Below the pieces are notes generated by a model that was given only the letters and a program-made list of their open reading frames with translations, ran no database searches and was not told the origin of the DNA. Positions 1-64,000 of a stretch of DNA of 64,000 bases are shown here, piece after piece. The stretch comes from Agrypnia vestita (taxonomy: Eukaryota; Arthropoda; Insecta; Trichoptera; Phryganeidae), in contig JADDOH010011248.1 of NCBI GenBank assembly GCA_016648135.1, forward strand, positions 1 to 64,000, written 5' to 3'. Position numbers and translations under genes: made by a program. Each line of letters opens with the position of its first letter. Position 1 is the first letter of the stretch.

Positions 1-390
1 TTTTCTGTACAAATCTACACCGATTGACCGATCTGACCCAAATATTGCATGCGTCTTCTTTAGGACCCGGCGGATAACAAAGACAACTTTTCCCCCCTCC
101 CCTTTGACCCCACGCCCTCAACTGATATATCTGCTGTACAAATCTACACCGTTTGCCGGTGTAGATTTGTGACCCAAATTTTTCATTCTTATTCTTAAGG
201 TCCCGGCGGAATACATAGGCCATAATTCCCTCCTGCATATCACATCCATCCCAGCTTAGATTAAATAGAAACATTGTTTTTATTAGAGTTTTTGCAAAAC
301 AATGAGTCTTTGGGTCCCTCCACAAAATTATTTTTGACTAAATTTTTAACCCGAGCAACGAAGGGTACGAACAGCTTGTTAGAAATAAAA
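1..390 (+). mobile_element. Helitron-like repeat (family A), partial copy
   Basis: It carries the same roughly 110-bp module as 42602-43283 and 63411-63793: CTGTACAAATCTACACCG, then a T/C-rich TCCCCTCCC stretch, then CCCGGCGG. It ends with a degenerate terminal sequence (ACCCGAGCAACGAAGGGT then ACGAACAGCTT). It enters from outside the window. Confidence 0.6.
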
Positions 391-799
391 TTTATATTGT
401 ATTAATTTTAACTGTTAATAGTTTCGGGTATTTTATACGAACTGTATGTATTTCCGAGAAGCGAATCTCGACGTTTCGTTGAATACTTATTCAACTTCAT
501 CAGGAGGACGACCTTTACCTGCGGAGGTGGAAGTCAGACTATTAATTTTATTTTATTAGGAAGCCTTTGACGTTATGCTTAAAGTATTTTTAGATATTTT
601 CAGAAAAAACGTTAGTTAATATCGGTAAGTGCCTATAATCTCAGATCGAAAGATACCAGAGTTCAATAATTTATAAACAAACTTTTCATATATCATCTAA
701 TCTTTTTAAATTTTTCGCATCATCCGAGCTGTTTTATAAAATTGTTAACAAGTTTTTATTGTTTAGATATTTAATTGTTTCATAGATAGAATAATAAAG

Positions 800-880
800 A
801 AAAGATTGCTTAGATGGTTTGGTAATATAGAACGTATGAGCGAGAAAAGGATGATAATGATAATGTACAACGACGAACGT
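800..880 (+). pseudogene. LINE reverse-transcriptase tail fragment
   Basis: The plus frame reads RLLRWFGNIERMSEKRM, the RWFGHVERM motif found after the RT domain in many insect non-LTR elements. Only this scrap remains. Confidence 0.5.
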
Positions 881-1188
881 CTCGCCACCATCGCACGCGG
901 GTCGGACATTAGAAAGAAAGATTTTCCTTTCCAATCGCCGCCGATTAATGATTGACCGTAAATGACACCCGAGATACTCTGGGCCAAAGCTAAATACGAC
1001 ACAGTGGACAAATTGTACTTGCGGTTTCCTGGGAAGGCGGGTGCCGCTTCAATCAAGATTCTCCTGGCTTCGTCGAATCCGGAACAGTTGGTGTGTCTCT
1101 TTCGGAAGGCTAAATGGAACTGAACTTGAACACAAACGAAGAGGAATGTCGGTTCCCATCGAAAAACGACACCTGACATGCATTTCAC
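879..1188 (-). CDS. unidentified ORF in a GC-rich island
   Basis: The minus-strand frame from ATG 1188 reads MKCMSGVVFRWEPTFLFVCV, then SGFDEARRILIEAAPAFPG and LAQSISGVIYGQSLIGG. The stretch 885-1330 is much richer in G+C and CpG than the rest of the window. Other frames are also open here, so coding is not proven, and I recognise no family. The reading frame runs into a LINE fragment below about 880. It may be a truncated gene, the 5' part of a repeat, or non-coding. Confidence 0.25.
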
Positions 1189-1259
1189 CTGTCACTGCGC
1201 GGATTTTTAAAAATTCGAATCCTGGCCAGTGATTGGCGCAGGACACATCAGGCGCCAGC

Positions 1260-1415
1260 CCAACCAATCAAATCTTGGCGCGGCCCGCGCGCGGCGATCA
1301 CGAAACAGATAATATATGAGAGGAGTGTTGAAGGCAGCATGAACACAGGGCGTCCGCGATATACCTAGCACGATCGGATTCTACAAATGAAGGCGTCCCT
1401 ATAAAAAGGGTCTGA
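1260..1415. other. GC-rich intergenic stretch with CCAAT and TATA-like motifs
   Basis: It contains ATTGG at 1230 and CCAATC at 1263, a GGCGCGGCCCGCGCGCGGCG block, and TATAAAAAGG near 1400. It resembles a promoter, but no transcript is identifiable. Confidence 0.25.
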
Positions 1416-1668
1416 GTATGTTATGAGTCTAAAATGTTCAAGCAACCATGACCTAATATCAATAGTTATGGAGATATGCAGTATCTAATTTTGCAATTTT
1501 TTTCAATATTTCTGACTTATTTTTTGCACAAAGTTGAACTATTATTACAGTAACTTATATCGATTATGAAAAATTCATTTGCTTCAATACAACTTAAATA
1601 AAATGACAAAAACCCTGTAAAAAATATTTTTTTCAATTTTCGCAAGGTTTTTATCATTTTATTCGAAC
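1413..1668 (+). repeat. partial copy of the CAGGGTGT-ended palindromic MITE
   Basis: It matches the left part of the full copy at 10563, from the words TTATGAGTCTAAAATGTTC to TTTTTATCATTTTATTCGA; both termini are missing. Confidence 0.7.
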
Positions 1669-1712
1669 ATTGTATGCACGAATTACATATACTAATTCGA
1701 TTGTCTTTCTTA

Positions 1713-1892
1713 GGCCGGCCCCACACTACGCAGATCTTCCGCCGCATCTCCTCCGTCGCGGAACGCCACTACATTTCTTTCAAAACAAATGCGCTTATCA
1801 AACACACTGCGCGGGCGATCGGTCGATCCACTTTGCCGATTTGACGCGACGGAAGAAACGCGGCGGAAGATCCGCGCAGTGTGGTGCCGGCC
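1713..1892. mobile_element. PIF/Harbinger-like MITE, GC-rich TIRs
   Basis: 180 bp with inverted ends GGCCGGCCCCACACT and AGTGTGGTGCCGGCC, followed inwards by GATCTTCCGCCGC inverted. The flanks are TTA on both sides, a TWA target duplication typical of PIF/Harbinger. No coding capacity. Confidence 0.8.
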
Positions 1893-1998
1893 TTAAATGA
1901 AAAGAGGTCTACATATGAGTATATTTGCATAAATATTGGGAATAATTGGGAGTAGGTACTATAATTTTTTTTGACTACACAGAAAAAAAAATGATTAA

Positions 1999-2693
1999 GG
2001 CCCGGTTGTTTCAAGTTCGATCAAAGTAAGCGTTCTTTTAAAGCATAGATTTTTACGTTCTCCACCAATCAGACGATCCGTTTTCGTAAAAATCTATGCT
2101 TTGATCGACCGCTTACTTTGATCGAACTTGAAATAGGGATGGGTAAATGGAAAAAAAATATCGATATATATCGAATCGATATTTTTAAAAAGTATCGAAA
2201 ATAATCGATATACATTGCGAAAAATATATCGATATATCGATATTTATGGATATTATTTTTTCAAAAATAATATATCGATTATCCGAGAAAAAATATCGAT
2301 GACCAAAAAAAGGTCGCTGGAAAAAAAGTTAAAAAATATATTCAAAAAAGGTCGCCGAAAAAAAATATCGATATATCGGAAAAAAATATCGATTTTTCTG
2401 AAAAAAATCGATATTTCAGAAAAAAATATCGATATATCGGTAAAAATATACCGATGACCAGAAAAAAGTGAAAAAAGATACCCAAAAAAAGGTCGCCAGA
2501 AAAAAAATGTAAAAAAGTCGCCAAGAAAAAAAATATCGGTTATACCAGAAAAAAATATCGATATATCAAAAAAAAATCGATATTCGATATATCGCGAAAA
2601 AATATATCGACGATAAATATCGATATTTAAAAAAAATCGATATTTTGATATATCGATATTTTTTACCCATCCTTAACTTGAAACAACCGGGCC
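1999..2693. mobile_element. PIF/Harbinger-like hairpin MITE carrying an insertion
   Basis: The ends are GGCCCGGTTGTTTCAAGTT and its inverse; the target duplication is TAA. The inner hairpin (AAAGCATAGATTTTTACG and inverse) is shared with copies at 44305, 48171 and 59519. Those are about 145-152 bp; this copy is longer only because a hAT-like element sits in its right arm. Confidence 0.85.
2134..2675. mobile_element. hAT-like element made largely of ATCGATAT repeats, nested
   Basis: 542 bp with TIRs TAGGGATGGGTAAA and (inverse) TAAGGATGGGTAAA, flanked by the exact 8-bp duplication ACTTGAAA at 2126-2133 and 2676-2683. Nearly the whole body is short palindromic ATATCGATAT words spaced by runs of A. 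No transposase. Confidence 0.85.
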
Positions 2694-2819
2694 TAAAAAA
2701 GATGATTAACTATTTAAAATATGCGGGAATTCAAACTTGTGCTTGTACGGGATTTGAGAATTCTTCGTATAAATAAAAAAATATCAACAAGCAAGAAAAA
2801 GACGGACGACCCTCAAAAA

Positions 2820-2997
2820 TAAATTTAGGAATATCTGATTCTAAAGTTTGTTATTTTGTTTTTCAGAGATATTAAACGCGATTTTTGTTTTGTTTGTGAA
2901 CTGTCAATGTCATTTTATGCTAACCAGTGCTAACTAACGTATTCGAGATTGGAAATTGTTCGGATTTATAATTATCACTGCCAAATTATAATTTAAA
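2820..2997 (+). promoter_or_regulatory. probable NAGLU promoter / 5' UTR
   Basis: This is the short single-copy interval between the nested transposons ending at 2696 and the NAGLU ATG. No TATA box is obvious. It is inferred only from position; the transcription start cannot be fixed. Confidence 0.4.
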
Positions 2998-3079
2998 ATG
3001 TATTTGAGCATAATTACAAGCCTTTATTATATTATAATTTCGTTTGCGATTTTAAATGTAACAGCTATCAATCTGTCAG
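2998..3079 (+). CDS. Naglu: NAGLU exon 1 (signal peptide)
   Basis: The ATG lies in an AAAATG context. It encodes 27 residues plus one base: a hydrophobic stretch ([17 protein letters not shown]) ending NVTAINLS. The donor is CAG|GTAATA. The translation would route the enzyme into the secretory/lysosomal pathway. Confidence 0.88.
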
Positions 3080-6000
3080 GTAATATATTATGTCGTTTTT
3101 GAATCGCAACGATCATTATATTATATCGGCGACTTTTAAATACTTGGTATTTTACCCTATTGCAGATTCCTTTGGAGATTTGGATCGTGTCCGTTCCAAA
3201 ACGCCAGCTGATGTTCAAACTAAAGCTGCCAGTGATGTTGTGAAGCGCATTTTACCAAAAAAATATGCACTTTTCAAAATATCAGTAGATACAGGTTATT
3301 TAAAAAATGGAAAGGACATGTTTTCGGTTGGTTTTCGAAATCAATTAGTAAATGCATTCAATCTTTAGTGCAGTTTTGAAGATATGTTATTAATAATATT
3401 ATTTTGTTTGAATTAAGTTTTTCTATGTATTACGTTGTAGCTCACAAAAAACAACGAAACTATTGATATTTTTGCCAGTAGTGGAGTGGCGGCTGTATGG
3501 GGTTTTCATTATTACTTAAAAAATTATTGTGGATGTCATATCGGGTGGCAAGTCAAACAACTCAACTTTCCCTCCCATTTACCAGCAGTAAACATAAGTA
3601 TTACTGCTAAAGACAGGTACGCATATTTATTTAAATACATAGTAATAAAAACCGTTATAATTTAATGATTGTACTCTTATTCTGGCATTTGATGTCAGAG
3701 CTTTGACTGGAGTTTGGTCTTTGCACGTAAAATTTGAATTTTGATTGACACAATGTGACGAGAAGACCATTCTACAGAAGTGACGGCGAACTTTTTGGGC
3801 TCGGCATATTAAAATCTTACAAAATACTTAACCCAACTGCTTTCTTTTCATACCTAGGTATGCTCTTGAGCACCGGAGTTGGTGCTGCGGGTTACGTGTT
3901 AATACTAGTGTACGGCCGTTTGGCATTTCGGGTTGAAGCCGGTTGTTTGTCTGCACTTTCCGATTCATAAATATTGAGGCATTGGCCACCTTGTCATCCA
4001 AAACGCTACCACATGAGTCGTAGATTTGCCATTATTGCTTTATAGGAACGGGAAATCAGAAAAATATCGAAAGGTGGGTGACCGAAAGATATAAAGTGGA
4101 TGGTGTTTTAAATAAATGTATTTTTAATGAAAACTTGTCAGTGGAGGCAAGACTAGCATATTAATACATAATAAAGTCAAGGTACCAACACTGAACAAAA
4201 GTAATATTACGATAGGAGATAATTCAGATATAAATGTGTCAAAAAACGAGCAACTTAATACATATATAAAAGCTTACAAAAAAAAACTTTCATTTCTAAT
4301 AAAAACTACCAAAGAAAATTATTATAAAAAAAATTTAGAGTGCAAAAAACGATAGTAAGAGAGTATGGAAAATAATCAATGAGATAATTGATAAAAAACA
4401 ATCAAAAAAAGAATATAAGTATCCTCTCACACGAAAACACTAAGATAAACTGCTCTGAAAATCCCCGTGAAGCGGCAGATATTTTTAATAATTTCTTTGC
4501 CAACGTCGGTAAAAATTTGGCAAAAAAAATTACAAATCCACAGATCACTGACACATCAATTCCAAAAACAACATATACAGAGAATAAATTGGAAAAATAC
4601 TTACCTACCACGATTGAAGAAATTGAACAAATTATTACATCTTTAAAAAGTGGATCAGCACCAGGCTATGACGGATACACGGGGAATATCTTAAAATTTA
4701 TCAAAAAACAAATATCTAAACCTCTAATGCATATAATAAACCTAAGTATAGAAACTGGAATTTTTCCGTCAAACTATAAACGAGCCATTATCTCTCCTAT
4801 ATTTAAATCTGGCAATCCGGAGGAAACTACTAACTACAGACCAATATCTTATATCAAATTTTGGAAAAATTATAGAAAAAATCGTTAAAAAAAGAATATT
4901 TCACTTTCTCAAAATAAACAAAATAATCCATAATAACCAATTTGGTTTCATGGAAAATAAAAATACGCAAGATGCAATAGCTCAATTAACAAATACTGTC
5001 CAAGAATCGCTAGACAAATCTTTTAAATGTATTGGTATTTTCGTGGACCTAAGAAAGGCTTTTGACAGTGTCTCACATAATAAACTAATATTAAAATTAA
5101 AATCTGTTGGTATAAAAGGTACAGCTCTAAGCTGGTTTCAAAGTTATCTACATGAAAGACAACAATGTGTAAAAATTAATGAAACTCTAAGTCAACCCCT
5201 AACCAGCGACTTCGGTATACCCCAGGGGACAGTTCTAGGCCCATTGCTATTTATAATTTACGTTAACGACATCTTCAACCTAAAACTGAACGGAAAAATA
5301 ATATCATACGCTGACGATACTGCGATCATCACGAAAGGAAGCGACTGGGACACAGTTAATACACAAGCGAACAATGACATAAATACGCTAAAATTATGGT
5401 TTGACAACAACTTACTCTCCTTAAATTCCGACAAAACTTACTTTATTCCTTTTTCAATAAAAAAACCGACAATCCCTTCAAATTTACAAATTATTGTACA
5501 TGACACCAACTGCAAAAAAACTAACTGCAATGACAAATGCTCAACCCTAGAATCTAAAAGAGAACTAAAATACCTTGGTGTAATAATAGACCAACACCTA
5601 AAATGGCACAGCCACATTAGCGAGTTGGTCAAAAGAATAAGGAAATGCATATATATGTTCATAAGATTGCGTAACACACTAACCATAGATAATTTAAAAA
5701 TGGTTTATTACGCTTCTGTCCATGCACTACTCCAATATGGAATCATTGGATGGGGAGGGGCGTATAATAACATCATAAACACAGTGAAAGTAATCCAAAG
5801 ATCAATTATAAAAGTAATATTTAAAAAAAGAAAAACCTTCTCTACACAATTACTTTTCTCTAAATTCCAAGTTCCAAAATTAGAGAATGTTTACAAAAAA
5901 ACGTCAATTATACAACTGATTAAAGAAAACATAACTGCTAAATTTGAAAATAACACATCATTAAGATTCAAAAATAATTTTAAAATCCCAAAATATAATA

Positions 6001-9000
6001 CCAAACTGTGTCAACAAAACTACATATATTTGGGCATAAAAAACTTCAATAACCTACCTACAGATATTAAGAAAATCGATGACTTACAACAATTAAAGAA
6101 AAAAATAAACCAACACTTTAGATCGATACAATTTGACAATGCATAACAAGACATATAGCTAAGGAACAAATAAGCCAAATCCAAAATAAACTAATAAAGT
6201 GTAAGCCCCTCACCAAGCACATGAGCAAGTCTCATTTTTGGAGAGGCGAAGCAATAAAATAAAATGTATCTAAGTAGAATGTAATAGACAAATGTATTAT
6301 GATTTAAATGTAGTTTTAATATTAAATAAAAAATAAATAAATAAATAAAAAAAATCCGTTTATGATGGAGTAAATAATGAACAAATTATGAGTGAAAGTA
6401 AAATTGATCTTATAAGGATAGCATAGCGGACAGGATTTAAAACGAATCACTTAGTTCGTTTGGTTAAACGAAACAATTCGATGAGAAGAAAATGGTAACA
6501 AAGATATATAACGCGAGTGATTCAATGAGAAGGAAATGGTAACAAAGATATATAATGTGAGTGATATAGGCACCATAAATAGAGGATCTCTGCAGAGGGC
6601 TTGATGTTATCAGGTACACCATACAGTAGGCGGTCCTGTTAGAAGCCTCAAAAATAACGAGTGTGCATGAGAAGATGTATGAACGCGGATGGGACGAGGG
6701 TTGTGTGTCAGGAGAGAAGAGTGTGGTATTTTATCATCTGCCTATCCCTGCAGAAAACGGTGTGGTTGTTGGTTAGTTAGTTTATATGTTTAAAATTGAG
6801 GAATCCAAAGATATGTATATATATATATATATATTTTTACGCTTCAACAGGCCAAGAGGCCCAATTACAGAAGCGAAACATATCACAAAACACCCAGCCT
6901 TGAGTAAATGACACAGATTAATTGTGACCTTTCGAACCTGTTGTGGGATGTCGAACCCTTGATGTGGGAAACTATTGTCATGCCCACTGGGCCACGAGGG
7001 TCGCCACTTATACGGTGATGTGGACAATTTTAATAACAATTGTTTTTTTTTTTAGGTTTCGTTACTATCAAAATGTTTGCACAACATCCTACAGCTTTGT
7101 ATGGTGGGGCATAGCAGAGTGGAGGCAGCACATTGACTGGATGGCCTTGAACGGAATAAATATTGCTCTCGCTTCACATGGCCAGGAAGCTATATGGGAA
7201 AGGGTTTACAAAAAACTCAATCTTACCGAAGATGAAATTAATCAGCATTTTGCTGGTCCCGCATTTTTATCATGGTACTATTACGTTCCCTCTTTCCTGC
7301 ACAGTAAACTCGCATTATTTGGAGGTGCATTAACCGGGACAGTATAAGATTTTGAAATTTTTTAATGTGGGCTGGGAAATTAAACTGACGAATTTGATAA
7401 TATGTAACAGAAAATACAACTAGCGAATTTGTAAATAAGTGGTTAACTGTGTCGGCGTTTACTTTGTGGAAATCCATTTTTAATGATAATGAACACAACA
7501 CAAACTTTGTTTTTTTTCAATATTTCCTTTTAACAAACAAAAACAAACAATACAGTTTCGTTTAATATATTCAGAAAACCAACACTTACAGACAATATTA
7601 TACACCAATCTTCACACCACCCAATATCACATAAAATGGCAGCATTTCACTCCATGATAACGAGATTAATACTAAGCACTAAGCAAAGAAAATTTTCAAA
7701 GATAACTAAACACAATACATACAAACGTCAAATGTGACGAGGATACTGCTACCATGGGGCAGGATTTACTAGGACCATTTTCGGTCTCTTTTTGATTCGT
7801 GAATTAGGGCATCATAACCAGCGAGTTGGTTAATTGACGGCTTTGGGTGGCCTGGGATGCCGGCGTAAAAATGTTCGGACAAATGTCGGATGAATTTCTT
7901 GATTGATGGGAGTCGTGCTTCTTTATGAAGTAGAGTAATTCTTGTCCAACTGGGCGCCCCGAGCGCGGCTCTGATTGCCCTGTTTTGGAGAATTTGGAGT
8001 TTTTTGATGTTAGATGGTGCAGTGTACCCCCATATTGGGGCCGCGTATGTGAGGATAGGCCTTAAAACGGCCTTGTACAGGAGGAGCTTGTTGTCAGTGG
8101 CCAGTTTGCTATTCCGGCCCATTAGTGGATACATTGCATAGAATGCGCATGTGGCTGATTTTATCTTGTCTGTAACATGTGGGGTGAATGTTAACTTTTT
8201 ATCTAAGGTGACGCCAAGATACTTGACGGTTTTTGTCCATGGGAGTTTTTGTCCAAACATCTTTATGCTCGGCTTGTGAGGCTCTCTACGTCGAGTGAAG
8301 AGGGTAGCTGCGCTTTTGGGGGGATTTATTTCGACGCTCCAGTCAGTGCACCACTTTTCGAGGAGGGTGGCTTGTTTTTGTACCTTTCGTATTTACATCT
8401 GCCTTATAAATTGAAATATGATACCTAAAGGAAGTGGTCGAGTTTATTACAATTATTATTGCAATTAACAAAAAGTTTTTGTAAAAGGTATCAATACTCG
8501 TCCCGCGCATAATGTTAAGAATTACTTTTCAAAATGCATATGGGTCGTTCTCTTTTTTGTTGTAGTTAAACTATCCCTGTCCATTGTCGTGACTAGCGGT
8601 ATTTAAAAATGTTTTTTTTTTTTTAGCGAAATTTAAAATAAATTCCATTTTAAGAAATATTATTAGTAAGTTGTATGGGTTAAGTAAAAATAAAAATAAA
8701 TATGGAGTTCTACAAATTAAACACAAAAACCATAAATAAAAAAATAAAAAAAATACAATTTAAAAATGTTAATTTTTGTTTTGTTTAATAATATAGGTTT
8801 GATGATACCTTCTCGTAATAATACGATCTCAAAAGTTTTAGAAACCGTAAAGAAATGAGGTTTAAATTGTATTTAATAAATAATAAAAAATACATTTGTG
8901 TTGTGACAGAGTTGTTTATTATTGTTGGGATTTTGTACCAATCAAGACAATAAAAAAGAGAATGACTCATATACATTAAATCTTATTAATTTTATGTGCA

Positions 9001-12000
9001 ACTTTCCTATAAAATTAGCTACACACAAAATAAAAACATTTATTTGTATGTTTATGATACAGCTATTGCCCTCGCCCCGAGTCATGACAGCTTTCCACAG
9101 GGAATAGCAAATGTCCGCTTTATTTTAGTACGTAATAAAATACATATTTCATAATTTTGTTTAATTTTTGGATGACAATCTTCTTTCATTATTATTGACT
9201 GTAACAAATAACTGTGTTCTTATTGATGCACCTCCATGCTTATTATAGTATTTATGTTTATCTTGCTTATTATTTGGTTAATGTATTTTCATTTGGGACT
9301 TCCTCTTTCAATTACATTTTTTAGTTCTTCATTGTGTCTGTGAATGTGTCTTATCCATTGGCCCCTTCAATTCTTGGTGGTGTCTTTTGTGGACCTCTCT
9401 TCCCTAGGTCCAGCTTATTCTTTTCATCCTTCTCCAGCATAAAGTCCTAAATGCTTTAAGTCTTTCTCTCTTCAGGTTTCACTTCTTTATAGTGTTACGC
9501 TCCAAATACATATGGGTTTCGACGAGTTGCTTTTTGTCTTTCTGTTTATTTGTGATTTGTTTTTTTTTTTATCTTAACCACTTGTGCGGTCAATCTCTTG
9601 GAAAAAAGTGGGTCAAAAAAAGCCACCCTTTATATCCATAATTTCCTTGTCCCGAAAATACTCGAAGTATTGTAAGATTGTTGCGTTATCATCAAACTGT
9701 AAATTTATAGCGGCAGTCTTGAGATAAGGAAACTTCAGAGGTGGTGCTGGATGATATTCTACATTTATTTCTACAAAATCATTAGGCATATCGACATCCT
9801 CATCTTCTGAGTCGTCAACATCACTATCATCGTCAGATTCCGAAAATTCCTCATCTTCCGATTCACTTATCAATACTTCCTCATCGCTTTCGTAATCTGC
9901 CATTTTGGGCAAGAACTAAAATAAAATAAATAGATAAAAAAATACGTAATACGTATACACGAAAGTTTGAATACACACAACACGATAATACAGCACACAA
10001 ACTAGCTGGGCGACAACTAGCCGGTGACTAATTGTTCTCGAAAGATAAAATTACGACACGTGTCACTCAACGCGCGCGATGAGTTCTCTAGACTGGTGGG
10101 GGAATGACCCCAGCTGGATTCGGACAAATCACTATAAAAAGTTTTGTGTACGATGTGCCCGAATCTAGTTTGGGCAAATCACTGTGTCAGCAAAAGACCT
10201 ACCCGAATTGTATTCGGGCAAATCACTCAAGAGGTTAAAGTTTGTTTTGTCATTTGTTAATCCGATTTGGTATCCAAAGAGCTTGTGACATTGTGATAAT
10301 ACAAATGTATTATTTCAGGCAGCGAATGGGTAACATCCGGGGCTGGGCCGGGCCGCTGAGCCCCCAGTGGCAGCAGCACTCCCTGATTTTGGAACACTTT
10401 GTCATAAAAGCTATGAATGATTTAGGGATAACACCGGTACTTCCTGCTTTTGCGGGTCATGTTCCCAAGGCATTTAAAAGGTAATGAATGTTTAGATCTC
10501 TTTTTTTTACGGTTCTGCATTAATTTATCCATTATTACATCCTTTTTTGATGATCAAATGTACAGGGTGTACTAGAGCTAGCAGCAGAAACTTGGCCGGT
10601 AGATTCCTGGCTATTTTATGAGTCTAAAATGTTCAAGCAACCATGACCTAATATCAATAGTTATGGAGATATGCAAAATCAAAGTTTGCATTTTTTTTCA
10701 ATATTTCTTACTTATTTTTTGCAAAAAGTTGAACTATCATTACAGTAACTTATATTAATTATGAAAAATTTATTTGCTTCAATAAAATTTAAATAAAATG
10801 ATAAAAACCTTGTAAAAAATAACTTTTTTCAATTTTTGAAAGGTTTTTATCATTTTATTCGACTTGTATTAAAGATAATGAATTTTTCATAATCGTCATA
10901 AGTTACTGTAATGATAGTTCAACTTTTTGCAAAAAATAAGTGAGAAATATTGAAAAAAAATGCAAACTTTGATATTGCATATCTCCATAACTATTGATAT
11001 GAGGCCATGGTTGCTTGAACATTTTAGACTCATAACATAGTCAGAAATCTACCTGCGAAGTTTCTGCTGCTAGCGCTGGTACACCCTGTATATTTACATG
11101 GATTTGAAAAAAATAGACAAGCATTTTAAAAAAAAACTTCAGAAAAATAATTTTATAGTGTAGTCTGTTTTTCTTGTAATGAAATGATTCAAATATTGTA
11201 AATATTGATGAAAATCTCTGTTTAGCAATCTGCTTCTAGAGTTGTCAAATAAAAAATTTAAAAACTCTATAATAAAACAATAATAATTCCAATGCACAAG
11301 CATTGCATTGAGTTTCAAAATAAAAATAAAGTATTAATTAAAAATTCTAACACGTTACAAAATATAGAGATCACTAAACAAAGCGAAAACTTTATTGGCA
11401 TTTTAAAATAATGGTGATCAAGTTTATTTCTGATTTGTAATGTTGATCGAATTAAACCAGGCGGAAGTTAAATTGAGTTTATTTAAAATATTGAGTGGCC
11501 GATATGTAAGTTTTTATTATTAACTTTTAAAATATCTTGCAGGCTCTTCCCTGAAGCGGCAATCTCTTCAATTGAACCGTGGAATAATTTCAAAGCTGAA
11601 TATTGCTGTCCTTTGTACTTAGAACCCACTGACCCACTGTTTGGTGTTGTCGGAGAACTTTTCTTAACTGAGGTATAACTCTTTATTTTTCACGTGTTTC
11701 GAAATATATTTCAAATTTCAATATTTTAAAAAGTTGTAAATATATATTCCTTTAGATTATTCTGGAGTTTGGCGCATCTCACGTATACAACAGTGATCCC
11801 TTCAACGAAAATAAACCATCATCGGATGATCCTGAGTTTTTGAAGAACGTTGGAGCTGCTATTTACCAGTCGATGACGAAAGTGGATCCCAATGCTATTT
11901 GGTAAATTAATTATTTGTATTCTTACTGCAGTTTAATTTTTGTGTATGTTTTTTTTGTCTATTTTGCACTGTTATATAGAGGATGAGCGCTGTTTGCGTA

Positions 12001-15000
12001 GAGTAAAAAAGAGTAAACTAGCAAACAAGGCACCAAATAAGTGTTTCATTTTAATTTTGCTAATGCGTTAGAAATTACTTTTTAATCCTCCTTCTATTTA
12101 AACGTCCCCATTATAAATAAATTTTTTGAATCATCCATCGACAGTCCCTATGTAAACTCGCGCGTCTACCAAAAATGCATTTTTGACTTTTTGAACCAAT
12201 ACGTATAAAACACTCTTCTTAATAATTTCTTACAAAAATTAAAAAAAATGTTTCTACATTTTCAAAATAAAAATTGACGTAAAAATAGACAAATACTGTC
12301 ATTTTGTACGTAAAGCTAAACTTCAAACAGCTCTCCTGTAAAATTGTTATTTTTTTACATAGGGACCGTCGATATAGTCCTTTGGGTTCCTAAAATTTGT
12401 CACAGTCACGTAAAGTATAACATTTATTAATATTTCACCCTTAATAAATCTAAGTGCAATTCAAGCAAGACGACTGGACACCTTTTTTGTGCTAAATAAT
12501 GCATTTTTGTTTCTTTCTATGTACAAAATCGCAAAATAATACCATTGCAACCAGGGAATGCAATCCCGATCCCGCGAGATCGGGATCCCGCGAGATCTCG
12601 AGGCAATTCACGAGGTCAATCCCGAACCGAAAAATCGGACGAGATTATCGGGATTGGTCAACATTTTTTATGTTTTGTATGTTTAATACATATGTCTATA
12701 GAGCTTTTAGTAAATACTTAAAACTTATGTTCATGTCACATTCAAATAATGAAAAAAGCTTTGAATAATATTTACTGTATTTTATCAACCTAAAATAGTA
12801 ATAAAAACTACTACTAACTCTACTACATTGACTGATTGATGCTTGGAAAAATGCCTACAAAAACTTTAATGCGATGATTAATAATGAACATTTTATTAAA
12901 ATTGCTGATAAAAAAAAACAAGGCGTTGTCGTTAATTGCTATTCAGCTCTATAAACAAAAAAAGAACACAAAAGTATTTGGGATCCCGCGGGATTGGAAA
13001 TTCTAATCTCGAGGGATCCTGAAAGGGCTATCCCGACTCGGGATTGCATTCCCTAATTACAGCCGCAGGCCGCATCATTAGATAATGTAGGCTGCATGCA
13101 GGTAGGGCCCAAGTGGTACAGGACAAATCACTTTATATTTTCCTATTTATATCTAAAAATAAATCTAAGTAATACATGTTGTTCATTCGCACACATTTAT
13201 CGAAGAAGACTAGGCATATTTCTGTGAAGCTACTACTGAAGGCATATGATGGACAAAATATTACAAATTAATTTACAAATATTGTGATTTTTTAAATATC
13301 AAGAGCGTATTTTGCGCGTTTAGGTTGTTGCAGAGCTGGATGTTCTTGCACGAAGTGTTTTACTGGACTTCTCAAAGAGTGAAAGCACTGCTCACTTCCA
13401 TTCCTGTGGTGAGTTGGTACCGTCTACTGCCTGGAAATGGAGCAACCGGCTTTGCAACTTATTATCTTTAATATTTTTCATTTATTTATATCTAAAAATA
13501 AGTCTAAATAATACATGTTGTTCATTGGCATACATTTACCGAAGAAGACTAGGTATATTTCTGTAAAGCTACTTCCAATGAATTGATGGATGAAACATTA
13601 CATATTTGACAAATTAAATTACAAATATCTCGATTTTTTTTTAATATGAAGAGCGTATTTCATGCGTTTAGGTTGTTGCAGAGCTGGATGTTCTTGAACG
13701 AAGCGTTTTACTGGACTTCTCAAAGAGTGAAAGCACTGCTCACTTCCATTCCTGTGGTGAGTTGGTACCAGTTTCTGCCTGGGAATGGAGCAACCAGCTT
13801 TGCAACTTATTATGCAGCTTTAATATTTTTCATGATAACAATGCTTCGCTTTGTGTATCATATTTAAGCTTTGGATAATTTTGCATCCCTATCACCACTA
13901 TGAAAGTTTAATTATACGATATTTGAATTAAAAGTATTTATTATATTCCTTAAATCTCTTGCATTAGTGTGAGTGGTACCATCTGTAACACGTAAATTGT
14001 GTAGTGGAATTCCTTTTTTAAAACTACTCCATTGGCCACCTCAGTACCACACTGACAGTCACAAGGAGCGGTCGTTTCTATGTTCAATATTTTTTTTTTA
14101 AAGATACGGTGACTGCAAGGTCACGATACGATGGCCACAGACTTAAATCAATTTAATATAAATTTAGATGAGGATTCGGAGTCCGATACAGATGGCCATA
14201 TTTTATCTTATTGATTAAAATGAATTATGAGATTTTGAAACCATTTCACTATAATTATACCTGCTTATATATAATTAATTTTAAACTAACTATAACCCAT
14301 CAAAAATGACGTGCTTTTGTTATATATTTCATCAGCCAGTTAATGCTGGGAGAAAAGCGCTATCTAGAGTAAAGTCTTGATTACGTTAGTGATGGACATT
14401 ATTAAAAAGAGAATTATGCTTTATTTGCTTCTTATCTACCTATTATATTAAAGTTGTAAGGTACTTTCCGCGATATATCCACCAATTTTTAACATTTGCC
14501 GTTTTTTGACTTTTTTTTGCACATATTTACCGTTTTCTCCGCGAGTATACATGATAATCACATTTTTTTTTTAAATACTAAGGACAACGCTTTGCCACGT
14601 GACATTTTATTAAAAAATATTTTCTTCTTCTTCTAATGTCGTTTCTATGCCTATTAGAGTGAAATGTCGTTTTTACTTCACATCTTTGCGAGTTTTTCGA
14701 AATTTTGGAATTTGAAAAATGATTATGATTACGAGTGATTTCTAATTCATCATTTTTTTATTCTTATCCTTAAACACTTTTTAATAATCTTTTACACGTT
14801 TTCGACCTTTTTTGGACAAAGCCGTTTTTTGGGGTTTTTTCGGCTTTTTTTCGCACGTTTTTACCTTTTTCTCCGCGACTATACACGATAATCACAATTT
14901 TTAAAAAGAATGCAAAAGACAACTCTTTACTGCGTGTAGTTTTTCAAACATTTATTTTCTTCTTCTTCTTTTTTAGTTTCTACGCTCGATGGCGTAAAAT

Positions 15001-18000
15001 TTCGTTTTCACTGCTCATCTCGGTGCTTTGCGTTCAGATTCAAAATAAAAGTAAGTCGTTTTGTGCCGAATCCGGTCATCTTTTTTTCTTACATACATTA
15101 ATTTTGCGTAGCTTTCTTTCTCGCCGAAATACAAAAATAAACCCCCGTTTTCGGTCCGTTTTTGCGAGGGCGCCGTTTCTGCGACTGTAGGCGTAGTTTT
15201 AACGAAATTAACAGTTGAAGGCGCCAGCTTTTGCGCATATTTTTAAAAATTTTCACCCCCTCCACTTTTCTCGGTACGCAACCAAAGTCGAAATTTCCGT
15301 TTCTTTAATAACTCGGTCAAAAAAAATTGCACAGACACGCAAGTGGCATCACCGCGTGGCGCTCGACGGTACGCATTTTTTCTATTAAAAATAATTACTT
15401 CCAGACGCGTGTCCAAGCAGCGGCAATCTTTTTAGTGCGTTTTTTCGGTGTTTTTTATATTTTTGTATACTGCTCAGCGAAGGGGAGGCCTACATTCACC
15501 GCCGATATCTCAATCGATAGAGGTAGAGTGCAGCTAACGAGTTTAGCAAAAAATATTGTCCCAAAATGAAACGTTTTAGCGTGACACAAGCTTACATCTG
15601 GATTTCACCATTTCAGCCGTAGCTTCGCAGCAGTAAGGCCAATTTCAAATCTAAAAAATACGATTTGTAGTGCCTAGCTTTTCACAGATGACCCTGTTTT
15701 TATATTTTTTCTATCTTTATTTTTAGGAAAGTTATAAGGGAAACAATTCGATAAACGGTGAATTATATTGTAGATATTCAACTGTTTGTCCGGTCGTTAT
15801 GAACATTATAAATATGAGCTATTCTTAAATTTCTCTTCAGTCTCGGGAAACCTCCCGTCATGCGCGCAGCATGCGCTCAATTTTTCAATATTTTTACGTA
15901 AATTCAATAAATTTGTATTTAAAAACCATGCAATGGAACAGAGAGTGACGTCACCTTTAAATTAACGAACCCGATCTGTATTTATAATATATGAAGTCTT
16001 TTTCATACAAAGCCGTTTTTAAGTCTTTTTAAACTTTTTTCGCACATTTTTACTGTTTTCTCTGCATGTATAAATGACAAACACAATTTAAAAAAAATGT
16101 AATAGACAAGTCTTTACCGCGTGACAATTTTTATTTATTTAATATATGATACAAATACAGTTCTTATATATTTACATATCAGATTAACATTTTTTTTAAA
16201 TACTTTATAGTCATATAGGACCTCATCAGTGAAGAGAAGCTCTTGAGTCTGATGAGGGAGCCACAGTTCTTATTTCTTATTATAATATATAGGTAATATA
16301 TACGAGTTATTTATTAATACGGTAAAAAAGGTAAATTGATAATGAAAGTATTGGAGTTATTTTAACAATTTTTCGTCTTTACTTCATATCTTTGCGAGTT
16401 TTACGACGCTTTGGAATTTTATACTTGATTGTAACATCGCGTGATTTATTAAACACCATTTTTTTCTTTTTATCCTTCAACGTTTTTTCATCATTTTTTA
16501 ATGTTTTCAGCTTTTTTTGACAAAGTCGTTTATGTAACTTTTTTTCGCACAAATTTACGCTTTTCTCTGCGAGTATGAAATATAATGACAATTAATTGGA
16601 GACTTAGCTTTTATGGTTATTTATTAAATTATAACTTGAGTCTTTTGAATATTGATAAAACCCTTTTCAACAACAACAAACAACTTTTCCACCCTTCAAA
16701 GTCTTCTCTGTTTTTATTTAAATCGTCTTCACGAAAATAATAGCGCGTGATTTCGATCCATTGAATTTTCATTCATTCATTGATTATTACCAAGGAAGTA
16801 TTCCTCATTTGTTTCCGTAAATATAACTATCATCATCATTACCATATTTTTACTTGGAATGTTAAAATATTAATTTAAGCAGAAAATAATTTTACATCGC
16901 TTAAAATGTTCCAAATATTATATCTTCAATTCGGTTATTTTATGGAAATATCCTCAAATATTAATTGTATGTAAAACAGTTGCACTAAACGTTTTATTCA
17001 GAAATATTTCTTATATATTTCTGTTCAAATAATTTTACTCATCATCATCGATTTCTTCGTCTTTTGCACTCACATTGAGGATAAAATGCCGCGCGATGTC
17101 GATGCTTTTAACGTTCAATCGTCGTAACATTTATTACTTTTTTTTGGTTTTTATTTTTTTGTTTATTTTTTTTTGTTTGTTACAGAATCACGTAAATGTA
17201 ACTATTGTTTTCAAGGGTAATATTTCTAAATGTCCTTTACGATTATATGACATTTTATTTTATTTTATGCAATATAAAAATATATTTATTTTAAAACATT
17301 TCTTCTGAATTTAACTATTGTTTTCAAGGGTATTTATTTCTAAATGTGTGTGATTAGATGATAAAATTTAATGAAAGTGTGGCTCTTCTTATTATTAATA
17401 TTATTCTCCACTTATTCCATTTTTTCTTACACTGTTTTCAATTTTTAATAAAAAATATTTTTCAGTACATTTACAATTTTTTTACAATACAAGTTATGAG
17501 CAAAAAAAAATTTTTTCATTCGATAAATTCAATAAATTTTAATCAATATTAAATTCAATAAATATTTATTAGAACATCTTCCATTGCATGCCGAGAGTGA
17601 CGTCACGTTTAAGTTAACGAGCTCGATTTGTATTAAAATGCGTGTATTTGAAAGTTTTTTTATGAGATTATATTTAAAAATTGAATATTTTTCAGCTATT
17701 TTCTCAGGGATCTCTCTTTTACAGTATTACATTATTTTTTTCTCCCTTCGTTATTTTTTGACAGATTTGAATTTTGAAAACTGTTTTTTAATTTTATTTT
17801 ATACTTTTTTTGGAAAAGCCATTTTTTTAAAAACTAAAATATTTTTTTATAAAAAGGCGAAAAAGATTTTATTGATATGTTAATATTTTCTTTGAAAAAA
17901 GAAATTTTTTTAAAATTCTAATTTGGATACATAATCTTTCACATATTCATTAATTTTTTCCATTTATGACCTAACCTAAACTATAATAAATAGTTTTCTT

Positions 18001-21000
18001 TTGCGCACGCACTGACAAATCTGTGAAAACACTCCAAGCTTCGACGGTACGTTTCGACCGTGGTTTCACGGGGAGACTTTTTTTTTCTGACATTCACGAT
18101 CTGTAGAATTTAACATTACCTACCTTTCCACATTTTTAGTTTTTTTCTATCTTTATTTTTAGAAAAGTTAGAAACGATTTCCATTTTTATGGATGAACTT
18201 AGACATCTGTTGGTTTTTTTTAAAAGCTCGAGTTTTCGATAAATTTTTGATGTTTAGTTTTTTATCTATAACTTCTAAAAGCGTCAGCCTATTTTAGTCA
18301 TCGATATGTCAATCGATAGAGAAATTGTGCCTCTATGGAGCGTACTAAAAATAAATATTATAAAATTACAGACTTCAGCATTACGTCCGCTTTCATCCGA
18401 GTTTTGCAGTTTTGGCTGTAGCTTCGCGGCGAATATTAAAATTATTATTGCAAAATATACAATCTATAGAATTTAACAGTATCTACCTTTGACTATTTTT
18501 ATTTATTTTTTATCTTTATTTTGAGAAAAGTTATAAAATAAAATAAATTAAATTTCCATCTTCATATATATTTTAAAACCTTTTTTAAATAAAGATAAAA
18601 AATAAATAAAAATGCAGAAAGATAGACAACGTTAAATTATACAGACTGTATTTTTTGGAATAGTAATTTAAATATTCCCCGCATAGCCACAGACAAAACA
18701 GCAAAACGCGAATGAAAGCGGACGTAATTCTAAAGTCTGCCATTGTAAAAAAAATATTTTTAGTAGGTTCGACAGAAGCACTATTTCCCTATCGATCGAG
18801 ATATCGACAACTAAAATTGGATCATGCGTTTAGAAGTTACGGCTTAAAAACATAAGGACATAAATTTACTTAAGACAAAAACTTCTAAAAAAAACATCAG
18901 ATGTCTAAGTTGATCTATAAAAATGGAAATAGTTTCTAACTTTTCTAAAAATAAAGTTACAAATAAAACTAAAAATGCAGAAAGGTAGATAATGTTAAAT
19001 TCTACAGATTGTATTTTTTAAAATAAAGCTTAAAAAAACAAAAATAGATGTCTCTTTAGTACTATAAAAATGGAAAAATATATTTTCTTAAGTTAAATTG
19101 CTTCCACATTCTTAGATAAGGTTAGGTTAGGTTGGGTTAAGTTAGGTTAGGTTAGGTTCGATTAGGTTAGGTTGTGTTAGGTTGGATTGTGTTAGGTTAG
19201 GTTGGGTTAGGTTGTGGTTTTTGGGTTTTTCATGGATATCTCCGTAAAGCGATGCCGATTTAGAAAATTTAAAAAGTCCCAGATGGGTGTAGCCCGTCTG
19301 CGCCTTTTAAGCCGCGCACCCACTGACATCACCCGTCACACTAGATCTTTCACAACTCGGTCATTTATCATCCCATTTAAATTTCGAAAAATACCACAGA
19401 TAGCTCTCTTCTTCTTCTATCGAATCTTATAGTACAATCTTCCAAACGCGCAGTCCGATCTTCGCGATCGGGACGTCACCGGAAAGTGTTTACCGTCAAC
19501 CTTCTTCTTCGTTACTCAACCAGCAGTGAGTCCGCCTTCTTTTCTTCGCTACATAATCATCAGAGAGTCTGCCGCCAGGCTAATTTGCATGCGTAGTCAT
19601 GCAACGGGCACCTAGTACCTTATTATTATATTATATCACATTATTGTTTGAGCATTCTGGTATCATTGGTGACGGACATTGTTACATAGAGAATTATATA
19701 TTTTGATTAATGATTATTACCAATGACATATGCGATATAGTAGATAATGGATTCACTTATTAGTTTTAATTTTCAATAAACTGAAATATTAAAAAAAAAG
19801 TTGCTGTAATGATAGTCCAACGTTTTATAAAAAATAAGTCAGAAATATTGAGAAAAAATGCAAACTTTGATTTCGCCTATCTCCATAACTATTGATATCG
19901 GGTCATGGCTGCTTGAACATTTTCAACTCATAATCAAGGCAGAAATATAGTCCTGCGATGTTTTAATGTTTTCTAAATAACCCTGTATATAATTTTTTTT
20001 AAATATGTTATATTAAGAGTGGATAAAATACTTTATTTTAATTCTTTATTCAATTTCATAGTATAAGTATACAGAATTAGGTATTTATTTTAAAAATACA
20101 AACAAGAGAAATGTATGCTAATGTAAAAAAATGTGATAAGCATGAATTATACTGACTCGTTTACTCATCTCAGTGTGGTTATTTGGAAACACTATGGATT
20201 TGTCTACTTTCATAAAGATACTCGTGGATGGCATACCTTGTCAGTCTTTACTACCATCATCATTTTGCTAGTTAGTTTTACTATGTGTGTCTGGTTGGTG
20301 CATTATGCATTAAAAGAAAATGTCAGCGGTCGAATGAAATCATAATAACCTTTCAAAAATTAAAATTTTTTTTTTTTTACAAGGTTTTTATCATTTTATT
20401 TGACTTTTATTGAAGCCAATGAATTTTTCGTAATCAATATAAGTTAAATCAAATATAAGTTGTAATGATACATCAAATTTTTGCAAAAAATAAGTGAGAG
20501 ATGTTGAAAAAAAAGCAAACTTTGATACTGCAAATCTCCATAACTATCGATAATAATATTAGGTTATGATTGCTTGAATATTTTCGATTCATTATAAAGG
20601 CAGAAATCCACCTGTAAAATTTTTGCTACTAGTTATGAGACACCCTGTATGTATCTTTAAAACAATAATTAACACATTAAACTTTCAGATATCTTAAAAA
20701 ATCCGAGTGCGCGATCTTTAAGCCGACATACCTCACTTCGCGATTCGTATTCGTTTTGCGGTTTCGCTGTCCTATTTTAATATAGGAGTTAAAATAGGGC
20801 CGCAAAACAAATACGAATCGTGAAGTGAAGTGCCGGCTTTATACTTTCTATGATTTTTAGAATTGCGTGCGTTCGTGTGCAAAATATTGATGATTTCATC
20901 AATATATTGTCTATGCTTTGAGAAATGCGCACATTCGTGGACAAAATATATTTTCAAAGATAATATTCACTGAATCTGTAAATTCATTGATTGACATGTT

Positions 21001-24000
21001 TTCACTGCTCCCACTCTGCCCGAACGGGTAAAATACATTTCTACTAGTCAAAATATAGTGTATGGAAATACAAATTCGCTGTAACATATATACGTATTAC
21101 CCCAGTATACCCAGAACAGTAGTTTATCTCCGGCCTGTCGGCGAGTTATTAGCCTACTAATGCGTTGACGCTAGGGTTGTCACTTTACTCGTAGCGTCTG
21201 AGATTCTGACGCATAAGGTAGACATGAAACCCGAAAATGTCTGTAATTAGTATACCTAGTTTCTGCACTTAAATTGCAAGAACGCTGATTAACATCAATG
21301 TAGACTTTTAAAAACTCAGTCTTTGTGATAATCAACACACCTTTTTAGTAAAGCACCACAAACATAAAAAAAGGCATTTTTTTCAGGAAACGCATTTTTT
21401 TTCTAAAGCGGCGGCTGCGAGCGCGAATGGCACCGAAGGCACGGCCCCTACTGCTGCCGCCTTATGCCCCATATTTTATGTCAATGTGTGCGTCACAGTG
21501 CGTGCGTACACGGCGCCGAGCACGCACGCACACATTCTAATGGGTAGCGGCCAGTTTGTATGAAGACGTATTACTGTTCTTAGTATACTGTGGTATTACT
21601 TTATCTAAATCTGCTTCAAAAATAAGTATGTATACATACTCTATGAGAAATTGATTTAATTGTATCTTTTTGACTTAAAATACTTTCAAATTTTATTTCT
21701 GAAACTAATTTAGGCTAATTATTGTCATTTCAAGGAAGAATAAGATTAGAAAATTTTGATTATCTTTTCTGGAATTTACCCAGGCATTTTGTAATTCTCA
21801 TCTCAGAATTGTGATTACAACTCGGTATTTACTGCTCTTTGCTTTTATCGTGCCATCTTTGTTTTCAACGATTATTAAATTGTTTCTCTAGGTTATTACA
21901 AGCTTGGATGTTCATCGATTCTTATTGGACCCCGATTAAGGTCCATTCGCTTCTCACCAGCGTTGCTAAAGTAAGATACATATTTCTAAAAACCATCGCG
22001 GGTCGATTTAATTATATTACTTATTATTTAGTTGTTTAATACATTTGACTTATTTTTTAAATTTGTTTGTTTTCAATTTAATACTAAAATAGTTTTTAGT
22101 AGGTTGCACTAAATGTAGACATTATTAAGATTCAAATCAATACTAAAATAGTTTTTCGTAGGTTAGGGAACTTACCCATACTACATGACCCATTCAGGGG
22201 GGGAGGGGGATCTTCAAAATACCACGCTTGGTCACAATGGGGGGCGGGGGGCTTAAGTTTTTATCACGTAGTCAATATTCTCTAGGGAAATCTCGCTGTT
22301 AATAAAAATAACAGGACTTTTCTTTAATTAAGTTCTGGTTACAATATATTTTGACATAAGTTTTATCTTGTTAATATTTTTTCCATTTGTAATTATAGGT
22401 ATGCATGCACTCTTGCCGTCACGCAGCAAGCCTCATAATAATAATGACAAATATTAGCCAAATATATATTTTTAACTTTTTGTTAGCAAGAAATGATTCA
22501 AAACCATATTTATGATTTACTACGTGAAAACCATATTTATGAATTACTACGTAGAGGGAGGGGGGAGGGGTCTTGGAATATACTACACGTGGTCACCGAG
22601 GGGGGGGGGGTTAAAAATTGCAAAAAGTGGGTCACGTTGTATGGGTATGTTCCCTTACAGTAAATAGTATGTTGTTCATATATAAAATAGTAGACATTAT
22701 TAAAATCAAATAAATACTAAAACCATTTTTTAACAGGTTGTAAAAAATCTAGAAAATATAAAAATTTAAATTAAGATGATGTTATTAATTAAAAACTCTA
22801 TAATTCCATTTTAGATTCTGAATTTGTGAATCTATATCCTCATTTTACATATATATATTTTCATAAGTGTAAAAATTGATATTCCGAATTTTAAGAGTTG
22901 GTATCAGGGCACTTGGAAAACACTTTTTTTAAACGGTACGGCAGCGCCCTCTTCAAAAACGCCTTGGCAAGGCTAGGATTACAGAAAGTTAGAGTTATAT
23001 ATATATATATATTGCCAGAAAATACGAACCAATAAATTAAAAAGGCTACTTAAACAGGCTGCCGCAAACTTTTTTTTTTTAATATACAGGGTGGAAAAAA
23101 TCAGTGGGCCCTGAAGGGAAACCACTTTAAATCCTTAAGTCCTTTAATCCTTACTTAAAGGAAATATTCCTTTATTTTTAAAAAGAAACAAAACTGCATT
23201 CAAGGATTTTTTTAAATTCGCTTGCCTCACCCGGGAATCGAACCAGCTAAAAATTCAAAAAATAAACACTCGCTATTTTTTCTACTAATCGATTGGATCA
23301 ATGTTCAGGATAAAATCTCTCAAATAATTTTTTTATTTTATCATCAATTCTAATACGAAGGACACGTATTATGTAACATTATTACCTAGCAAGATATTGA
23401 TACCTGAACTATTTGTATATTTTTTCGAAAAATCTGTGAATGCAGTTTTGTTTCTTTTTAAAAATAAAGGAATGTTTTCTTTAAGTAAAATAATCTATCT
23501 TAAGGATTTAAAGTGGTTTCCCTTCAGGGCCCATTGATTTTTTCCACCCTGTATATTAAAAAAAAAAAGTTTGCGGCAGCCTGTTTAAGTAGCCTTTTTA
23601 ATTTATTGGTTTGTATTTTCTGGCAATTTATGCCCTGTTTTACGACCTTTTTGGCCAGATAGGTCATAAAAACATGGCATAATACCCAAGAAAACACAAA
23701 CCAGAAGATTCTGAGCGGCCGTTAAAATCTTAGAACATTCTTAGCCTTTTTAAGTTTAAAATAATTCAAAATTGCTTAAAATTTATTTTTGCTCTACTCG
23801 CTGATCAATTACTTGACAATGACACCCATTAATATAGTTGATGGTTAAACCTGGTTTTTCATTTTGCATATTGTCATTTTCCTCTTCCTCTTCACTACTC
23901 TCTTCAATTGATTAAGGATTTCATGGTACTATTCAGTCAATTCTTCCATTCAAGATCGCAAATACTCTTCAACGCTAGTATGGTGCACGTCTGTTATTCC

Positions 24001-27000
24001 CTGTTCTTCAGTATCCTCTCACTAGCTCTATAATTCTATGAACCTATCAATTTAGACTAGGTTTAGAAAATCAAAACTAATACTTTTTCAGTAAAAATAC
24101 ATTTTTATTCATAAAATAACCAAAAAAAATCTCATTTAGCGAAATCGTTAAACCACTACGGTACTTATCAGTAATTAATAAAATGTAATTTATTTAATAA
24201 TGTTTTTATATGTACGTGCTGAGAACACAATTTCTGGATGTCGTCTTAAAAATATTGCTAAGAATATATACTGGTCTATAATAGGAATTAATAAATTGAA
24301 AATAAGAATTTTTGGGCGTTTTCTAGTGTATATGCTAAATAATTCTAAAGAATATTGTATATGCTTTAAAAAGAATATTGCCTGATATTCCATTATAAAA
24401 ATATTGAGGTATCATTATCAACTGCGAAATCTATGTCATGGGAAGAACTATAGATGTCTCTAGCCTAGTCTATTAAAATATATGAAAGAAAATGATTTAG
24501 AACATATATACAATATTTAAAAAATTGATAATGTGTGCATGTTCTTACGGTGGAATTGTGAATGTTTCATTTTGTAAAGTGACCACTTAAGCCAGCTCAT
24601 ACAGCCCTGAGTCACTCTATAACGACTTCCATACATGTTTCCCATATAAATACATTCGTCTCTGGGATTTATATAATTTATAATTTAATTTAGTATAATT
24701 AATAATGTCACCACAAAATTATTTTGCTCTTTTTAAAGAAGTTATTAAAGCACGTACGGCTAAAAAAGCAAAATTTTACAAAAAATTAATAATTACAAAA
24801 GTGGCGAAAACAAAGTTCATTTTTATTAATAATGTCGCCACAAAATTATTTTGCTCTTTTTGAAGAAGTTTAGGTTTGTTTGCTTGATTTGACAATTATG
24901 AAAAACATATTCATCATCTCGGATAATCATCAGTTATAATTTAATTATTTGTTGAATACAAATCTCACAAGCATGATTCCATATATACATATTATATTGC
25001 ATGCTTTATGTAGTGTGTGTTAAAATTTGATTTAGAGGCCATTTAATTCATTAAGGTTTATGTTTATCAATATTTCTGCATACAAACATGTTAACAATTA
25101 AATATTTTAATCAGGTATTATTTTATAAACAATCATTTTTCATAGTAATTCAATTTTTATGACTACTCTCATTAATTTTCGAGAAAATGTGATGAAAAGG
25201 ATTTGAAATCAATGTTCCTTCTTTTTTAAATTTCTTTTTGGAGGTCCTATCAAGATTTATCAGTCTGAGTCTTTTATTGATTTAAAACTCTAAAATATTG
25301 ATATGGCATGTTATTAGGTACTTTAACCCCTTAAGAGTCTTTGATAATACGTTTATACCACTTGCTATAAGGATCATCTTCCATATAAAAAGTATTGAAA
25401 AATAATCTTTATTGCCAATTTTATGTTTTACAGACATTCTCTGGTATATGGGCTTACCTCTTTTTGAATTTCGCGGCAGTCTTTTCATAAATTTACGAAG
25501 AAAATAAAGTTCATAAATGAATACTCGAAAGTGGTAATTACGTTCTACCTCCGCGCGGATATGCAATTGTCGAGTTACGTTTTCGACAGCTTTACTTTAG
25601 ACAGTGTTATTGTGCATTTCATTTGTTAATTGAAGACAAAACATGTAAGTAATAAAATCTTTGTAACATTATTATTTATCTTTATACCACAAAATACTTA
25701 TTTTAATAATTTTATAATACTTTTATGATTGATAAAAAAATGTCTCTCCAGCGTGAAGTTTATAGGTAAAACTAGTCACTTTTAAATAAATAAAACAAGC
25801 CATTACTCTGTAAATAATCCCGCGTATTTCCATATAGATATATGTATTATTTTTTATAACTTTTGCATTTAGACATTTTATTTTACTTTTGTCGCAAAGA
25901 TATTATTTATGAAGGAATTCCAGATTATATAACAATAATGCTCTTATAAATTCATATTATTTTGATCGGAAAATGGATTTATTTTTTGTATTTTTCCCTA
26001 TTTCCATACTTATTCTCTCATATCACAGCATATTATTTTTCTTTATAATATTTTAAAAATTATTAATGCACATTTTTTTATGCAGATGATGCCACGCAAC
26101 TTGAATATTGAAAATTAATGTTCTGAATGATCTCGCAGAAATTTTGGAGTTTATCAACGATGAAATGGCTGTTGACTCTGATGTCGGAGAGGATGAAGAT
26201 GCTGAGGACAACATGCTGGGTCCTCAGTCCTCGTCGACGAGCACTCTGCGTTCCAATGAGAGTGCAGATGAAAGTAACAGCACTCAGAACTTCACATTAT
26301 TTTTTATTGTTAAATATGAATGATTTTTGCTTGTGTAATAAAGTTTCTGATACTAAATGTCTCCATTTTTATGTAATTTATTTATTAAACCTTCTTATTT
26401 AAGAGATAGTTCATAATTAATCACAATTTTCATTAGAAAAAAAAACAGGATTAATCATGGATATAAAATGGTAATACGTATTACCAAAGAATCAATAGTG
26501 ATAATTTGCTTCTTCAGACATTCTCTGGTAAAACGTTTTACCACCATATATTTCCTTTTCCAAAAGAAAGATTGAAAAAAAATCTTCTAAACCATTGAAT
26601 ATAATGACACATAACGCATATAAGTATTAAAAAAATAATTTCAAAGTTCCCCAGAGCCTTGCCCCTTAAAGGGTTAATCTGTCATATTCCGGTAAATTGG
26701 GAATTACTGAGTATGCTGATAAGCTCGCATTGTGTTAACAAGTACCTTCTTGCATTAATGCCATCATTACCACCACCACCATTAAATGGATTTGTATTCA
26801 GGGAACAATATGACAGATTGGGGGACCTACATACAAACTGTCTTATATGGAGAGTATTTGACACGACTTTACTCGCAACAACTGGCTATTTATTTAATTA
26901 GCGAGCATGCTTTTGGCTGTTCGTTGCATCTATTGTAAATGAAATTTGATAGAACCGTTTGCTTAACAATTTAATAAATATCGTTACAATTGAATTGCAT

Positions 27001-30000
27001 GATCGAAGACAGGGATACAGGAAACTGTGAGATCTTTCAGGACAATCTTGTAGAACGTTCACCATATATAATTGTTCAAATAATCGATTTCACCCGTCAT
27101 CAGGAAATTTGACTAAACTTTGAACCGCGCTGGGGCTTGTGGTGGTCCAGCTTGATGTGTCATGATGATCACCGTCATCACCAGACTGCTTAGGGGAGAT
27201 GGGGTTGCGCATGTAGGTCCTTTTGCATCTCGGTAGGAGCCTAGAAATAGATGTATGTGACTCTATTAAATTAATTGAACTTATTCATGTAATGTTACCA
27301 CGGCAATCGAGACTTTGAGGATTGACCATGGTACAGAGACCACATCAGGTACGTGATTAACTTGATATCACACATGTAAAATCTTCCTCAATAACGCCAA
27401 TTTCGTATGATAAATACAATATTTGTCGACTGTTGTTTTTATTACTTGTGCGGATCCACGATAGCTAAATTGGGCGATTATAGCTGTTATCGCATTTTCT
27501 AAGTAAATAGAATTTCGTGTCGATAACTGCACATTTTTAAATAATCACAATGTTGGATGTGCAATTGTTTGTAGTTTGCAAACATGTAGTTTTTTTATTC
27601 AAATAATTATGTTGAATGTAAAATTTATTAGGCTAATTTATGTAATGCTTGTAATTCCCTTTACTAGACTACCCCCTAACTAGAGTCTTCGCTTAATTCA
27701 TCTCGAAAACGTATCTTGGTAGTTGGTTTCTATTCAAATGTAATTTATTTGGTTTTAATATGAAAACACGGATCTAAAAGGATTTGATTTCCACTTAACA
27801 CAATGAGCTTAGGGATTCTAACCATAAAGGCGAGACATGGGCGTACAGACACCAAATCCAGTCAGCGAGCCCAAATTTGGGGACTGTCTGACCCCATTCT
27901 GGTGAGACCGTGGTTGCTAATTTTTCCATAAATAATTTATAAAATATATTTATTTATTAGTGCATAAAATATATGCATAAAAAGGGTATGTGAAAACACT
28001 GGAAATTAATTTAGTTTAGGTTATTACCAAAGAAAGTCCTGGATACGAGTTTCAACCGTTCTTAATTTTATAGTCACTAAATGTCTCCTGAATATTTCAA
28101 ACACTTATTATTGTACTGTACCTTAATTTGCACTAATTAATGCAGTTTCTCTTGTTTTGATCACATCTGGTAAACTCCGTTCAATGTCCGCGTGTAGAAA
28201 CTTCTCGCCCCGGTATTCTTCCTTTATTCACTTTCGCTGGTATCACTGGTAGTTACACTGCGCTTGTTTTCTCGTTAATATTGTGTGTTGTAATATCACG
28301 AATCACACCGGTTTACGCTACGGAGATGTCGCACTTGTTGTCCTCACGAAATTAATTGACTGATCCCGCGTTGTGTGATGCCTTTTATAGATAAATTTTT
28401 TAATCCAAAACACATATGCAAATCGTTTAATTATTTAATAAATATTGACAAAATCAGAGTGACAAAACAAAATTACATATTTTGCTTTCCTGTAAAGTTC
28501 GAAATAATCACTATCGCCCTTTTGGCTTTCTACCCTTGATATATATTTTTTGTACATACAAAAGAGAAGTAAGGTAAGGTCCTTTACACTTTGTATGTAT
28601 TGCTTTTTTATTTATGTTATTATATTACTGATGCGCCTATTTATTTTCAGGGTAAAATGTTGATTCTCGATTTACAATCTGAGCAGTGGCCACAATACGA
28701 CAGGTTTGAAATGTATTACGGCCAACCCTTCATCTGGTGCATGCTGCACAACTTTGGTGGGACTTTGGGGATGTTTGGAGATTCACAGAGCATTAACACG
28801 GTTAGTTTATCGTTGTAGCAATGGATATTTTTTTTATTTATCCTGAATTTAAATACATGTATATAAGGAAGCGACCCACTCATCTCACTAGGATGAACCT
28901 GTGCCGAGATAAACGGCTTTACAACAAAATAAGGACAAAATATTATATTGCCGGCTCTCGTAGCCTAGTGGCCATACCACTGGCTTCTTATACCGAGGGT
29001 TCTGGGTTCGATTCCCCGTGAGGTCACAATTAATCTCTTTTTTTGTTTTGTTTAATATTTATTTACTTTTTTGATACTTATTACATAGATACATATGCTA
29101 AACTGCATGTATTTTAATTGCATGATTTTTACAATTGATACATGATAATTTTAAATTTATGTAGGATTAGATACATAGCTTTAATATATATTCTTTTAAC
29201 TTAAACTTTTTTGAAGCCAATGGAGTTTTTTTGTCTTGCATCATCTCAATGAATTTTTTATCTGATTTATTAAAGATTCTTGGCGCAATATATTCTCTTT
29301 TTCTTTCATCATACACGTGTGATTTACTCAAGCTTGTAATGTAACTGATACTGTATTGTAAATATTGATCAGCTCTCACCAAGAGCTTACAGAAATTGGT
29401 ATCTAGATTGTCAATCAAAATTCAAACGGTTGTTTTTCTTTATTTTAATGAGGAGATATGCAGTCGCCATTTTTACTGTAAACTTATGATAAATATCTCA
29501 TTGATTCAATTTACACTTATGATTTTTACACTTTAAGGACGTCTACACTGCCAGATTGAATCCTAACAGTACAATGGTCGGAACAGGATTAACTCCCGAG
29601 GGAATTAACCAAAACTACGTCATGTATGAATTAATGTTGGAATCAGCTCTTAGAGAAGAGTCTCTGGACGTAGATTCTTGGGTCAGGAACTATACGGTTA
29701 GAAGATACGGAGCCGAGGATGAAAATGTAACAATGGCATGGAGCATTTTAATGGTTAGTCCACAATAGACATGAAGTAATTTTTAAAATTATCTGATAAA
29801 TATTCAGCGCCATATTTTTGATTTATTTATTCACAGCATTGCGTTGTATGGAGTTTTGTCTAAAATATACAGGGTGTACCAGAGCTAGCAGCAGAAACTT
29901 GGCAGGTAGATTCCTGACTATGTTATGAGTCTAAAATGTTCAAGCAACCGTGGCCTAATATCAATAGTTATATATAATACAATATCAAAGTTTGCATTTT

Positions 30001-33000
30001 TTTCAATATTTCTTACTTTTTTTCTGCAAAAAGTTGAACTATCATTACAGTGACTTATATCGATTATGAAAAATTCATTCGCTTTAATACAAGTCAAATA
30101 AAATGATAAAAACCTTGCAAAAATTGAAAAAAGTTATTTTTTTACAAGGTTTTTATCATTTTATTTAAGTTGTAATGAAGCAAATGAATTTTTCATAATC
30201 AATATAAGTTATTGTAATGATAATTGAATTTTTTGCAAAAAATAATTTAGAAATATTTGAATCTCCATAACTATTGATTTTCGGTCATCGTTCCTTGAAC
30301 ATTTTAGACTCGTAAAATAGTCAGGAATCTACCGGCCAAGTTTCTGCTGCTAGCTCTGATACACCCTGTATATGTTTGTGGTGAAAATTGTATAAAATAA
30401 GTAGGTGCTAATATTATTTTAAAATTTGGTAGAAAACAGTTTTTTTGACACACATCTACTAATTTCTTCATCCAAAGAGTTCAGATATTCATTTAAAGTC
30501 AATATTTTCATCACAATGATAAAAATATTGACATGTGACAGATGTTTCGCGTTTCTCTATTTTGAGTGGTAATAATCATTAAATAACAATATTGTGTTTT
30601 CAGAATAGGTCAGACAGTGCATAATAAATTTCATTTTTAATTTTTTTAATCACCTTTGCACAGAGTATACTTTATGACTCTTAGGCCGGCGCCACACTGA
30701 ATGCATCTTCCGTCGAATCTTTGATGCCGTGGAACGCCGCTACATTTATTTTCGTACAATATGCGCTTATCGCATATTGTATGAAAACACTGAGCGGATC
30801 ATTGGGAAATCATCGCAGAACTTATGTCAACGTAAAATTGGCGACGTCGCGTGCCGTGTTCTTGAATGCAATGCGCCACATTCACGTGTGTACTGCGTAC
30901 GCACATACATTTCTTGCAGACTGAATCCGCCTGAACCAAACTGAATGTGACTGCTAAATTTGGTTGCTGATTTGACGCGGCGTAAGATAACGTGGCGTCG
31001 GCCTCAATTGCTGGCACTTTGGCCTTTTTTCAATTTTTAAAAAAGTATACTCGTAAATTTTATTGATTTGGACTATTTTTCACACTTCATGCATGTCATT
31101 TCACTCCATATGCGCACAATAATCTTCGTGATATCGTGAATCGTGTTTTCACAACATCATATGATTCTAAAATTCTGTATGAGACATCTACATAATGTGT
31201 CCCTAAATTTAGAAACCGAATTCGACTTCAAATGAATCATGCGCTTGAACAGGTTGCACCGGGAATGTTGCATGTCAGTCGCAGCGGAGGAGTTCTACGG
31301 AAATGGATATGACGCAGCCATTTTTTATTTTTTTTATTTTCTAACAAAATAATAGTTTGATTTACACCTTAATAAGTGTCAATAAAAAAATAACAATAAT
31401 TTATCACCTCCTTATTAAAAATCACCCAATTTCTTCCTAAATCTCAGACCATTATTATCACGATTCAACAATCAGCCTTAAACATATTTTATGTTAAAAT
31501 ATACATATAGTATTAGCTTAATGGGACCATAATAATCCATTATGTATTTTGCTTACAGGCAAATAAAGATGAATTTAAAAAAGAATTGAAATTATATTTT
31601 TGTTTTTCAGAAAAGCGTGTACAACTATACGGGACTAAACAAAATTCGTGGAAAGTATATCATCAGTCGTCGTCCCAACCTCGACATAAATACATGGGTA
31701 AACTATATTCACAAGTGATATTTGACAGGCGACTCAAGAAAAAAATTGCTTATTTTTTAAAATTTTTAGACTTGGTATTCTGGCGCAGACCTTATCGCCG
31801 CATGGAAACATTTTATTGACGGGCATGAAGTCTTGCATAATTCACGCGGGTACCGGCACGATCTTGTGGATTTAACCAGACAGGTGTTGCAATACAAGGG
31901 AGACCAAATATATCCATTTATACTGAAGAGTTTCCAAGAAAAAGATTTGGTGGAATTTGAGTAAGAAAATATTATGTTCTACGGTTTATGTATTTTGATA
32001 TTCATTCAATAATATAATAATCAATTGGCCTTTATAAATTTTTCATTACATATTACATACATTACATATATACACTTAATTCAGATATTAAATGTGTTTT
32101 AGGAAATATTCTGACATCTTTATGGATATATTCGCTGATCTTGAAGAGATCCTGTCTTCAAGTGAGGATTTCCTATTGGGGAAGTGGCTAGAAGCAGCGC
32201 GAGCAGTGGGTTATGACGAACAAGTAATTATTTATGACATTGATTAACAGGCTGTAAACACACCAGTAACAATAAATAATTTGTTCATTATTTATTTATT
32301 TAATTATGTAAATGTATACTTTAATTGTGTATATAAATCTGTTTTTTTCATTAAAGCTAGATATCCATTTTGTCAATGTCAAAGTATAGTGTCATTGGAT
32401 CGTGATCTTTCAAGATGAGAACGAGACATCAACAAACCTAATAACGGATAAACATTGCACTAGCGCATATATTTACGTATTCATTCCAAGACCAAAGGCT
32501 GCGAAGAAAACGGACAACCATACAGAGTTTCGATGCTAAAATACACAGAAATACCCGAGAGCAGCTCTTGCTCATGTATTTTTTGCCCCAATTCTGAATG
32601 TTTTAAGTCTAGAATTAAAAAAAAACATATTTATATTTCTCTAATAATTTATGTATTGTAAAAAAATAGTAAACTACCATTTTTCTTACATCACTGTTTT
32701 TTAATTTTAAAATTATGTCTCATAAGCACATTTAGGTACTATTTTCACTTCCGGCTGAAATGTCAAAATGCTTGTGAATTTAACTAAATTCAAATTGTTT
32801 TTGATCCAGAATTAAAAGAAAACTACTACAATATTATGTATTGTATTAAAAAAAATTAATAACCATTTTTGTTTAATTTAAAAATTATGTTGTACAGTGA
32901 TCTTTTATTTGACTTACAAATCATATGCTAAATCTCCTCGAATTTCGCGAGGCCTTCAAGGTTACCAAATCAAATAGTGACGGAGGAACTGATACTGGTT

Positions 33001-36000
33001 TAAAGTAGAATTATAGGTGAAAAAAGTAACTTCTGCATAATTCAAAATGTTTTTTTAGGTCCCTTGAATTTCGAATTAACAAGGTTCTACTGTATATGTA
33101 AAAAAATGCATATTCTTCAAATGATTTAGACATAACGTGAAAACCTTTTCCATTTGATTTTGCATGTTCAAGTATATGATAATTTTGTTAAATATACATA
33201 CAAATTTACCTGTTCGAAAAAGACATATATATTATACATTAATAATAGTTACTAATGTGCTCACCTGTAATTAATTGGCTCAAATTCAATTGGTTAAATT
33301 GAATTTTCATAAGTCCATCAATTTCTTCTATTATTACTTCTGTTGCTATTAATGTACGAAATCTTTTCAGGATATGAGACAATTTGAATACAATGCTCGT
33401 AATCAGATAACCCTGTGGGGACCAAATGGTGAGATCATCGACTATGCTAATAAGCAGTGGGCAGGTTATTAAGTTTTTAGTTGATTTTGTAATTCTGTTA
33501 TGATTTATATAATTCAGATTTTATTAATTTTAATTTTTTTTCCAGGAATAGTTTCTGACTTTTTTGCCCCACGGTGGAAAGGGTTCCTGTCGGCTATGTA
33601 CAACTCAGTGGTGAACAATTACAAGTTCAATAAGACGGCAGTTCAGAATGCCATCTTTGCCACGGTTGAAAAACCTTTCACATTCAGTACAAAGGTGTAT
33701 CCGACATACGAAATGGGTAAATTTTCCATTTATTTATTTGGCATCCGTTAAAACAGTTACTGTTCATATTAAAGTTTAAAATAAAATGAACAATATTCAC
33801 CAGCACTTTTGACAATCCTTTCATCAAATTTTTTTTTTTTTTTAATTTATTAAATTATTTTTTTTACATCTCAGACCCACAAAACATCACATTGATATTT
33901 GTCTGTGGGTGGATCAATATATATATATATATATAAATATAAATAAATTGTAGTTACCAGAAATACATTCATATTAATTAATTACAATAGATCTTATAAA
34001 CTCAAATACAAATCAATAATACAATACAACAATACAAGAAACAATACAAAAATTAACAAAATCAAAATAAGTCTCTTTTATTTAGTAACATATTCATTAA
34101 TTCTGTATTTTGCCCTTTTTTATTAATATCCATTTTGACACTACGTGGGATTTTATTTAATATTTTTGGTATGACATATTTTAATGTTCTTTGTCCATAT
34201 TTATTTATGACATTCGGTATTCGCAGTCCTTCTTTAACCGTAAATCTGGTACTATGTTTATGAATCAATCTATGCTTATATGTCCCATCTTCATGATATC
34301 GTGTAATTAGTTTGTACCACAAGATAGCATTAATTGGCATAGAGCCTTGTTTCTTGAAGAGTTCCTGTATATCTTTAGTAGCACTTTCTTTATTTATTAA
34401 TTTTATTGCCGAATTTTGAATATTTTGAATTTTTCTAATATTAGTTTTGCAAGTTAGACCCCAGCTAGTTATTCCATACCTTATTACCGATTCCGCTAAA
34501 GATTGATATATAGTTTTCATAGTCTGTATCGGAACATAGTATTTAATCTTGTGCATACATCCCAATACAGTTCTCAACCTCTTACATACCTTATTTACCT
34601 GAATATCCTATTTGAAAAATGTATCTATGGTAATACCAAGATATACATATTCATTAACTAATTCAATTTTTTCACAATTACACGAGTATTAATTCCGGAA
34701 TGCAAGCAATCAAAATTATGGGAAATAATATTTATTTGATTAGTCACAGTTATATGAGGTGACCTTACATGCATGACTTTAGTTTTTTTTGCATTAATAA
34801 TTAAACCCATATCATGAGACCATTTAAGTAAAGCATTATAGTCTTCTTGCATACAATTTTCCACCCATCGTACATCCTTGTGGGAGATCACAAGAGCAAT
34901 ATCATCAGCATACACATACTTTGCATACTTAAAGATTTTAGACATAGTAGATACATAAATAATATACAGTATTGGACCAAGAATAGATCCCTGCGGCACC
35001 CCAGTATTCGTAAGTTTTGGATTACTAAATGTGTCTTTAATTTTTACTAAAATTTCTCTATTTGTTTGAATCACGTATCATCATTATGCCTCCTAAACTG
35101 GCAGTTTGCAATATGCAAAATTAATCACAATTTTTTGAATAAATCTGTACTGAATCGTTCCACAAAACAATGTTTTGTGTCAAGTAATATATAACAACCT
35201 CTCCATCACTGTTTATTATGCCAATAACAATTAGATTTTTTTCATTATTTCTTATGGGAAAAATTCGTTAGGTATATGTCCTATTTGATATAAGTTCAAG
35301 GATTTGGAACGGATTAAAGAAATATGCAGAGGTACTACTGCACTTAAAATTGGTACACTGTACTTAACGCAAAATGAACACAAAGTTACACATGTGCCAT
35401 CAGTTCGCCATTTCTGTGCTAGACCAATGAGTATAATGTTTCAATTTTGTAAAATATCCTACTTAAAGCTTGCCATTCTCATTTGGTTGGTTATCTGAAT
35501 TTGGAGGATTAATGTCAATGCATATGAGTATGTGCATATTATTGAAAATTGATTATCGATTAGTATTGAAAATACTTGTTTTGTGTTTGTATTAGTAAGT
35601 ATTTACTTTAAAATATACTTTGTACTTAAATACGTACTTATTATTAAATTAAAACTTGTTTATAAACTGCAGGCATCATTGCATATTCTGCAATACAGTG
35701 AAACTATTAACCAGTATTTTAACACTTCATAATGACTAATAACTTGTTGAGGACCCTAAAACTTTCACTCAAAATATAGGTCAATGCCAGAGATTTTCTG
35801 TTTTTTTTGCAATTTTTATTTTTACGAAAAACCATGAAAACATGCGTATATTAAAAAAAAACACATACATTCATATTATTTTATCGTAAGTGTCGAAATG
35901 CAAAGATTTTTTTATCATTTAAGTAAAAAAAAAATATTTTTTTGAATTTCGATAATGTTACCAGCGCAACATTTTCCGAAAAATAATAATTATTTTTTAT

Positions 36001-36837
36001 TTGTTTATTAGAGACAACACTACTATTAATAATAATAATCTTCTTCAGTGTGGTATATTTTGTTCACAAATATCGCAAAACATATCGTATATATTTGTGT
36101 ATACGTGTACAAATAAATCGAAAATCGAAAAAAATAAATCGTATTTCCCGCGCACATTGCGCGTGACCTTGACGACGGAATATTTGAATTTCGATTGCAC
36201 AACACGCGATCGGGGCGCCATCTATAACAATTCTATACGATTTTGACGGCAGAAAAACTTCTGTTTTGATTGTTGATTTAAAATATAATCCGTGATGTTT
36301 TTGAGTTGAAAATGGAACAACAGGTCACCACGGGATTTCTCTACTGGGAAAAAGTCACATTTTTCAAATTCGAAACGCGGCCGTCGAGAAATAATTAATT
36401 ACGTTCTGGACGCACCAGTGCGCCCTGGCCCCTGGGGACAGTCGCGCAAGGGTGCGGCCTGGCCCCAGAGGCTTTAATAAATAATGTACCAGCACCATTA
36501 GCATTGAACAATAGTTAAATTACCTCTTCTATCGATTCACCAGATGAATAGTACACTGATATGTATTCAGTTCTTTGTGACCAACCATGACTATTCATTA
36601 GATGTGATTTTTTATTTTGCAGGAGATTCACTGGAGATGGCCAAAAAAATATACTCCAAATGGCAGATGACGGAAGATTTTCCTGAAGTTCCTATAAAAA
36701 TTATACCCAAGAAACCTGCTGTTCAGAGATCGGAGCTATCATATAAAAAGCTTCTATTGAGGCAGCAGCGGGAAACAGAAGATGAGGAAACAGAAACACC
36801 AAACAACGTCTATTACCATGTTGTGTTATTACCATGA
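2998..36837 (+). CDS. Naglu: alpha-N-acetylglucosaminidase (NAGLU, GH89), whole gene span
   Basis: Lysosomal exo-glycosidase that removes terminal alpha-N-acetylglucosamine from heparan sulfate. Sixteen coding positions with AG/GT borders join in frame to 2406 nt (801 residues; 799 with exon 8c); human NAGLU has 743. The N-terminus is a hydrophobic signal peptide with a likely cut after residues VTA. Strong family blocks are [58 protein letters not shown].(T)PEGI.QN and LDYANKQ-like [11 protein letters not shown]. The human catalytic glutamates E316 and E446 correspond to E328 (in DPFNENKP) and E458 (in TPEGINQN). Several NxS/T sequons are present, as expected of a lysosomal glycoprotein. Two oddities: coding position 8 is present in three alternative copies, and a charged tail of about 50 residues follows the usual C-terminus. 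The introns are full of transposons but the reading frame is intact. Confidence 0.95.
3166..3326 (+). CDS. Naglu: NAGLU exon 2
   Basis: Acceptor TTGCAG, enters at phase 1, ends at phase 0 before GTTGGT. It encodes the start of the N-terminal domain ([11 protein letters not shown] ... LKNGKDMFS). Similarity to vertebrate NAGLU is weak here, as usual for this region; the assignment rests on position, phase and the join to exon 3. Confidence 0.85.
3441..3616 (+). CDS. Naglu: NAGLU exon 3
   Basis: Phase 0 in, 2 out, donor AG|GTACGC. It encodes [21 protein letters not shown], split here as [10 protein letters not shown] and [11 protein letters not shown], matching the human GSTGVAAAAGLHRYL and CGCHVAW blocks of the N-terminal domain. 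Confidence 0.92.
4388..4888 (+). pseudogene. LINE reverse transcriptase, N-terminal part
   Basis: It reads [17 protein letters not shown] and [20 protein letters not shown], the RT finger blocks (PGxDG and NYRPIS). The reading frame is lost after YIKF, where an indel moves it; the next open part starts at 4950. Confidence 0.85.
4950..6146 (+). pseudogene. LINE reverse transcriptase, palm to C-terminus
   Basis: 398 codons without a stop. RT motif A is [11 protein letters not shown], motif B is [13 protein letters not shown], and the catalytic YADD is at residues 120-123 (codon at 5307). The thumb ([18 protein letters not shown]) and the usual C-terminal LRYGIIGWG-like block follow. The length of intact frame suggests a fairly young insertion, but it is part of a truncated, frameshifted element. 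Confidence 0.9.
6400..6780 (+). pseudogene. LINE 3' tail fragment
   Basis: Scattered frames read [12 protein letters not shown] words, then [12 protein letters not shown] and [18 protein letters not shown], resembling the ACMRxxMxxxEAKEVC tail of RTE-type reverse transcriptases. It holds a local duplication of about 60 bp (the CAATGAGAAG words at 6475 and 6525). Confidence 0.45.
7056..7274 (+). CDS. Naglu: NAGLU exon 4 (start of catalytic barrel)
   Basis: Acceptor TTTTTTTTTTTAG. It encodes [17 protein letters not shown], then [20 protein letters not shown] and FAGPAFLSW, all hallmark GH89 blocks. The donor is TCATG|GTACTA, leaving two bases. Intron 3 before it holds a LINE of about 2.2 kb. 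Confidence 0.96.
7505..8390 (-). pseudogene. Jockey-clade LINE, 3' part
   Basis: The minus frame 8260-7769 reads [40 protein letters not shown] and [20 protein letters not shown], classic Jockey RT C-terminal blocks. Upstream (to about 8390) the [18 protein letters not shown] block is readable. The poly(T) at 7509-7518 on the + strand marks its poly(A) tail. RT active site and everything before it are gone. Confidence 0.87.
9300..9485 (-). pseudogene. LINE tail fragment (RTE-like)
   Basis: The minus strand reads [20 protein letters not shown], equal in pattern to the RRMLKISWTD motif of RTE/CR1 reverse transcriptases, with stop codons after it. Confidence 0.55.
9578..10234 (-). mobile_element. 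non-autonomous piggyBac-like element
   Basis: 657 bp between two TTAA sites (9574-9577 and 10235-10238). Ends CCACTTGTGCGG and, inverted, CCTCTTGAGTGA match imperfectly. Three subterminal copies of GG(A/G)CAAATCACT lie at 10122, 10172 and 10216. It keeps only the beginning of a transposase-like reading frame. Confidence 0.75.
9613..9912 (-). pseudogene. piggyBac transposase N-terminus, truncated
   Basis: 99 residues from an ATG at 9912: [20 protein letters not shown], then an acidic D/E/S-rich stretch, then [15 protein letters not shown], which resembles the F..FF..EIM. block at the start of the piggyBac transposase core. The frame ends just past it; the DDD catalytic part is absent. An intact acidic N-terminus on a deleted element could be a by-product or a captured peptide. 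Confidence 0.65.
10319..10480 (+). CDS. Naglu: NAGLU exon 5
   Basis: Acceptor TTTCAG. It encodes [33 protein letters not shown] and [16 protein letters not shown]. The last block is almost identical to human NAGLU. Donor AAAAG|GTAATG, phase 2. Confidence 0.96.
10563..11088. mobile_element. palindromic MITE, CAGGGTGTAC ends (mariner-like), full copy
   Basis: 526 bp with long inverted arms: CAGGGTGTACTAGAGCTAGC at the left and GCTAGCGCTGGTACACCCTG at the right, flanked by TA. The arms fold over most of the length. TA targets suggest Tc1/mariner mobilisation. Other copies are at 29870-30368 (full) and 1413, 19795 and 20346 (partial). Confidence 0.85.
11543..11672 (+). CDS. Naglu: NAGLU exon 6
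   Basis: Acceptor TTGCAG, donor GAG|GTATAA, phase 2 in and 0 out. It encodes [30 protein letters not shown] and VVGELFLTE, aligning with the human FPQ...L.P.DP.F..IG..FL.E segment. Confidence 0.95.
11756..11901 (+). CDS. Naglu: NAGLU exon 7 (acid/base glutamate)
   Basis: It encodes [19 protein letters not shown], with the family motif D-x-FNE; E328 matches human E316. It ends ...VDPNAIW with two bases (TG) left over. The sequence LLQ(S/A)W then comes from whichever copy of exon 8 is used. Confidence 0.95.
12552..13055. mobile_element. hAT-like MITE with CCCGCGAGATC motifs
   Basis: 504 bp; ends CAGGGAATGCAATCCCGA and (inverted) TAGGGAATGCAATCCCGA. Flanking 8-mers ATTGCAAC and ATTACAGC agree at 6 of 8 positions, as for a decayed hAT target duplication. 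The subterminal zones are rich in GGGATCCCGCGAGAT; the middle is AT-rich with no gene. Confidence 0.75.
13324..13408 (+). CDS. Naglu: NAGLU exon 8a, first alternative copy
   Basis: 85 nt, phase 2 in and 0 out, acceptor TTTAG, donor GTG|GTGAGT. It encodes [19 protein letters not shown] then KALLTSIPV. Its length matches the human segment between the two catalytic glutamates. It differs from 8b at only two bases, both changing residues (H/N and V/A in LHEVFYW versus LNEAFYW). It lies in a tandem duplication of about 345 bp that includes flanking intron. Confidence 0.88.
13672..13756 (+). CDS. Naglu: NAGLU exon 8b, second alternative copy
   Basis: 85 nt with the same phases and splice sites as 8a, 348 bp downstream. 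It encodes [19 protein letters not shown] then KALLTSIPV. Both copies are open and have intact AG/GT sites. Splicing 8a and 8b together would shift the frame, because each expects two incoming bases and ends on a codon border. Confidence 0.88.
14500..16600. repeat. dispersed roughly 300-bp repeat units in NAGLU intron
   Basis: The phrase ACCGTTTTCTCCGCGAGTAT with following ATGATAATCACA recurs with variation near 14525, 14865, 16050 and 16555. Each is followed by TCTTTACCGCGTGACA-like and CACATCTTTGCGAG-like words. GAGAGTGACGTCAC recurs at 15940 and 17593. The translated frames here are low-complexity lysine-rich and not credible genes. Confidence 0.6.
18090..19020. repeat. long inverted repeat (arms about 430 bp)
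   Basis: The left arm words GATCTGTAGAATTTAACATT, TAGACATCTG, ATCGATAGAG and TTACGTCCGCTTTCAT reappear inverted in the right arm up to 19020. The centre is near 18555. It is imperfect but continuous. A related single arm is present at 15570-15750. Confidence 0.7.
19119..19214 (+). repeat. interstitial TTAGG telomere-type repeat
   Basis: About 19 pentamers in phase (AGGTT/TTAGG), with variants TTGGG, TTAAG, TTCGA and TTGTG. TTAGG is the ancestral arthropod telomere unit. Confidence 0.8.
19795..19990 (+). repeat. right half of the CAGGGTGT palindromic MITE
   Basis: It runs from TAATGATAGTCCAACGTTTT to ACCCTGTATA, matching the right arm of the copy at 10563. Confidence 0.65.
20142..20345 (+). 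CDS. small ORF with one membrane segment, in NAGLU intron
   Basis: A 67-residue ORF of unknown family lies between 8b and 8c. It starts [20 protein letters not shown], continues with a charged [12 protein letters not shown] stretch, then one hydrophobic segment ([20 protein letters not shown]) and a basic end ([10 protein letters not shown]). It is flanked on both sides by pieces of the CAGGGTGT-ended repeat. Base composition is more even than its surroundings. It could be a retro-copied exon, a nested gene, or chance. Confidence 0.25.
   Translation: MNYTDSFTHLSVVIWKHYGFVYFHKDTRGWHTLSVFTTIIILLVSFTMCVWLVHYALKENVSGRMKS
20346..20652 (+). repeat. right-hand portion of the CAGGGTGT palindromic MITE
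   Basis: From TTTCAAAAATTAAAATTTTT through ACACCCTGTA; diverged from 10563-11088 but collinear with its right two thirds. Together with 19795-19990 it brackets the small ORF at 20142. Confidence 0.65.
20721..20838. mobile_element. PIF/Harbinger-like hairpin MITE
   Basis: 118 bp; arms CCGACATACCTCACTTCGCG and inverse, then TTCGTATTCGTTTTGCGG with its inverse. TTA flanks both sides. Confidence 0.75.
21101..21592. mobile_element. possible hAT-like element, GC-rich interior
   Basis: Ends CCCAGTATACCCAGAACAG and (inverted) CACAGTATACTAAGAACAG; flanks share GTATTAC (7 bp). The interior holds a GC-rich section at 21400-21540 (GCGGCGGCTGCGAGCGCG, CGTGCGTGCGTACACGGCG) in otherwise AT-rich DNA. Confidence 0.5.
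21892..21970 (+). CDS. Naglu: NAGLU exon 8c, divergent alternative copy
   Basis: 79 nt, phase 2 in and 0 out, acceptor TTTCTCTAG, donor AAA|GTAAGA. It encodes [17 protein letters not shown] then HSLLTSVAK: two residues shorter than 8a/8b and clearly diverged, but with the same LLQxWMF...YW frame. It sits 8.1 kb after 8b and 6.7 kb before exon 9. It could be the older copy or a specialised isoform exon. Confidence 0.85.
22081..22160 (+). repeat. direct repeat before G-rich element
   Basis: TACTAAAATAGTTTTTAGTA at about 22083 is repeated at about 22141, with a third weaker copy near 22717. Confidence 0.5.
22164..22662. mobile_element. inverted-repeat element with G-runs
   Basis: Ends AGGGAACTTACCCATAC and (inverted) AGGGAACATACCCATAC, then TGACCCA in both. 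Inside each end lie runs of G (GGGGGGGAGGGGG at 22197, GGGGGGGGGG at 22601) and the phrase TCTTCAAAATACCACGCTTG / TCTTGGAATATACTACACGT. No target duplication was found. Confidence 0.55.
23011..23628. repeat. outer palindrome split by a MITE
   Basis: The left arm 23011-23086 (GCCAGAAAATACGAACC, GGCTACTTAAACAGGCTGCC, then poly T) is mirrored by the right arm 23552-23628. The arms would abut at TTTTAATATATTAAAA if the inner element were absent. Confidence 0.8.
23087..23551. mobile_element. palindromic MITE, CAGGGTGGAAAAAATCA ends
   Basis: 465 bp; arms CAGGGTGGAAAAAATCA then GGGCCCTGAAGGG, mirrored at the right; TA on both sides. The body holds GGGAATCGAACC at 23231, the inverse of a tRNA B-box (GGTTCGATTCCC), so a SINE piece may be embedded. 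Confidence 0.8.
24420..24690 (-). repeat. dispersed repeat shared with 57560-57870
   Basis: Read on the minus strand it matches 57560-57870: TTTATATGGGAAACATGTAT, TCACTTTAC, CACACATTATCAA and CTAAATCATTTTCTTTCATA. No coding capacity; family unknown. Confidence 0.6.
24705..24870 (+). repeat. short direct repeat
   Basis: The words AATGTC(A/G)CCACAAAATTA then TTTTGCTCTTTTT(A/G)AAGAAG occur at 24702 and again at 24831, about 128 bp apart. Confidence 0.6.
25327..26673 (+). mobile_element. piggyBac-like relic, TTAA-flanked
   Basis: Ends CCCCTTAAGAGTC and (inverted) CCCTTTAAGGGGC between TTAA sites at 25323 and 26674. The words CAGACATTCTCTGGTA occur near both ends (25431, 26515). A short acidic reading frame lies at 26126-26323. 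1347 bp is too short for a full transposase. Confidence 0.6.
26126..26323 (+). pseudogene. acidic peptide remnant in piggyBac-like element
   Basis: It reads [20 protein letters not shown], then [20 protein letters not shown]. Acidic, serine-rich leaders are usual before the piggyBac transposase core, but no core follows. A splice acceptor (TTTTTTATGCAG at 26094) precedes it and AACATGTAAGT at 25642 could be the donor. There is no clear ATG, so it is likely broken. Confidence 0.35.
26680..28590. other. intron sequence, no recognisable gene
   Basis: Part of the intron between 8c and 9. The interval 27000-28380 is more complex and less AT-rich than its surroundings (for example ACCGCGCTGGGGCTTGTGG near 27123 and AGACATGGGCGTACAG near 27833), as in an old retroelement. 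I find no protein motif, LTR or terminal repeat. Confidence 0.4.
28651..28800 (+). CDS. Naglu: NAGLU exon 9
   Basis: Acceptor TTTTCAG, phase 0 in and out, 50 codons. It encodes [19 protein letters not shown] and [20 protein letters not shown], the best conserved block of the family. It joins in frame to 8a, 8b or 8c. Confidence 0.97.
28952..29045 (+). mobile_element. tRNA-derived SINE
   Basis: Pol III A box TAGCCTAGTGG at 28961 and a perfect B box GGTTCGATTCC at 29005, followed by a T-rich end (29037-29045). The cloverleaf stems do not close well, so it is a SINE head and not a working tRNA. Confidence 0.75.
29538..29753 (+). CDS. Naglu: NAGLU exon 10 (second catalytic glutamate)
   Basis: 72 codons, phase 0. 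It encodes [19 protein letters not shown], whose E458 matches human E446, then [19 protein letters not shown]. The donor is ATG|GTTAGT. Confidence 0.97.
29870..30368. mobile_element. palindromic MITE, CAGGGTGTACC ends, full copy
   Basis: 499 bp; GCTAGCAGCAGAAACTTGGC in the left arm and GCCAAGTTTCTGCTGCTAGC in the right. TA at both flanks. Same family as 10563-11088. Confidence 0.85.
30684..31002. mobile_element. Harbinger-like MITE related to 1713-1892
   Basis: Ends GGCCGGCGCCACACTG and (inverted) GGCCGACGCCACG, with the shared inner phrase GTGGAACGCCGCTACATTTA (compare 1757). Left flank TTA, right flank TCA, so the duplication has decayed. Confidence 0.65.
31010..31600. other. intron 10 remainder, nothing recognised
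   Basis: AT-rich sequence with no repeat partner in this window and no open frame of note. Confidence 0.4.
31611..31697 (+). CDS. Naglu: NAGLU exon 11
   Basis: 29 codons, phase 0: [29 protein letters not shown]. It matches human VYNCSG and RRPSLQMNT. The donor is TGG|GTAAAC; the following intron is only 72 bp. Confidence 0.92.
31770..31960 (+). CDS. Naglu: NAGLU exon 12
   Basis: It encodes [32 protein letters not shown] and the helical stretch up to DLVEFE. The NTWTWY junction with exon 11 aligns with human NTSIWY, which fixes both splice sites. Phase 0 in, 2 out. Confidence 0.95.
32103..32223 (+). CDS. Naglu: NAGLU exon 13
   Basis: It encodes [20 protein letters not shown], then [20 protein letters not shown], aligning with human LDEVLAS...FLLGSWLEQAR. 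Donor CAA|GTAATT, phase 0. Confidence 0.95.
32224..33370. other. intron 13; one Tigger/pogo-like terminal sequence
   Basis: Mostly plain AT-rich intron. At 33068-33095 the phrase TTTCGAATTAACAAGGTTCT then ACTGTA resembles the inward-reading end of a Tigger/pogo element (related words at 53795 and 60740). No matching left end was found with confidence. Confidence 0.4.
33371..33464 (+). CDS. Naglu: NAGLU exon 14
   Basis: It encodes [20 protein letters not shown] and [11 protein letters not shown], aligning with human YEQNSRYQLTLWGPEG and ILDYANKQLAG. The next intron is 81 bp. Phase 0 in, 1 out. Confidence 0.96.
33546..33716 (+). CDS. Naglu: NAGLU exon 15
   Basis: It encodes [20 protein letters not shown] through [11 protein letters not shown], aligning with human [20 protein letters not shown]. 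The donor is ATGG|GTAAAT, phase 1. Confidence 0.95.
33826..35080 (-). pseudogene. LINE reverse transcriptase, two frame pieces
   Basis: Minus frame 35074-34658 reads [17 protein letters not shown] and [15 protein letters not shown] motifs B and C. Frame 34577-34062 reads [18 protein letters not shown] and the C-terminal region. An indel near 34600-34660 separates them. Motif A and the 5' part are missing. The poly(T) at 33829-33843 on the + strand is its poly(A) tail. It lies in NAGLU intron 15, opposite to the gene. Confidence 0.87.
35090..36622. other. rest of intron 15, no gene seen
   Basis: AT-rich up to 36100; 36140-36480 is more GC-rich (GCGCGTGACCTTGACGACGG, GACAGTCGCGCAAGGGTGCG) with no frame or terminal repeat that I can assign. 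Confidence 0.35.
36623..36837 (+). CDS. Naglu: NAGLU exon 16 (terminal, long tail)
   Basis: Acceptor TTTTGCAG; it encodes [14 protein letters not shown], matching human GDTVDLAKKIF, then continues about 50 residues past the human end. The extra part is charged ([29 protein letters not shown]) and ends VYYHVVLLP. The stop is TGA at 36835. Confidence 0.93.
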
Positions 36838-36976
36838 TTTAATTTTTTTGTCTTATTTTTATTTAGAGTTATAAATGATAAACTATAGAAAATTATTTAT
36901 GATCATTCCGCCCAAAGTCCTGGATCTATATTCCAAATGATATTTAAATATTCCTCTGTGAAAATTAATTGTTCTA

Positions 36977-36982
36977 AATAAA
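36977..36982 (+). terminator. polyadenylation signal for NAGLU
   Basis: AATAAA lies 140 bp after the NAGLU stop codon. It is the first canonical signal seen in the AT-rich 3' flank, so the 3' UTR is probably short. Confidence 0.6.
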
Positions 36983-37381
36983 ATATTTAAATTCTCAAAT
37001 ATTGGAAAATTATATTTTTAAGATATTTGTTTAATTGAATCAATTTTAAATTGTGGATTAAAATTATTTAAACATTTGCTCGTGTTCTTAATTTGATCGG
37101 CACTTGATTGTACATGTATTCCCCTTGATGAAATATTATTTTGAAGTTGCATCATCCTTTGCCTTTTTTGAGCACCTGTGAAATGTTAATCCTGCCAAAT
37201 ATCAGGCAAGAGATTGCCACACTGAGGGAATACAAGAAGGCGCTGCAAAATAGCTCAATATCTATGCATGGCAATATCGTTTCTTACCCTGTACGCCGCT
37301 TTAAGTCCCGAAAACCCTATTGCAATGATTCATTAACCTGAATAATCCTTATCAAGTACAAATTTCAAAATTTCTATTATA

Positions 37382-38283
37382 TGAGGTGTGTTAAAAAATA
37401 CAATGAATGAATTTTTATAGCAGTAACTACTGACGCTACATTGATGTGAAGTATCGATCCCGGTAGTCTGTTCCTTTGATAATAATAGTGACAAATAAGA
37501 ACGAGTTGTGACGTATCAACTTCCAGAGCCCGGAGAGTTAGGTCATATTTACCGTGTCTGTCACGCGTCATGGATTTCTAACAACGCTTGTTTTATTTCA
37601 AGTTACAAAATAGTGCCAAAGAAGCTTATAAAATGTTAAAATCAGTGTATGGAGATAATGTGATGACCATGAAGATTGTTTACAAGTGGTGTGAGTGATT
37701 TGAAAGCGGAAATGAGTCCGTTCAAGACGAGCAAAGGTTGGGACGTTCTTCAACCTCAGAAACATAGGAATGCGCGCAAGAAGTCTCAAAAATGAGCACA
37801 AAAAGAAGGCTCAAACAGGCGATTGGCTATTTGAGAATTTGCTGAAAAACTGAACATCTTGTACAGGTCCGTGCAAAGCATTTTAACTGATAATTTGCAA
37901 ATGAGACGAGTGAGTGCTGCATCACGACAATGCACCGAGCCACATCTCGCTTCTGATCCACGAGTTATTGGCCGAAAAAAAAATTCTGTCTCTCCGCAAT
38001 CCGCCTTACTCCTCGGATTTAGCACTGTGCGACTTCTGGATCTTCCTAAAAATAAAAATCGTGCTGAATGGACAATTTTTCGTTACCATTTCCGACGTTG
38101 AGAATGCCACGACAGAGCAGCTGAAGGCCCTTCCGAGAGAAGCCTACTAGAAATGCTTCCAATCATTGGGATAAGTGCATCGCCAGCCAAGGAGAGCACT
38201 TTGAAGGAGATAAAGTCAAATTTGTCATAAACTTATTTCATCGTTGTTTCACATTATTCACCTTATATTTCTCTCATACCTCG
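37382..38283 (+). mobile_element. mariner element, internally deleted
   Basis: About 900 bp between TA sites; ends TGAGGTGTGTTAAAAAAT and (inverted) CGAGGTATGAGAGAAATAT are similar. It sits 540 bp after the NAGLU stop. Transposase reading frames are interrupted by several stops. Confidence 0.8.
37600..38225 (+). pseudogene. mariner transposase, broken
   Basis: Frames in order: EAYKMLKSVYGDNVMTM with IVYKWCE (N-terminal HTH region), SVQDEQRLGRSSTSET (linker), then directly LHHDNAPSH (second catalytic Asp) and NPPYSSDLALCDFWIFLK (third Asp, D34D spacing pattern). The stretch with the first catalytic Asp is deleted at about 37905-37915. Multiple frameshifts and stops; inactive. Confidence 0.82.
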
Positions 38284-38289
38284 TACATG

Positions 38290-39187
38290 TCGAAATTAAG
38301 ATTCTTCTTATTATAATGTTTCATATTACCAAATAACTTAATAAATTTTTTTTTAATTATTGACTAGTAGTGAAGAGATAAATTGCTACTCATTGGTGTG
38401 AGCGTGACTGGTTTTTTGATGATATCGGTAATTGAAAATTGTAACTGGTCTCCTTTTTTTTAATAATATAATATCAAAGATGATCAATAAATATTGAATT
38501 GTATTATTCATTCAATATACTAAAACGTTCCTTCGCGTAAAAAACATTTCATATTGCTTTATGGCGTAAATAAGTAAATCAAAATATAAAAATCTTAAAT
38601 TCTTTAATAAAATAAATATTTTCAGATACTTAATCACTGTTAGTGATTTAGATTAGTGATTGACTTTCTTGGTTATTCTAAATGCGTTAATTGCATCAAG
38701 TACGTGTTACTTATATTGTGTTTTCATACTTACATTTCTACGTAGGTACATTTCAATTACCATTCCAGCAATTTTGGTTTATGGTACGATTCTCATAAAA
38801 AATACAACTTAGAGAAATTAATTTAACATAAATATTTTTCTTATAATGAATGATGTCTTATAACTGTAAATAAATAGTAGTAATTAAACTTAAATTAATC
38901 TGCAAATTTATCTGATGTACATATAAAATGATTATTGAAATCTTTATTTAACATTCGCTTGAATACCAAATCACTGTTTGCATGTTCTTACAGTTGGAAA
39001 ATAGTCGAGAATGTTTATCTTTCTTTCGTTTAATCAATAATATATGTATCAAAATAAATCATAAATACATTTTTTCTATGCCATTTTTCTGTGAAAAATT
39101 TGCGTAAAGGAACATTAGATTCAATTAATTCCTAGTAAAGCTGTGTGATTTGATGATGAATGATTCTGAAAATGTCGCTTCTATGTT
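38290..39187. other. intergenic AT-rich DNA between NAGLU and the WAP gene
   Basis: No open frame, no terminal repeats. It separates two convergent genes (NAGLU on +, WAP on -). Confidence 0.4.
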
Positions 39188-39330
39188 CTACACCTCAGGT
39201 AGATAGCAACCCAAGGCCCCGCATTTATTTCTGCAGCACTTCTTATTGCCTCGACAGTCTCCGTCGGATGAGCACATGTTAGAGCAGAACCAGGGACCTT
39301 CAGGTACCTCAGGGCAGGTTCCTGCTTTCA
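39188..39330 (-). CDS. WAP-domain protein, last exon with second WAP domain
   Basis: Acceptor TTTACAG, then KAGTCPEVPEGPWFCSNMC, SSDGDCRGNKKCC and RNKCGALGCYLPEV, stop TAG. All eight WAP cysteines are present. The phase fits the donor at 40638, so the protein has two tandem WAP domains and ends three residues after the last one. Both repeats begin with the same KAG-C linker, which suggests domain duplication. A TTTATT on the + strand at 38943 could be the polyadenylation signal (AATAAA on the minus strand). Confidence 0.87.
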
Positions 39331-40637
39331 CTGTAAATGTATAATTATGTTATTCACAATGTTATATGCTTACAGTACATATATACAATTCTAGGGAATA
39401 TTCGTAAGTCGATGGAATGAAAGAGCGATTGGTATTTAATGTTTATTCCTCGACCGGAGATAGGCTCCGGGAGCAGATAAGATATACAGGTTACGGGGTG
39501 TAAATGAGTAAATTATTAATTATAAAAGAAATGGTAAAAAATATCAAACACGTATATAATTGGACAAGGAGAAATGATGACGTGCAGAAGATCTTACGGC
39601 AGAAACCCGATTCGTATGGTATCGCCATGTCCTAGCTCGACCCCTTTATTTATATCGCGGAGATTAAACAAAACTCTGGTTCGGGCGATAGGTACATGGC
39701 ACAGGGTTGAACAGGTACCGCTACACAATCTATATACTCTAAGGTTATATGAGAGCATACATTGTCAATGTCTACATACATATATACTCAATAATGGTTA
39801 AAATACCCGCATAATTTCCATAAATTTTTTTTTGGGAAAAGCAACTGTCTATAGTTATTAGTTAACGACAAATTAAAGTAAACAAATTACACTCTGACTA
39901 TAATGTATATTTTAAAAATAAAATTAACAAATTAACACTTCCTAGTGATGAGTCAATGAGGAATATAGACAAATTGGAAAAGATCAGGGATGGCAACATT
40001 TTTCAGAAGCGTTTCAAAATATATGCTCAATTCTTATAAATAATTATGGTAAATAATTATGCCGCATGATAAATAGCGAAAAAATAAATTAATCCATTAG
40101 ATTTGATAAATTTTTAATTCAATTGGCTGGAATAATATTCGAAAAACATATATTTCCTGTAATTAATTTTAAAATTAAGTCAACAAATAACTCAAATATT
40201 ATGTAGTACAAAATTTCAATAAAAATTGTATTTTAAATTAAAATGTTGCACCACAAAGTGATTGCCAAATCATTTGATGATATGAGGTGAACAGAGTTTG
40301 AATAAAATTCTCCATTATTGCGATTCATTAGAATGTATAATATTCTTCATTCACAAAGCAAAAAGAACATTTTATTGCAATTGACAATATGATCATTGAT
40401 GCAATAGATAAAACAACTTCCTTGTATATATATTATACCTTTTGTAATATAATAATATAACAAAATATGATATTATTTAGATGACATTATGTTATACCAT
40501 CATGGATGGGACATGTCATGCATGTGTTGTGCTAAACTAAACAAACAAAATAAAATAGACTTTGATACACTAGCAAAAGTGCTACTATATATATTGTACA
40601 GATGGATATTTTAGTTCCTGGTTGGAATTTGACTCAC
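39331..40637 (-). other. intron of the WAP gene
   Basis: Bounded by the donor at 40637 and acceptor at 39331 on the minus strand; 1307 bp, AT-rich. The segment 39400-39780 is somewhat more GC-rich and not assigned. Confidence 0.7.
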
Positions 40638-40829
40638 CAAGGTAAGGATTCTTTCTAGCTGTGACTGGCCGGGAGCAAATCCGTCCCCCACATCCTGTCC
40701 CGCAACACTTGTAGGCTCCCTGGCAGTCCTGGTCCACCTGGCAGCTGTCCCAGCACACTCGGCGGGGGAGGGGAGGAGGGCAATCTCCCGCCTTCTGCAC
40801 CAGCAGCGAGGGTTGCGCGACACTCTCAT
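40638..40829 (-). CDS. WAP-domain protein, exon with first WAP domain
   Basis: The minus-strand exon starts after ATTGTAG and ends CTTG|GTGAGT (phase 1 in, 1 out). It reads ESVAQPSLLVQKAGDCPPPL, then a complete whey-acidic-protein (four-disulfide core) domain with eight cysteines in the family order, including CWDSC, DQDC, KCCGTGCGG and IC. WAP proteins are small and secreted, and act as protease inhibitors or antimicrobials; a role of that sort is inference. The G left at the donor completes the V codon at the start of the next exon, giving NPYLVKAG. The start codon is not in this exon. The ATG at the acceptor is out of frame with the WAP domain, so it is not the start. Confidence 0.85.
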
Positions 40830-42000
40830 CTACAATAGTTTAATTTCATTTATTGTTCATATATTTAGTAATTCATCCATACAAATTTTAATTAATTTTA
40901 AAACAATTTTTAATAATTACGTAGTGAAATAATGTTGGAAATGTGTTTATGTGTACCTGTATGTGTTCAATTCATGGTGGGTAAATAGATATACAAGCTG
41001 AAATGTTGCATGAAGGTATTGATTACCCTGAGACAGACATAAAAATAATGTAGTCTCACACTTGTAAAGTTACATGAGTATATATTTATAAAGATCAGTT
41101 GTTTGATCACTAGTAATTGTAAGTTAAGAAAAAAGCATAGATTTTTATACAAACAAGTTGTTTGATTGGTGGAAAATGCAATAAATATGTTGGTATAATA
41201 ATACTGATACTAATACTGATCAAACAACAAGTCTTAAAGAATCACACAAAAATGTTTTTTTCTCTTTCAACTCGTGAATCTAAAGAATGCTGTAGAATTA
41301 GTGCAGAATGAACCGTCATTCAATGTGTAGGTACTGTATCTTGTTCGCAGAGCTGAATGACTAAGTGGTACATTCTGTAAATCTTCCAGATTTGAGAGCA
41401 AAGTTTCATCCATGTATATATATCTTAACTCTCAATTATGTAGATGTCAACCCATTTTAATAATAAAATGATAAGTTAAATTAAAAATACTATTATATTG
41501 TAACACACATACATGTATACCTTTTGCACAAATATGTGTTTCTGGATCAAAAAAGTATTGACAAATTCAATTAAATATGCACTACAATTAAAATCTCCCT
41601 GGTGGGGAACTAAACCCTGCCCTCTCGCATCATCACTACATCATTGAGAAACACAAATAAATTGTGAATGTAAAAATATTTAAAGTTCTCTTTTAATACT
41701 TGCTCACTTCAAATCTACATAACTATTTTTGAAGCAAAATAAAATTTGATGTTATAATGCATCTATAATAAAGTATACTAAAAATACAAATAGGTATATT
41801 CTAACACAAATATTGGCATCAAATACTTATATATGTATGATAATTTAACATTAATGTTAAACTTTAATTAAAACACACTAGAGTTAATTGATTCAACACT
41901 GTTTTATTTTGTCAGCCAAAAAATTAAAAATTACAAAATTATTGTTACATATATTATATTCATAGACACGAATATGAATGTATCTTAAACCAACAATTAA
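40830..42000. other. AT-rich stretch upstream of WAP exon
   Basis: At 41133-41180 there is a fragment of the Harbinger-like hairpin MITE (AAGCATAGATTTTTATAC, TTGTTTGATTGGTGGAAAA). At 41600-41640 AACTAAACCCTGCCCTCTCG is a weak inverse B-box-like word. If the WAP gene has another small exon it should be here, but I could not see one. Confidence 0.4.
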
Positions 42001-42007
42001 ATTAAAT

Positions 42008-42075
42008 GGGAGGGTAGCAAGATGGTAGAGCACTCGTTTAGCATGTGAAAGGTATCAGGAGCAATTCTCGGCGCT
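42008..42075 (+). pseudogene. tRNA-Ala-like sequence
   Basis: It starts GGGAGGGTAGCAAGATGGTA, with AGAGCACTCGTTTAGCATG; the layout and AGC anticodon region resemble tRNA-Ala. The T-arm (ATCAGGAGCAATTCTCGG) has lost the GGTTCGA box, so it is a tRNA pseudogene or SINE head. Confidence 0.6.
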
Positions 42076-42138
42076 TTTAAAATCTTTTTGATTTTTAAAA
42101 AGTTTTGGATGCACCTGATGGCAAAAAGTGAAATACTC

Positions 42139-42201
42139 ACTTATAAAAATGAAACAAGGTAAAAGTGAGAGAAAATAAAAAAAAACACAATTTTCGTGAC
42201 A
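42139..42201 (-). CDS. possible first (signal peptide) exon of the WAP gene
   Basis: The minus strand reads ATG, then MSRKLCFFLFSLTFTLFHFY, then a donor AA|GTGAGT. This looks like a secretion signal followed by a good splice site, at a suitable distance from the WAP exons. However it leaves two bases over, while the WAP exon at 40829 wants one. Either a further small exon lies between, or the acceptor used is the AG six bases further on (giving ...FYNVAQPS). The start edge is the ATG; any 5' UTR is not marked. Confidence 0.4.
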
Positions 42202-42601
42202 TATTCACATAATAATAATAGATCTTCCACCAATTAAATCCAATCTCGCTTCTGTCAGATTGCATTGATATTTGTACAGATAAATGGGATGGGAAATTTA
42301 TTAATAAATGCAAATAAAAATTTCGATTTTTGTTTCCGCCGTACAGTTCCACAAAATTCAACAGCCGTAATGTTTTGGAGTTACTTGGCGTCACCAGTCT
42401 ATCTTTGTCGTGAAACGTGATGTTCATCGTGTTAACATCCGAACGGTTCTTAAATAATTTATTTCAAGTAATATTCAATTAACATTTATATTCCATTTTG
42501 AAAATAATATTAGCGTTAATTAGTTGAATTAAGTTGTACTGTGGTAAGCCACTTCCCTTTGTTTGATAATAAGCTATGTTTTCAACATTGTGTTATTGGT
42601 T

Positions 42602-43283
42602 ACTAGCTGTTCATTCCCGGCGTTGCACAGGTTAAGGATTAAGTTAAAAATAAGTTTGTGGTGGAAAACAAAGGTTCCGTTAGTTTTTTTAAAGCCTCTA
42701 ATAAAAACATAGTTTCCATTTAATCAATGCTGGGATAGATGGGACGCCCAGGAGGGAAATGTTACTCTCTGGGTCCTAAAGAATAAGTTTGCAAGATTTG
42801 GGTCAGATAGTTCAAACGGTGTAGATTTGCACAGAAAATGTTACCCGCCGGGTGCTAAAGACTAAATATGCAAAATTTAGGTCAGATCGTTAAAACGGTA
42901 CAAATTTGCATAAAAAATATATCTAGGGGAGAGGGTGGGGTAAAGGGGGAGGGGAAATGTGGCCGATGTTACCTGCCTGGTCCTAAAAAATAAGTATGCA
43001 AAATTTGAGTCGACCGGTCGAACGGTACAGATTTTTATTGAAAATATATCAGGGAGAGGTGGGAAATGTCGCCCATGTTACCTGCTGGGTCCTGAAGAAT
43101 TATGTTTCCAAATTTTGAGTCCGATCGGTCGAATGGTACAGGTTTGCACTGAAAATATATCAGGGGGAGGGGAAGGGGTAAAAAGGGTGGGGTAAATGTC
43201 GCCTACGTTACCCGCCGGGTCCTAAAGCATCGGACAATCAGTGTAGATTTGTATAGAGACCAGACAGACAGACATTGAGTTTT
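42602..43283 (-). mobile_element. Helitron-like repeat (family A) with minisatellite body
   Basis: Read on the minus strand it ends with a GTGCAACGCCGGG hairpin-type sequence, then CAGCTAGT at 42602 (Helitron ends are hairpin plus CTRR). The body is four to five copies of a roughly 105-bp unit with ACCTGC(T/C)GGGTCCTAA, GTCGAACGGTACAG and ATATATCAGGG(G)GAG. No Rep/helicase frame. Confidence 0.65.
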
Positions 43284-43543
43284 ATAGGTACAGATTAAGT
43301 TCATAAAACATCCAATAGTAACCCACACTGGGTTTTGTGGCCACTGAAGGTGGTAATCTTAAGTACCTTACAAATGTGCAGCTTTTTTTACGTTATTAAA
43401 AATGTTTCACTGGATTTTTATTTTTTCTATTATTAAACAAAGTGGGTAATATAGCTCTCCACAGGCCCAATAAAATGCAAATCTATTAAATAAAATAAGC
43501 AATATGATATCAATAAAATAGTATCAACAATTAAAAAATAGAA

Positions 43544-43622
43544 TGAGTAGCTTGTTGGTCTTGTGGTTAGGACACTCGCCTCTTGATCCAAAGGTCGCGG
43601 GTTCGAACCTCACTCCAGACTA
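43544..43622 (+). pseudogene. tRNA-like sequence with A and B boxes
   Basis: TGGTCTTGTGGTTAGGAC (A-box type) and GGTTCGAACC at 43600 (B box). The anticodon arm does not pair cleanly, so it is a SINE head or tRNA pseudogene. The perfect hairpin follows 16 bp later. Confidence 0.55.
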
Positions 43623-43637
43623 GCACTTAAGACTAGC

Positions 43638-43689
43638 AACTAAGCTAAACGCTTGTGCTATTTTCATAGCACAAGCGTTTAGCTTAGTT
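43638..43689. repeat. perfect 24-bp stem hairpin
   Basis: Arm AACTAAGCTAAACGCTTGTG + CTAT at 43638-43661 is exactly complementary to 43666-43689, loop TTTC. There are no mismatches over 24 pairs. Confidence 0.95.
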
Positions 43690-43739
43690 TGAAAATAGTA
43701 AGAATATTGATGTGACACGTATTCCGTGCTCGCATCTCT

Positions 43740-44041
43740 ATTTAAAAAAAAAAAAAGATCTGTCAAGTGTCGAGGGCGTGATAAAGGAGGAGGGGGAATT
43801 TCGTCAATGTAAAAAAAAAAAAAAATCTAAGAAAAATAAATTTAAACAAAAAGCTAGATACTACTTACATAATGTAGCGTGGGGAGTGGATGGAGTAAAG
43901 GGGGAGGAGGGAATTTCGTTTATGTTTAAAAAAAATTAAGAAAAATTTAAAGAAATTTATATGTTACTGGAAGTTAGGGACAGACAAACAGACAACAAAA
44001 TTATTCTTGTTTGGACTAGCTGTAACCCATCAAACATTACG
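43740..44041 (-). mobile_element. Helitron-like repeat pieces (family B end)
   Basis: ACTAGCTGTAACCCATCAAA at 44015, the inverse of the 56360-56387 terminus, marks a minus-strand Helitron-like end. Left of it 43740-43970 holds G-rich purine repeats (GGGGAGTGGATGGAGTAAAG) like the family A body. Confidence 0.5.
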
Positions 44042-44304
44042 CACGCTTACATGTCGGTTCCTAAAGAATAAATATCTATTTATTTATTAATAAAAAAAAG
44101 GTTTTAAAAAAGAAGTTACGGAGTTTTTTTAACAGAAGAATCTTAACTTTGGTTTAGAAAATATGTTTATGAAAAATATTCTTTTATAATATGTATATTA
44201 ACATTAAAAAACGATTTTGTAAATCACCATCTTAAACTCCCGCCAAAACGCTTATTTTCGCAAGTGACGTCTTGCATCAATTTTTATGTCAATCTGACGT
44301 TTAA

Positions 44305-44456
44305 GGTCCGGTTGTTTCAAGTTGGAATAAAATAAAAGTTCGTTTAAAGCATAGATTTTTACTTAAACGGATCGTTTGATTGGCGGAGAACGTAAAAATC
44401 TATGCTTTAAACGAACTTTTACTTTGATTCAACTTTCAACTTGAAACAACTGGCCC
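44305..44456. mobile_element. PIF/Harbinger-like hairpin MITE
   Basis: 152 bp; ends GGTCCGGTTG and (inverted) GGGCCAGTTG, then TTTCAAGTT in both; TAA duplicated. The arms pair through AAAGCATAGATTTTTAC. Confidence 0.85.
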
Positions 44457-44564
44457 TAACACGTAACAGCACATTCGCATATTTAAACGTTCATTCGTTT
44501 TTTTACAAAACAAGCCGGCTTTTTTGTATAGTCTGGGGAAAAGTTTTGTAGATATTGTATGGTA

Positions 44565-45902
44565 GGGGAGACCGAGGTGTTTTGAAACAAAGGTGATTTG
44601 AAACAACACTGATTTCGCGGCACTAAAACCCTTAGTGAGTTGGCATCTTCGCATGTCAACTGCTTCCCCCCACCCGCAAACCCTTCGGTACTCGTCCATG
44701 ACTCTGAGTGTGCGGTTGCGTGGTTTTTGGTTCCACGTCGCAAAATTCGTAAAAAGTAAGTATTAAACGTTGTTTTTAAATGTCTTCATTTGGATAATGC
44801 GTCTGTATTTTAGTGCGTGTGATATATGATAGTGCGAAGGCTTATTAACTAACCATTCAATTCATAGCATGGTTACAGCGCATTTCTATGTGTTTTGCTT
44901 CTTAATTTACAATTGAACAGAAATTTGGACGATTTTTTTTTACTGAGGAGAATTGAAACAGACTGTTTCAACTCATTTCGTTTAAGTTTTGTATGACTCA
45001 TTTGCATATACGGTGAGTGTTATTTGTTTATTTTGTTTTAGCATGCCTACTGAGTACAAAAGGAGGACCGATAGAGGTATGGAGAGTCTCGATATATATA
45101 TGAGCTCGCTGCAGAAGAAGTAACATTGCGACATAAAAGTCTCCGTGATGTGGCTTCGAGTTACAACCTTAACCATACTTCCCTTTATTGGTACATAAAA
45201 AATAAAAAGGCTTATGAATCTAATGAAACGGCGACTTATCCATCGATTGGATATTCAGAAAAGACTATTTTTTTCATCTTCATGGGAGAAGGTACTCTGT
45301 GACTATCTTATAGTACTAAGGAAGCCAGAAGTTTTGCCTATAGGTTGATGCTGACATATAGATATTATGAATGTAATTATTGTTTCTCTGCTTGGAGTTT
45401 TAATTTATGTTATATTTGTTAATGATGATCTCATGTCATACAACTCTACTTCAAGGTTATAATTTAAAAAAATACATTATTATTTGTTTAAGATTTAGAG
45501 TTTATCTTAATTTAGTTGACTATTACTACCAACGCTCAATTCAGTACAAAATATTGTTAAAAATGTTATGTTCTATCTTTAAAAGTTTTATTTCAATAAA
45601 TATCTTTAAATTATATGGTCGTTACTACTTAACAACCCTTATTTCTACCCAAAAAATATCTGTATCAACTCACCTTGACCCCTGTTTCAACCCACCTTCG
45701 TATGAGGGGTGTTGAAACAAAATGACTTGTGACGTTTAAGTCACATATACACAGAATTCACATATACACTCTCCTCGTGTTACTCATCTGCAAGTGCAAT
45801 AAATGAACTATCGATGGATACTAATTTCATACGATTGGTGTTTACAGTATTTTGTGTATAAAGTAAAACGTCAAAATTGTTTCAACTTTCCTCGGTCTCC
45901 CC
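44565..45902 (+). mobile_element. pogo/Tigger-like transposon, decayed
   Basis: 1338 bp between TA sites; ends GGGGAGACCGAGG then TTGAAACA, mirrored. TTGAAACA words are repeated in the subterminal zones. The interior carries a transposase N-terminus. Confidence 0.8.
45041..45290 (+). pseudogene. pogo-type transposase N-terminus (psq-like HTH)
   Basis: ATG at 45043: MPTEYKRRTDRG, then after a frameshift EEVTLRHKSLRDVASSYNLN and HTSLYWYIKNKKAYE. This is the helix-turn-helix pattern found at the start of pogo/Tigger and CENP-B-like proteins. The DDE domain is not present. Confidence 0.65.
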
Positions 45903-45909
45903 TACCCGA

Positions 45910-46740
45910 ATGTGGAAATTCATTCCTGAGAACTGTCGATGTTAGAGAAAAAGGAAGCCAACATTAAGGCATCAATTTTCGGTAAGTTATCGGATTTTCC
46001 TTGTGAAAATCCGTTCTCCATTATTTAAAATGTGTTCTTAGATAGTTTTTTTTTATTAAAATAGGTTACAAAAACCGAAAAATCTATATAAACACCATGC
46101 AAACACGAGTAAAAACAAAGCGAAGACGAAGAGTGACTATAGAAAATAAACAAATTACAGTGACAAATACCGTAGAATATAATATATGCTTTATCTATAA
46201 TTTGTGCAAAGTGACGTCATATCGCGTTTTAATGGAATCGTATTTTTTAAGATTTTTATTATAAAAATTATGAATGAAAACATTATTACACACCTACATT
46301 AGGTACTGAGTTACGTTTTAACTGTTATAAGTTATACTGAGTTACAAAATATAATTTATTTTTCTGAATCTATTTCATATATTTTCATAGATATCTGAAA
46401 AATGTGAAATTACCCTTTTATAATATAGATGTCATTTAGATACCGCTCATCATGTCTAATTCCGTCTGTGATTAATCTGAGGCTAAAAGGTTCTTTAGGA
46501 ATGACTCAATTCGTGAGAAATCCAGTCACTCAATGAAGTCAATTCTCGAGTCTTCGCCAGAGAATCGAGCTGACGGAAAAGCTTGATAATTGATAAAGAA
46601 AGGATGCTATTTGTGTATTGGTACTAGTTATGTACCGAAAAGATTGTCTTCGAGTTTTGTGAGTTTATAATTTATTTACACATCGCACGAATGCAGATTT
46701 GTCACTAGATAAATCCAAAAAAAATTTAATAGTCATCTAA
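45910..46740. other. unassigned intergenic DNA
   Basis: AT-rich with no open frame, terminal repeat or partner copy that I can find. Confidence 0.35.
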
Positions 46741-46749
46741 GAAGGTAGA

Positions 46750-47200
46750 TACTAATATATAATGTACTGAATTCAAGATTTCATAAGAAACATAGCCTAT
46801 AATAGGAAACATGATTTTGGGATAGATACGTAAAACTTAGAATTCACTACATTTTAAATTAGTATTCCTTGGTAACTGTATTCAAAGCATTTTTTTATTC
46901 TTTTGTTGTTGGCTTTGCTTTTATACTTCAATATGTGGGGTATAAAAGCATAACGGCAACATTCAAAAATTAAAAAAATGTTTTGAATGCAGTCATCGAG
47001 GATTACTTATTTAAAATGTACTGAATTCTAGATTTTATGTATCTATCTCTTCCAAAATCATGTTGCCTATAAATTTATGGTATGTTTGCCATAAAATCTC
47101 GAATTCAGTATATTATAAATTAGTAATCCTTGATCACTGCATTATTTTTTTTTGGAATATTGCTGTCTTTGCTTTTATACCCCATATTAGGTTAAGTACA
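46750..47200. repeat. overlapping inverted repeats
   Basis: GTACTGAATTC(A/T)AGATTT recurs at 46764 and 47019 and is inverted at 47093-47115; ATGCAGTCATCGAGGATTAC (46988) pairs with GTAATCCTTGATCACTGCAT (47125-47144). CTTTGCTTTTATAC occurs at 46914 and 47167. Probably a palindromic MITE with a duplicated arm. Confidence 0.6.
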
Positions 47201-47530
47201 AGAAGACGTCCACTTGGCAGAGACATATTAAATTGATTATATCGACGAACTTCCACGATTAAAGATGATGTGAAAACATCTGATATAGTATGACGCGACG
47301 TGTGCAGGTCAATCATGTTTATAAAACATTGTAGAAATCGCTGTAATAATTGTATAAGTATTAATATTAATTTCTATACGTCATTTATTTTAAATACGTA
47401 CATTTAGTCAATGAAATATGAAACTAATTAAGTAATTGCGCTTTTTATATGTGATTCTTAACAAAAAGTAGATATATATTTTTTTAATTTCTTAAATAAA
47501 CTCCTATTTTTTAAATTTCCTATTACAAAA

Positions 47531-47735
47531 GCGTCGCTTAGATGGTTTGGGCATGTTGAGCGAATAAATGAGGAAAGAATGGTAAAAAAAATATATATGA
47601 CGCCAGTGTTGACGGCACCAGAAAGAGAGGACGACCGCGGAAGACATGGCATGACCAGATTAACCAGATACTGGAGGAAGGTCCTGTTGGGAGCCGCAAC
47701 AATCGACGAATTTGTCTAAGAGAAAATCTAAGGGT
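47531..47735 (+). pseudogene. LINE reverse-transcriptase tail
   Basis: ASLRWFGHVERINEERMVKK then, one frame over, KRGRPRKTWHDQINQIL and GPVGSRNNRRICLREN. These are the conserved tail motifs of insect RTE-like non-LTR elements. One frameshift. Confidence 0.75.
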
Positions 47736-48170
47736 GTCATTCCTTCACGCTTGTGGCCAAAATTACATTAATTGTGTTCCGTGAAAAAATTAAACCGTAT
47801 CGAACTGAATAGACAAAAATAATATGAAAAATAGACCATAGAATTTGCATTTATCTACAGACATGTGCTTCCATTTTTAATTTAGCTGTAGAATTGAAGA
47901 TTTTTATATTATTTTTTTTATAAAAATACCGTGAGATTTAAAAATGATTAATTAAAAGTATAATAAGTAACTTTAATAATATAATAAATAATCGTCTATT
48001 AAAAAGCATTGTTTTTTATTGCAACTTAACGTAATTTATTTTGCATTCACCGACAACAATAAAGCGCCATTTGCAATAAAAATTTATAAAACAATTTAGC
48101 GACACAAATCCTTAAAAATTCTGTTTAATATGTAATAATTTCTGGATATGGTTTACAAATAATAAGATAA

Positions 48171-48315
48171 GAGTCGGTTTTATCAATTTGGATTATAGTA
48201 ATCTTTGGTAAAAACCATAGATTTTTACGAAAACGGGTTGTTTGATTGGTGGAAAACGTAAAAATCCATGGTTTAAACGAAATATTACTATAAACCAAGT
48301 TGATGCAACCGGCCC
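48171..48315. mobile_element. PIF/Harbinger-like hairpin MITE, diverged
   Basis: 145 bp; the right end CAACCGGCCC and TAA on both sides match the family; the left end GAGTCGGTT has drifted. Inner arms ACCATAGATTTTTACG and inverse. Confidence 0.75.
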
Positions 48316-48319
48316 TAAG

Positions 48320-49550
48320 TAACACACAAACACATACCTCCTCCGTAGACCGTAAAATTAAATTAATATAAATATTTAAAAAAAACAAGAATCCAGTTAA
48401 ATTTTAATGTAAGTATGAATAGAAAGAAAAACCTTTTTTATCCAATATAAATAAAATTCACTTTTTTTTACGCCTGATAATAAAAAAGTTATTAATTATT
48501 TAAAGGTATTGTAGTGTAAAGAGTTGAATATTTATTTGACTTACCTATATTTAGAATGTTAATCATAAAGTTATAAAAGCTTGGTAAGCATTTTATTGAA
48601 TAACATACTGATATTGTTAATATATACATGAATATTGTCATTAAATAGTCTATTTACCAATTAAAAAAACCAACAGCGTAGACCACACAAACAACCGAAT
48701 AGCGAATTGACTCATTTTGAATGAATTATTTCCGACTGAGTGTCCAAGCGACCTTCCTTCGTCCAACCAGCGCGGTAACCTAATGGAGTTAATTCCTCCG
48801 AGATGTGATTAATATAACGTTTAGTGAGACATAATATAATGTAAAATGGTTACGTACGTAGTACCTACGTAGATACCCAACTGCAAGGATTTTGTAACAA
48901 AGAAATAGGGAAAACTTCCAGTATCGGACACTCACAATTGGATAATCGATAATACGTTTATTAAAATTGTATACCTACATCTAAAATATTTTCAACACAT
49001 AATGTTTACACATTCATTCACTTTTTGAAATATCAATTTCCGAATACGTACTATACTATGGTAACCAAAATATGTGCGCTATGAGGGCAGACCCACCGCT
49101 TACCTAGGACCGTTTTATAAGCAAAAGCTCCTATATCGGTCCTACTCATTCGCCGCCAGGTTGGCATTTTTAATGCTAAAGGCAACCGTGCAACCGAGCA
49201 CTGCAAATCAGAATTGGGCCGCACGGCTACCATCCAAAATTTTGCCCTCACTGTCCCGTTAGTTCACTTCTTTATTATTTTAAAAATATACATAAACCAC
49301 CAAAATATTTCAATACAAAAAGTAATATTTCAATACATTAACACAATCAATAAGCATATACAAAACGCTAAGTGTGTAAACAATATATCAATATATATAA
49401 ATAAAAAGAAACCCGTGTTTCCCTATCCGCCAAGTTTTCTTCACAACCAGATACTACCACCCCCTGGTGGTTATGGTGGTGGATAGCCCTTGGTGTCCCA
49501 TTGAAAATGTGCGAGTTTGGTGGGGGTGGCTGAGCGTGGGTGGGAGTGGG
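48320..49550. other. unassigned intergenic DNA
   Basis: AT-rich, with a slightly GC-richer piece at 49070-49260. No gene, no repeat partner seen in this window. Confidence 0.35.
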
Positions 49551-49569
49551 TGACGAAAATGTGCATTCT

Positions 49570-51271
49570 AGCACATTGTTTTGTTATGGGATGGCCGCAA
49601 ATACTTCAAATTGCTCTAGAATGGGCCCACCGACTGTGTCGGTAAGTCTAGAAGGTTCCAGAAAAATCCGCTCTAGAAAGTTCTGGAAGGAGAACGTTCT
49701 AGAAAATTCCCAAAAGTTCTATAAGGTTCCAAACTAAGTGGCGAAGTGTGCCGGTGAGTCAAGAATGTTTCAGAATATCCAGTAAAGCTCTAGAAAGTTC
49801 TGAAAGGGGAGTGTTCTAGAAGATTCCCGAAAATTCTATAAGGCTCCAAACTAAGAGGTGAGTCGAGAAGGTTCCAGAACGTTTGATAAAGGTTTATAAA
49901 ATTCTGGTGGCGGAGTGTGTCTGTGATTCTATAAGGTTCCAGACTGATCGATAAAGTTCAAGAATGTTCTGGATGGAGAACGTTCTAGAAGATTCACGAA
50001 AGTTTTATAACATTCCAAACTGTATGGCGGATGTGTCTGTGAGTCTAGAAAGTTCCAAAATGTTCTATAAAGCTTTAGAAAGTTCTGGAAGAAGAACGTT
50101 CTAGAAGATTATTAAAAGTTCTATAAGGTTCCTAAGTGAGTAGCGGAGTGTGTAGTTGTGTCCAGAAGGTTCCAGAACGTTCATGAAGGTTTTAGAATGC
50201 TTTACAAGTTTCTGGAAGCAGAAAGTTTAAGAACATTCTATAAGGTTCCAAACTGAATAGCGGAGTGTGCCGGTGAGTCTAGATGATTCAATAATGTTCA
50301 ATAATGCTTTAGAAAATTCTGGAAGGAAAAGGTTCTAGAAGATTCCCGAAAGTTCTATAAGGTCACAATCTGAGTGGCAAGGTGTGTCAGTGAGTCTAGA
50401 ATAGAAAGTTCATGATGTTTCTCGAATGTTTTAGAAGGTTCTGGAAAAAAAACGTTCGAGAAGGTTCTATAAGGTTCCAAACTGACTGGTGGAGTGTGTC
50501 GGTGAGTCTAGAACATTTCAGAATGTTCGATAAAGCTGTAGAAAGTTCTGAAAAGAGAACATTCTAGAATATTCCCAAAAAATCTATAAGGTTCTAAACT
50601 GAGTGGCGGAGTATGTCGGTGAGTATGTAGGAAAAGGTTCCAGAACGTTCATTAAGGTTCTCGAAAGCTTTAGAAGGTTCTGGAAGGAGAAAGTTTAAAA
50701 AGGTTTTATAAGGTTCCAAACCGAGTGCCTGAGTTCATCGGTGAGTCTAGAAGTTTCCAGAAGATTAAGAGAAGGTTCCAGAAAAGTTCTGGATGGAGAA
50801 AGTTTCAGAAAGTTCTGTAGGGTTCTAAACTGAGTTGCAGAATGTGTCAGCGAGTTTTAAAGATTCCGGAAAGTTCTAGAGCGTTCGAGAATGCTGTAAA
50901 AAGTTCTGTAAGGAGAAAGTTCTACAAGCTATCAGAAAGATCTATAAAGTTCCAATCTGAGTGGGAGAGTGCGCCGGTGGGTCTAGAGGTTCCAGAAAGA
51001 ATTATAATGCTTTAGAAAGTTCTGGAAAGGGAAAGTTCTAGAAAATTCCAGGAAGTTCTACAAGATTTCGGAATGCTCTAGAAAGTTTTGGAAAGTTCTC
51101 TCTAGACTGTTATGATTATGCGCTAAAATATCTGTTGATATTTTGGCAAAGCGAAGACGGTCCAGCAAGGCAATCCAATCACAGGTGCCGAAACCAGCAA
51201 AAAAGAGACGTCAACACAATTCTACGCTTACCGAATTATGGTCCCGAGCGAAGCCGGGCCAAGCAGCTAGT
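49570..51271 (+). mobile_element. Helitron-like element loaded with heat-shock-element motifs
   Basis: The 3' end has TCCCGAGCGAAGCCGGG (hairpin-type) then CAGCTAGT, ending at 51271 in CTAGT, as Helitrons do. The left boundary is uncertain. A lysine/arginine-rich reading frame (AKRRRSSKA, KPAKKRRQHN, TELWSRAKPGQAA) runs from 51143 into the end and may be the last part of a lost Rep-helicase or other protein. Confidence 0.6.
49600..51110 (+). repeat. roughly 115-bp minisatellite of TTCnnGAA (HSE-type) modules
   Basis: About 13 modules start with GGTGAGTCTAGAAGGTTCC-like words at about 49641, 49753, 49857, 50037, 50150, 50269, 50389, 50501, 50618, 50738, 50848 and 50972. Each holds several alternating GAA/TTC pentamers. 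Examples: AGAACGTTCTAGAAAATTCC at 49691 (four perfect pentamers in a row) and a five-pentamer run at 50332-50356. These are canonical heat-shock-factor binding elements by sequence. Confidence 0.85.
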
Positions 51272-51559
51272 AACAGTATAAAGGCACAAAGGAAAACACA
51301 GAATGTAAGGAGAATAAAACATACGATGTTTATTACAATAAGTAGTTAGCAAAAGTGTCAAAGTTATAGAACTGACGCACTTGTAGAAGTAGAACTAGGC
51401 GGTCTAGCCGCATGTAAAGTACTCAGAGTATCGTAGACTCTAAGGAATCGAAAAAAAAAATCAGAATGTAAGGAGCAAACAGGTCGGGACATTTGAGGGT
51501 ATAGGAAAAGAAAACTCCCTTTTGCGTTAAACAGACAGCACATGTAAGGTAACTAGATT

Positions 51560-51990
51560 TATCAGGGGACCTGGTCGTGGCTCGGCGCGCATTTTCTCCG
51601 GAATAACACTACGGGGAGAGTGTACGTCGGACTTGCGGACAACTCCCGATGGTCTCTTCCAGCGCTTGATCCCCTTGGAGGTGACTTCTGCAGACACGGA
51701 TCATCATCGACTTGTTCGACGGCTGGCCTGTGTCCCCACTAGTACCATGCTCCGAACTAATCGAGATCCACCCCCGGTGACGAGACCACCTGAGGTGGAT
51801 TTAATAATTAGAAATATAGGCCTTTCGAAGGCGCCCGGTATTGACAGGATAACAGGATCAATGGTGAGAGTTGTCTGGCAGTAGCAAAGGTAGAAATGAT
51901 TTATATGCTAAATGTATGCCTTCAGCAAAGGGAGTTTCCCTCAGAATGGAAGGTGGGCCTGCTCAGTGTGATTCCTAAAGGCAATAACAA
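51560..51990 (+). pseudogene. R1-type LINE reverse-transcriptase fragment
   Basis: It reads RPPEVDLIIRNIGLSKAPGI, DRITGSMVRVVW, then after stops LQQREFPSEWKVGLLSVIPK. This is the KAPGxDxI and P..WK...V.IPK order of R1-clade RT. Truncated at both sides. Confidence 0.72.
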
Positions 51991-52607
51991 AATATGTGCG
52001 CAAATGTGCATCTTTTTAGGCACTCATAAATTATTATACTGCATAAGAAAGTGCTTACAGATCTAATTAGGAAAAAAAACGAGCGAGCCTTACAGTAGTC
52101 GCGTATGATGTGTAACATTTGATATCTCACAATTAAAAATATCAATTGAGCAGCAACAGAAATTATCATAAAAATTTTAAAAAGCTAATACTTATATGTT
52201 TATTAATTAGTAAATACAGGTAAACAAAATGTATGCGCATTTATTTATTATCGAATTTTTGCAGCTTCTATTATTGAGCCTCTTAGCCTGTTGATGGCCT
52301 GTAAAAAAAAAAGAAATACTAGGTAGGTACCGTATATCTACATACGCATTTTGTTTAGAAATGTGTTTGGTCAATTATATGTTTTTATTTATTTACATAG
52401 ATGGCGGTAGTGTGCTGCCATACATATTGTATGAAAACTTTGAATAAATATTTAAAAACAATCACATTAAATTTGAGAATGTAAATCATTAAGGGTAATT
52501 ATTGTTTATATTAATGTAAAAAAGTATTTATTGGATAGTTTCGAAGATATAAGCCAAAATATATCAAAGTTACAATACCCACACGCTTGACACCAGTCGC
52601 GTAGCTT

Positions 52608-53170
52608 AGTGTCCTATTACAATGCTCATGTTCATACAATAGAAAGAATTCAACATAAATTTTTACGCTACATAAATTTCCGTCTCCATATCCCAATAGA
52701 AAATCTTAACTATACAAACTTATTATATTTTACCGGTTTATTGCCACTATCGGACAGGAGAGTTTTATCCGATCTGATTTTATTATATAAAATTGTAAAC
52801 TCGCATTACCACAGCCCTGAAATTTTGTCCTTAATAATGTTCCATGTACCCAGTCGAACTACTCGAGTGCCGACGCCTTTTTACTGTGACAATACTAGAA
52901 CAAATGCTCACTACAACTCGCTAGTACCTAGAATACACAGGTTAGGTAACAATTATACAAACATAGCGGACGTGTTTGGTTCTGGCCTGTCACAGTATAG
53001 GGGCGCGATACTGAGAGCGCTTCATTCCGCCATAATGTAAATTATATACACTTTCTTTTTTTGTTTTTCTCTCTGTTTATATTATTTCTGCAAATAACTG
53101 TTATATATCTACATATGTAAAAGCCTATTTAGGCGTAAATGAATGAATAAATAAATAAATAAATAAATAG
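52608..53170 (+). pseudogene. LINE RT C-terminus with (AATA)n tail
   Basis: Frame to 53040 reads TIERIQHKFLRYINFRLHIP, DRRVLSDLILLYKIVNSHYH and GSGLSQYRGAILRALH. This is the usual post-RT region of Jockey/CR1 elements. The microsatellite end (AATAAATAAATA) at 53145-53169 is its 3' terminus. Confidence 0.82.
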
Positions 53171-53563
53171 ATACAAAATCAGAGGCGTTGACTTTTGGAA
53201 GTGTGTGTCTTATTAATTGTTACGCATTTCCGTCCATTTTCACGAAATCACTACCACAGATTGCAGGAAAGCGAGAAGAAATGAATAATTTGAATCATGA
53301 ATAATCATGAATAATTTCTTTACGTTAATTGCACAATATTCTTGCCGGATTTTGGTGCTTCATCCTATTAGATCCAAAAGGTCAAACATTAAAATACATA
53401 TGTATACCAAATACCAATTCATATTATTATTTTTTATCTTTCAGTCTCAGCACTGTTTTTTGTAACACAACACTTCAGTTTATTTTTGTTTGGCTGACAA
53501 TCAAACGATGATTCGCGTTTGTATAAAATAAATACATCATTATTAGGTAAGATCTATCATTAA

Positions 53564-54334
53564 AGCCATGTATTCACTAGGGGACAAATCGCGAAACATT
53601 CCGCTCGACATGTCGCATCAACATCTACGCTCATGTTTCGGGGATAATGACGCGGTCAATTGACGTGTACACACCGGGACTCGCATATCTTGTCGCGGAA
53701 ATGTCATCCGATGAGGTTATGGATGACAGCTGCGGTATCACATTTGGCGAAAACGGGGTTCCGCGCAATTCGAAATGTTTTTTTGGGTCGCAATTTCAAA
53801 TTAACGAGGTTTTACTGTAGTAAATTGAATATTATTAAAAACAAGGTCCTTTTTGCAAATAATTATTGTTTTCCAGACGTCACGGAAATATATCGCCCTA
53901 TGAGGTTATGATGATAGCCGCGTATCTGTTTATGTTAATGAGTTTATCGAAAAGTAAGAGGAGAGAAAAAAAGAGGAGAATGCGAAATTATTAACTGCAA
54001 AGAGAAAGAAGGACGGACATTCTATGCGATCTTCGATCGATACAGCTCGATGAGTTCGAGAACGATTTCGTTTCCCCGCATTGTCATCTTGACAGATACA
54101 GCGCATGCGTATTCACTTGTAAACATACCACGTGGTACTGACGCTCCGCGGAATGTTGCAGTGAGTACGCTCGGCTCGGGTACCGTGCGCATGGCAACGT
54201 TGCCACGGCACGTAGAAATGCCGCGCTATGTTGTGCGCGAGGTCGCGGAACAGTGCACGACGTTGCGACGTCACGTAGACTCTATGCCGCGCATGCTGTT
54301 GAGGGACAATTTGTCCCCTAGTGAATACACGGCT
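53564..54334 (+). mobile_element. PIF/Harbinger-like element, copy 1
   Basis: 771 bp; ends AGCCATGTATTCACTAGGGG and inverse, with TAA at both flanks. Transposase scraps (RKKRRMRNYZ-like KEKKRRMRNY words, near 53960) are frameshifted here; see copies at 56488 and 60498. Confidence 0.82.
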
Positions 54335-54717
54335 TAAACGTTTGTAAGTCATTTAAAGTATTATAAGATTGATGAGTTCAGTTACCGTATTAAAAAGATG
54401 AAACGTAAATATACTATGCACTTAGATAAATGATTATCTGGGTATTAATATCAAAAATTCTTTTTTTTCCCGCCTATCCATTCCGTCTACCCAATATTTG
54501 TACGCCTCATCTAAATCAACATTTCATCAAGCATGTGAGTCAGCTCTCAAACAATCGGCCATATTTCGAAGTAAGCAATATTGCAATTTCTGTATCTCTA
54601 GACAGCTATTGTATAACATTGTGCCAATGCCGCCAATTTTGGCGTTTTAAGTTTGACAGGTTTGAAATTAATGAATTTAATCAATTGGAAATTATTTTTT
54701 TGTCCTGCCCTTGAGAA

Positions 54718-55618
54718 ATGAGTCTGGAAGAATGTGTAACATTTGGTGCATGTAATAAAATGTTAGCCCAGTGTGCGGGGGTTGGGGGGAGTGGTGTGAG
54801 TCTGGAAGAATGTGTAACATTTGGTGCTTGTAATAAAATGTTAGCCCAGTGTGCGGGGGTTGGGAGTGGTGTGAGTCTGAATGAATGTGTAACATTTGGT
54901 GCTTGTAATAAAATGTTAGCCCAGTGTGCGGGGGTTGGGAGTGGTGTGAGTCTGGAAGAATGTGTAACATTTGGTGCTTGTAATAAAATGTTAGCCCAGT
55001 GTGCGGGGGTTGGGAGTGGTGTGAGTCTGGAAGAATGTGTAACATTTGGTGCATGTAATAAAATGTTAGCCCAGTGTGCGGGGGTTGGGAGTGGTGTGAG
55101 TCTGGAAAAATGTGTAACATTTGGTGCTTGTAATAAAATGTTAGCCCAGTGTGCGGGGGTTGGGAGTGGTGTGAGTCTGGAAGAATGTGTAACATTTGGT
55201 GCATGTAATAAAATGTTAGCCCAGTGTGCGGGGGTTGGGAGTGGTGTGAGTCTGGAAGAATGTGTAACATTTGGTGCTTGTAATAAAATGTTAGCCCAGT
55301 GTGCGGGGGTTGGGAGTGGTGTGAGTCTGGAAGAATGTGTAACATTTGGTGCATGTAATAAAATGTTAGCCCAGTGTGCGGGGGTTGGGAGTGGTGTGAG
55401 TCTGGAAGAATGTGTAACATTTGGTGCATGTAATAAAATGTTAGCCCAGTGTGCGGGGGTTGGGAGTGGTGTGAGTCTGGAAAAATGTGTAACATTTGGT
55501 GCTTGTAATAAAATGTTAGCCCAGTGTGCGGGGGTTGGGAGTGGTGTGAGTCTGGAAGAATGTGTAACATTTGGTGCATGTAATAAAATGTTAGCCCAGT
55601 GTGCGGGGGTTGGGAACA
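54718..55618. repeat. 12-unit 75-bp minisatellite, open in three frames
   Basis: Units begin GAGTCTGGAAGAATGTGTAA at 54720, 54798, then every 75 bp to 55548. The first unit is 78 bp. Because 75 is a multiple of 3, stop-free frames of over 300 codons run on both strands; the + frame from ATG 54718 encodes a 25-residue repeat with three cysteines (VSLEECVTFGACNKMLAQ, CAGVGSG). No promoter, intron or flanking protein signal supports a gene. Confidence 0.9.
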
Positions 55619-55619
55619 T

Positions 55620-55960
55620 GTGTGCGGACCATAGATGATGAAGCACGTCCCCCTTCGCGTATATTTAAGACACACTTATAGTGCAGTTAAAGTATTTATT
55701 CTGGCATACTTAAAGCCCCTAGATATTTTTTACAACAGACTTTTTGTAATATAGCGCGACTAATTGACTTTTTCATAATTGTTTCAAAATTTACAAGTAT
55801 GCAGTAATTTTTTTTAACAAATCAAACGTGTTTTCTATATATTGTCATAGGTCGTGTAGCTATATTTTGTAACACATAATTCTATGAACTGTTACAAAAT
55901 ATTTTTAACTTTGTAATTTAAAGTCAAACTAGGACTATCTATAAGGGTCATTAAATATCT
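55620..55960. other. AT-rich flank of the minisatellite
   Basis: No frame or repeat partner recognised. Confidence 0.35.
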
Positions 55961-55974
55961 GTCGATATTCAAAC

Positions 55975-56387
55975 ATAATAATTTCGTTGTCCGTTCGTCC
56001 GTCCGTCCATCCGTCTGTCTGTCTGTCCCCATAACTTCGTGTAACGTCGTAATTTTGTTCGAATTCACGACTTAAAAATCAAATTAATCGGCCGGGGATG
56101 GGGCTTGAACCCAGCAAACCCGAAGGCAGCAACGATAGCGATGTTGCTGTCGCCAAGCCTGCATTACCCGTCAAAAATACAGTATATATATATAGGACTT
56201 AGCAAAGACGCGAACCATTTCATGTTCCGCATAATCCAGGGTTTAGAATAGTACATTTAACTGCCGGCAGGGGAAGTATAAAAAAAATGGATGTCGGCTA
56301 TAAATAAGTAAATAGTAAATACATGCCTAAAGAATTTTAGGAACCGGCATAGAGAAGTTCCGTCATTTTTGACGGGTTACAGCTAGT
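55975..56387 (+). mobile_element. Helitron-like repeat (family B), 3' end
   Basis: A 6-bp stem CCGTCA-TTTT-TGACGG at 56360-56375, then GTTACAGCTAGT ending 56387: hairpin plus CTAGT, the Helitron 3' format. Upstream are GTCCGTCCGTCC simple repeats (56000) and an inverse B-box-like word at 56102 (GGGCTTGAACCC). Confidence 0.6.
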
Positions 56388-56487
56388 CTACATATTAAAA
56401 AATATAATTCCTGTTATCATTGTCAAGTGCTTTAAAATACTGGCATGAAATAAGGGTTGTTAACCACGTTATCAGTAACAATTATAA

Positions 56488-57119
56488 AGTCATGTACTCA
56501 CTAGGGGTCAATTCGTGCAACATTACGCGCGGCGTGTCGCATCAACATCTACGCTCACGTTTCGGGGACAATGACGCGGTCATTTGACGTGTACACACCG
56601 GGACTCACATGTCACTTGTCGCGGAAATGTCGCCCAAAAGGGTTACGATGATTAGTGCTGCGTACCTATTTATTCTAACGAGTTTATCGAAAAGTAAGAG
56701 CAGAAAAAGGTGGTGGGTGCGAAAGTATTTACTGAAAAGGAAAAGAAGGATGGATATTCTATGCGATCTTCGAATGTCTGACGGATCATTTGTCGATTTC
56801 ATTCGAATGACAACAACTGATTTTGAAAATTTATTACAAATGATCGGGTCTTCCATAGCCAAGCAAAACACATTTTATATTATATCATATAGCATATGTA
56901 GGTAACTGTAGCGCATGCGTCTTAGCTTGTCAACATATCACGTGGCATTGATGCGCGGTACGACGTCCCCGTGCGCTCGCTCGGGAACCGTGCGCATGGC
57001 AACGTTTCCGCAGCACGCAGAAATGCCGCGTTATGTTGCGCGCGACGTTGCAGCGTTACGTAGGCTGTATGCCGCGCATGATGTTGAGGGATAATTTGTC
57101 CCCTAGTGAATACGTGGCT
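56488..57119 (+). mobile_element. PIF/Harbinger-like element, copy 2
   Basis: 632 bp, ends AGTCATGTACTCACTAGGGG and GTGAATACGTGGC(T), TAA both sides. It carries the longest open piece of transposase in the family. Confidence 0.82.
56609..56905 (+). pseudogene. Harbinger transposase N-terminus
   Basis: From MSLVAEMSPKRVTMI; the key part is KRWWVRKYLLKRKRRMDILC, then FVDFIRMTTTDFENLLQMIG. This is the RR.WV.P.L..R...G....L..L...D...F..F.RM....F..LL pattern at the start of HARBI1-type nucleases. The frame ends there; the DDE domain is deleted. Confidence 0.72.
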
Positions 57120-57560
57120 TAAAGGCATGACGCCCTTCAACTTCCCTAAAACTGTTTTAATATTAGCTTAGTAATGTGCCCAGGGATCATAGGATAAGCT
57201 GCTGTTCGAGTGCATTTCCTCGCGGGAACGTACGGCTCGACCCTTTTCAAAGCCGGGTTAATAAAAATTGGGAAACTCCACCCGAAAAGGGAATCTGGGA
57301 TAACAGCAGTATCTGGCCTCACTCCGATTTTTTAAATAAAAAGTATCCTTGTTCAGTTGAGTGCCCTGAATTTTTCCCCAAAAACACATTCATATTTTTC
57401 CTGATGCAGGTATTATATTCAGTTGTAGGTATGTATTATTTTGTTTACTTTTCATTTAATAAAGAGTTTCTTACTGTGGAAGAGGGACAGCGAATGGACT
57501 TTTGCAGGCCTCTCCTTGCCGGGTAGCCCTTTACATGACGCGGCACGGAGATCCTTAGAG
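57120..57560. other. unassigned stretch with an open frame
   Basis: A 116-codon frame (57176-57526) is open, but its residues (WETPPEKGIWDNSSIW, GMYYFVYFSFNKEFL) match nothing I know and have no clear start context. Treated as chance or an old repeat. Confidence 0.25.
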
Positions 57561-57870
57561 TAAAAACTGTAAATTATAGAAGTCCTACAGAGTCGAAGCT
57601 ATTTATATGGGAAACGTGTTTGGAAGTCTTGGTAGGGTGGCCCAAGGTTTATAATCTGTATCACTTTACACAACGCAACGTTCACCAATTCTACCATAAG
57701 GATATCCACACATTATCAAATTTATGAATATTTTGAAAAATTTGCATTTACGTTCTAAATCAGTTTCTTTCATATACTCGAATGGACTATGCTAGAGACA
57801 ACGGTGGTCCTTCCCACGATAAAGTATACATAGATTTTGCAGCTGGTAATGAAATGGTACCTGTATATTT
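57560..57870 (+). repeat. dispersed repeat shared with 24420-24690
   Basis: TTTATATGGGAAACGTGTTT, TATCACTTTAC, CACACATTATCAAATTT and CTAAATCAGTTTCTTTCATA line up with the minus strand of 24420-24690. Function unknown. Confidence 0.6.
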
Positions 57871-57934
57871 TAAAGTGGAATATTAAGCAATAATAAGCAA
57901 TGTTATTTTTAATGTTTATATATATACAATATTC

Positions 57935-58820
57935 CAGTGGCGTGCAGTGGGTATAAACTAAGGTTATGCTTTGACCGACTATATACCTATATTAAATATA
58001 TATATATACGCATATACCTATAAGGGTATATACATTTAAAAAAAATAAAAAAATAACTGTATATAATGAACTATTTTAAGTAGCTTCAATCCACAAAAAT
58101 ACCTGCACTATAAAAGAAGTATTCTAAACAACATTTCCTAAATAAATAAATATTTTATATAGGTACAGGTAATACGGCAAAAAATTTCAATATATTTCGA
58201 AGACGATTTATATATAATTAAATCGGGAACAATACTAATTTCAGATATACGTTTCTTTTCACAAAAATAAATCAAACATTTTATGATATCATCATGATAT
58301 GTTATGATATGACAGATGGTATTTACATTCACCATAGAAAAGACAAATTTACACCAAAAGTTTTGGGTGGAATTTGTAAAAAAAACAAATTTCTGCAATG
58401 ACGTGCGCGTAGTTCTCACCTGGCATAGGATGTTTCGAAAAAGCACGCTAAATTTACTTGTCTATTACACAAAACTCGCACCATTAAAAATACACGGTTT
58501 TTTTCTCGACTTTGACTACATCTATGGAACAAATTTGTTGGGCGAGATAAATGAAGAATTGACATGAAGTTAGATACAGAAAAGTCGGAAATAAAACTTC
58601 TAGCCGTAGGACGAATTACGGCTAGAATTTTAAATCGGAAAAAAACAGATACCTCACGTTAAACAGAAACGTCAGAAATAAAACTTCTAGCCGTAGGACG
58701 AATTACGGCTAGAATTTAAAATCAAGTTTTTCTTAAGATAAAGATTATTTAATTAATATTTGTTTCCCAGAATCTTTACTAATGCACAGCTTTTTTGCTT
58801 GTATGCGCTGCACGCCACTG
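57935..58820. mobile_element. hAT-like element, CAGTGGCGTGCAG ends
   Basis: 886 bp; ends CAGTGGCGTGCAGTG and (inverted) CAGTGGCGTGCAGCG; flanking 8-mers CAATATTC and CTATATTC agree at 7 of 8. No transposase motif was seen inside. Confidence 0.8.
58585..58720. repeat. two identical 30-bp hairpins, 87 bp apart
   Basis: TTCTAGCCGTA-GGACGAAT-TACGGCTAGAA (stem 11, loop 8) at 58598-58627 and again at 58685-58714, each with the same GAAATAAAAC upstream. Confidence 0.9.
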
Positions 58821-58824
58821 CTAT

Positions 58825-59515
58825 ATTCATCTGAATTAATATTAACATAATTAATTAAGTATTAACATATAAACTAGAATACTCTCCGTGGACAAAATCC
58901 AGCATTTGTGTTCTCAGAAATATAAAAATATTGTTTAAAGTAAAACATTGTTTGTGGATTCAGTAACTTAAGAAAAACTTCTTTATTTCAAATAAAATTT
59001 TTAACAAACAAATTCAATCAAAATTTTCAAACAAAAATGTTTGAAAATTTAAATGTCAAATTGCATTCCTTCTCTATTTCATAGTAGGTGTCTACATTAT
59101 AAATTTAGGTACACATGTGACGTTTACCATCCAAAAATGAGAGTACCTACTTATTATGATACCTACTCTCGATTTTTTCAATTACACACAAGCATACTTT
59201 ACTACCAAGCATATTGGCCCACATTTTAAATACATTTCACACCGCTGTGACTTGTTTCTAATTATTTCAACATTTTCAAAGCAATGCATGCATTTTAATC
59301 GAGAAGAATCTCGTGTAATACTTATCTCTCCCGACTCCCAAGCCTTGATACAGACGAATCTTCTTATAATCAATAATCCGTTGAATCAATTAAAATGTGA
59401 GTCAAATATTATTTTTTGATGGTGCCTGAGTTACCTATTAAAACTACAAAAGAATCCAAATATTTATAATCTGCATTTTAAAAAATATTTCTAAGGCTAT
59501 GGATTATGAAATTGC
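58825..59515. other. AT-rich intergenic DNA
   Basis: No gene or repeat partner seen. Confidence 0.35.
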
Positions 59516-59518
59516 TTA

Positions 59519-59663
59519 GGCTCGGTTGTTTCAAGTTGGATTAAAGTAAAAGTTCATTTAAAGCATTGATTTTTACAGAAACGAATAGTTTGATTGGCGA
59601 AGAACGCAAAAATCTATGCTTTAAGCGAACTTTTACTTTGATCCAACTTGAAGCAACAGGCCC
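59519..59663. mobile_element. PIF/Harbinger-like hairpin MITE
   Basis: 145 bp; ends GGCTCGGTTG and (inverted) GGGCCTGTTG; TTA on both sides. This is the cleanest copy for the TWA duplication. Confidence 0.85.
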
Positions 59664-60497
59664 TTAGCAGGAGAAATGGTACTATGAAGCAAAACTTGTA
59701 GACTGTGAGCCAGTGACCTACAGAAATATTTTCTGTACATGCACACTATAGTTGGTTAGAAGGTTTGGATATTACGGCATTTGAGTTCGAGAGATTTTGG
59801 CAAATAACAGGTAATACTAGGGTTGCCACCTTTTTTTGTGCAAATAAAGAACATTGGTTATTAAAGGTAGAAAAAAAGTACATTATGTCAAAATAAAGTA
59901 CGATTTATTTTACCTTTTAATTTTGCTTAAAAACATTTTTTCATTACTTTAAGCAACTTTTAACAAATGATTATCACTAATAAACAACTGCACCGCATGT
60001 TTGCAGTCTATATTATTAAATTAATGTAAATAAGTGATTCATTTTTATCAGATTCAGAGACGTTTTGTTTCTTTCGTCTCGCCATTTGCTATTCATCACA
60101 GAAAAAACTCTATAAAACCAATTAATCGCACTCAACAATTAACTGCACTCAATCCGCCTTACACAAAACAAACAAGAACTTTTAACAATGACATTGACTA
60201 TGTTGACATTTGAGGTTAGGTTGCATTAAAAAACGAGCGTTCATGTGGCGACCGCCACAGGGTATGTCGTCAATTATCTATTCGCCAACCTATTCGGCAA
60301 CAATCGATAACGTCATCGACCCCGGTAACTCTCTCGTTCCGTTTTACGCAAAAATTTATACGATCAACTTTTTTTGTATGTTATAAGTAAAATGAATCCC
60401 AGGGAAATCAAATCGTGCGAAATAAAGTATTTTCGCGTACTTTATTGTTCTCATAAAGTATAGAGTATAATTACCCGAAATAACGTACAATACTTTA

Positions 60498-61269
60498 AGC
60501 CATGTATTCACTAGGGGACAAATAGTGCAGCATTCCGCGCGGCATGTCGCATGAACATCTACGTTCATGTTTCGGGGACAATGACGCGGTCATTTGACGT
60601 GTACACACCGGGACTCGCATATCTTGTCTCGGAAATGTCACCCGATGAGGTTATGATGACAGCTGTGGTATACATTTACACAGTTATTTAGCGAAAACGG
60701 GGTTCCGCGCTATTCGAAATGTTTTTGTTGGGTTCGCAATTTCAAGTTAACGAGGTTTTACTGTAGTAAATTGAAAATTATGAAAAACAAGGTCCTTTTG
60801 CAAATAATTATTGTTTTCCACACGTCGCGGAAATGTCGCCCTATTAGGTTATGATGACAGCTGCGTATCCATCTATGTTAACGAGTTTATCGAAACGTAA
60901 GAGGAGAAAAAGGTGGTGGATGCGAAATTATTTACTGCAAAGAGAAAGAAGGACGGATATTCTATGCGATCTTCGATCGATACAGCTCGACGAGTTCAAG
61001 AACAATTTCGTTTCCCCATATTGTCATCTCGACAGATACAGCGCATGCGTATTCACTTGTAAACATACCACGTGGTACTGACGCTCCGCGTAATGTTACC
61101 GTGAGCTCGCTCGGGTACCGTGCGCATGGCAACGTTGCCACGGCACGTAGAAATGCCGCGCTATGTTGTGCGCGACGTCGCGGAACAGTGCACGACGTTG
61201 CAACGTCACGTAGACTCTATGCCGCGCGTGCTGTTGAGGGACAATTTGTCCCCTAGTGAATACATGGTT
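60498..61269 (+). mobile_element. PIF/Harbinger-like element, copy 3, nested
   Basis: 772 bp, ends AGCCATGTATTCACTAGGGG and GTGAATACATGG(TT), TTA duplicated. Closely similar to copy 1 at 53564, including the inner Tigger-end-like phrase AACGAGGTTTTACTGTA at 60739. Confidence 0.82.
60851..61081 (+). pseudogene. Harbinger transposase N-terminus, copy 3
   Basis: MMTAAYPSMLTSLSKRKRRK, RWWMRNYLLQRERRTDILCD, then LDEFKNNFVSPYCHLDRYSA, where the frame leaves the family pattern. Deleted and inactive. Confidence 0.65.
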
Positions 61270-61450
61270 TTATAATAAAGTGCGGGTGGCAACCCTAGGT
61301 AATACAGGCACAAAAAATGAATAAGTAAAACGTAAAAGTAACAAACCTCATTTTTTCTTATTATGTTTAGATATAGATTAGAGTATAGGTCAGAAGGTTT
61401 GGATATTATGGCATTTGAGTTTGAGAGATTATGGCAGATAATCCTTCACT

Positions 61451-62100
61451 AGGGCCCAAAAAACTCTATTTTATCGTTACAAAATGAACGACCAAAATCT
61501 GACAAGAACATCGAATGTTAAAGATCTAGGTGTTAGATTTGTAAGCAACCTAACATTTCACGATCATATAGAGACGATCAGTGGTAATGCTTTGAGAATG
61601 TTAGGATTTGTTCTGCGTTTTCGAGAATACTGAAAACGCGTATTGAGAACTCTTTACAACTCCTTGGTGCGAAGTAGACTCGAGAGTGGCTCGGTGATCT
61701 GGGGGCCACGTGAGAGCAAGTAGGTCTTATGGTGGAGAAAGTCCAAAAGAAGTTTCTGAGATATCTCTACATGAGAGAGTACGGACATTATCCTTGGCTC
61801 TATCCAACCGAGTTTCTTCAGGGTATGCTTGGCTACAATAGTCTAGAGACTAGAAGGAATGTGTATTTGATTACACATTTTTATCGATTGTTGCGCGGTA
61901 TGATCGGTGATTGGTTTGTTTGTTCCTGATAATTACCTTAGACATCGTCAGCGTAGTTTGTGTCACATTACAACACACAGGACCAACCTGCCGATGGTTA
62001 TGCCTGTTGGAAGAGCTACAGCTATGCTGAACAAAATCGCTTCGGGTATTGATGTATTTCATGTGTCTGTCAAATCTCATTTTTTCATATGTTTAACGGG
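61451..62100 (+). pseudogene. LINE RT C-terminal fragment
   Basis: Readable as NVKDLGVRFVSNLTFHDHI, LRTLYNSLVRSRLESGSVIW, MVEKVQKKFLRYLYMREYGH and LETRRNVYLITHFYRLLRG, with stops between. Typical post-RT region of a Jockey/CR1-type LINE. Confidence 0.75.
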
Positions 62101-62541
62101 ACAGTAGGTAGGTACTATACACCCATAAATCATTGCCAGAAGCTTTTCTCAGGGCATTTCTTCCGCCAGACGCTTTGCAGCTCCATAATTAATCACGTCA
62201 TTAACGCTACAATAACAAATCTGAATTTTATATATATTATTCGGGCCACTTTTTAACAATACTACCTGACGCCTTATGTTTTAACGTTTTACAAGTACAC
62301 ATATTTGTGTACCTGTATTACATGTCATCTGCCAAAATCCTCCGAACTCAAATGTCATAATATCCAAAAAAAAACCTACTATAGTGAACTTCTAAAGAAA
62401 ATATTTATTTGGTATTTGATACTATAACGTAAGTCTGGCGGCAGCTAGTTCCTGCTCTATTAGGCCCGTGCACAGTTGACATAGGCGCATATTCGACATT
62501 TTTTTACGACAAGTCGTAAATCAAATGAAAACGGTTATGTT

Positions 62542-62965
62542 ATTTCACAGAATGTTGTTCGAGGATCCCCTCGCCATTCTGCCTTAGTTGTTGCTGCGCC
62601 TCTCATGAGCTTTGCGATGGGAAAATATCCCTATTCGAGAGGTGCCCCCTCTCCCGCATATTTCATACAGGAAGGGGTCAGGTTGCGTCGGTCGGTCCCG
62701 CCGCAACACCATCAGCCCGAGAGCAAACTCTCCTCCAGCTCACACGATCTTGTGCCAGCTGCTCCCAGTTCTCAGGTGCTCCACACAGGCTCAGCAATTA
62801 TCGGAGACAGTCTTTATACCTTTTCTTCTGTCCTCCGGCCTTTCACCTGCCCACTATATATACACCATATACCTAAGACCCAAGTTGGAATATGACTTTG
62901 TTTAGAGTATTCGATCAGAGGCGTTCATCTAGCTCCGGTGGCGAAGTTGAGTGATTTCACAGAAT
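62542..62965. repeat. roughly 400-bp insert flanked by a 12-bp direct repeat
   Basis: ATTTCACAGAAT occurs at 62542-62553 and 62954-62965. The DNA between is GC-richer than the flanks. A frame containing YLRPKLEY near 62875 recalls the RPKLEYCS block of LINE RTs, so this may be a truncated LINE with its target duplication. Confidence 0.4.
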
Positions 62966-63410
62966 ACTAACGCTATGCACTCGGTGTCGCCTGTGCTTCA
63001 GACTCATTTATATCATATTTTATCAATTTTTGTATTAATCTTAACATATAGATATACGTCGTCGCGGATTTTTCATTGAACTTTTTGAATTATATAACTT
63101 CTCTGCAGAAAGTATTTAAATATCTCTTACCGTTAAGGCAGCGTTTGTAAAAAATGCATCGCTCGCCCATTTTTTCGTCGACTTAAGTTGTAAAATAGGT
63201 CACCAAGAAAAGTTTTTTTATTTTAACGGGATAATATATAGCCTGCCCTGAAAGTCCTTTCTAAATAATGGTGAAAGAATTTTTGAAATCGTATTAGCAG
63301 TTTCGAAGATTACCCACATCCTACATCCAAACTTAAATCTTACAAACTTTACCTCTTTACATCTATAGGTACCTTAGAGTATATAGATTGTATATACTCC
63401 AGGATCTATA

Positions 63411-63793
63411 CCTATAAAACTCAATGTCTGTCTGTTCTCTACACAAATCTATACCGTTTATCCGACTCGATTCAAACTTTGCATACTTATGCTTTAGGAA
63501 CCGGCGGGTAACATAGGCTACATTTTCTCCCTCCTCTTTTACCCCTTTCCCTCCTCTTGATATATTTTTGATGCAAATCGTTCGACCGATCGGACTCAAA
63601 ATTTGTAAACTTATTCTTTAGGACCGGCGGGTAACAGTGGTGACATTTTCTCCCTCCCCTTATACCCTTTCTCCTCCCCCTGATATATTTTCGATGCAAA
63701 TCTATACCGTTCGAATCAAACCTTTGTTTCCTCCCACAAATTTATTTTCAACTTAACCTTTAACCCGTGCAACGCCGGGTACGAACAGCTAGT
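63411..63793 (+). mobile_element. Helitron-like repeat (family A), 3' end intact
   Basis: Starts near CTCAATGTCTGTCTGTTCTC; three roughly 110-bp units with GGACCGGCGGGTAACA and CAAATCTATACCGTTCGA words. Ends ACCCGTGCAACGCCGGGT (stem ACCCG/CGGGT), ACGAACAGCTAGT at 63793. Confidence 0.7.
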
Positions 63794-64000
63794 ATATATT
63801 TAAAATAGGGTTCAAAGGGAAGATGGTGCTATTGATTTGTGTAAAACCTAAATATTAAGAATATACCTATTTAAAATTTGTCCAAGGAGGGGGGGTGTTT
63901 TTCGGGATCCTAGAGTGCAACTTACGGACTATATATGGCGTTCAATATGTTGCATATTTATACAGCCAGTAAGTGTATCTATTTGCCTTGGAGGGTCCTA

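Follow-up and report, generated by a model that had tools for sequence, protein, structure and literature searches.

Can a single coding exon of a NAGLU gene exist in several versions, of which each working message carries one? The question is raised by a 64-kb stretch of DNA from the caddisfly Agrypnia vestita (the whole stretch analyzed, hereafter the window), which contains an intact NAGLU gene with 16 coding positions and a product of 801 aa. Human NAGLU (4xwh) matches this 801-aa model at E 1.6e-212, and near full-length profile matches were obtained for Pfam NAGLU_N, NAGLU and NAGLU_C (accessions, in numerical order, PF05089, PF12971 and PF12972). The family is glycoside hydrolase family GH89. 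Human residues E316 and E446 are named as catalytic in PMC13207710, and they align with E328 and E458 of the window protein. The gene thus has the three domains and both catalytic glutamates of NAGLU/GH89, and differs in having three versions at residues 360-387. A tblastn search with the 801-aa model gave every other exon once, ruling out a second NAGLU gene copy in the window; with at most 60 pieces reported, the others were all at E 3.3 or worse. The coding features are as follows.

2998..36837, + strand: full NAGLU coding region in 16 coding positions (801 aa if 8a or 8b is used)
2998-3079, 3166-3326, 3441-3616, 7056-7274, + strand: exons 1-4
10319-10480, 11543-11672, + strand: exons 5-6
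11756..11901, + strand: exon 7, carrying E328 (FNEN; human E316), with a phase 2 donor to one exon 8 copy
13324..13408, + strand: exon 8a, 85 nt, 28 aa
13672..13756, + strand: exon 8b, 85 nt, 28 aa
21892..21970, + strand: exon 8c, 79 nt, 26 aa
28651..28800, + strand: exon 9, with a phase 0 acceptor shared by 8a, 8b and 8c
29538..29753, + strand: exon 10, carrying E458 (TPEGI; human E446)
31611-31697, 31770-31960, 32103-32223, + strand: exons 11-13
33371-33464, 33546-33716, 36623-36837, + strand: exons 14-16

Three copies of exon 8 and the reading frame

The original prediction was that one exon of this gene is present as three copies, lying between the two catalytic glutamates. Both points held. 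An exon 8 profile (28 columns, built from relatives, with the window rows excluded) was searched against six-frame stop-to-stop ORFs of at least 8 aa from the 64 kb, and recovered three copies at E 1.6e-14, 8.5e-14 and 3.2e-7. The next match, at E 0.28, gave no fourth copy in the window. The positions and sizes of the copies, their open frames, their AG/GT sites and their phases (2 in, 0 out) were all as claimed. Two of 85 bases distinguish exons 8a and 8b, and each changes the amino acid (H/N and V/A), which leaves 26 of 28 residues identical. Exon 8c is more diverged, as had been noted, being two residues shorter and identical to 8a at 14 of 26 residues.

Models with one copy (8a, 8b or 8c) encode 801, 801 and 799 aa, with no internal stops. 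Combining two copies shifts the frame, as predicted, with the first stop at aa 417, 403 and 403 for 8a+8b, 8a+8c and 8b+8c, respectively. Inclusion of all three, or of none, likewise breaks the frame, a stop being met first at aa 446 and 363, respectively. Because the pairs, the triple and the skip are all frame-shifted, only one-copy messages encode the enzyme, and the frame logic of all combinations agrees with the claim that a working message holds a single exon 8 copy. Exon 7 would be spliced to one copy, and that copy to exon 9. A message carrying two or three copies, or lacking exon 8 altogether, would stop early and presumably undergo nonsense-mediated decay or give a product that is no enzyme. 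The reading frame would in this way impose one copy per functional message, with each isoform a predicted alpha-N-acetylglucosaminidase.

We consider it probable (roughly 0.7) that 8a, 8b and 8c are alternative, mutually exclusive versions of one NAGLU coding exon that arose by exon duplication, 8c long ago and 8a/8b more recently.

Splice-site strength and intron length were compared among the copies. Donors of all three fall within the range of the 14 constitutive donors. Acceptor scores are low, those of 8a (1.13) and 8b (2.89) lying under all 14 constitutive acceptors and that of 8c (3.82) under 13 of 14; weak acceptors are usual in alternative exons. The 8c sites are of a common quality, since 11902-28650 contains 58 donors and 75 acceptors with an equal or better score. 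The 8a-8b intron measures 263 nt and the others 1422, 8135 and 6680 nt, lengths at which crowding is not a likely cause of exclusion. Splice-type incompatibility is ruled out, all copies being GT-AG with U2-like donors. Of the 87 inverted pairs detected in 11902-28650, the best 25, judged from a single sequence, gave no clear docking/selector RNA candidate linking the three copies; one of these 25, I22 (weak, 70%), touches the duplicated 8a/8b unit.

Age and constraint of the copies

Exons 8a and 8b, with flanking intron, are the product of a tandem duplication detected by TRF.

13144..13833, + strand: tandem duplication of 2.0 copies with a period of 348 bp

When the two units are aligned, 32 of 223 flank sites are mismatched (14%), with a further 20 gap columns, versus 2 of 85 in the exon (Fisher p = 0.0018). 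Low divergence is restricted to the exon and its donor. Were both copies neutral, two or fewer exon differences would be expected with P = 0.0002. If one copy were neutral, P would be 0.05 for all exon sites and 0.14 for non-synonymous sites, so that an unconstrained 8a or 8b is disfavored only weakly. Gene conversion could be the source of the zero synonymous differences.

These numbers bear on the strongest alternative, in which no more than two copies, or just one, are in use, the 8a/8b duplicate is recent and redundant with one member decaying, and splicing of both is tolerated noise. One neutral copy is compatible with the values just given, the two residues that distinguish 8a from 8b fall at positions variable among insects, and both acceptors are weak. 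Yet both exons retain frame, donor and acceptor while their flanks have drifted, and redundancy of 8a/8b leaves the constraint on 8c unexplained. On balance we regard this alternative as unlikely, at about one chance in five.

That constraint emerges from comparison of 8c with 8a. At pS 0.91 and pN 0.34 (0.81-0.91 and 0.32-0.45 over seven gap placements), synonymous sites are close to saturation, and 8 of 11 unchanged codons other than Met/Trp have an altered third base. The pattern was reproduced by 0 of 3000 neutral simulations at each of five rates; constrained simulations also seldom met the joint criterion (a fraction of at most 0.0020 of 3000), a poor fit in all settings. The simulation favors constraint over neutrality. 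By these measures 8c looks old and under protein-level constraint, although it lacks the near-invariant Pro of the SVP turn. A protein search with the 8c segment gave one candidate, with nothing related over the segment at E <= 0.001.

The great divergence of 8c, and its isolated place within 15 kb that contain inverted repeats resembling mobile elements, would also suit a later fragment from a second NAGLU gene, or a remnant of a whole-gene duplication, with the constraint acquired there. Paralogues probably occur in insects, as a second NAGLU protein, unlike the first, is present in Zophobas morio (P0085). But in the window tblastn found neither exon 7 nor exon 9 repeated next to 8c, and 8c has the same strand, the same phase, intact splice sites and the right place between 8b and exon 9, which would be rare for a random landing. 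We judge such an origin improbable. An assembly artefact, with 8a/8b as two haplotypes or a misassembled repeat, would account for the near-identical exons but is very improbable, because a tandem unit of merely 348 bp, with flank divergence well over usual heterozygosity and low divergence confined to exon and donor, is unlike a duplicated haplotype, and this reading cannot touch 8c.

The same segment in other insects

Among the best 120 of 4235 proteins, the highest identity to the window protein was 60%, the value found for NAGLU of Arctopsyche grandis, the closest annotated caddisfly, which is listed as one form with no isoform label. None of 111 partial proteins was close enough to belong to Agrypnia vestita. 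Beetle NAGLU proteins appear to have two versions (A and B) of the 28-residue exon 8 segment; where isoform names were shown, all six proteins labelled A carried X2 and all four labelled B carried X1. Over 751 windows scored, contrast between A and B proteins was highest at residues 360-387 (0.206), a maximum whose place is partly built in, as the labels were assigned from exon 8 itself. The rest of the top 12 windows all overlap (0.195-0.205), and the best window clear of exon 8 reached 0.068. Permutation of the labels gave 0/2000, a figure that is descriptive only for the same reason. On a tree of the remaining protein, outside exon 8, the labels change four times.

In a label-free scan of 30 beetles (window starts 141-700), window 360-387 ranked 16 of 560, and the eight lowest correlations printed all overlap exon 8. 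The exon 8 window ranked 67 of 560 in 23 Cucujiformia alone. The largest single-pair deficits lie away from exon 8, at windows starting 583-590, and windows starting 372-378 were low too in a control set of 30 Hymenoptera. Partial P0126 was left out of the contrast, tree and scan, and P0077 and P0084 out of the tree; ten named beetles with A spacing were placed in neither set. P0004 and P0080 (over 1000 aa) were left out of one alignment, and P0080 out of the alignment used later.

Spacing was counted in 230 proteins. The A spacing was present in 175 and the B spacing in 16, 4 had neither, and 35 did not cover exon 8. The 16 comprise 12 of set B, P0181 and P0197 without the B motif, and two 'lgn' proteins with it, P0065 (806 aa) and P0076 (801 aa). 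The contigs of these two (2476 and 2963 bases) are too short for this gene's introns, so the B version probably occurs in spliced RNA. Pairwise, 8c scored 76 with Arctopsyche, then 74 with ant P0070 and three A beetles; means were 68.2 with A, 54.2 with B and 54.0 with 174 others. Profile scores were 31.1 bits for other relatives, 27.8 for A and 24.7 for B. P0166, a doubtful gene model with an unrelated exon 8 stretch, was left out of pairwise scoring, profile and spacing count. Orthology of 8c to beetle type B is thus not supported. Because 8c is closer to the caddisfly and A forms than to B, the beetle and caddisfly versions are most likely independent duplications of one slot, the annotated proteins suggesting that Cucujiformia made their own. 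The beetle A/B forms resemble 8a/8b/8c in being versions of the same segment, apparently of one gene, and they cross the beetle tree; they are known from proteins, not from both exons within one species.

A loop on the catalytic face and known exon sets

In an AlphaFold model of the Arctopsyche protein (P0005; pTM 0.86, block pLDDT 89-96 over 351-390), exon 8 corresponds to residues 357-384. It takes in the last residues of strand 355-359, then helix 361-365, a loop and helix 372-379, and stops before strand 387-392. In the TIM barrel this modelled segment makes up a single beta-alpha unit. Each version would contribute the last part of a barrel strand, the helix that follows it and, facing the catalytic side, the beta-to-alpha loop; the isoforms would then be one enzyme that varies in a loop close to the active site. 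Exchange of the loop, placed by sequence and model, may change activity, and the isoforms may differ in expression, regulation and function, substrate handling included.

The best-known mutually exclusive exons (MXEs) are those of ion channels, muscle proteins and Dscam. The best reading of the sequence is that the exon 8 set belongs to a known class, tandem-duplicated MXEs. The copies are neighboring similar exons of like length, phase, open frame and GT-AG sites; joint inclusion, and also skipping, breaks the frame; and the segment lies inside a folded strand-helix-loop-helix element of the TIM-barrel domain, as in 87% of human MXE clusters, where this is not obligatory (PMC5740500). In the human catalogue (PMC5740500) and that for human, Drosophila and C. 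elegans (PMC9741552), MXEs are likewise adjacent internal exons that are homologous, alike in length and identical in phase, with frame-shifting joint inclusion and a segment in a folded domain. Unlike those, the exon 8 set is known here from sequence, not splice junctions, and as much as 8.1 kb separates its copies (8b from 8c). The listings of the literature searches did not name NAGLU as an MXE gene.

More tentatively, at somewhat under even odds, the active-site beta-to-alpha loop of NAGLU may be a hot spot of independent MXE origin in insects (ancient 8c and newer 8a/8b in the caddisfly lineage, A/B in Cucujiformia), giving one-gene isoforms of a lysosomal exoglycosidase tuned to different substrates or conditions. 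If so, a housekeeping lysosomal hydrolase, whose loss in people leads to Sanfilippo syndrome B, would have an active-site loop swapped by splicing, apparently twice in insects. Reading frame alone can impose one copy per working message, even with exons 8 kb apart. The exon 8 isoforms would amount to a natural set of loop variants of an uncommon sort, ready-made for assay.

An intact NAGLU gene with three versions of exon 8

The window holds an intact NAGLU gene whose eighth coding exon, between exons 7 and 9, is present in three versions (8a, 8b and 8c).

2998-36837, + strand: NAGLU gene, intact, 16 coding positions with GT-AG junctions
13324-13408, + strand: exon 8a
13672-13756, + strand: exon 8b
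21892-21970, + strand: exon 8c
Tandem duplication holding 8a and 8b: period 348 bp

The gene model encodes an 801-aa protein with a single terminal stop, covers all three NAGLU Pfam domains and matches human NAGLU (4xwh) with an E-value of 1.6e-212. Among the 120 relatives listed, identity was highest for NAGLU of the caddisfly Arctopsyche grandis (Trichoptera; 60% over 96%), which makes a caddisfly the probable source of the window; the top protein by bits was a 1143-aa cricket protein (49% over 80%).

Re-reading of the sequence agreed with the original prediction of three copies at these positions. Searched over all six reading frames of the window, an exon 8 profile built from relatives matched 8a, 8b and 8c and no fourth copy (E 0.28 for the next match). 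Messages with a single copy were open throughout. All other combinations shifted the frame and ran into a stop, at residue 417 for 8a+8b, 403 for 8a+8c and for 8b+8c, 446 for all three copies and 363 when all were skipped, bearing out the claim that a translatable message holds only one copy. With every pair, the triple and the skip out of frame, the sequence itself dictates exclusivity at the protein level, but it does not show that splicing is exclusive too.

Several repeats and other frames were seen in and around the gene. Large imperfect inverted repeats (18081-19076 and 23007-23631) lie in the introns flanking 8c, with 309-nt arms 78% complementary and 133-nt arms 98% complementary, and look like terminal-inverted-repeat elements. 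By eye, a 464-codon open frame in intron 3 (4752-6143, +) resembles a non-LTR retrotransposon reverse transcriptase (YADD motif), two frames in intron 15 (34062-35077, –, opposite to NAGLU) resemble reverse transcriptase pieces (YADD motif), and frames directly downstream of the gene (37132-38150, +) resemble a broken mariner-type transposase (HDNAPSH). Further on are two cysteine-rich frames like whey-acidic-protein (four-disulfide core) domains, again by eye (39188-39349, –; 40585-40839, –), a degenerate array with 117/229-bp periods and many TTCTAGAA-like words (49907-51064), and a satellite-like array (54719-55615; 75 bp period, 11.9 copies, 97% matches).

Age and constraint of the copies

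Outside the exon and splice sites, 8a and 8b differ at 32 of 223 aligned flanking bases, with gaps in 20 more columns. The exons differ at 2 of 85 bases, the acceptor stretches at 3 of 20 and the 12 bases after the donor at none. The probability of two or fewer exon changes is 0.0002 if both copies drifted and 0.05 if only one did; constraint is therefore clear for at least one copy and likely for both. As predicted, both differences change the amino acid (H/N and V/A); silent changes number 0 across 17.7 synonymous sites.

Exon 8c is more distant. Among 11 codons whose residue is unchanged from 8a (Met/Trp excluded), the third base differs in 8, and pS is 0.91 versus a pN of 0.34. When 8c was simulated without constraint under a simple model, the joint pattern arose in 0 of 3000 runs at each of five rates. 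Constrained runs also rarely matched (a fraction of 0.0020 at best); given this poor fit, the argument rests mainly on pS versus pN, from which 8c is most likely an old coding exon under protein-level selection rather than a decaying copy. Identities of 16/28 (8a–Arctopsyche), 14/26 (8a–8c) and 15/26 (8c–Arctopsyche) make the three exons about equidistant; hence, the 8a/8c split is old.

Position in the enzyme and splice sites

The catalytic glutamates of human NAGLU, given as E316 and E446 (PMC13207710), align with E328 and E458 of the window protein. Exon 8 (residues 360-387) thus lies between them, as had been proposed. In an AlphaFold model of Arctopsyche NAGLU (45 sequences, pTM 0.86), the corresponding residues 357-384 form a strand end, short helix, loop and helix, ending before the next strand. 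Loops that follow a strand in a TIM barrel face the catalytic side. The 8a/8b changes and the two residues missing from 8c map to this loop and to where the short helix ends. The invariant Q359 and W361 (numbering of the Arctopsyche protein, P0005) are present in all three copies; at P383, which is nearly invariant, 8c has A. The loop is also shorter, by one or two residues, in two relatives' proteins, P0118 (Clastoptera arizonana) and P0039, so a short loop like that of 8c is not confined to it.

Splice sites were scored with a matrix built on the gene's own 14 constitutive sites, these being scored leave-one-out. Donor scores (3.92, 3.92 and 5.83 for 8a, 8b and 8c) all lie inside the constitutive range (0.44 to 7.99). 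Acceptor scores were 1.13, 2.89 and 3.82 (constitutive range, 3.14 to 14.66), and such weak acceptors fit alternative exons. The best donor and acceptor pair belongs to 8c. By themselves these sites are uninformative, because the scores of 8c are equalled or exceeded by 58 donors and 75 acceptors in 11902-28650.

Two forms of the same segment in beetles

Among the 120 relatives and 111 further partial proteins, we took 31 named proteins to be from beetles, all representatives of 90% clusters. By eye, nine were typed as A (VHSFFFWT..RAKALLTSVPK) and 12 as B (YSS.YW....KV.SF.TSVP); ten others, with A spacing, were placed in neither set. Likeness in neighbouring residues was 0.768 within A, 0.768 within B and 0.754 between them, versus 0.774, 0.592 and 0.456 in exon 8. 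Of 751 scanned windows, each 28 residues long, the one at 360-387 shows the largest A/B contrast (0.206), although the labels were derived from exon 8 itself; overlapping windows are nearly equal, and the best window clear of exon 8 reaches 0.068. Tribolium madens (A) and Zophobas (B), of the same family, share 101/123 flanking residues and 9/28 in exon 8, where T. madens shares 20-21/28 with three A beetles from other families. A quick tree of the protein outside exon 8 roughly tracks beetle families, with four A/B changes. Isoform names, unconnected with the by-eye labels, were X2 in 6/6 A and X1 in 4/4 B proteins among the names shown, an agreement expected by chance 1 time in 210 (hand calculation). 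Label-free scans ranked the exon 8 window 16th of 560 in 30 beetles and 67th of 560 in 23 Cucujiformia, favouring an A/B switch only in part.

Among the papers listed by literature searches, judged by titles and abstract starts, none reports mutually exclusive exons or alternative splicing of NAGLU (N-acetylglucosaminidase) in insects, and the listings of wider searches likewise held none. Most economically, 8a, 8b and 8c are read as alternative exons for which the reading frame acts as gate. Convergent tandem exon duplication within one gene family is described between phyla (PMC9741552). Exon 8c is closer to the Arctopsyche form and type A than to type B; therefore, the exon sets of the caddisfly and of beetles probably arose separately at the one position.
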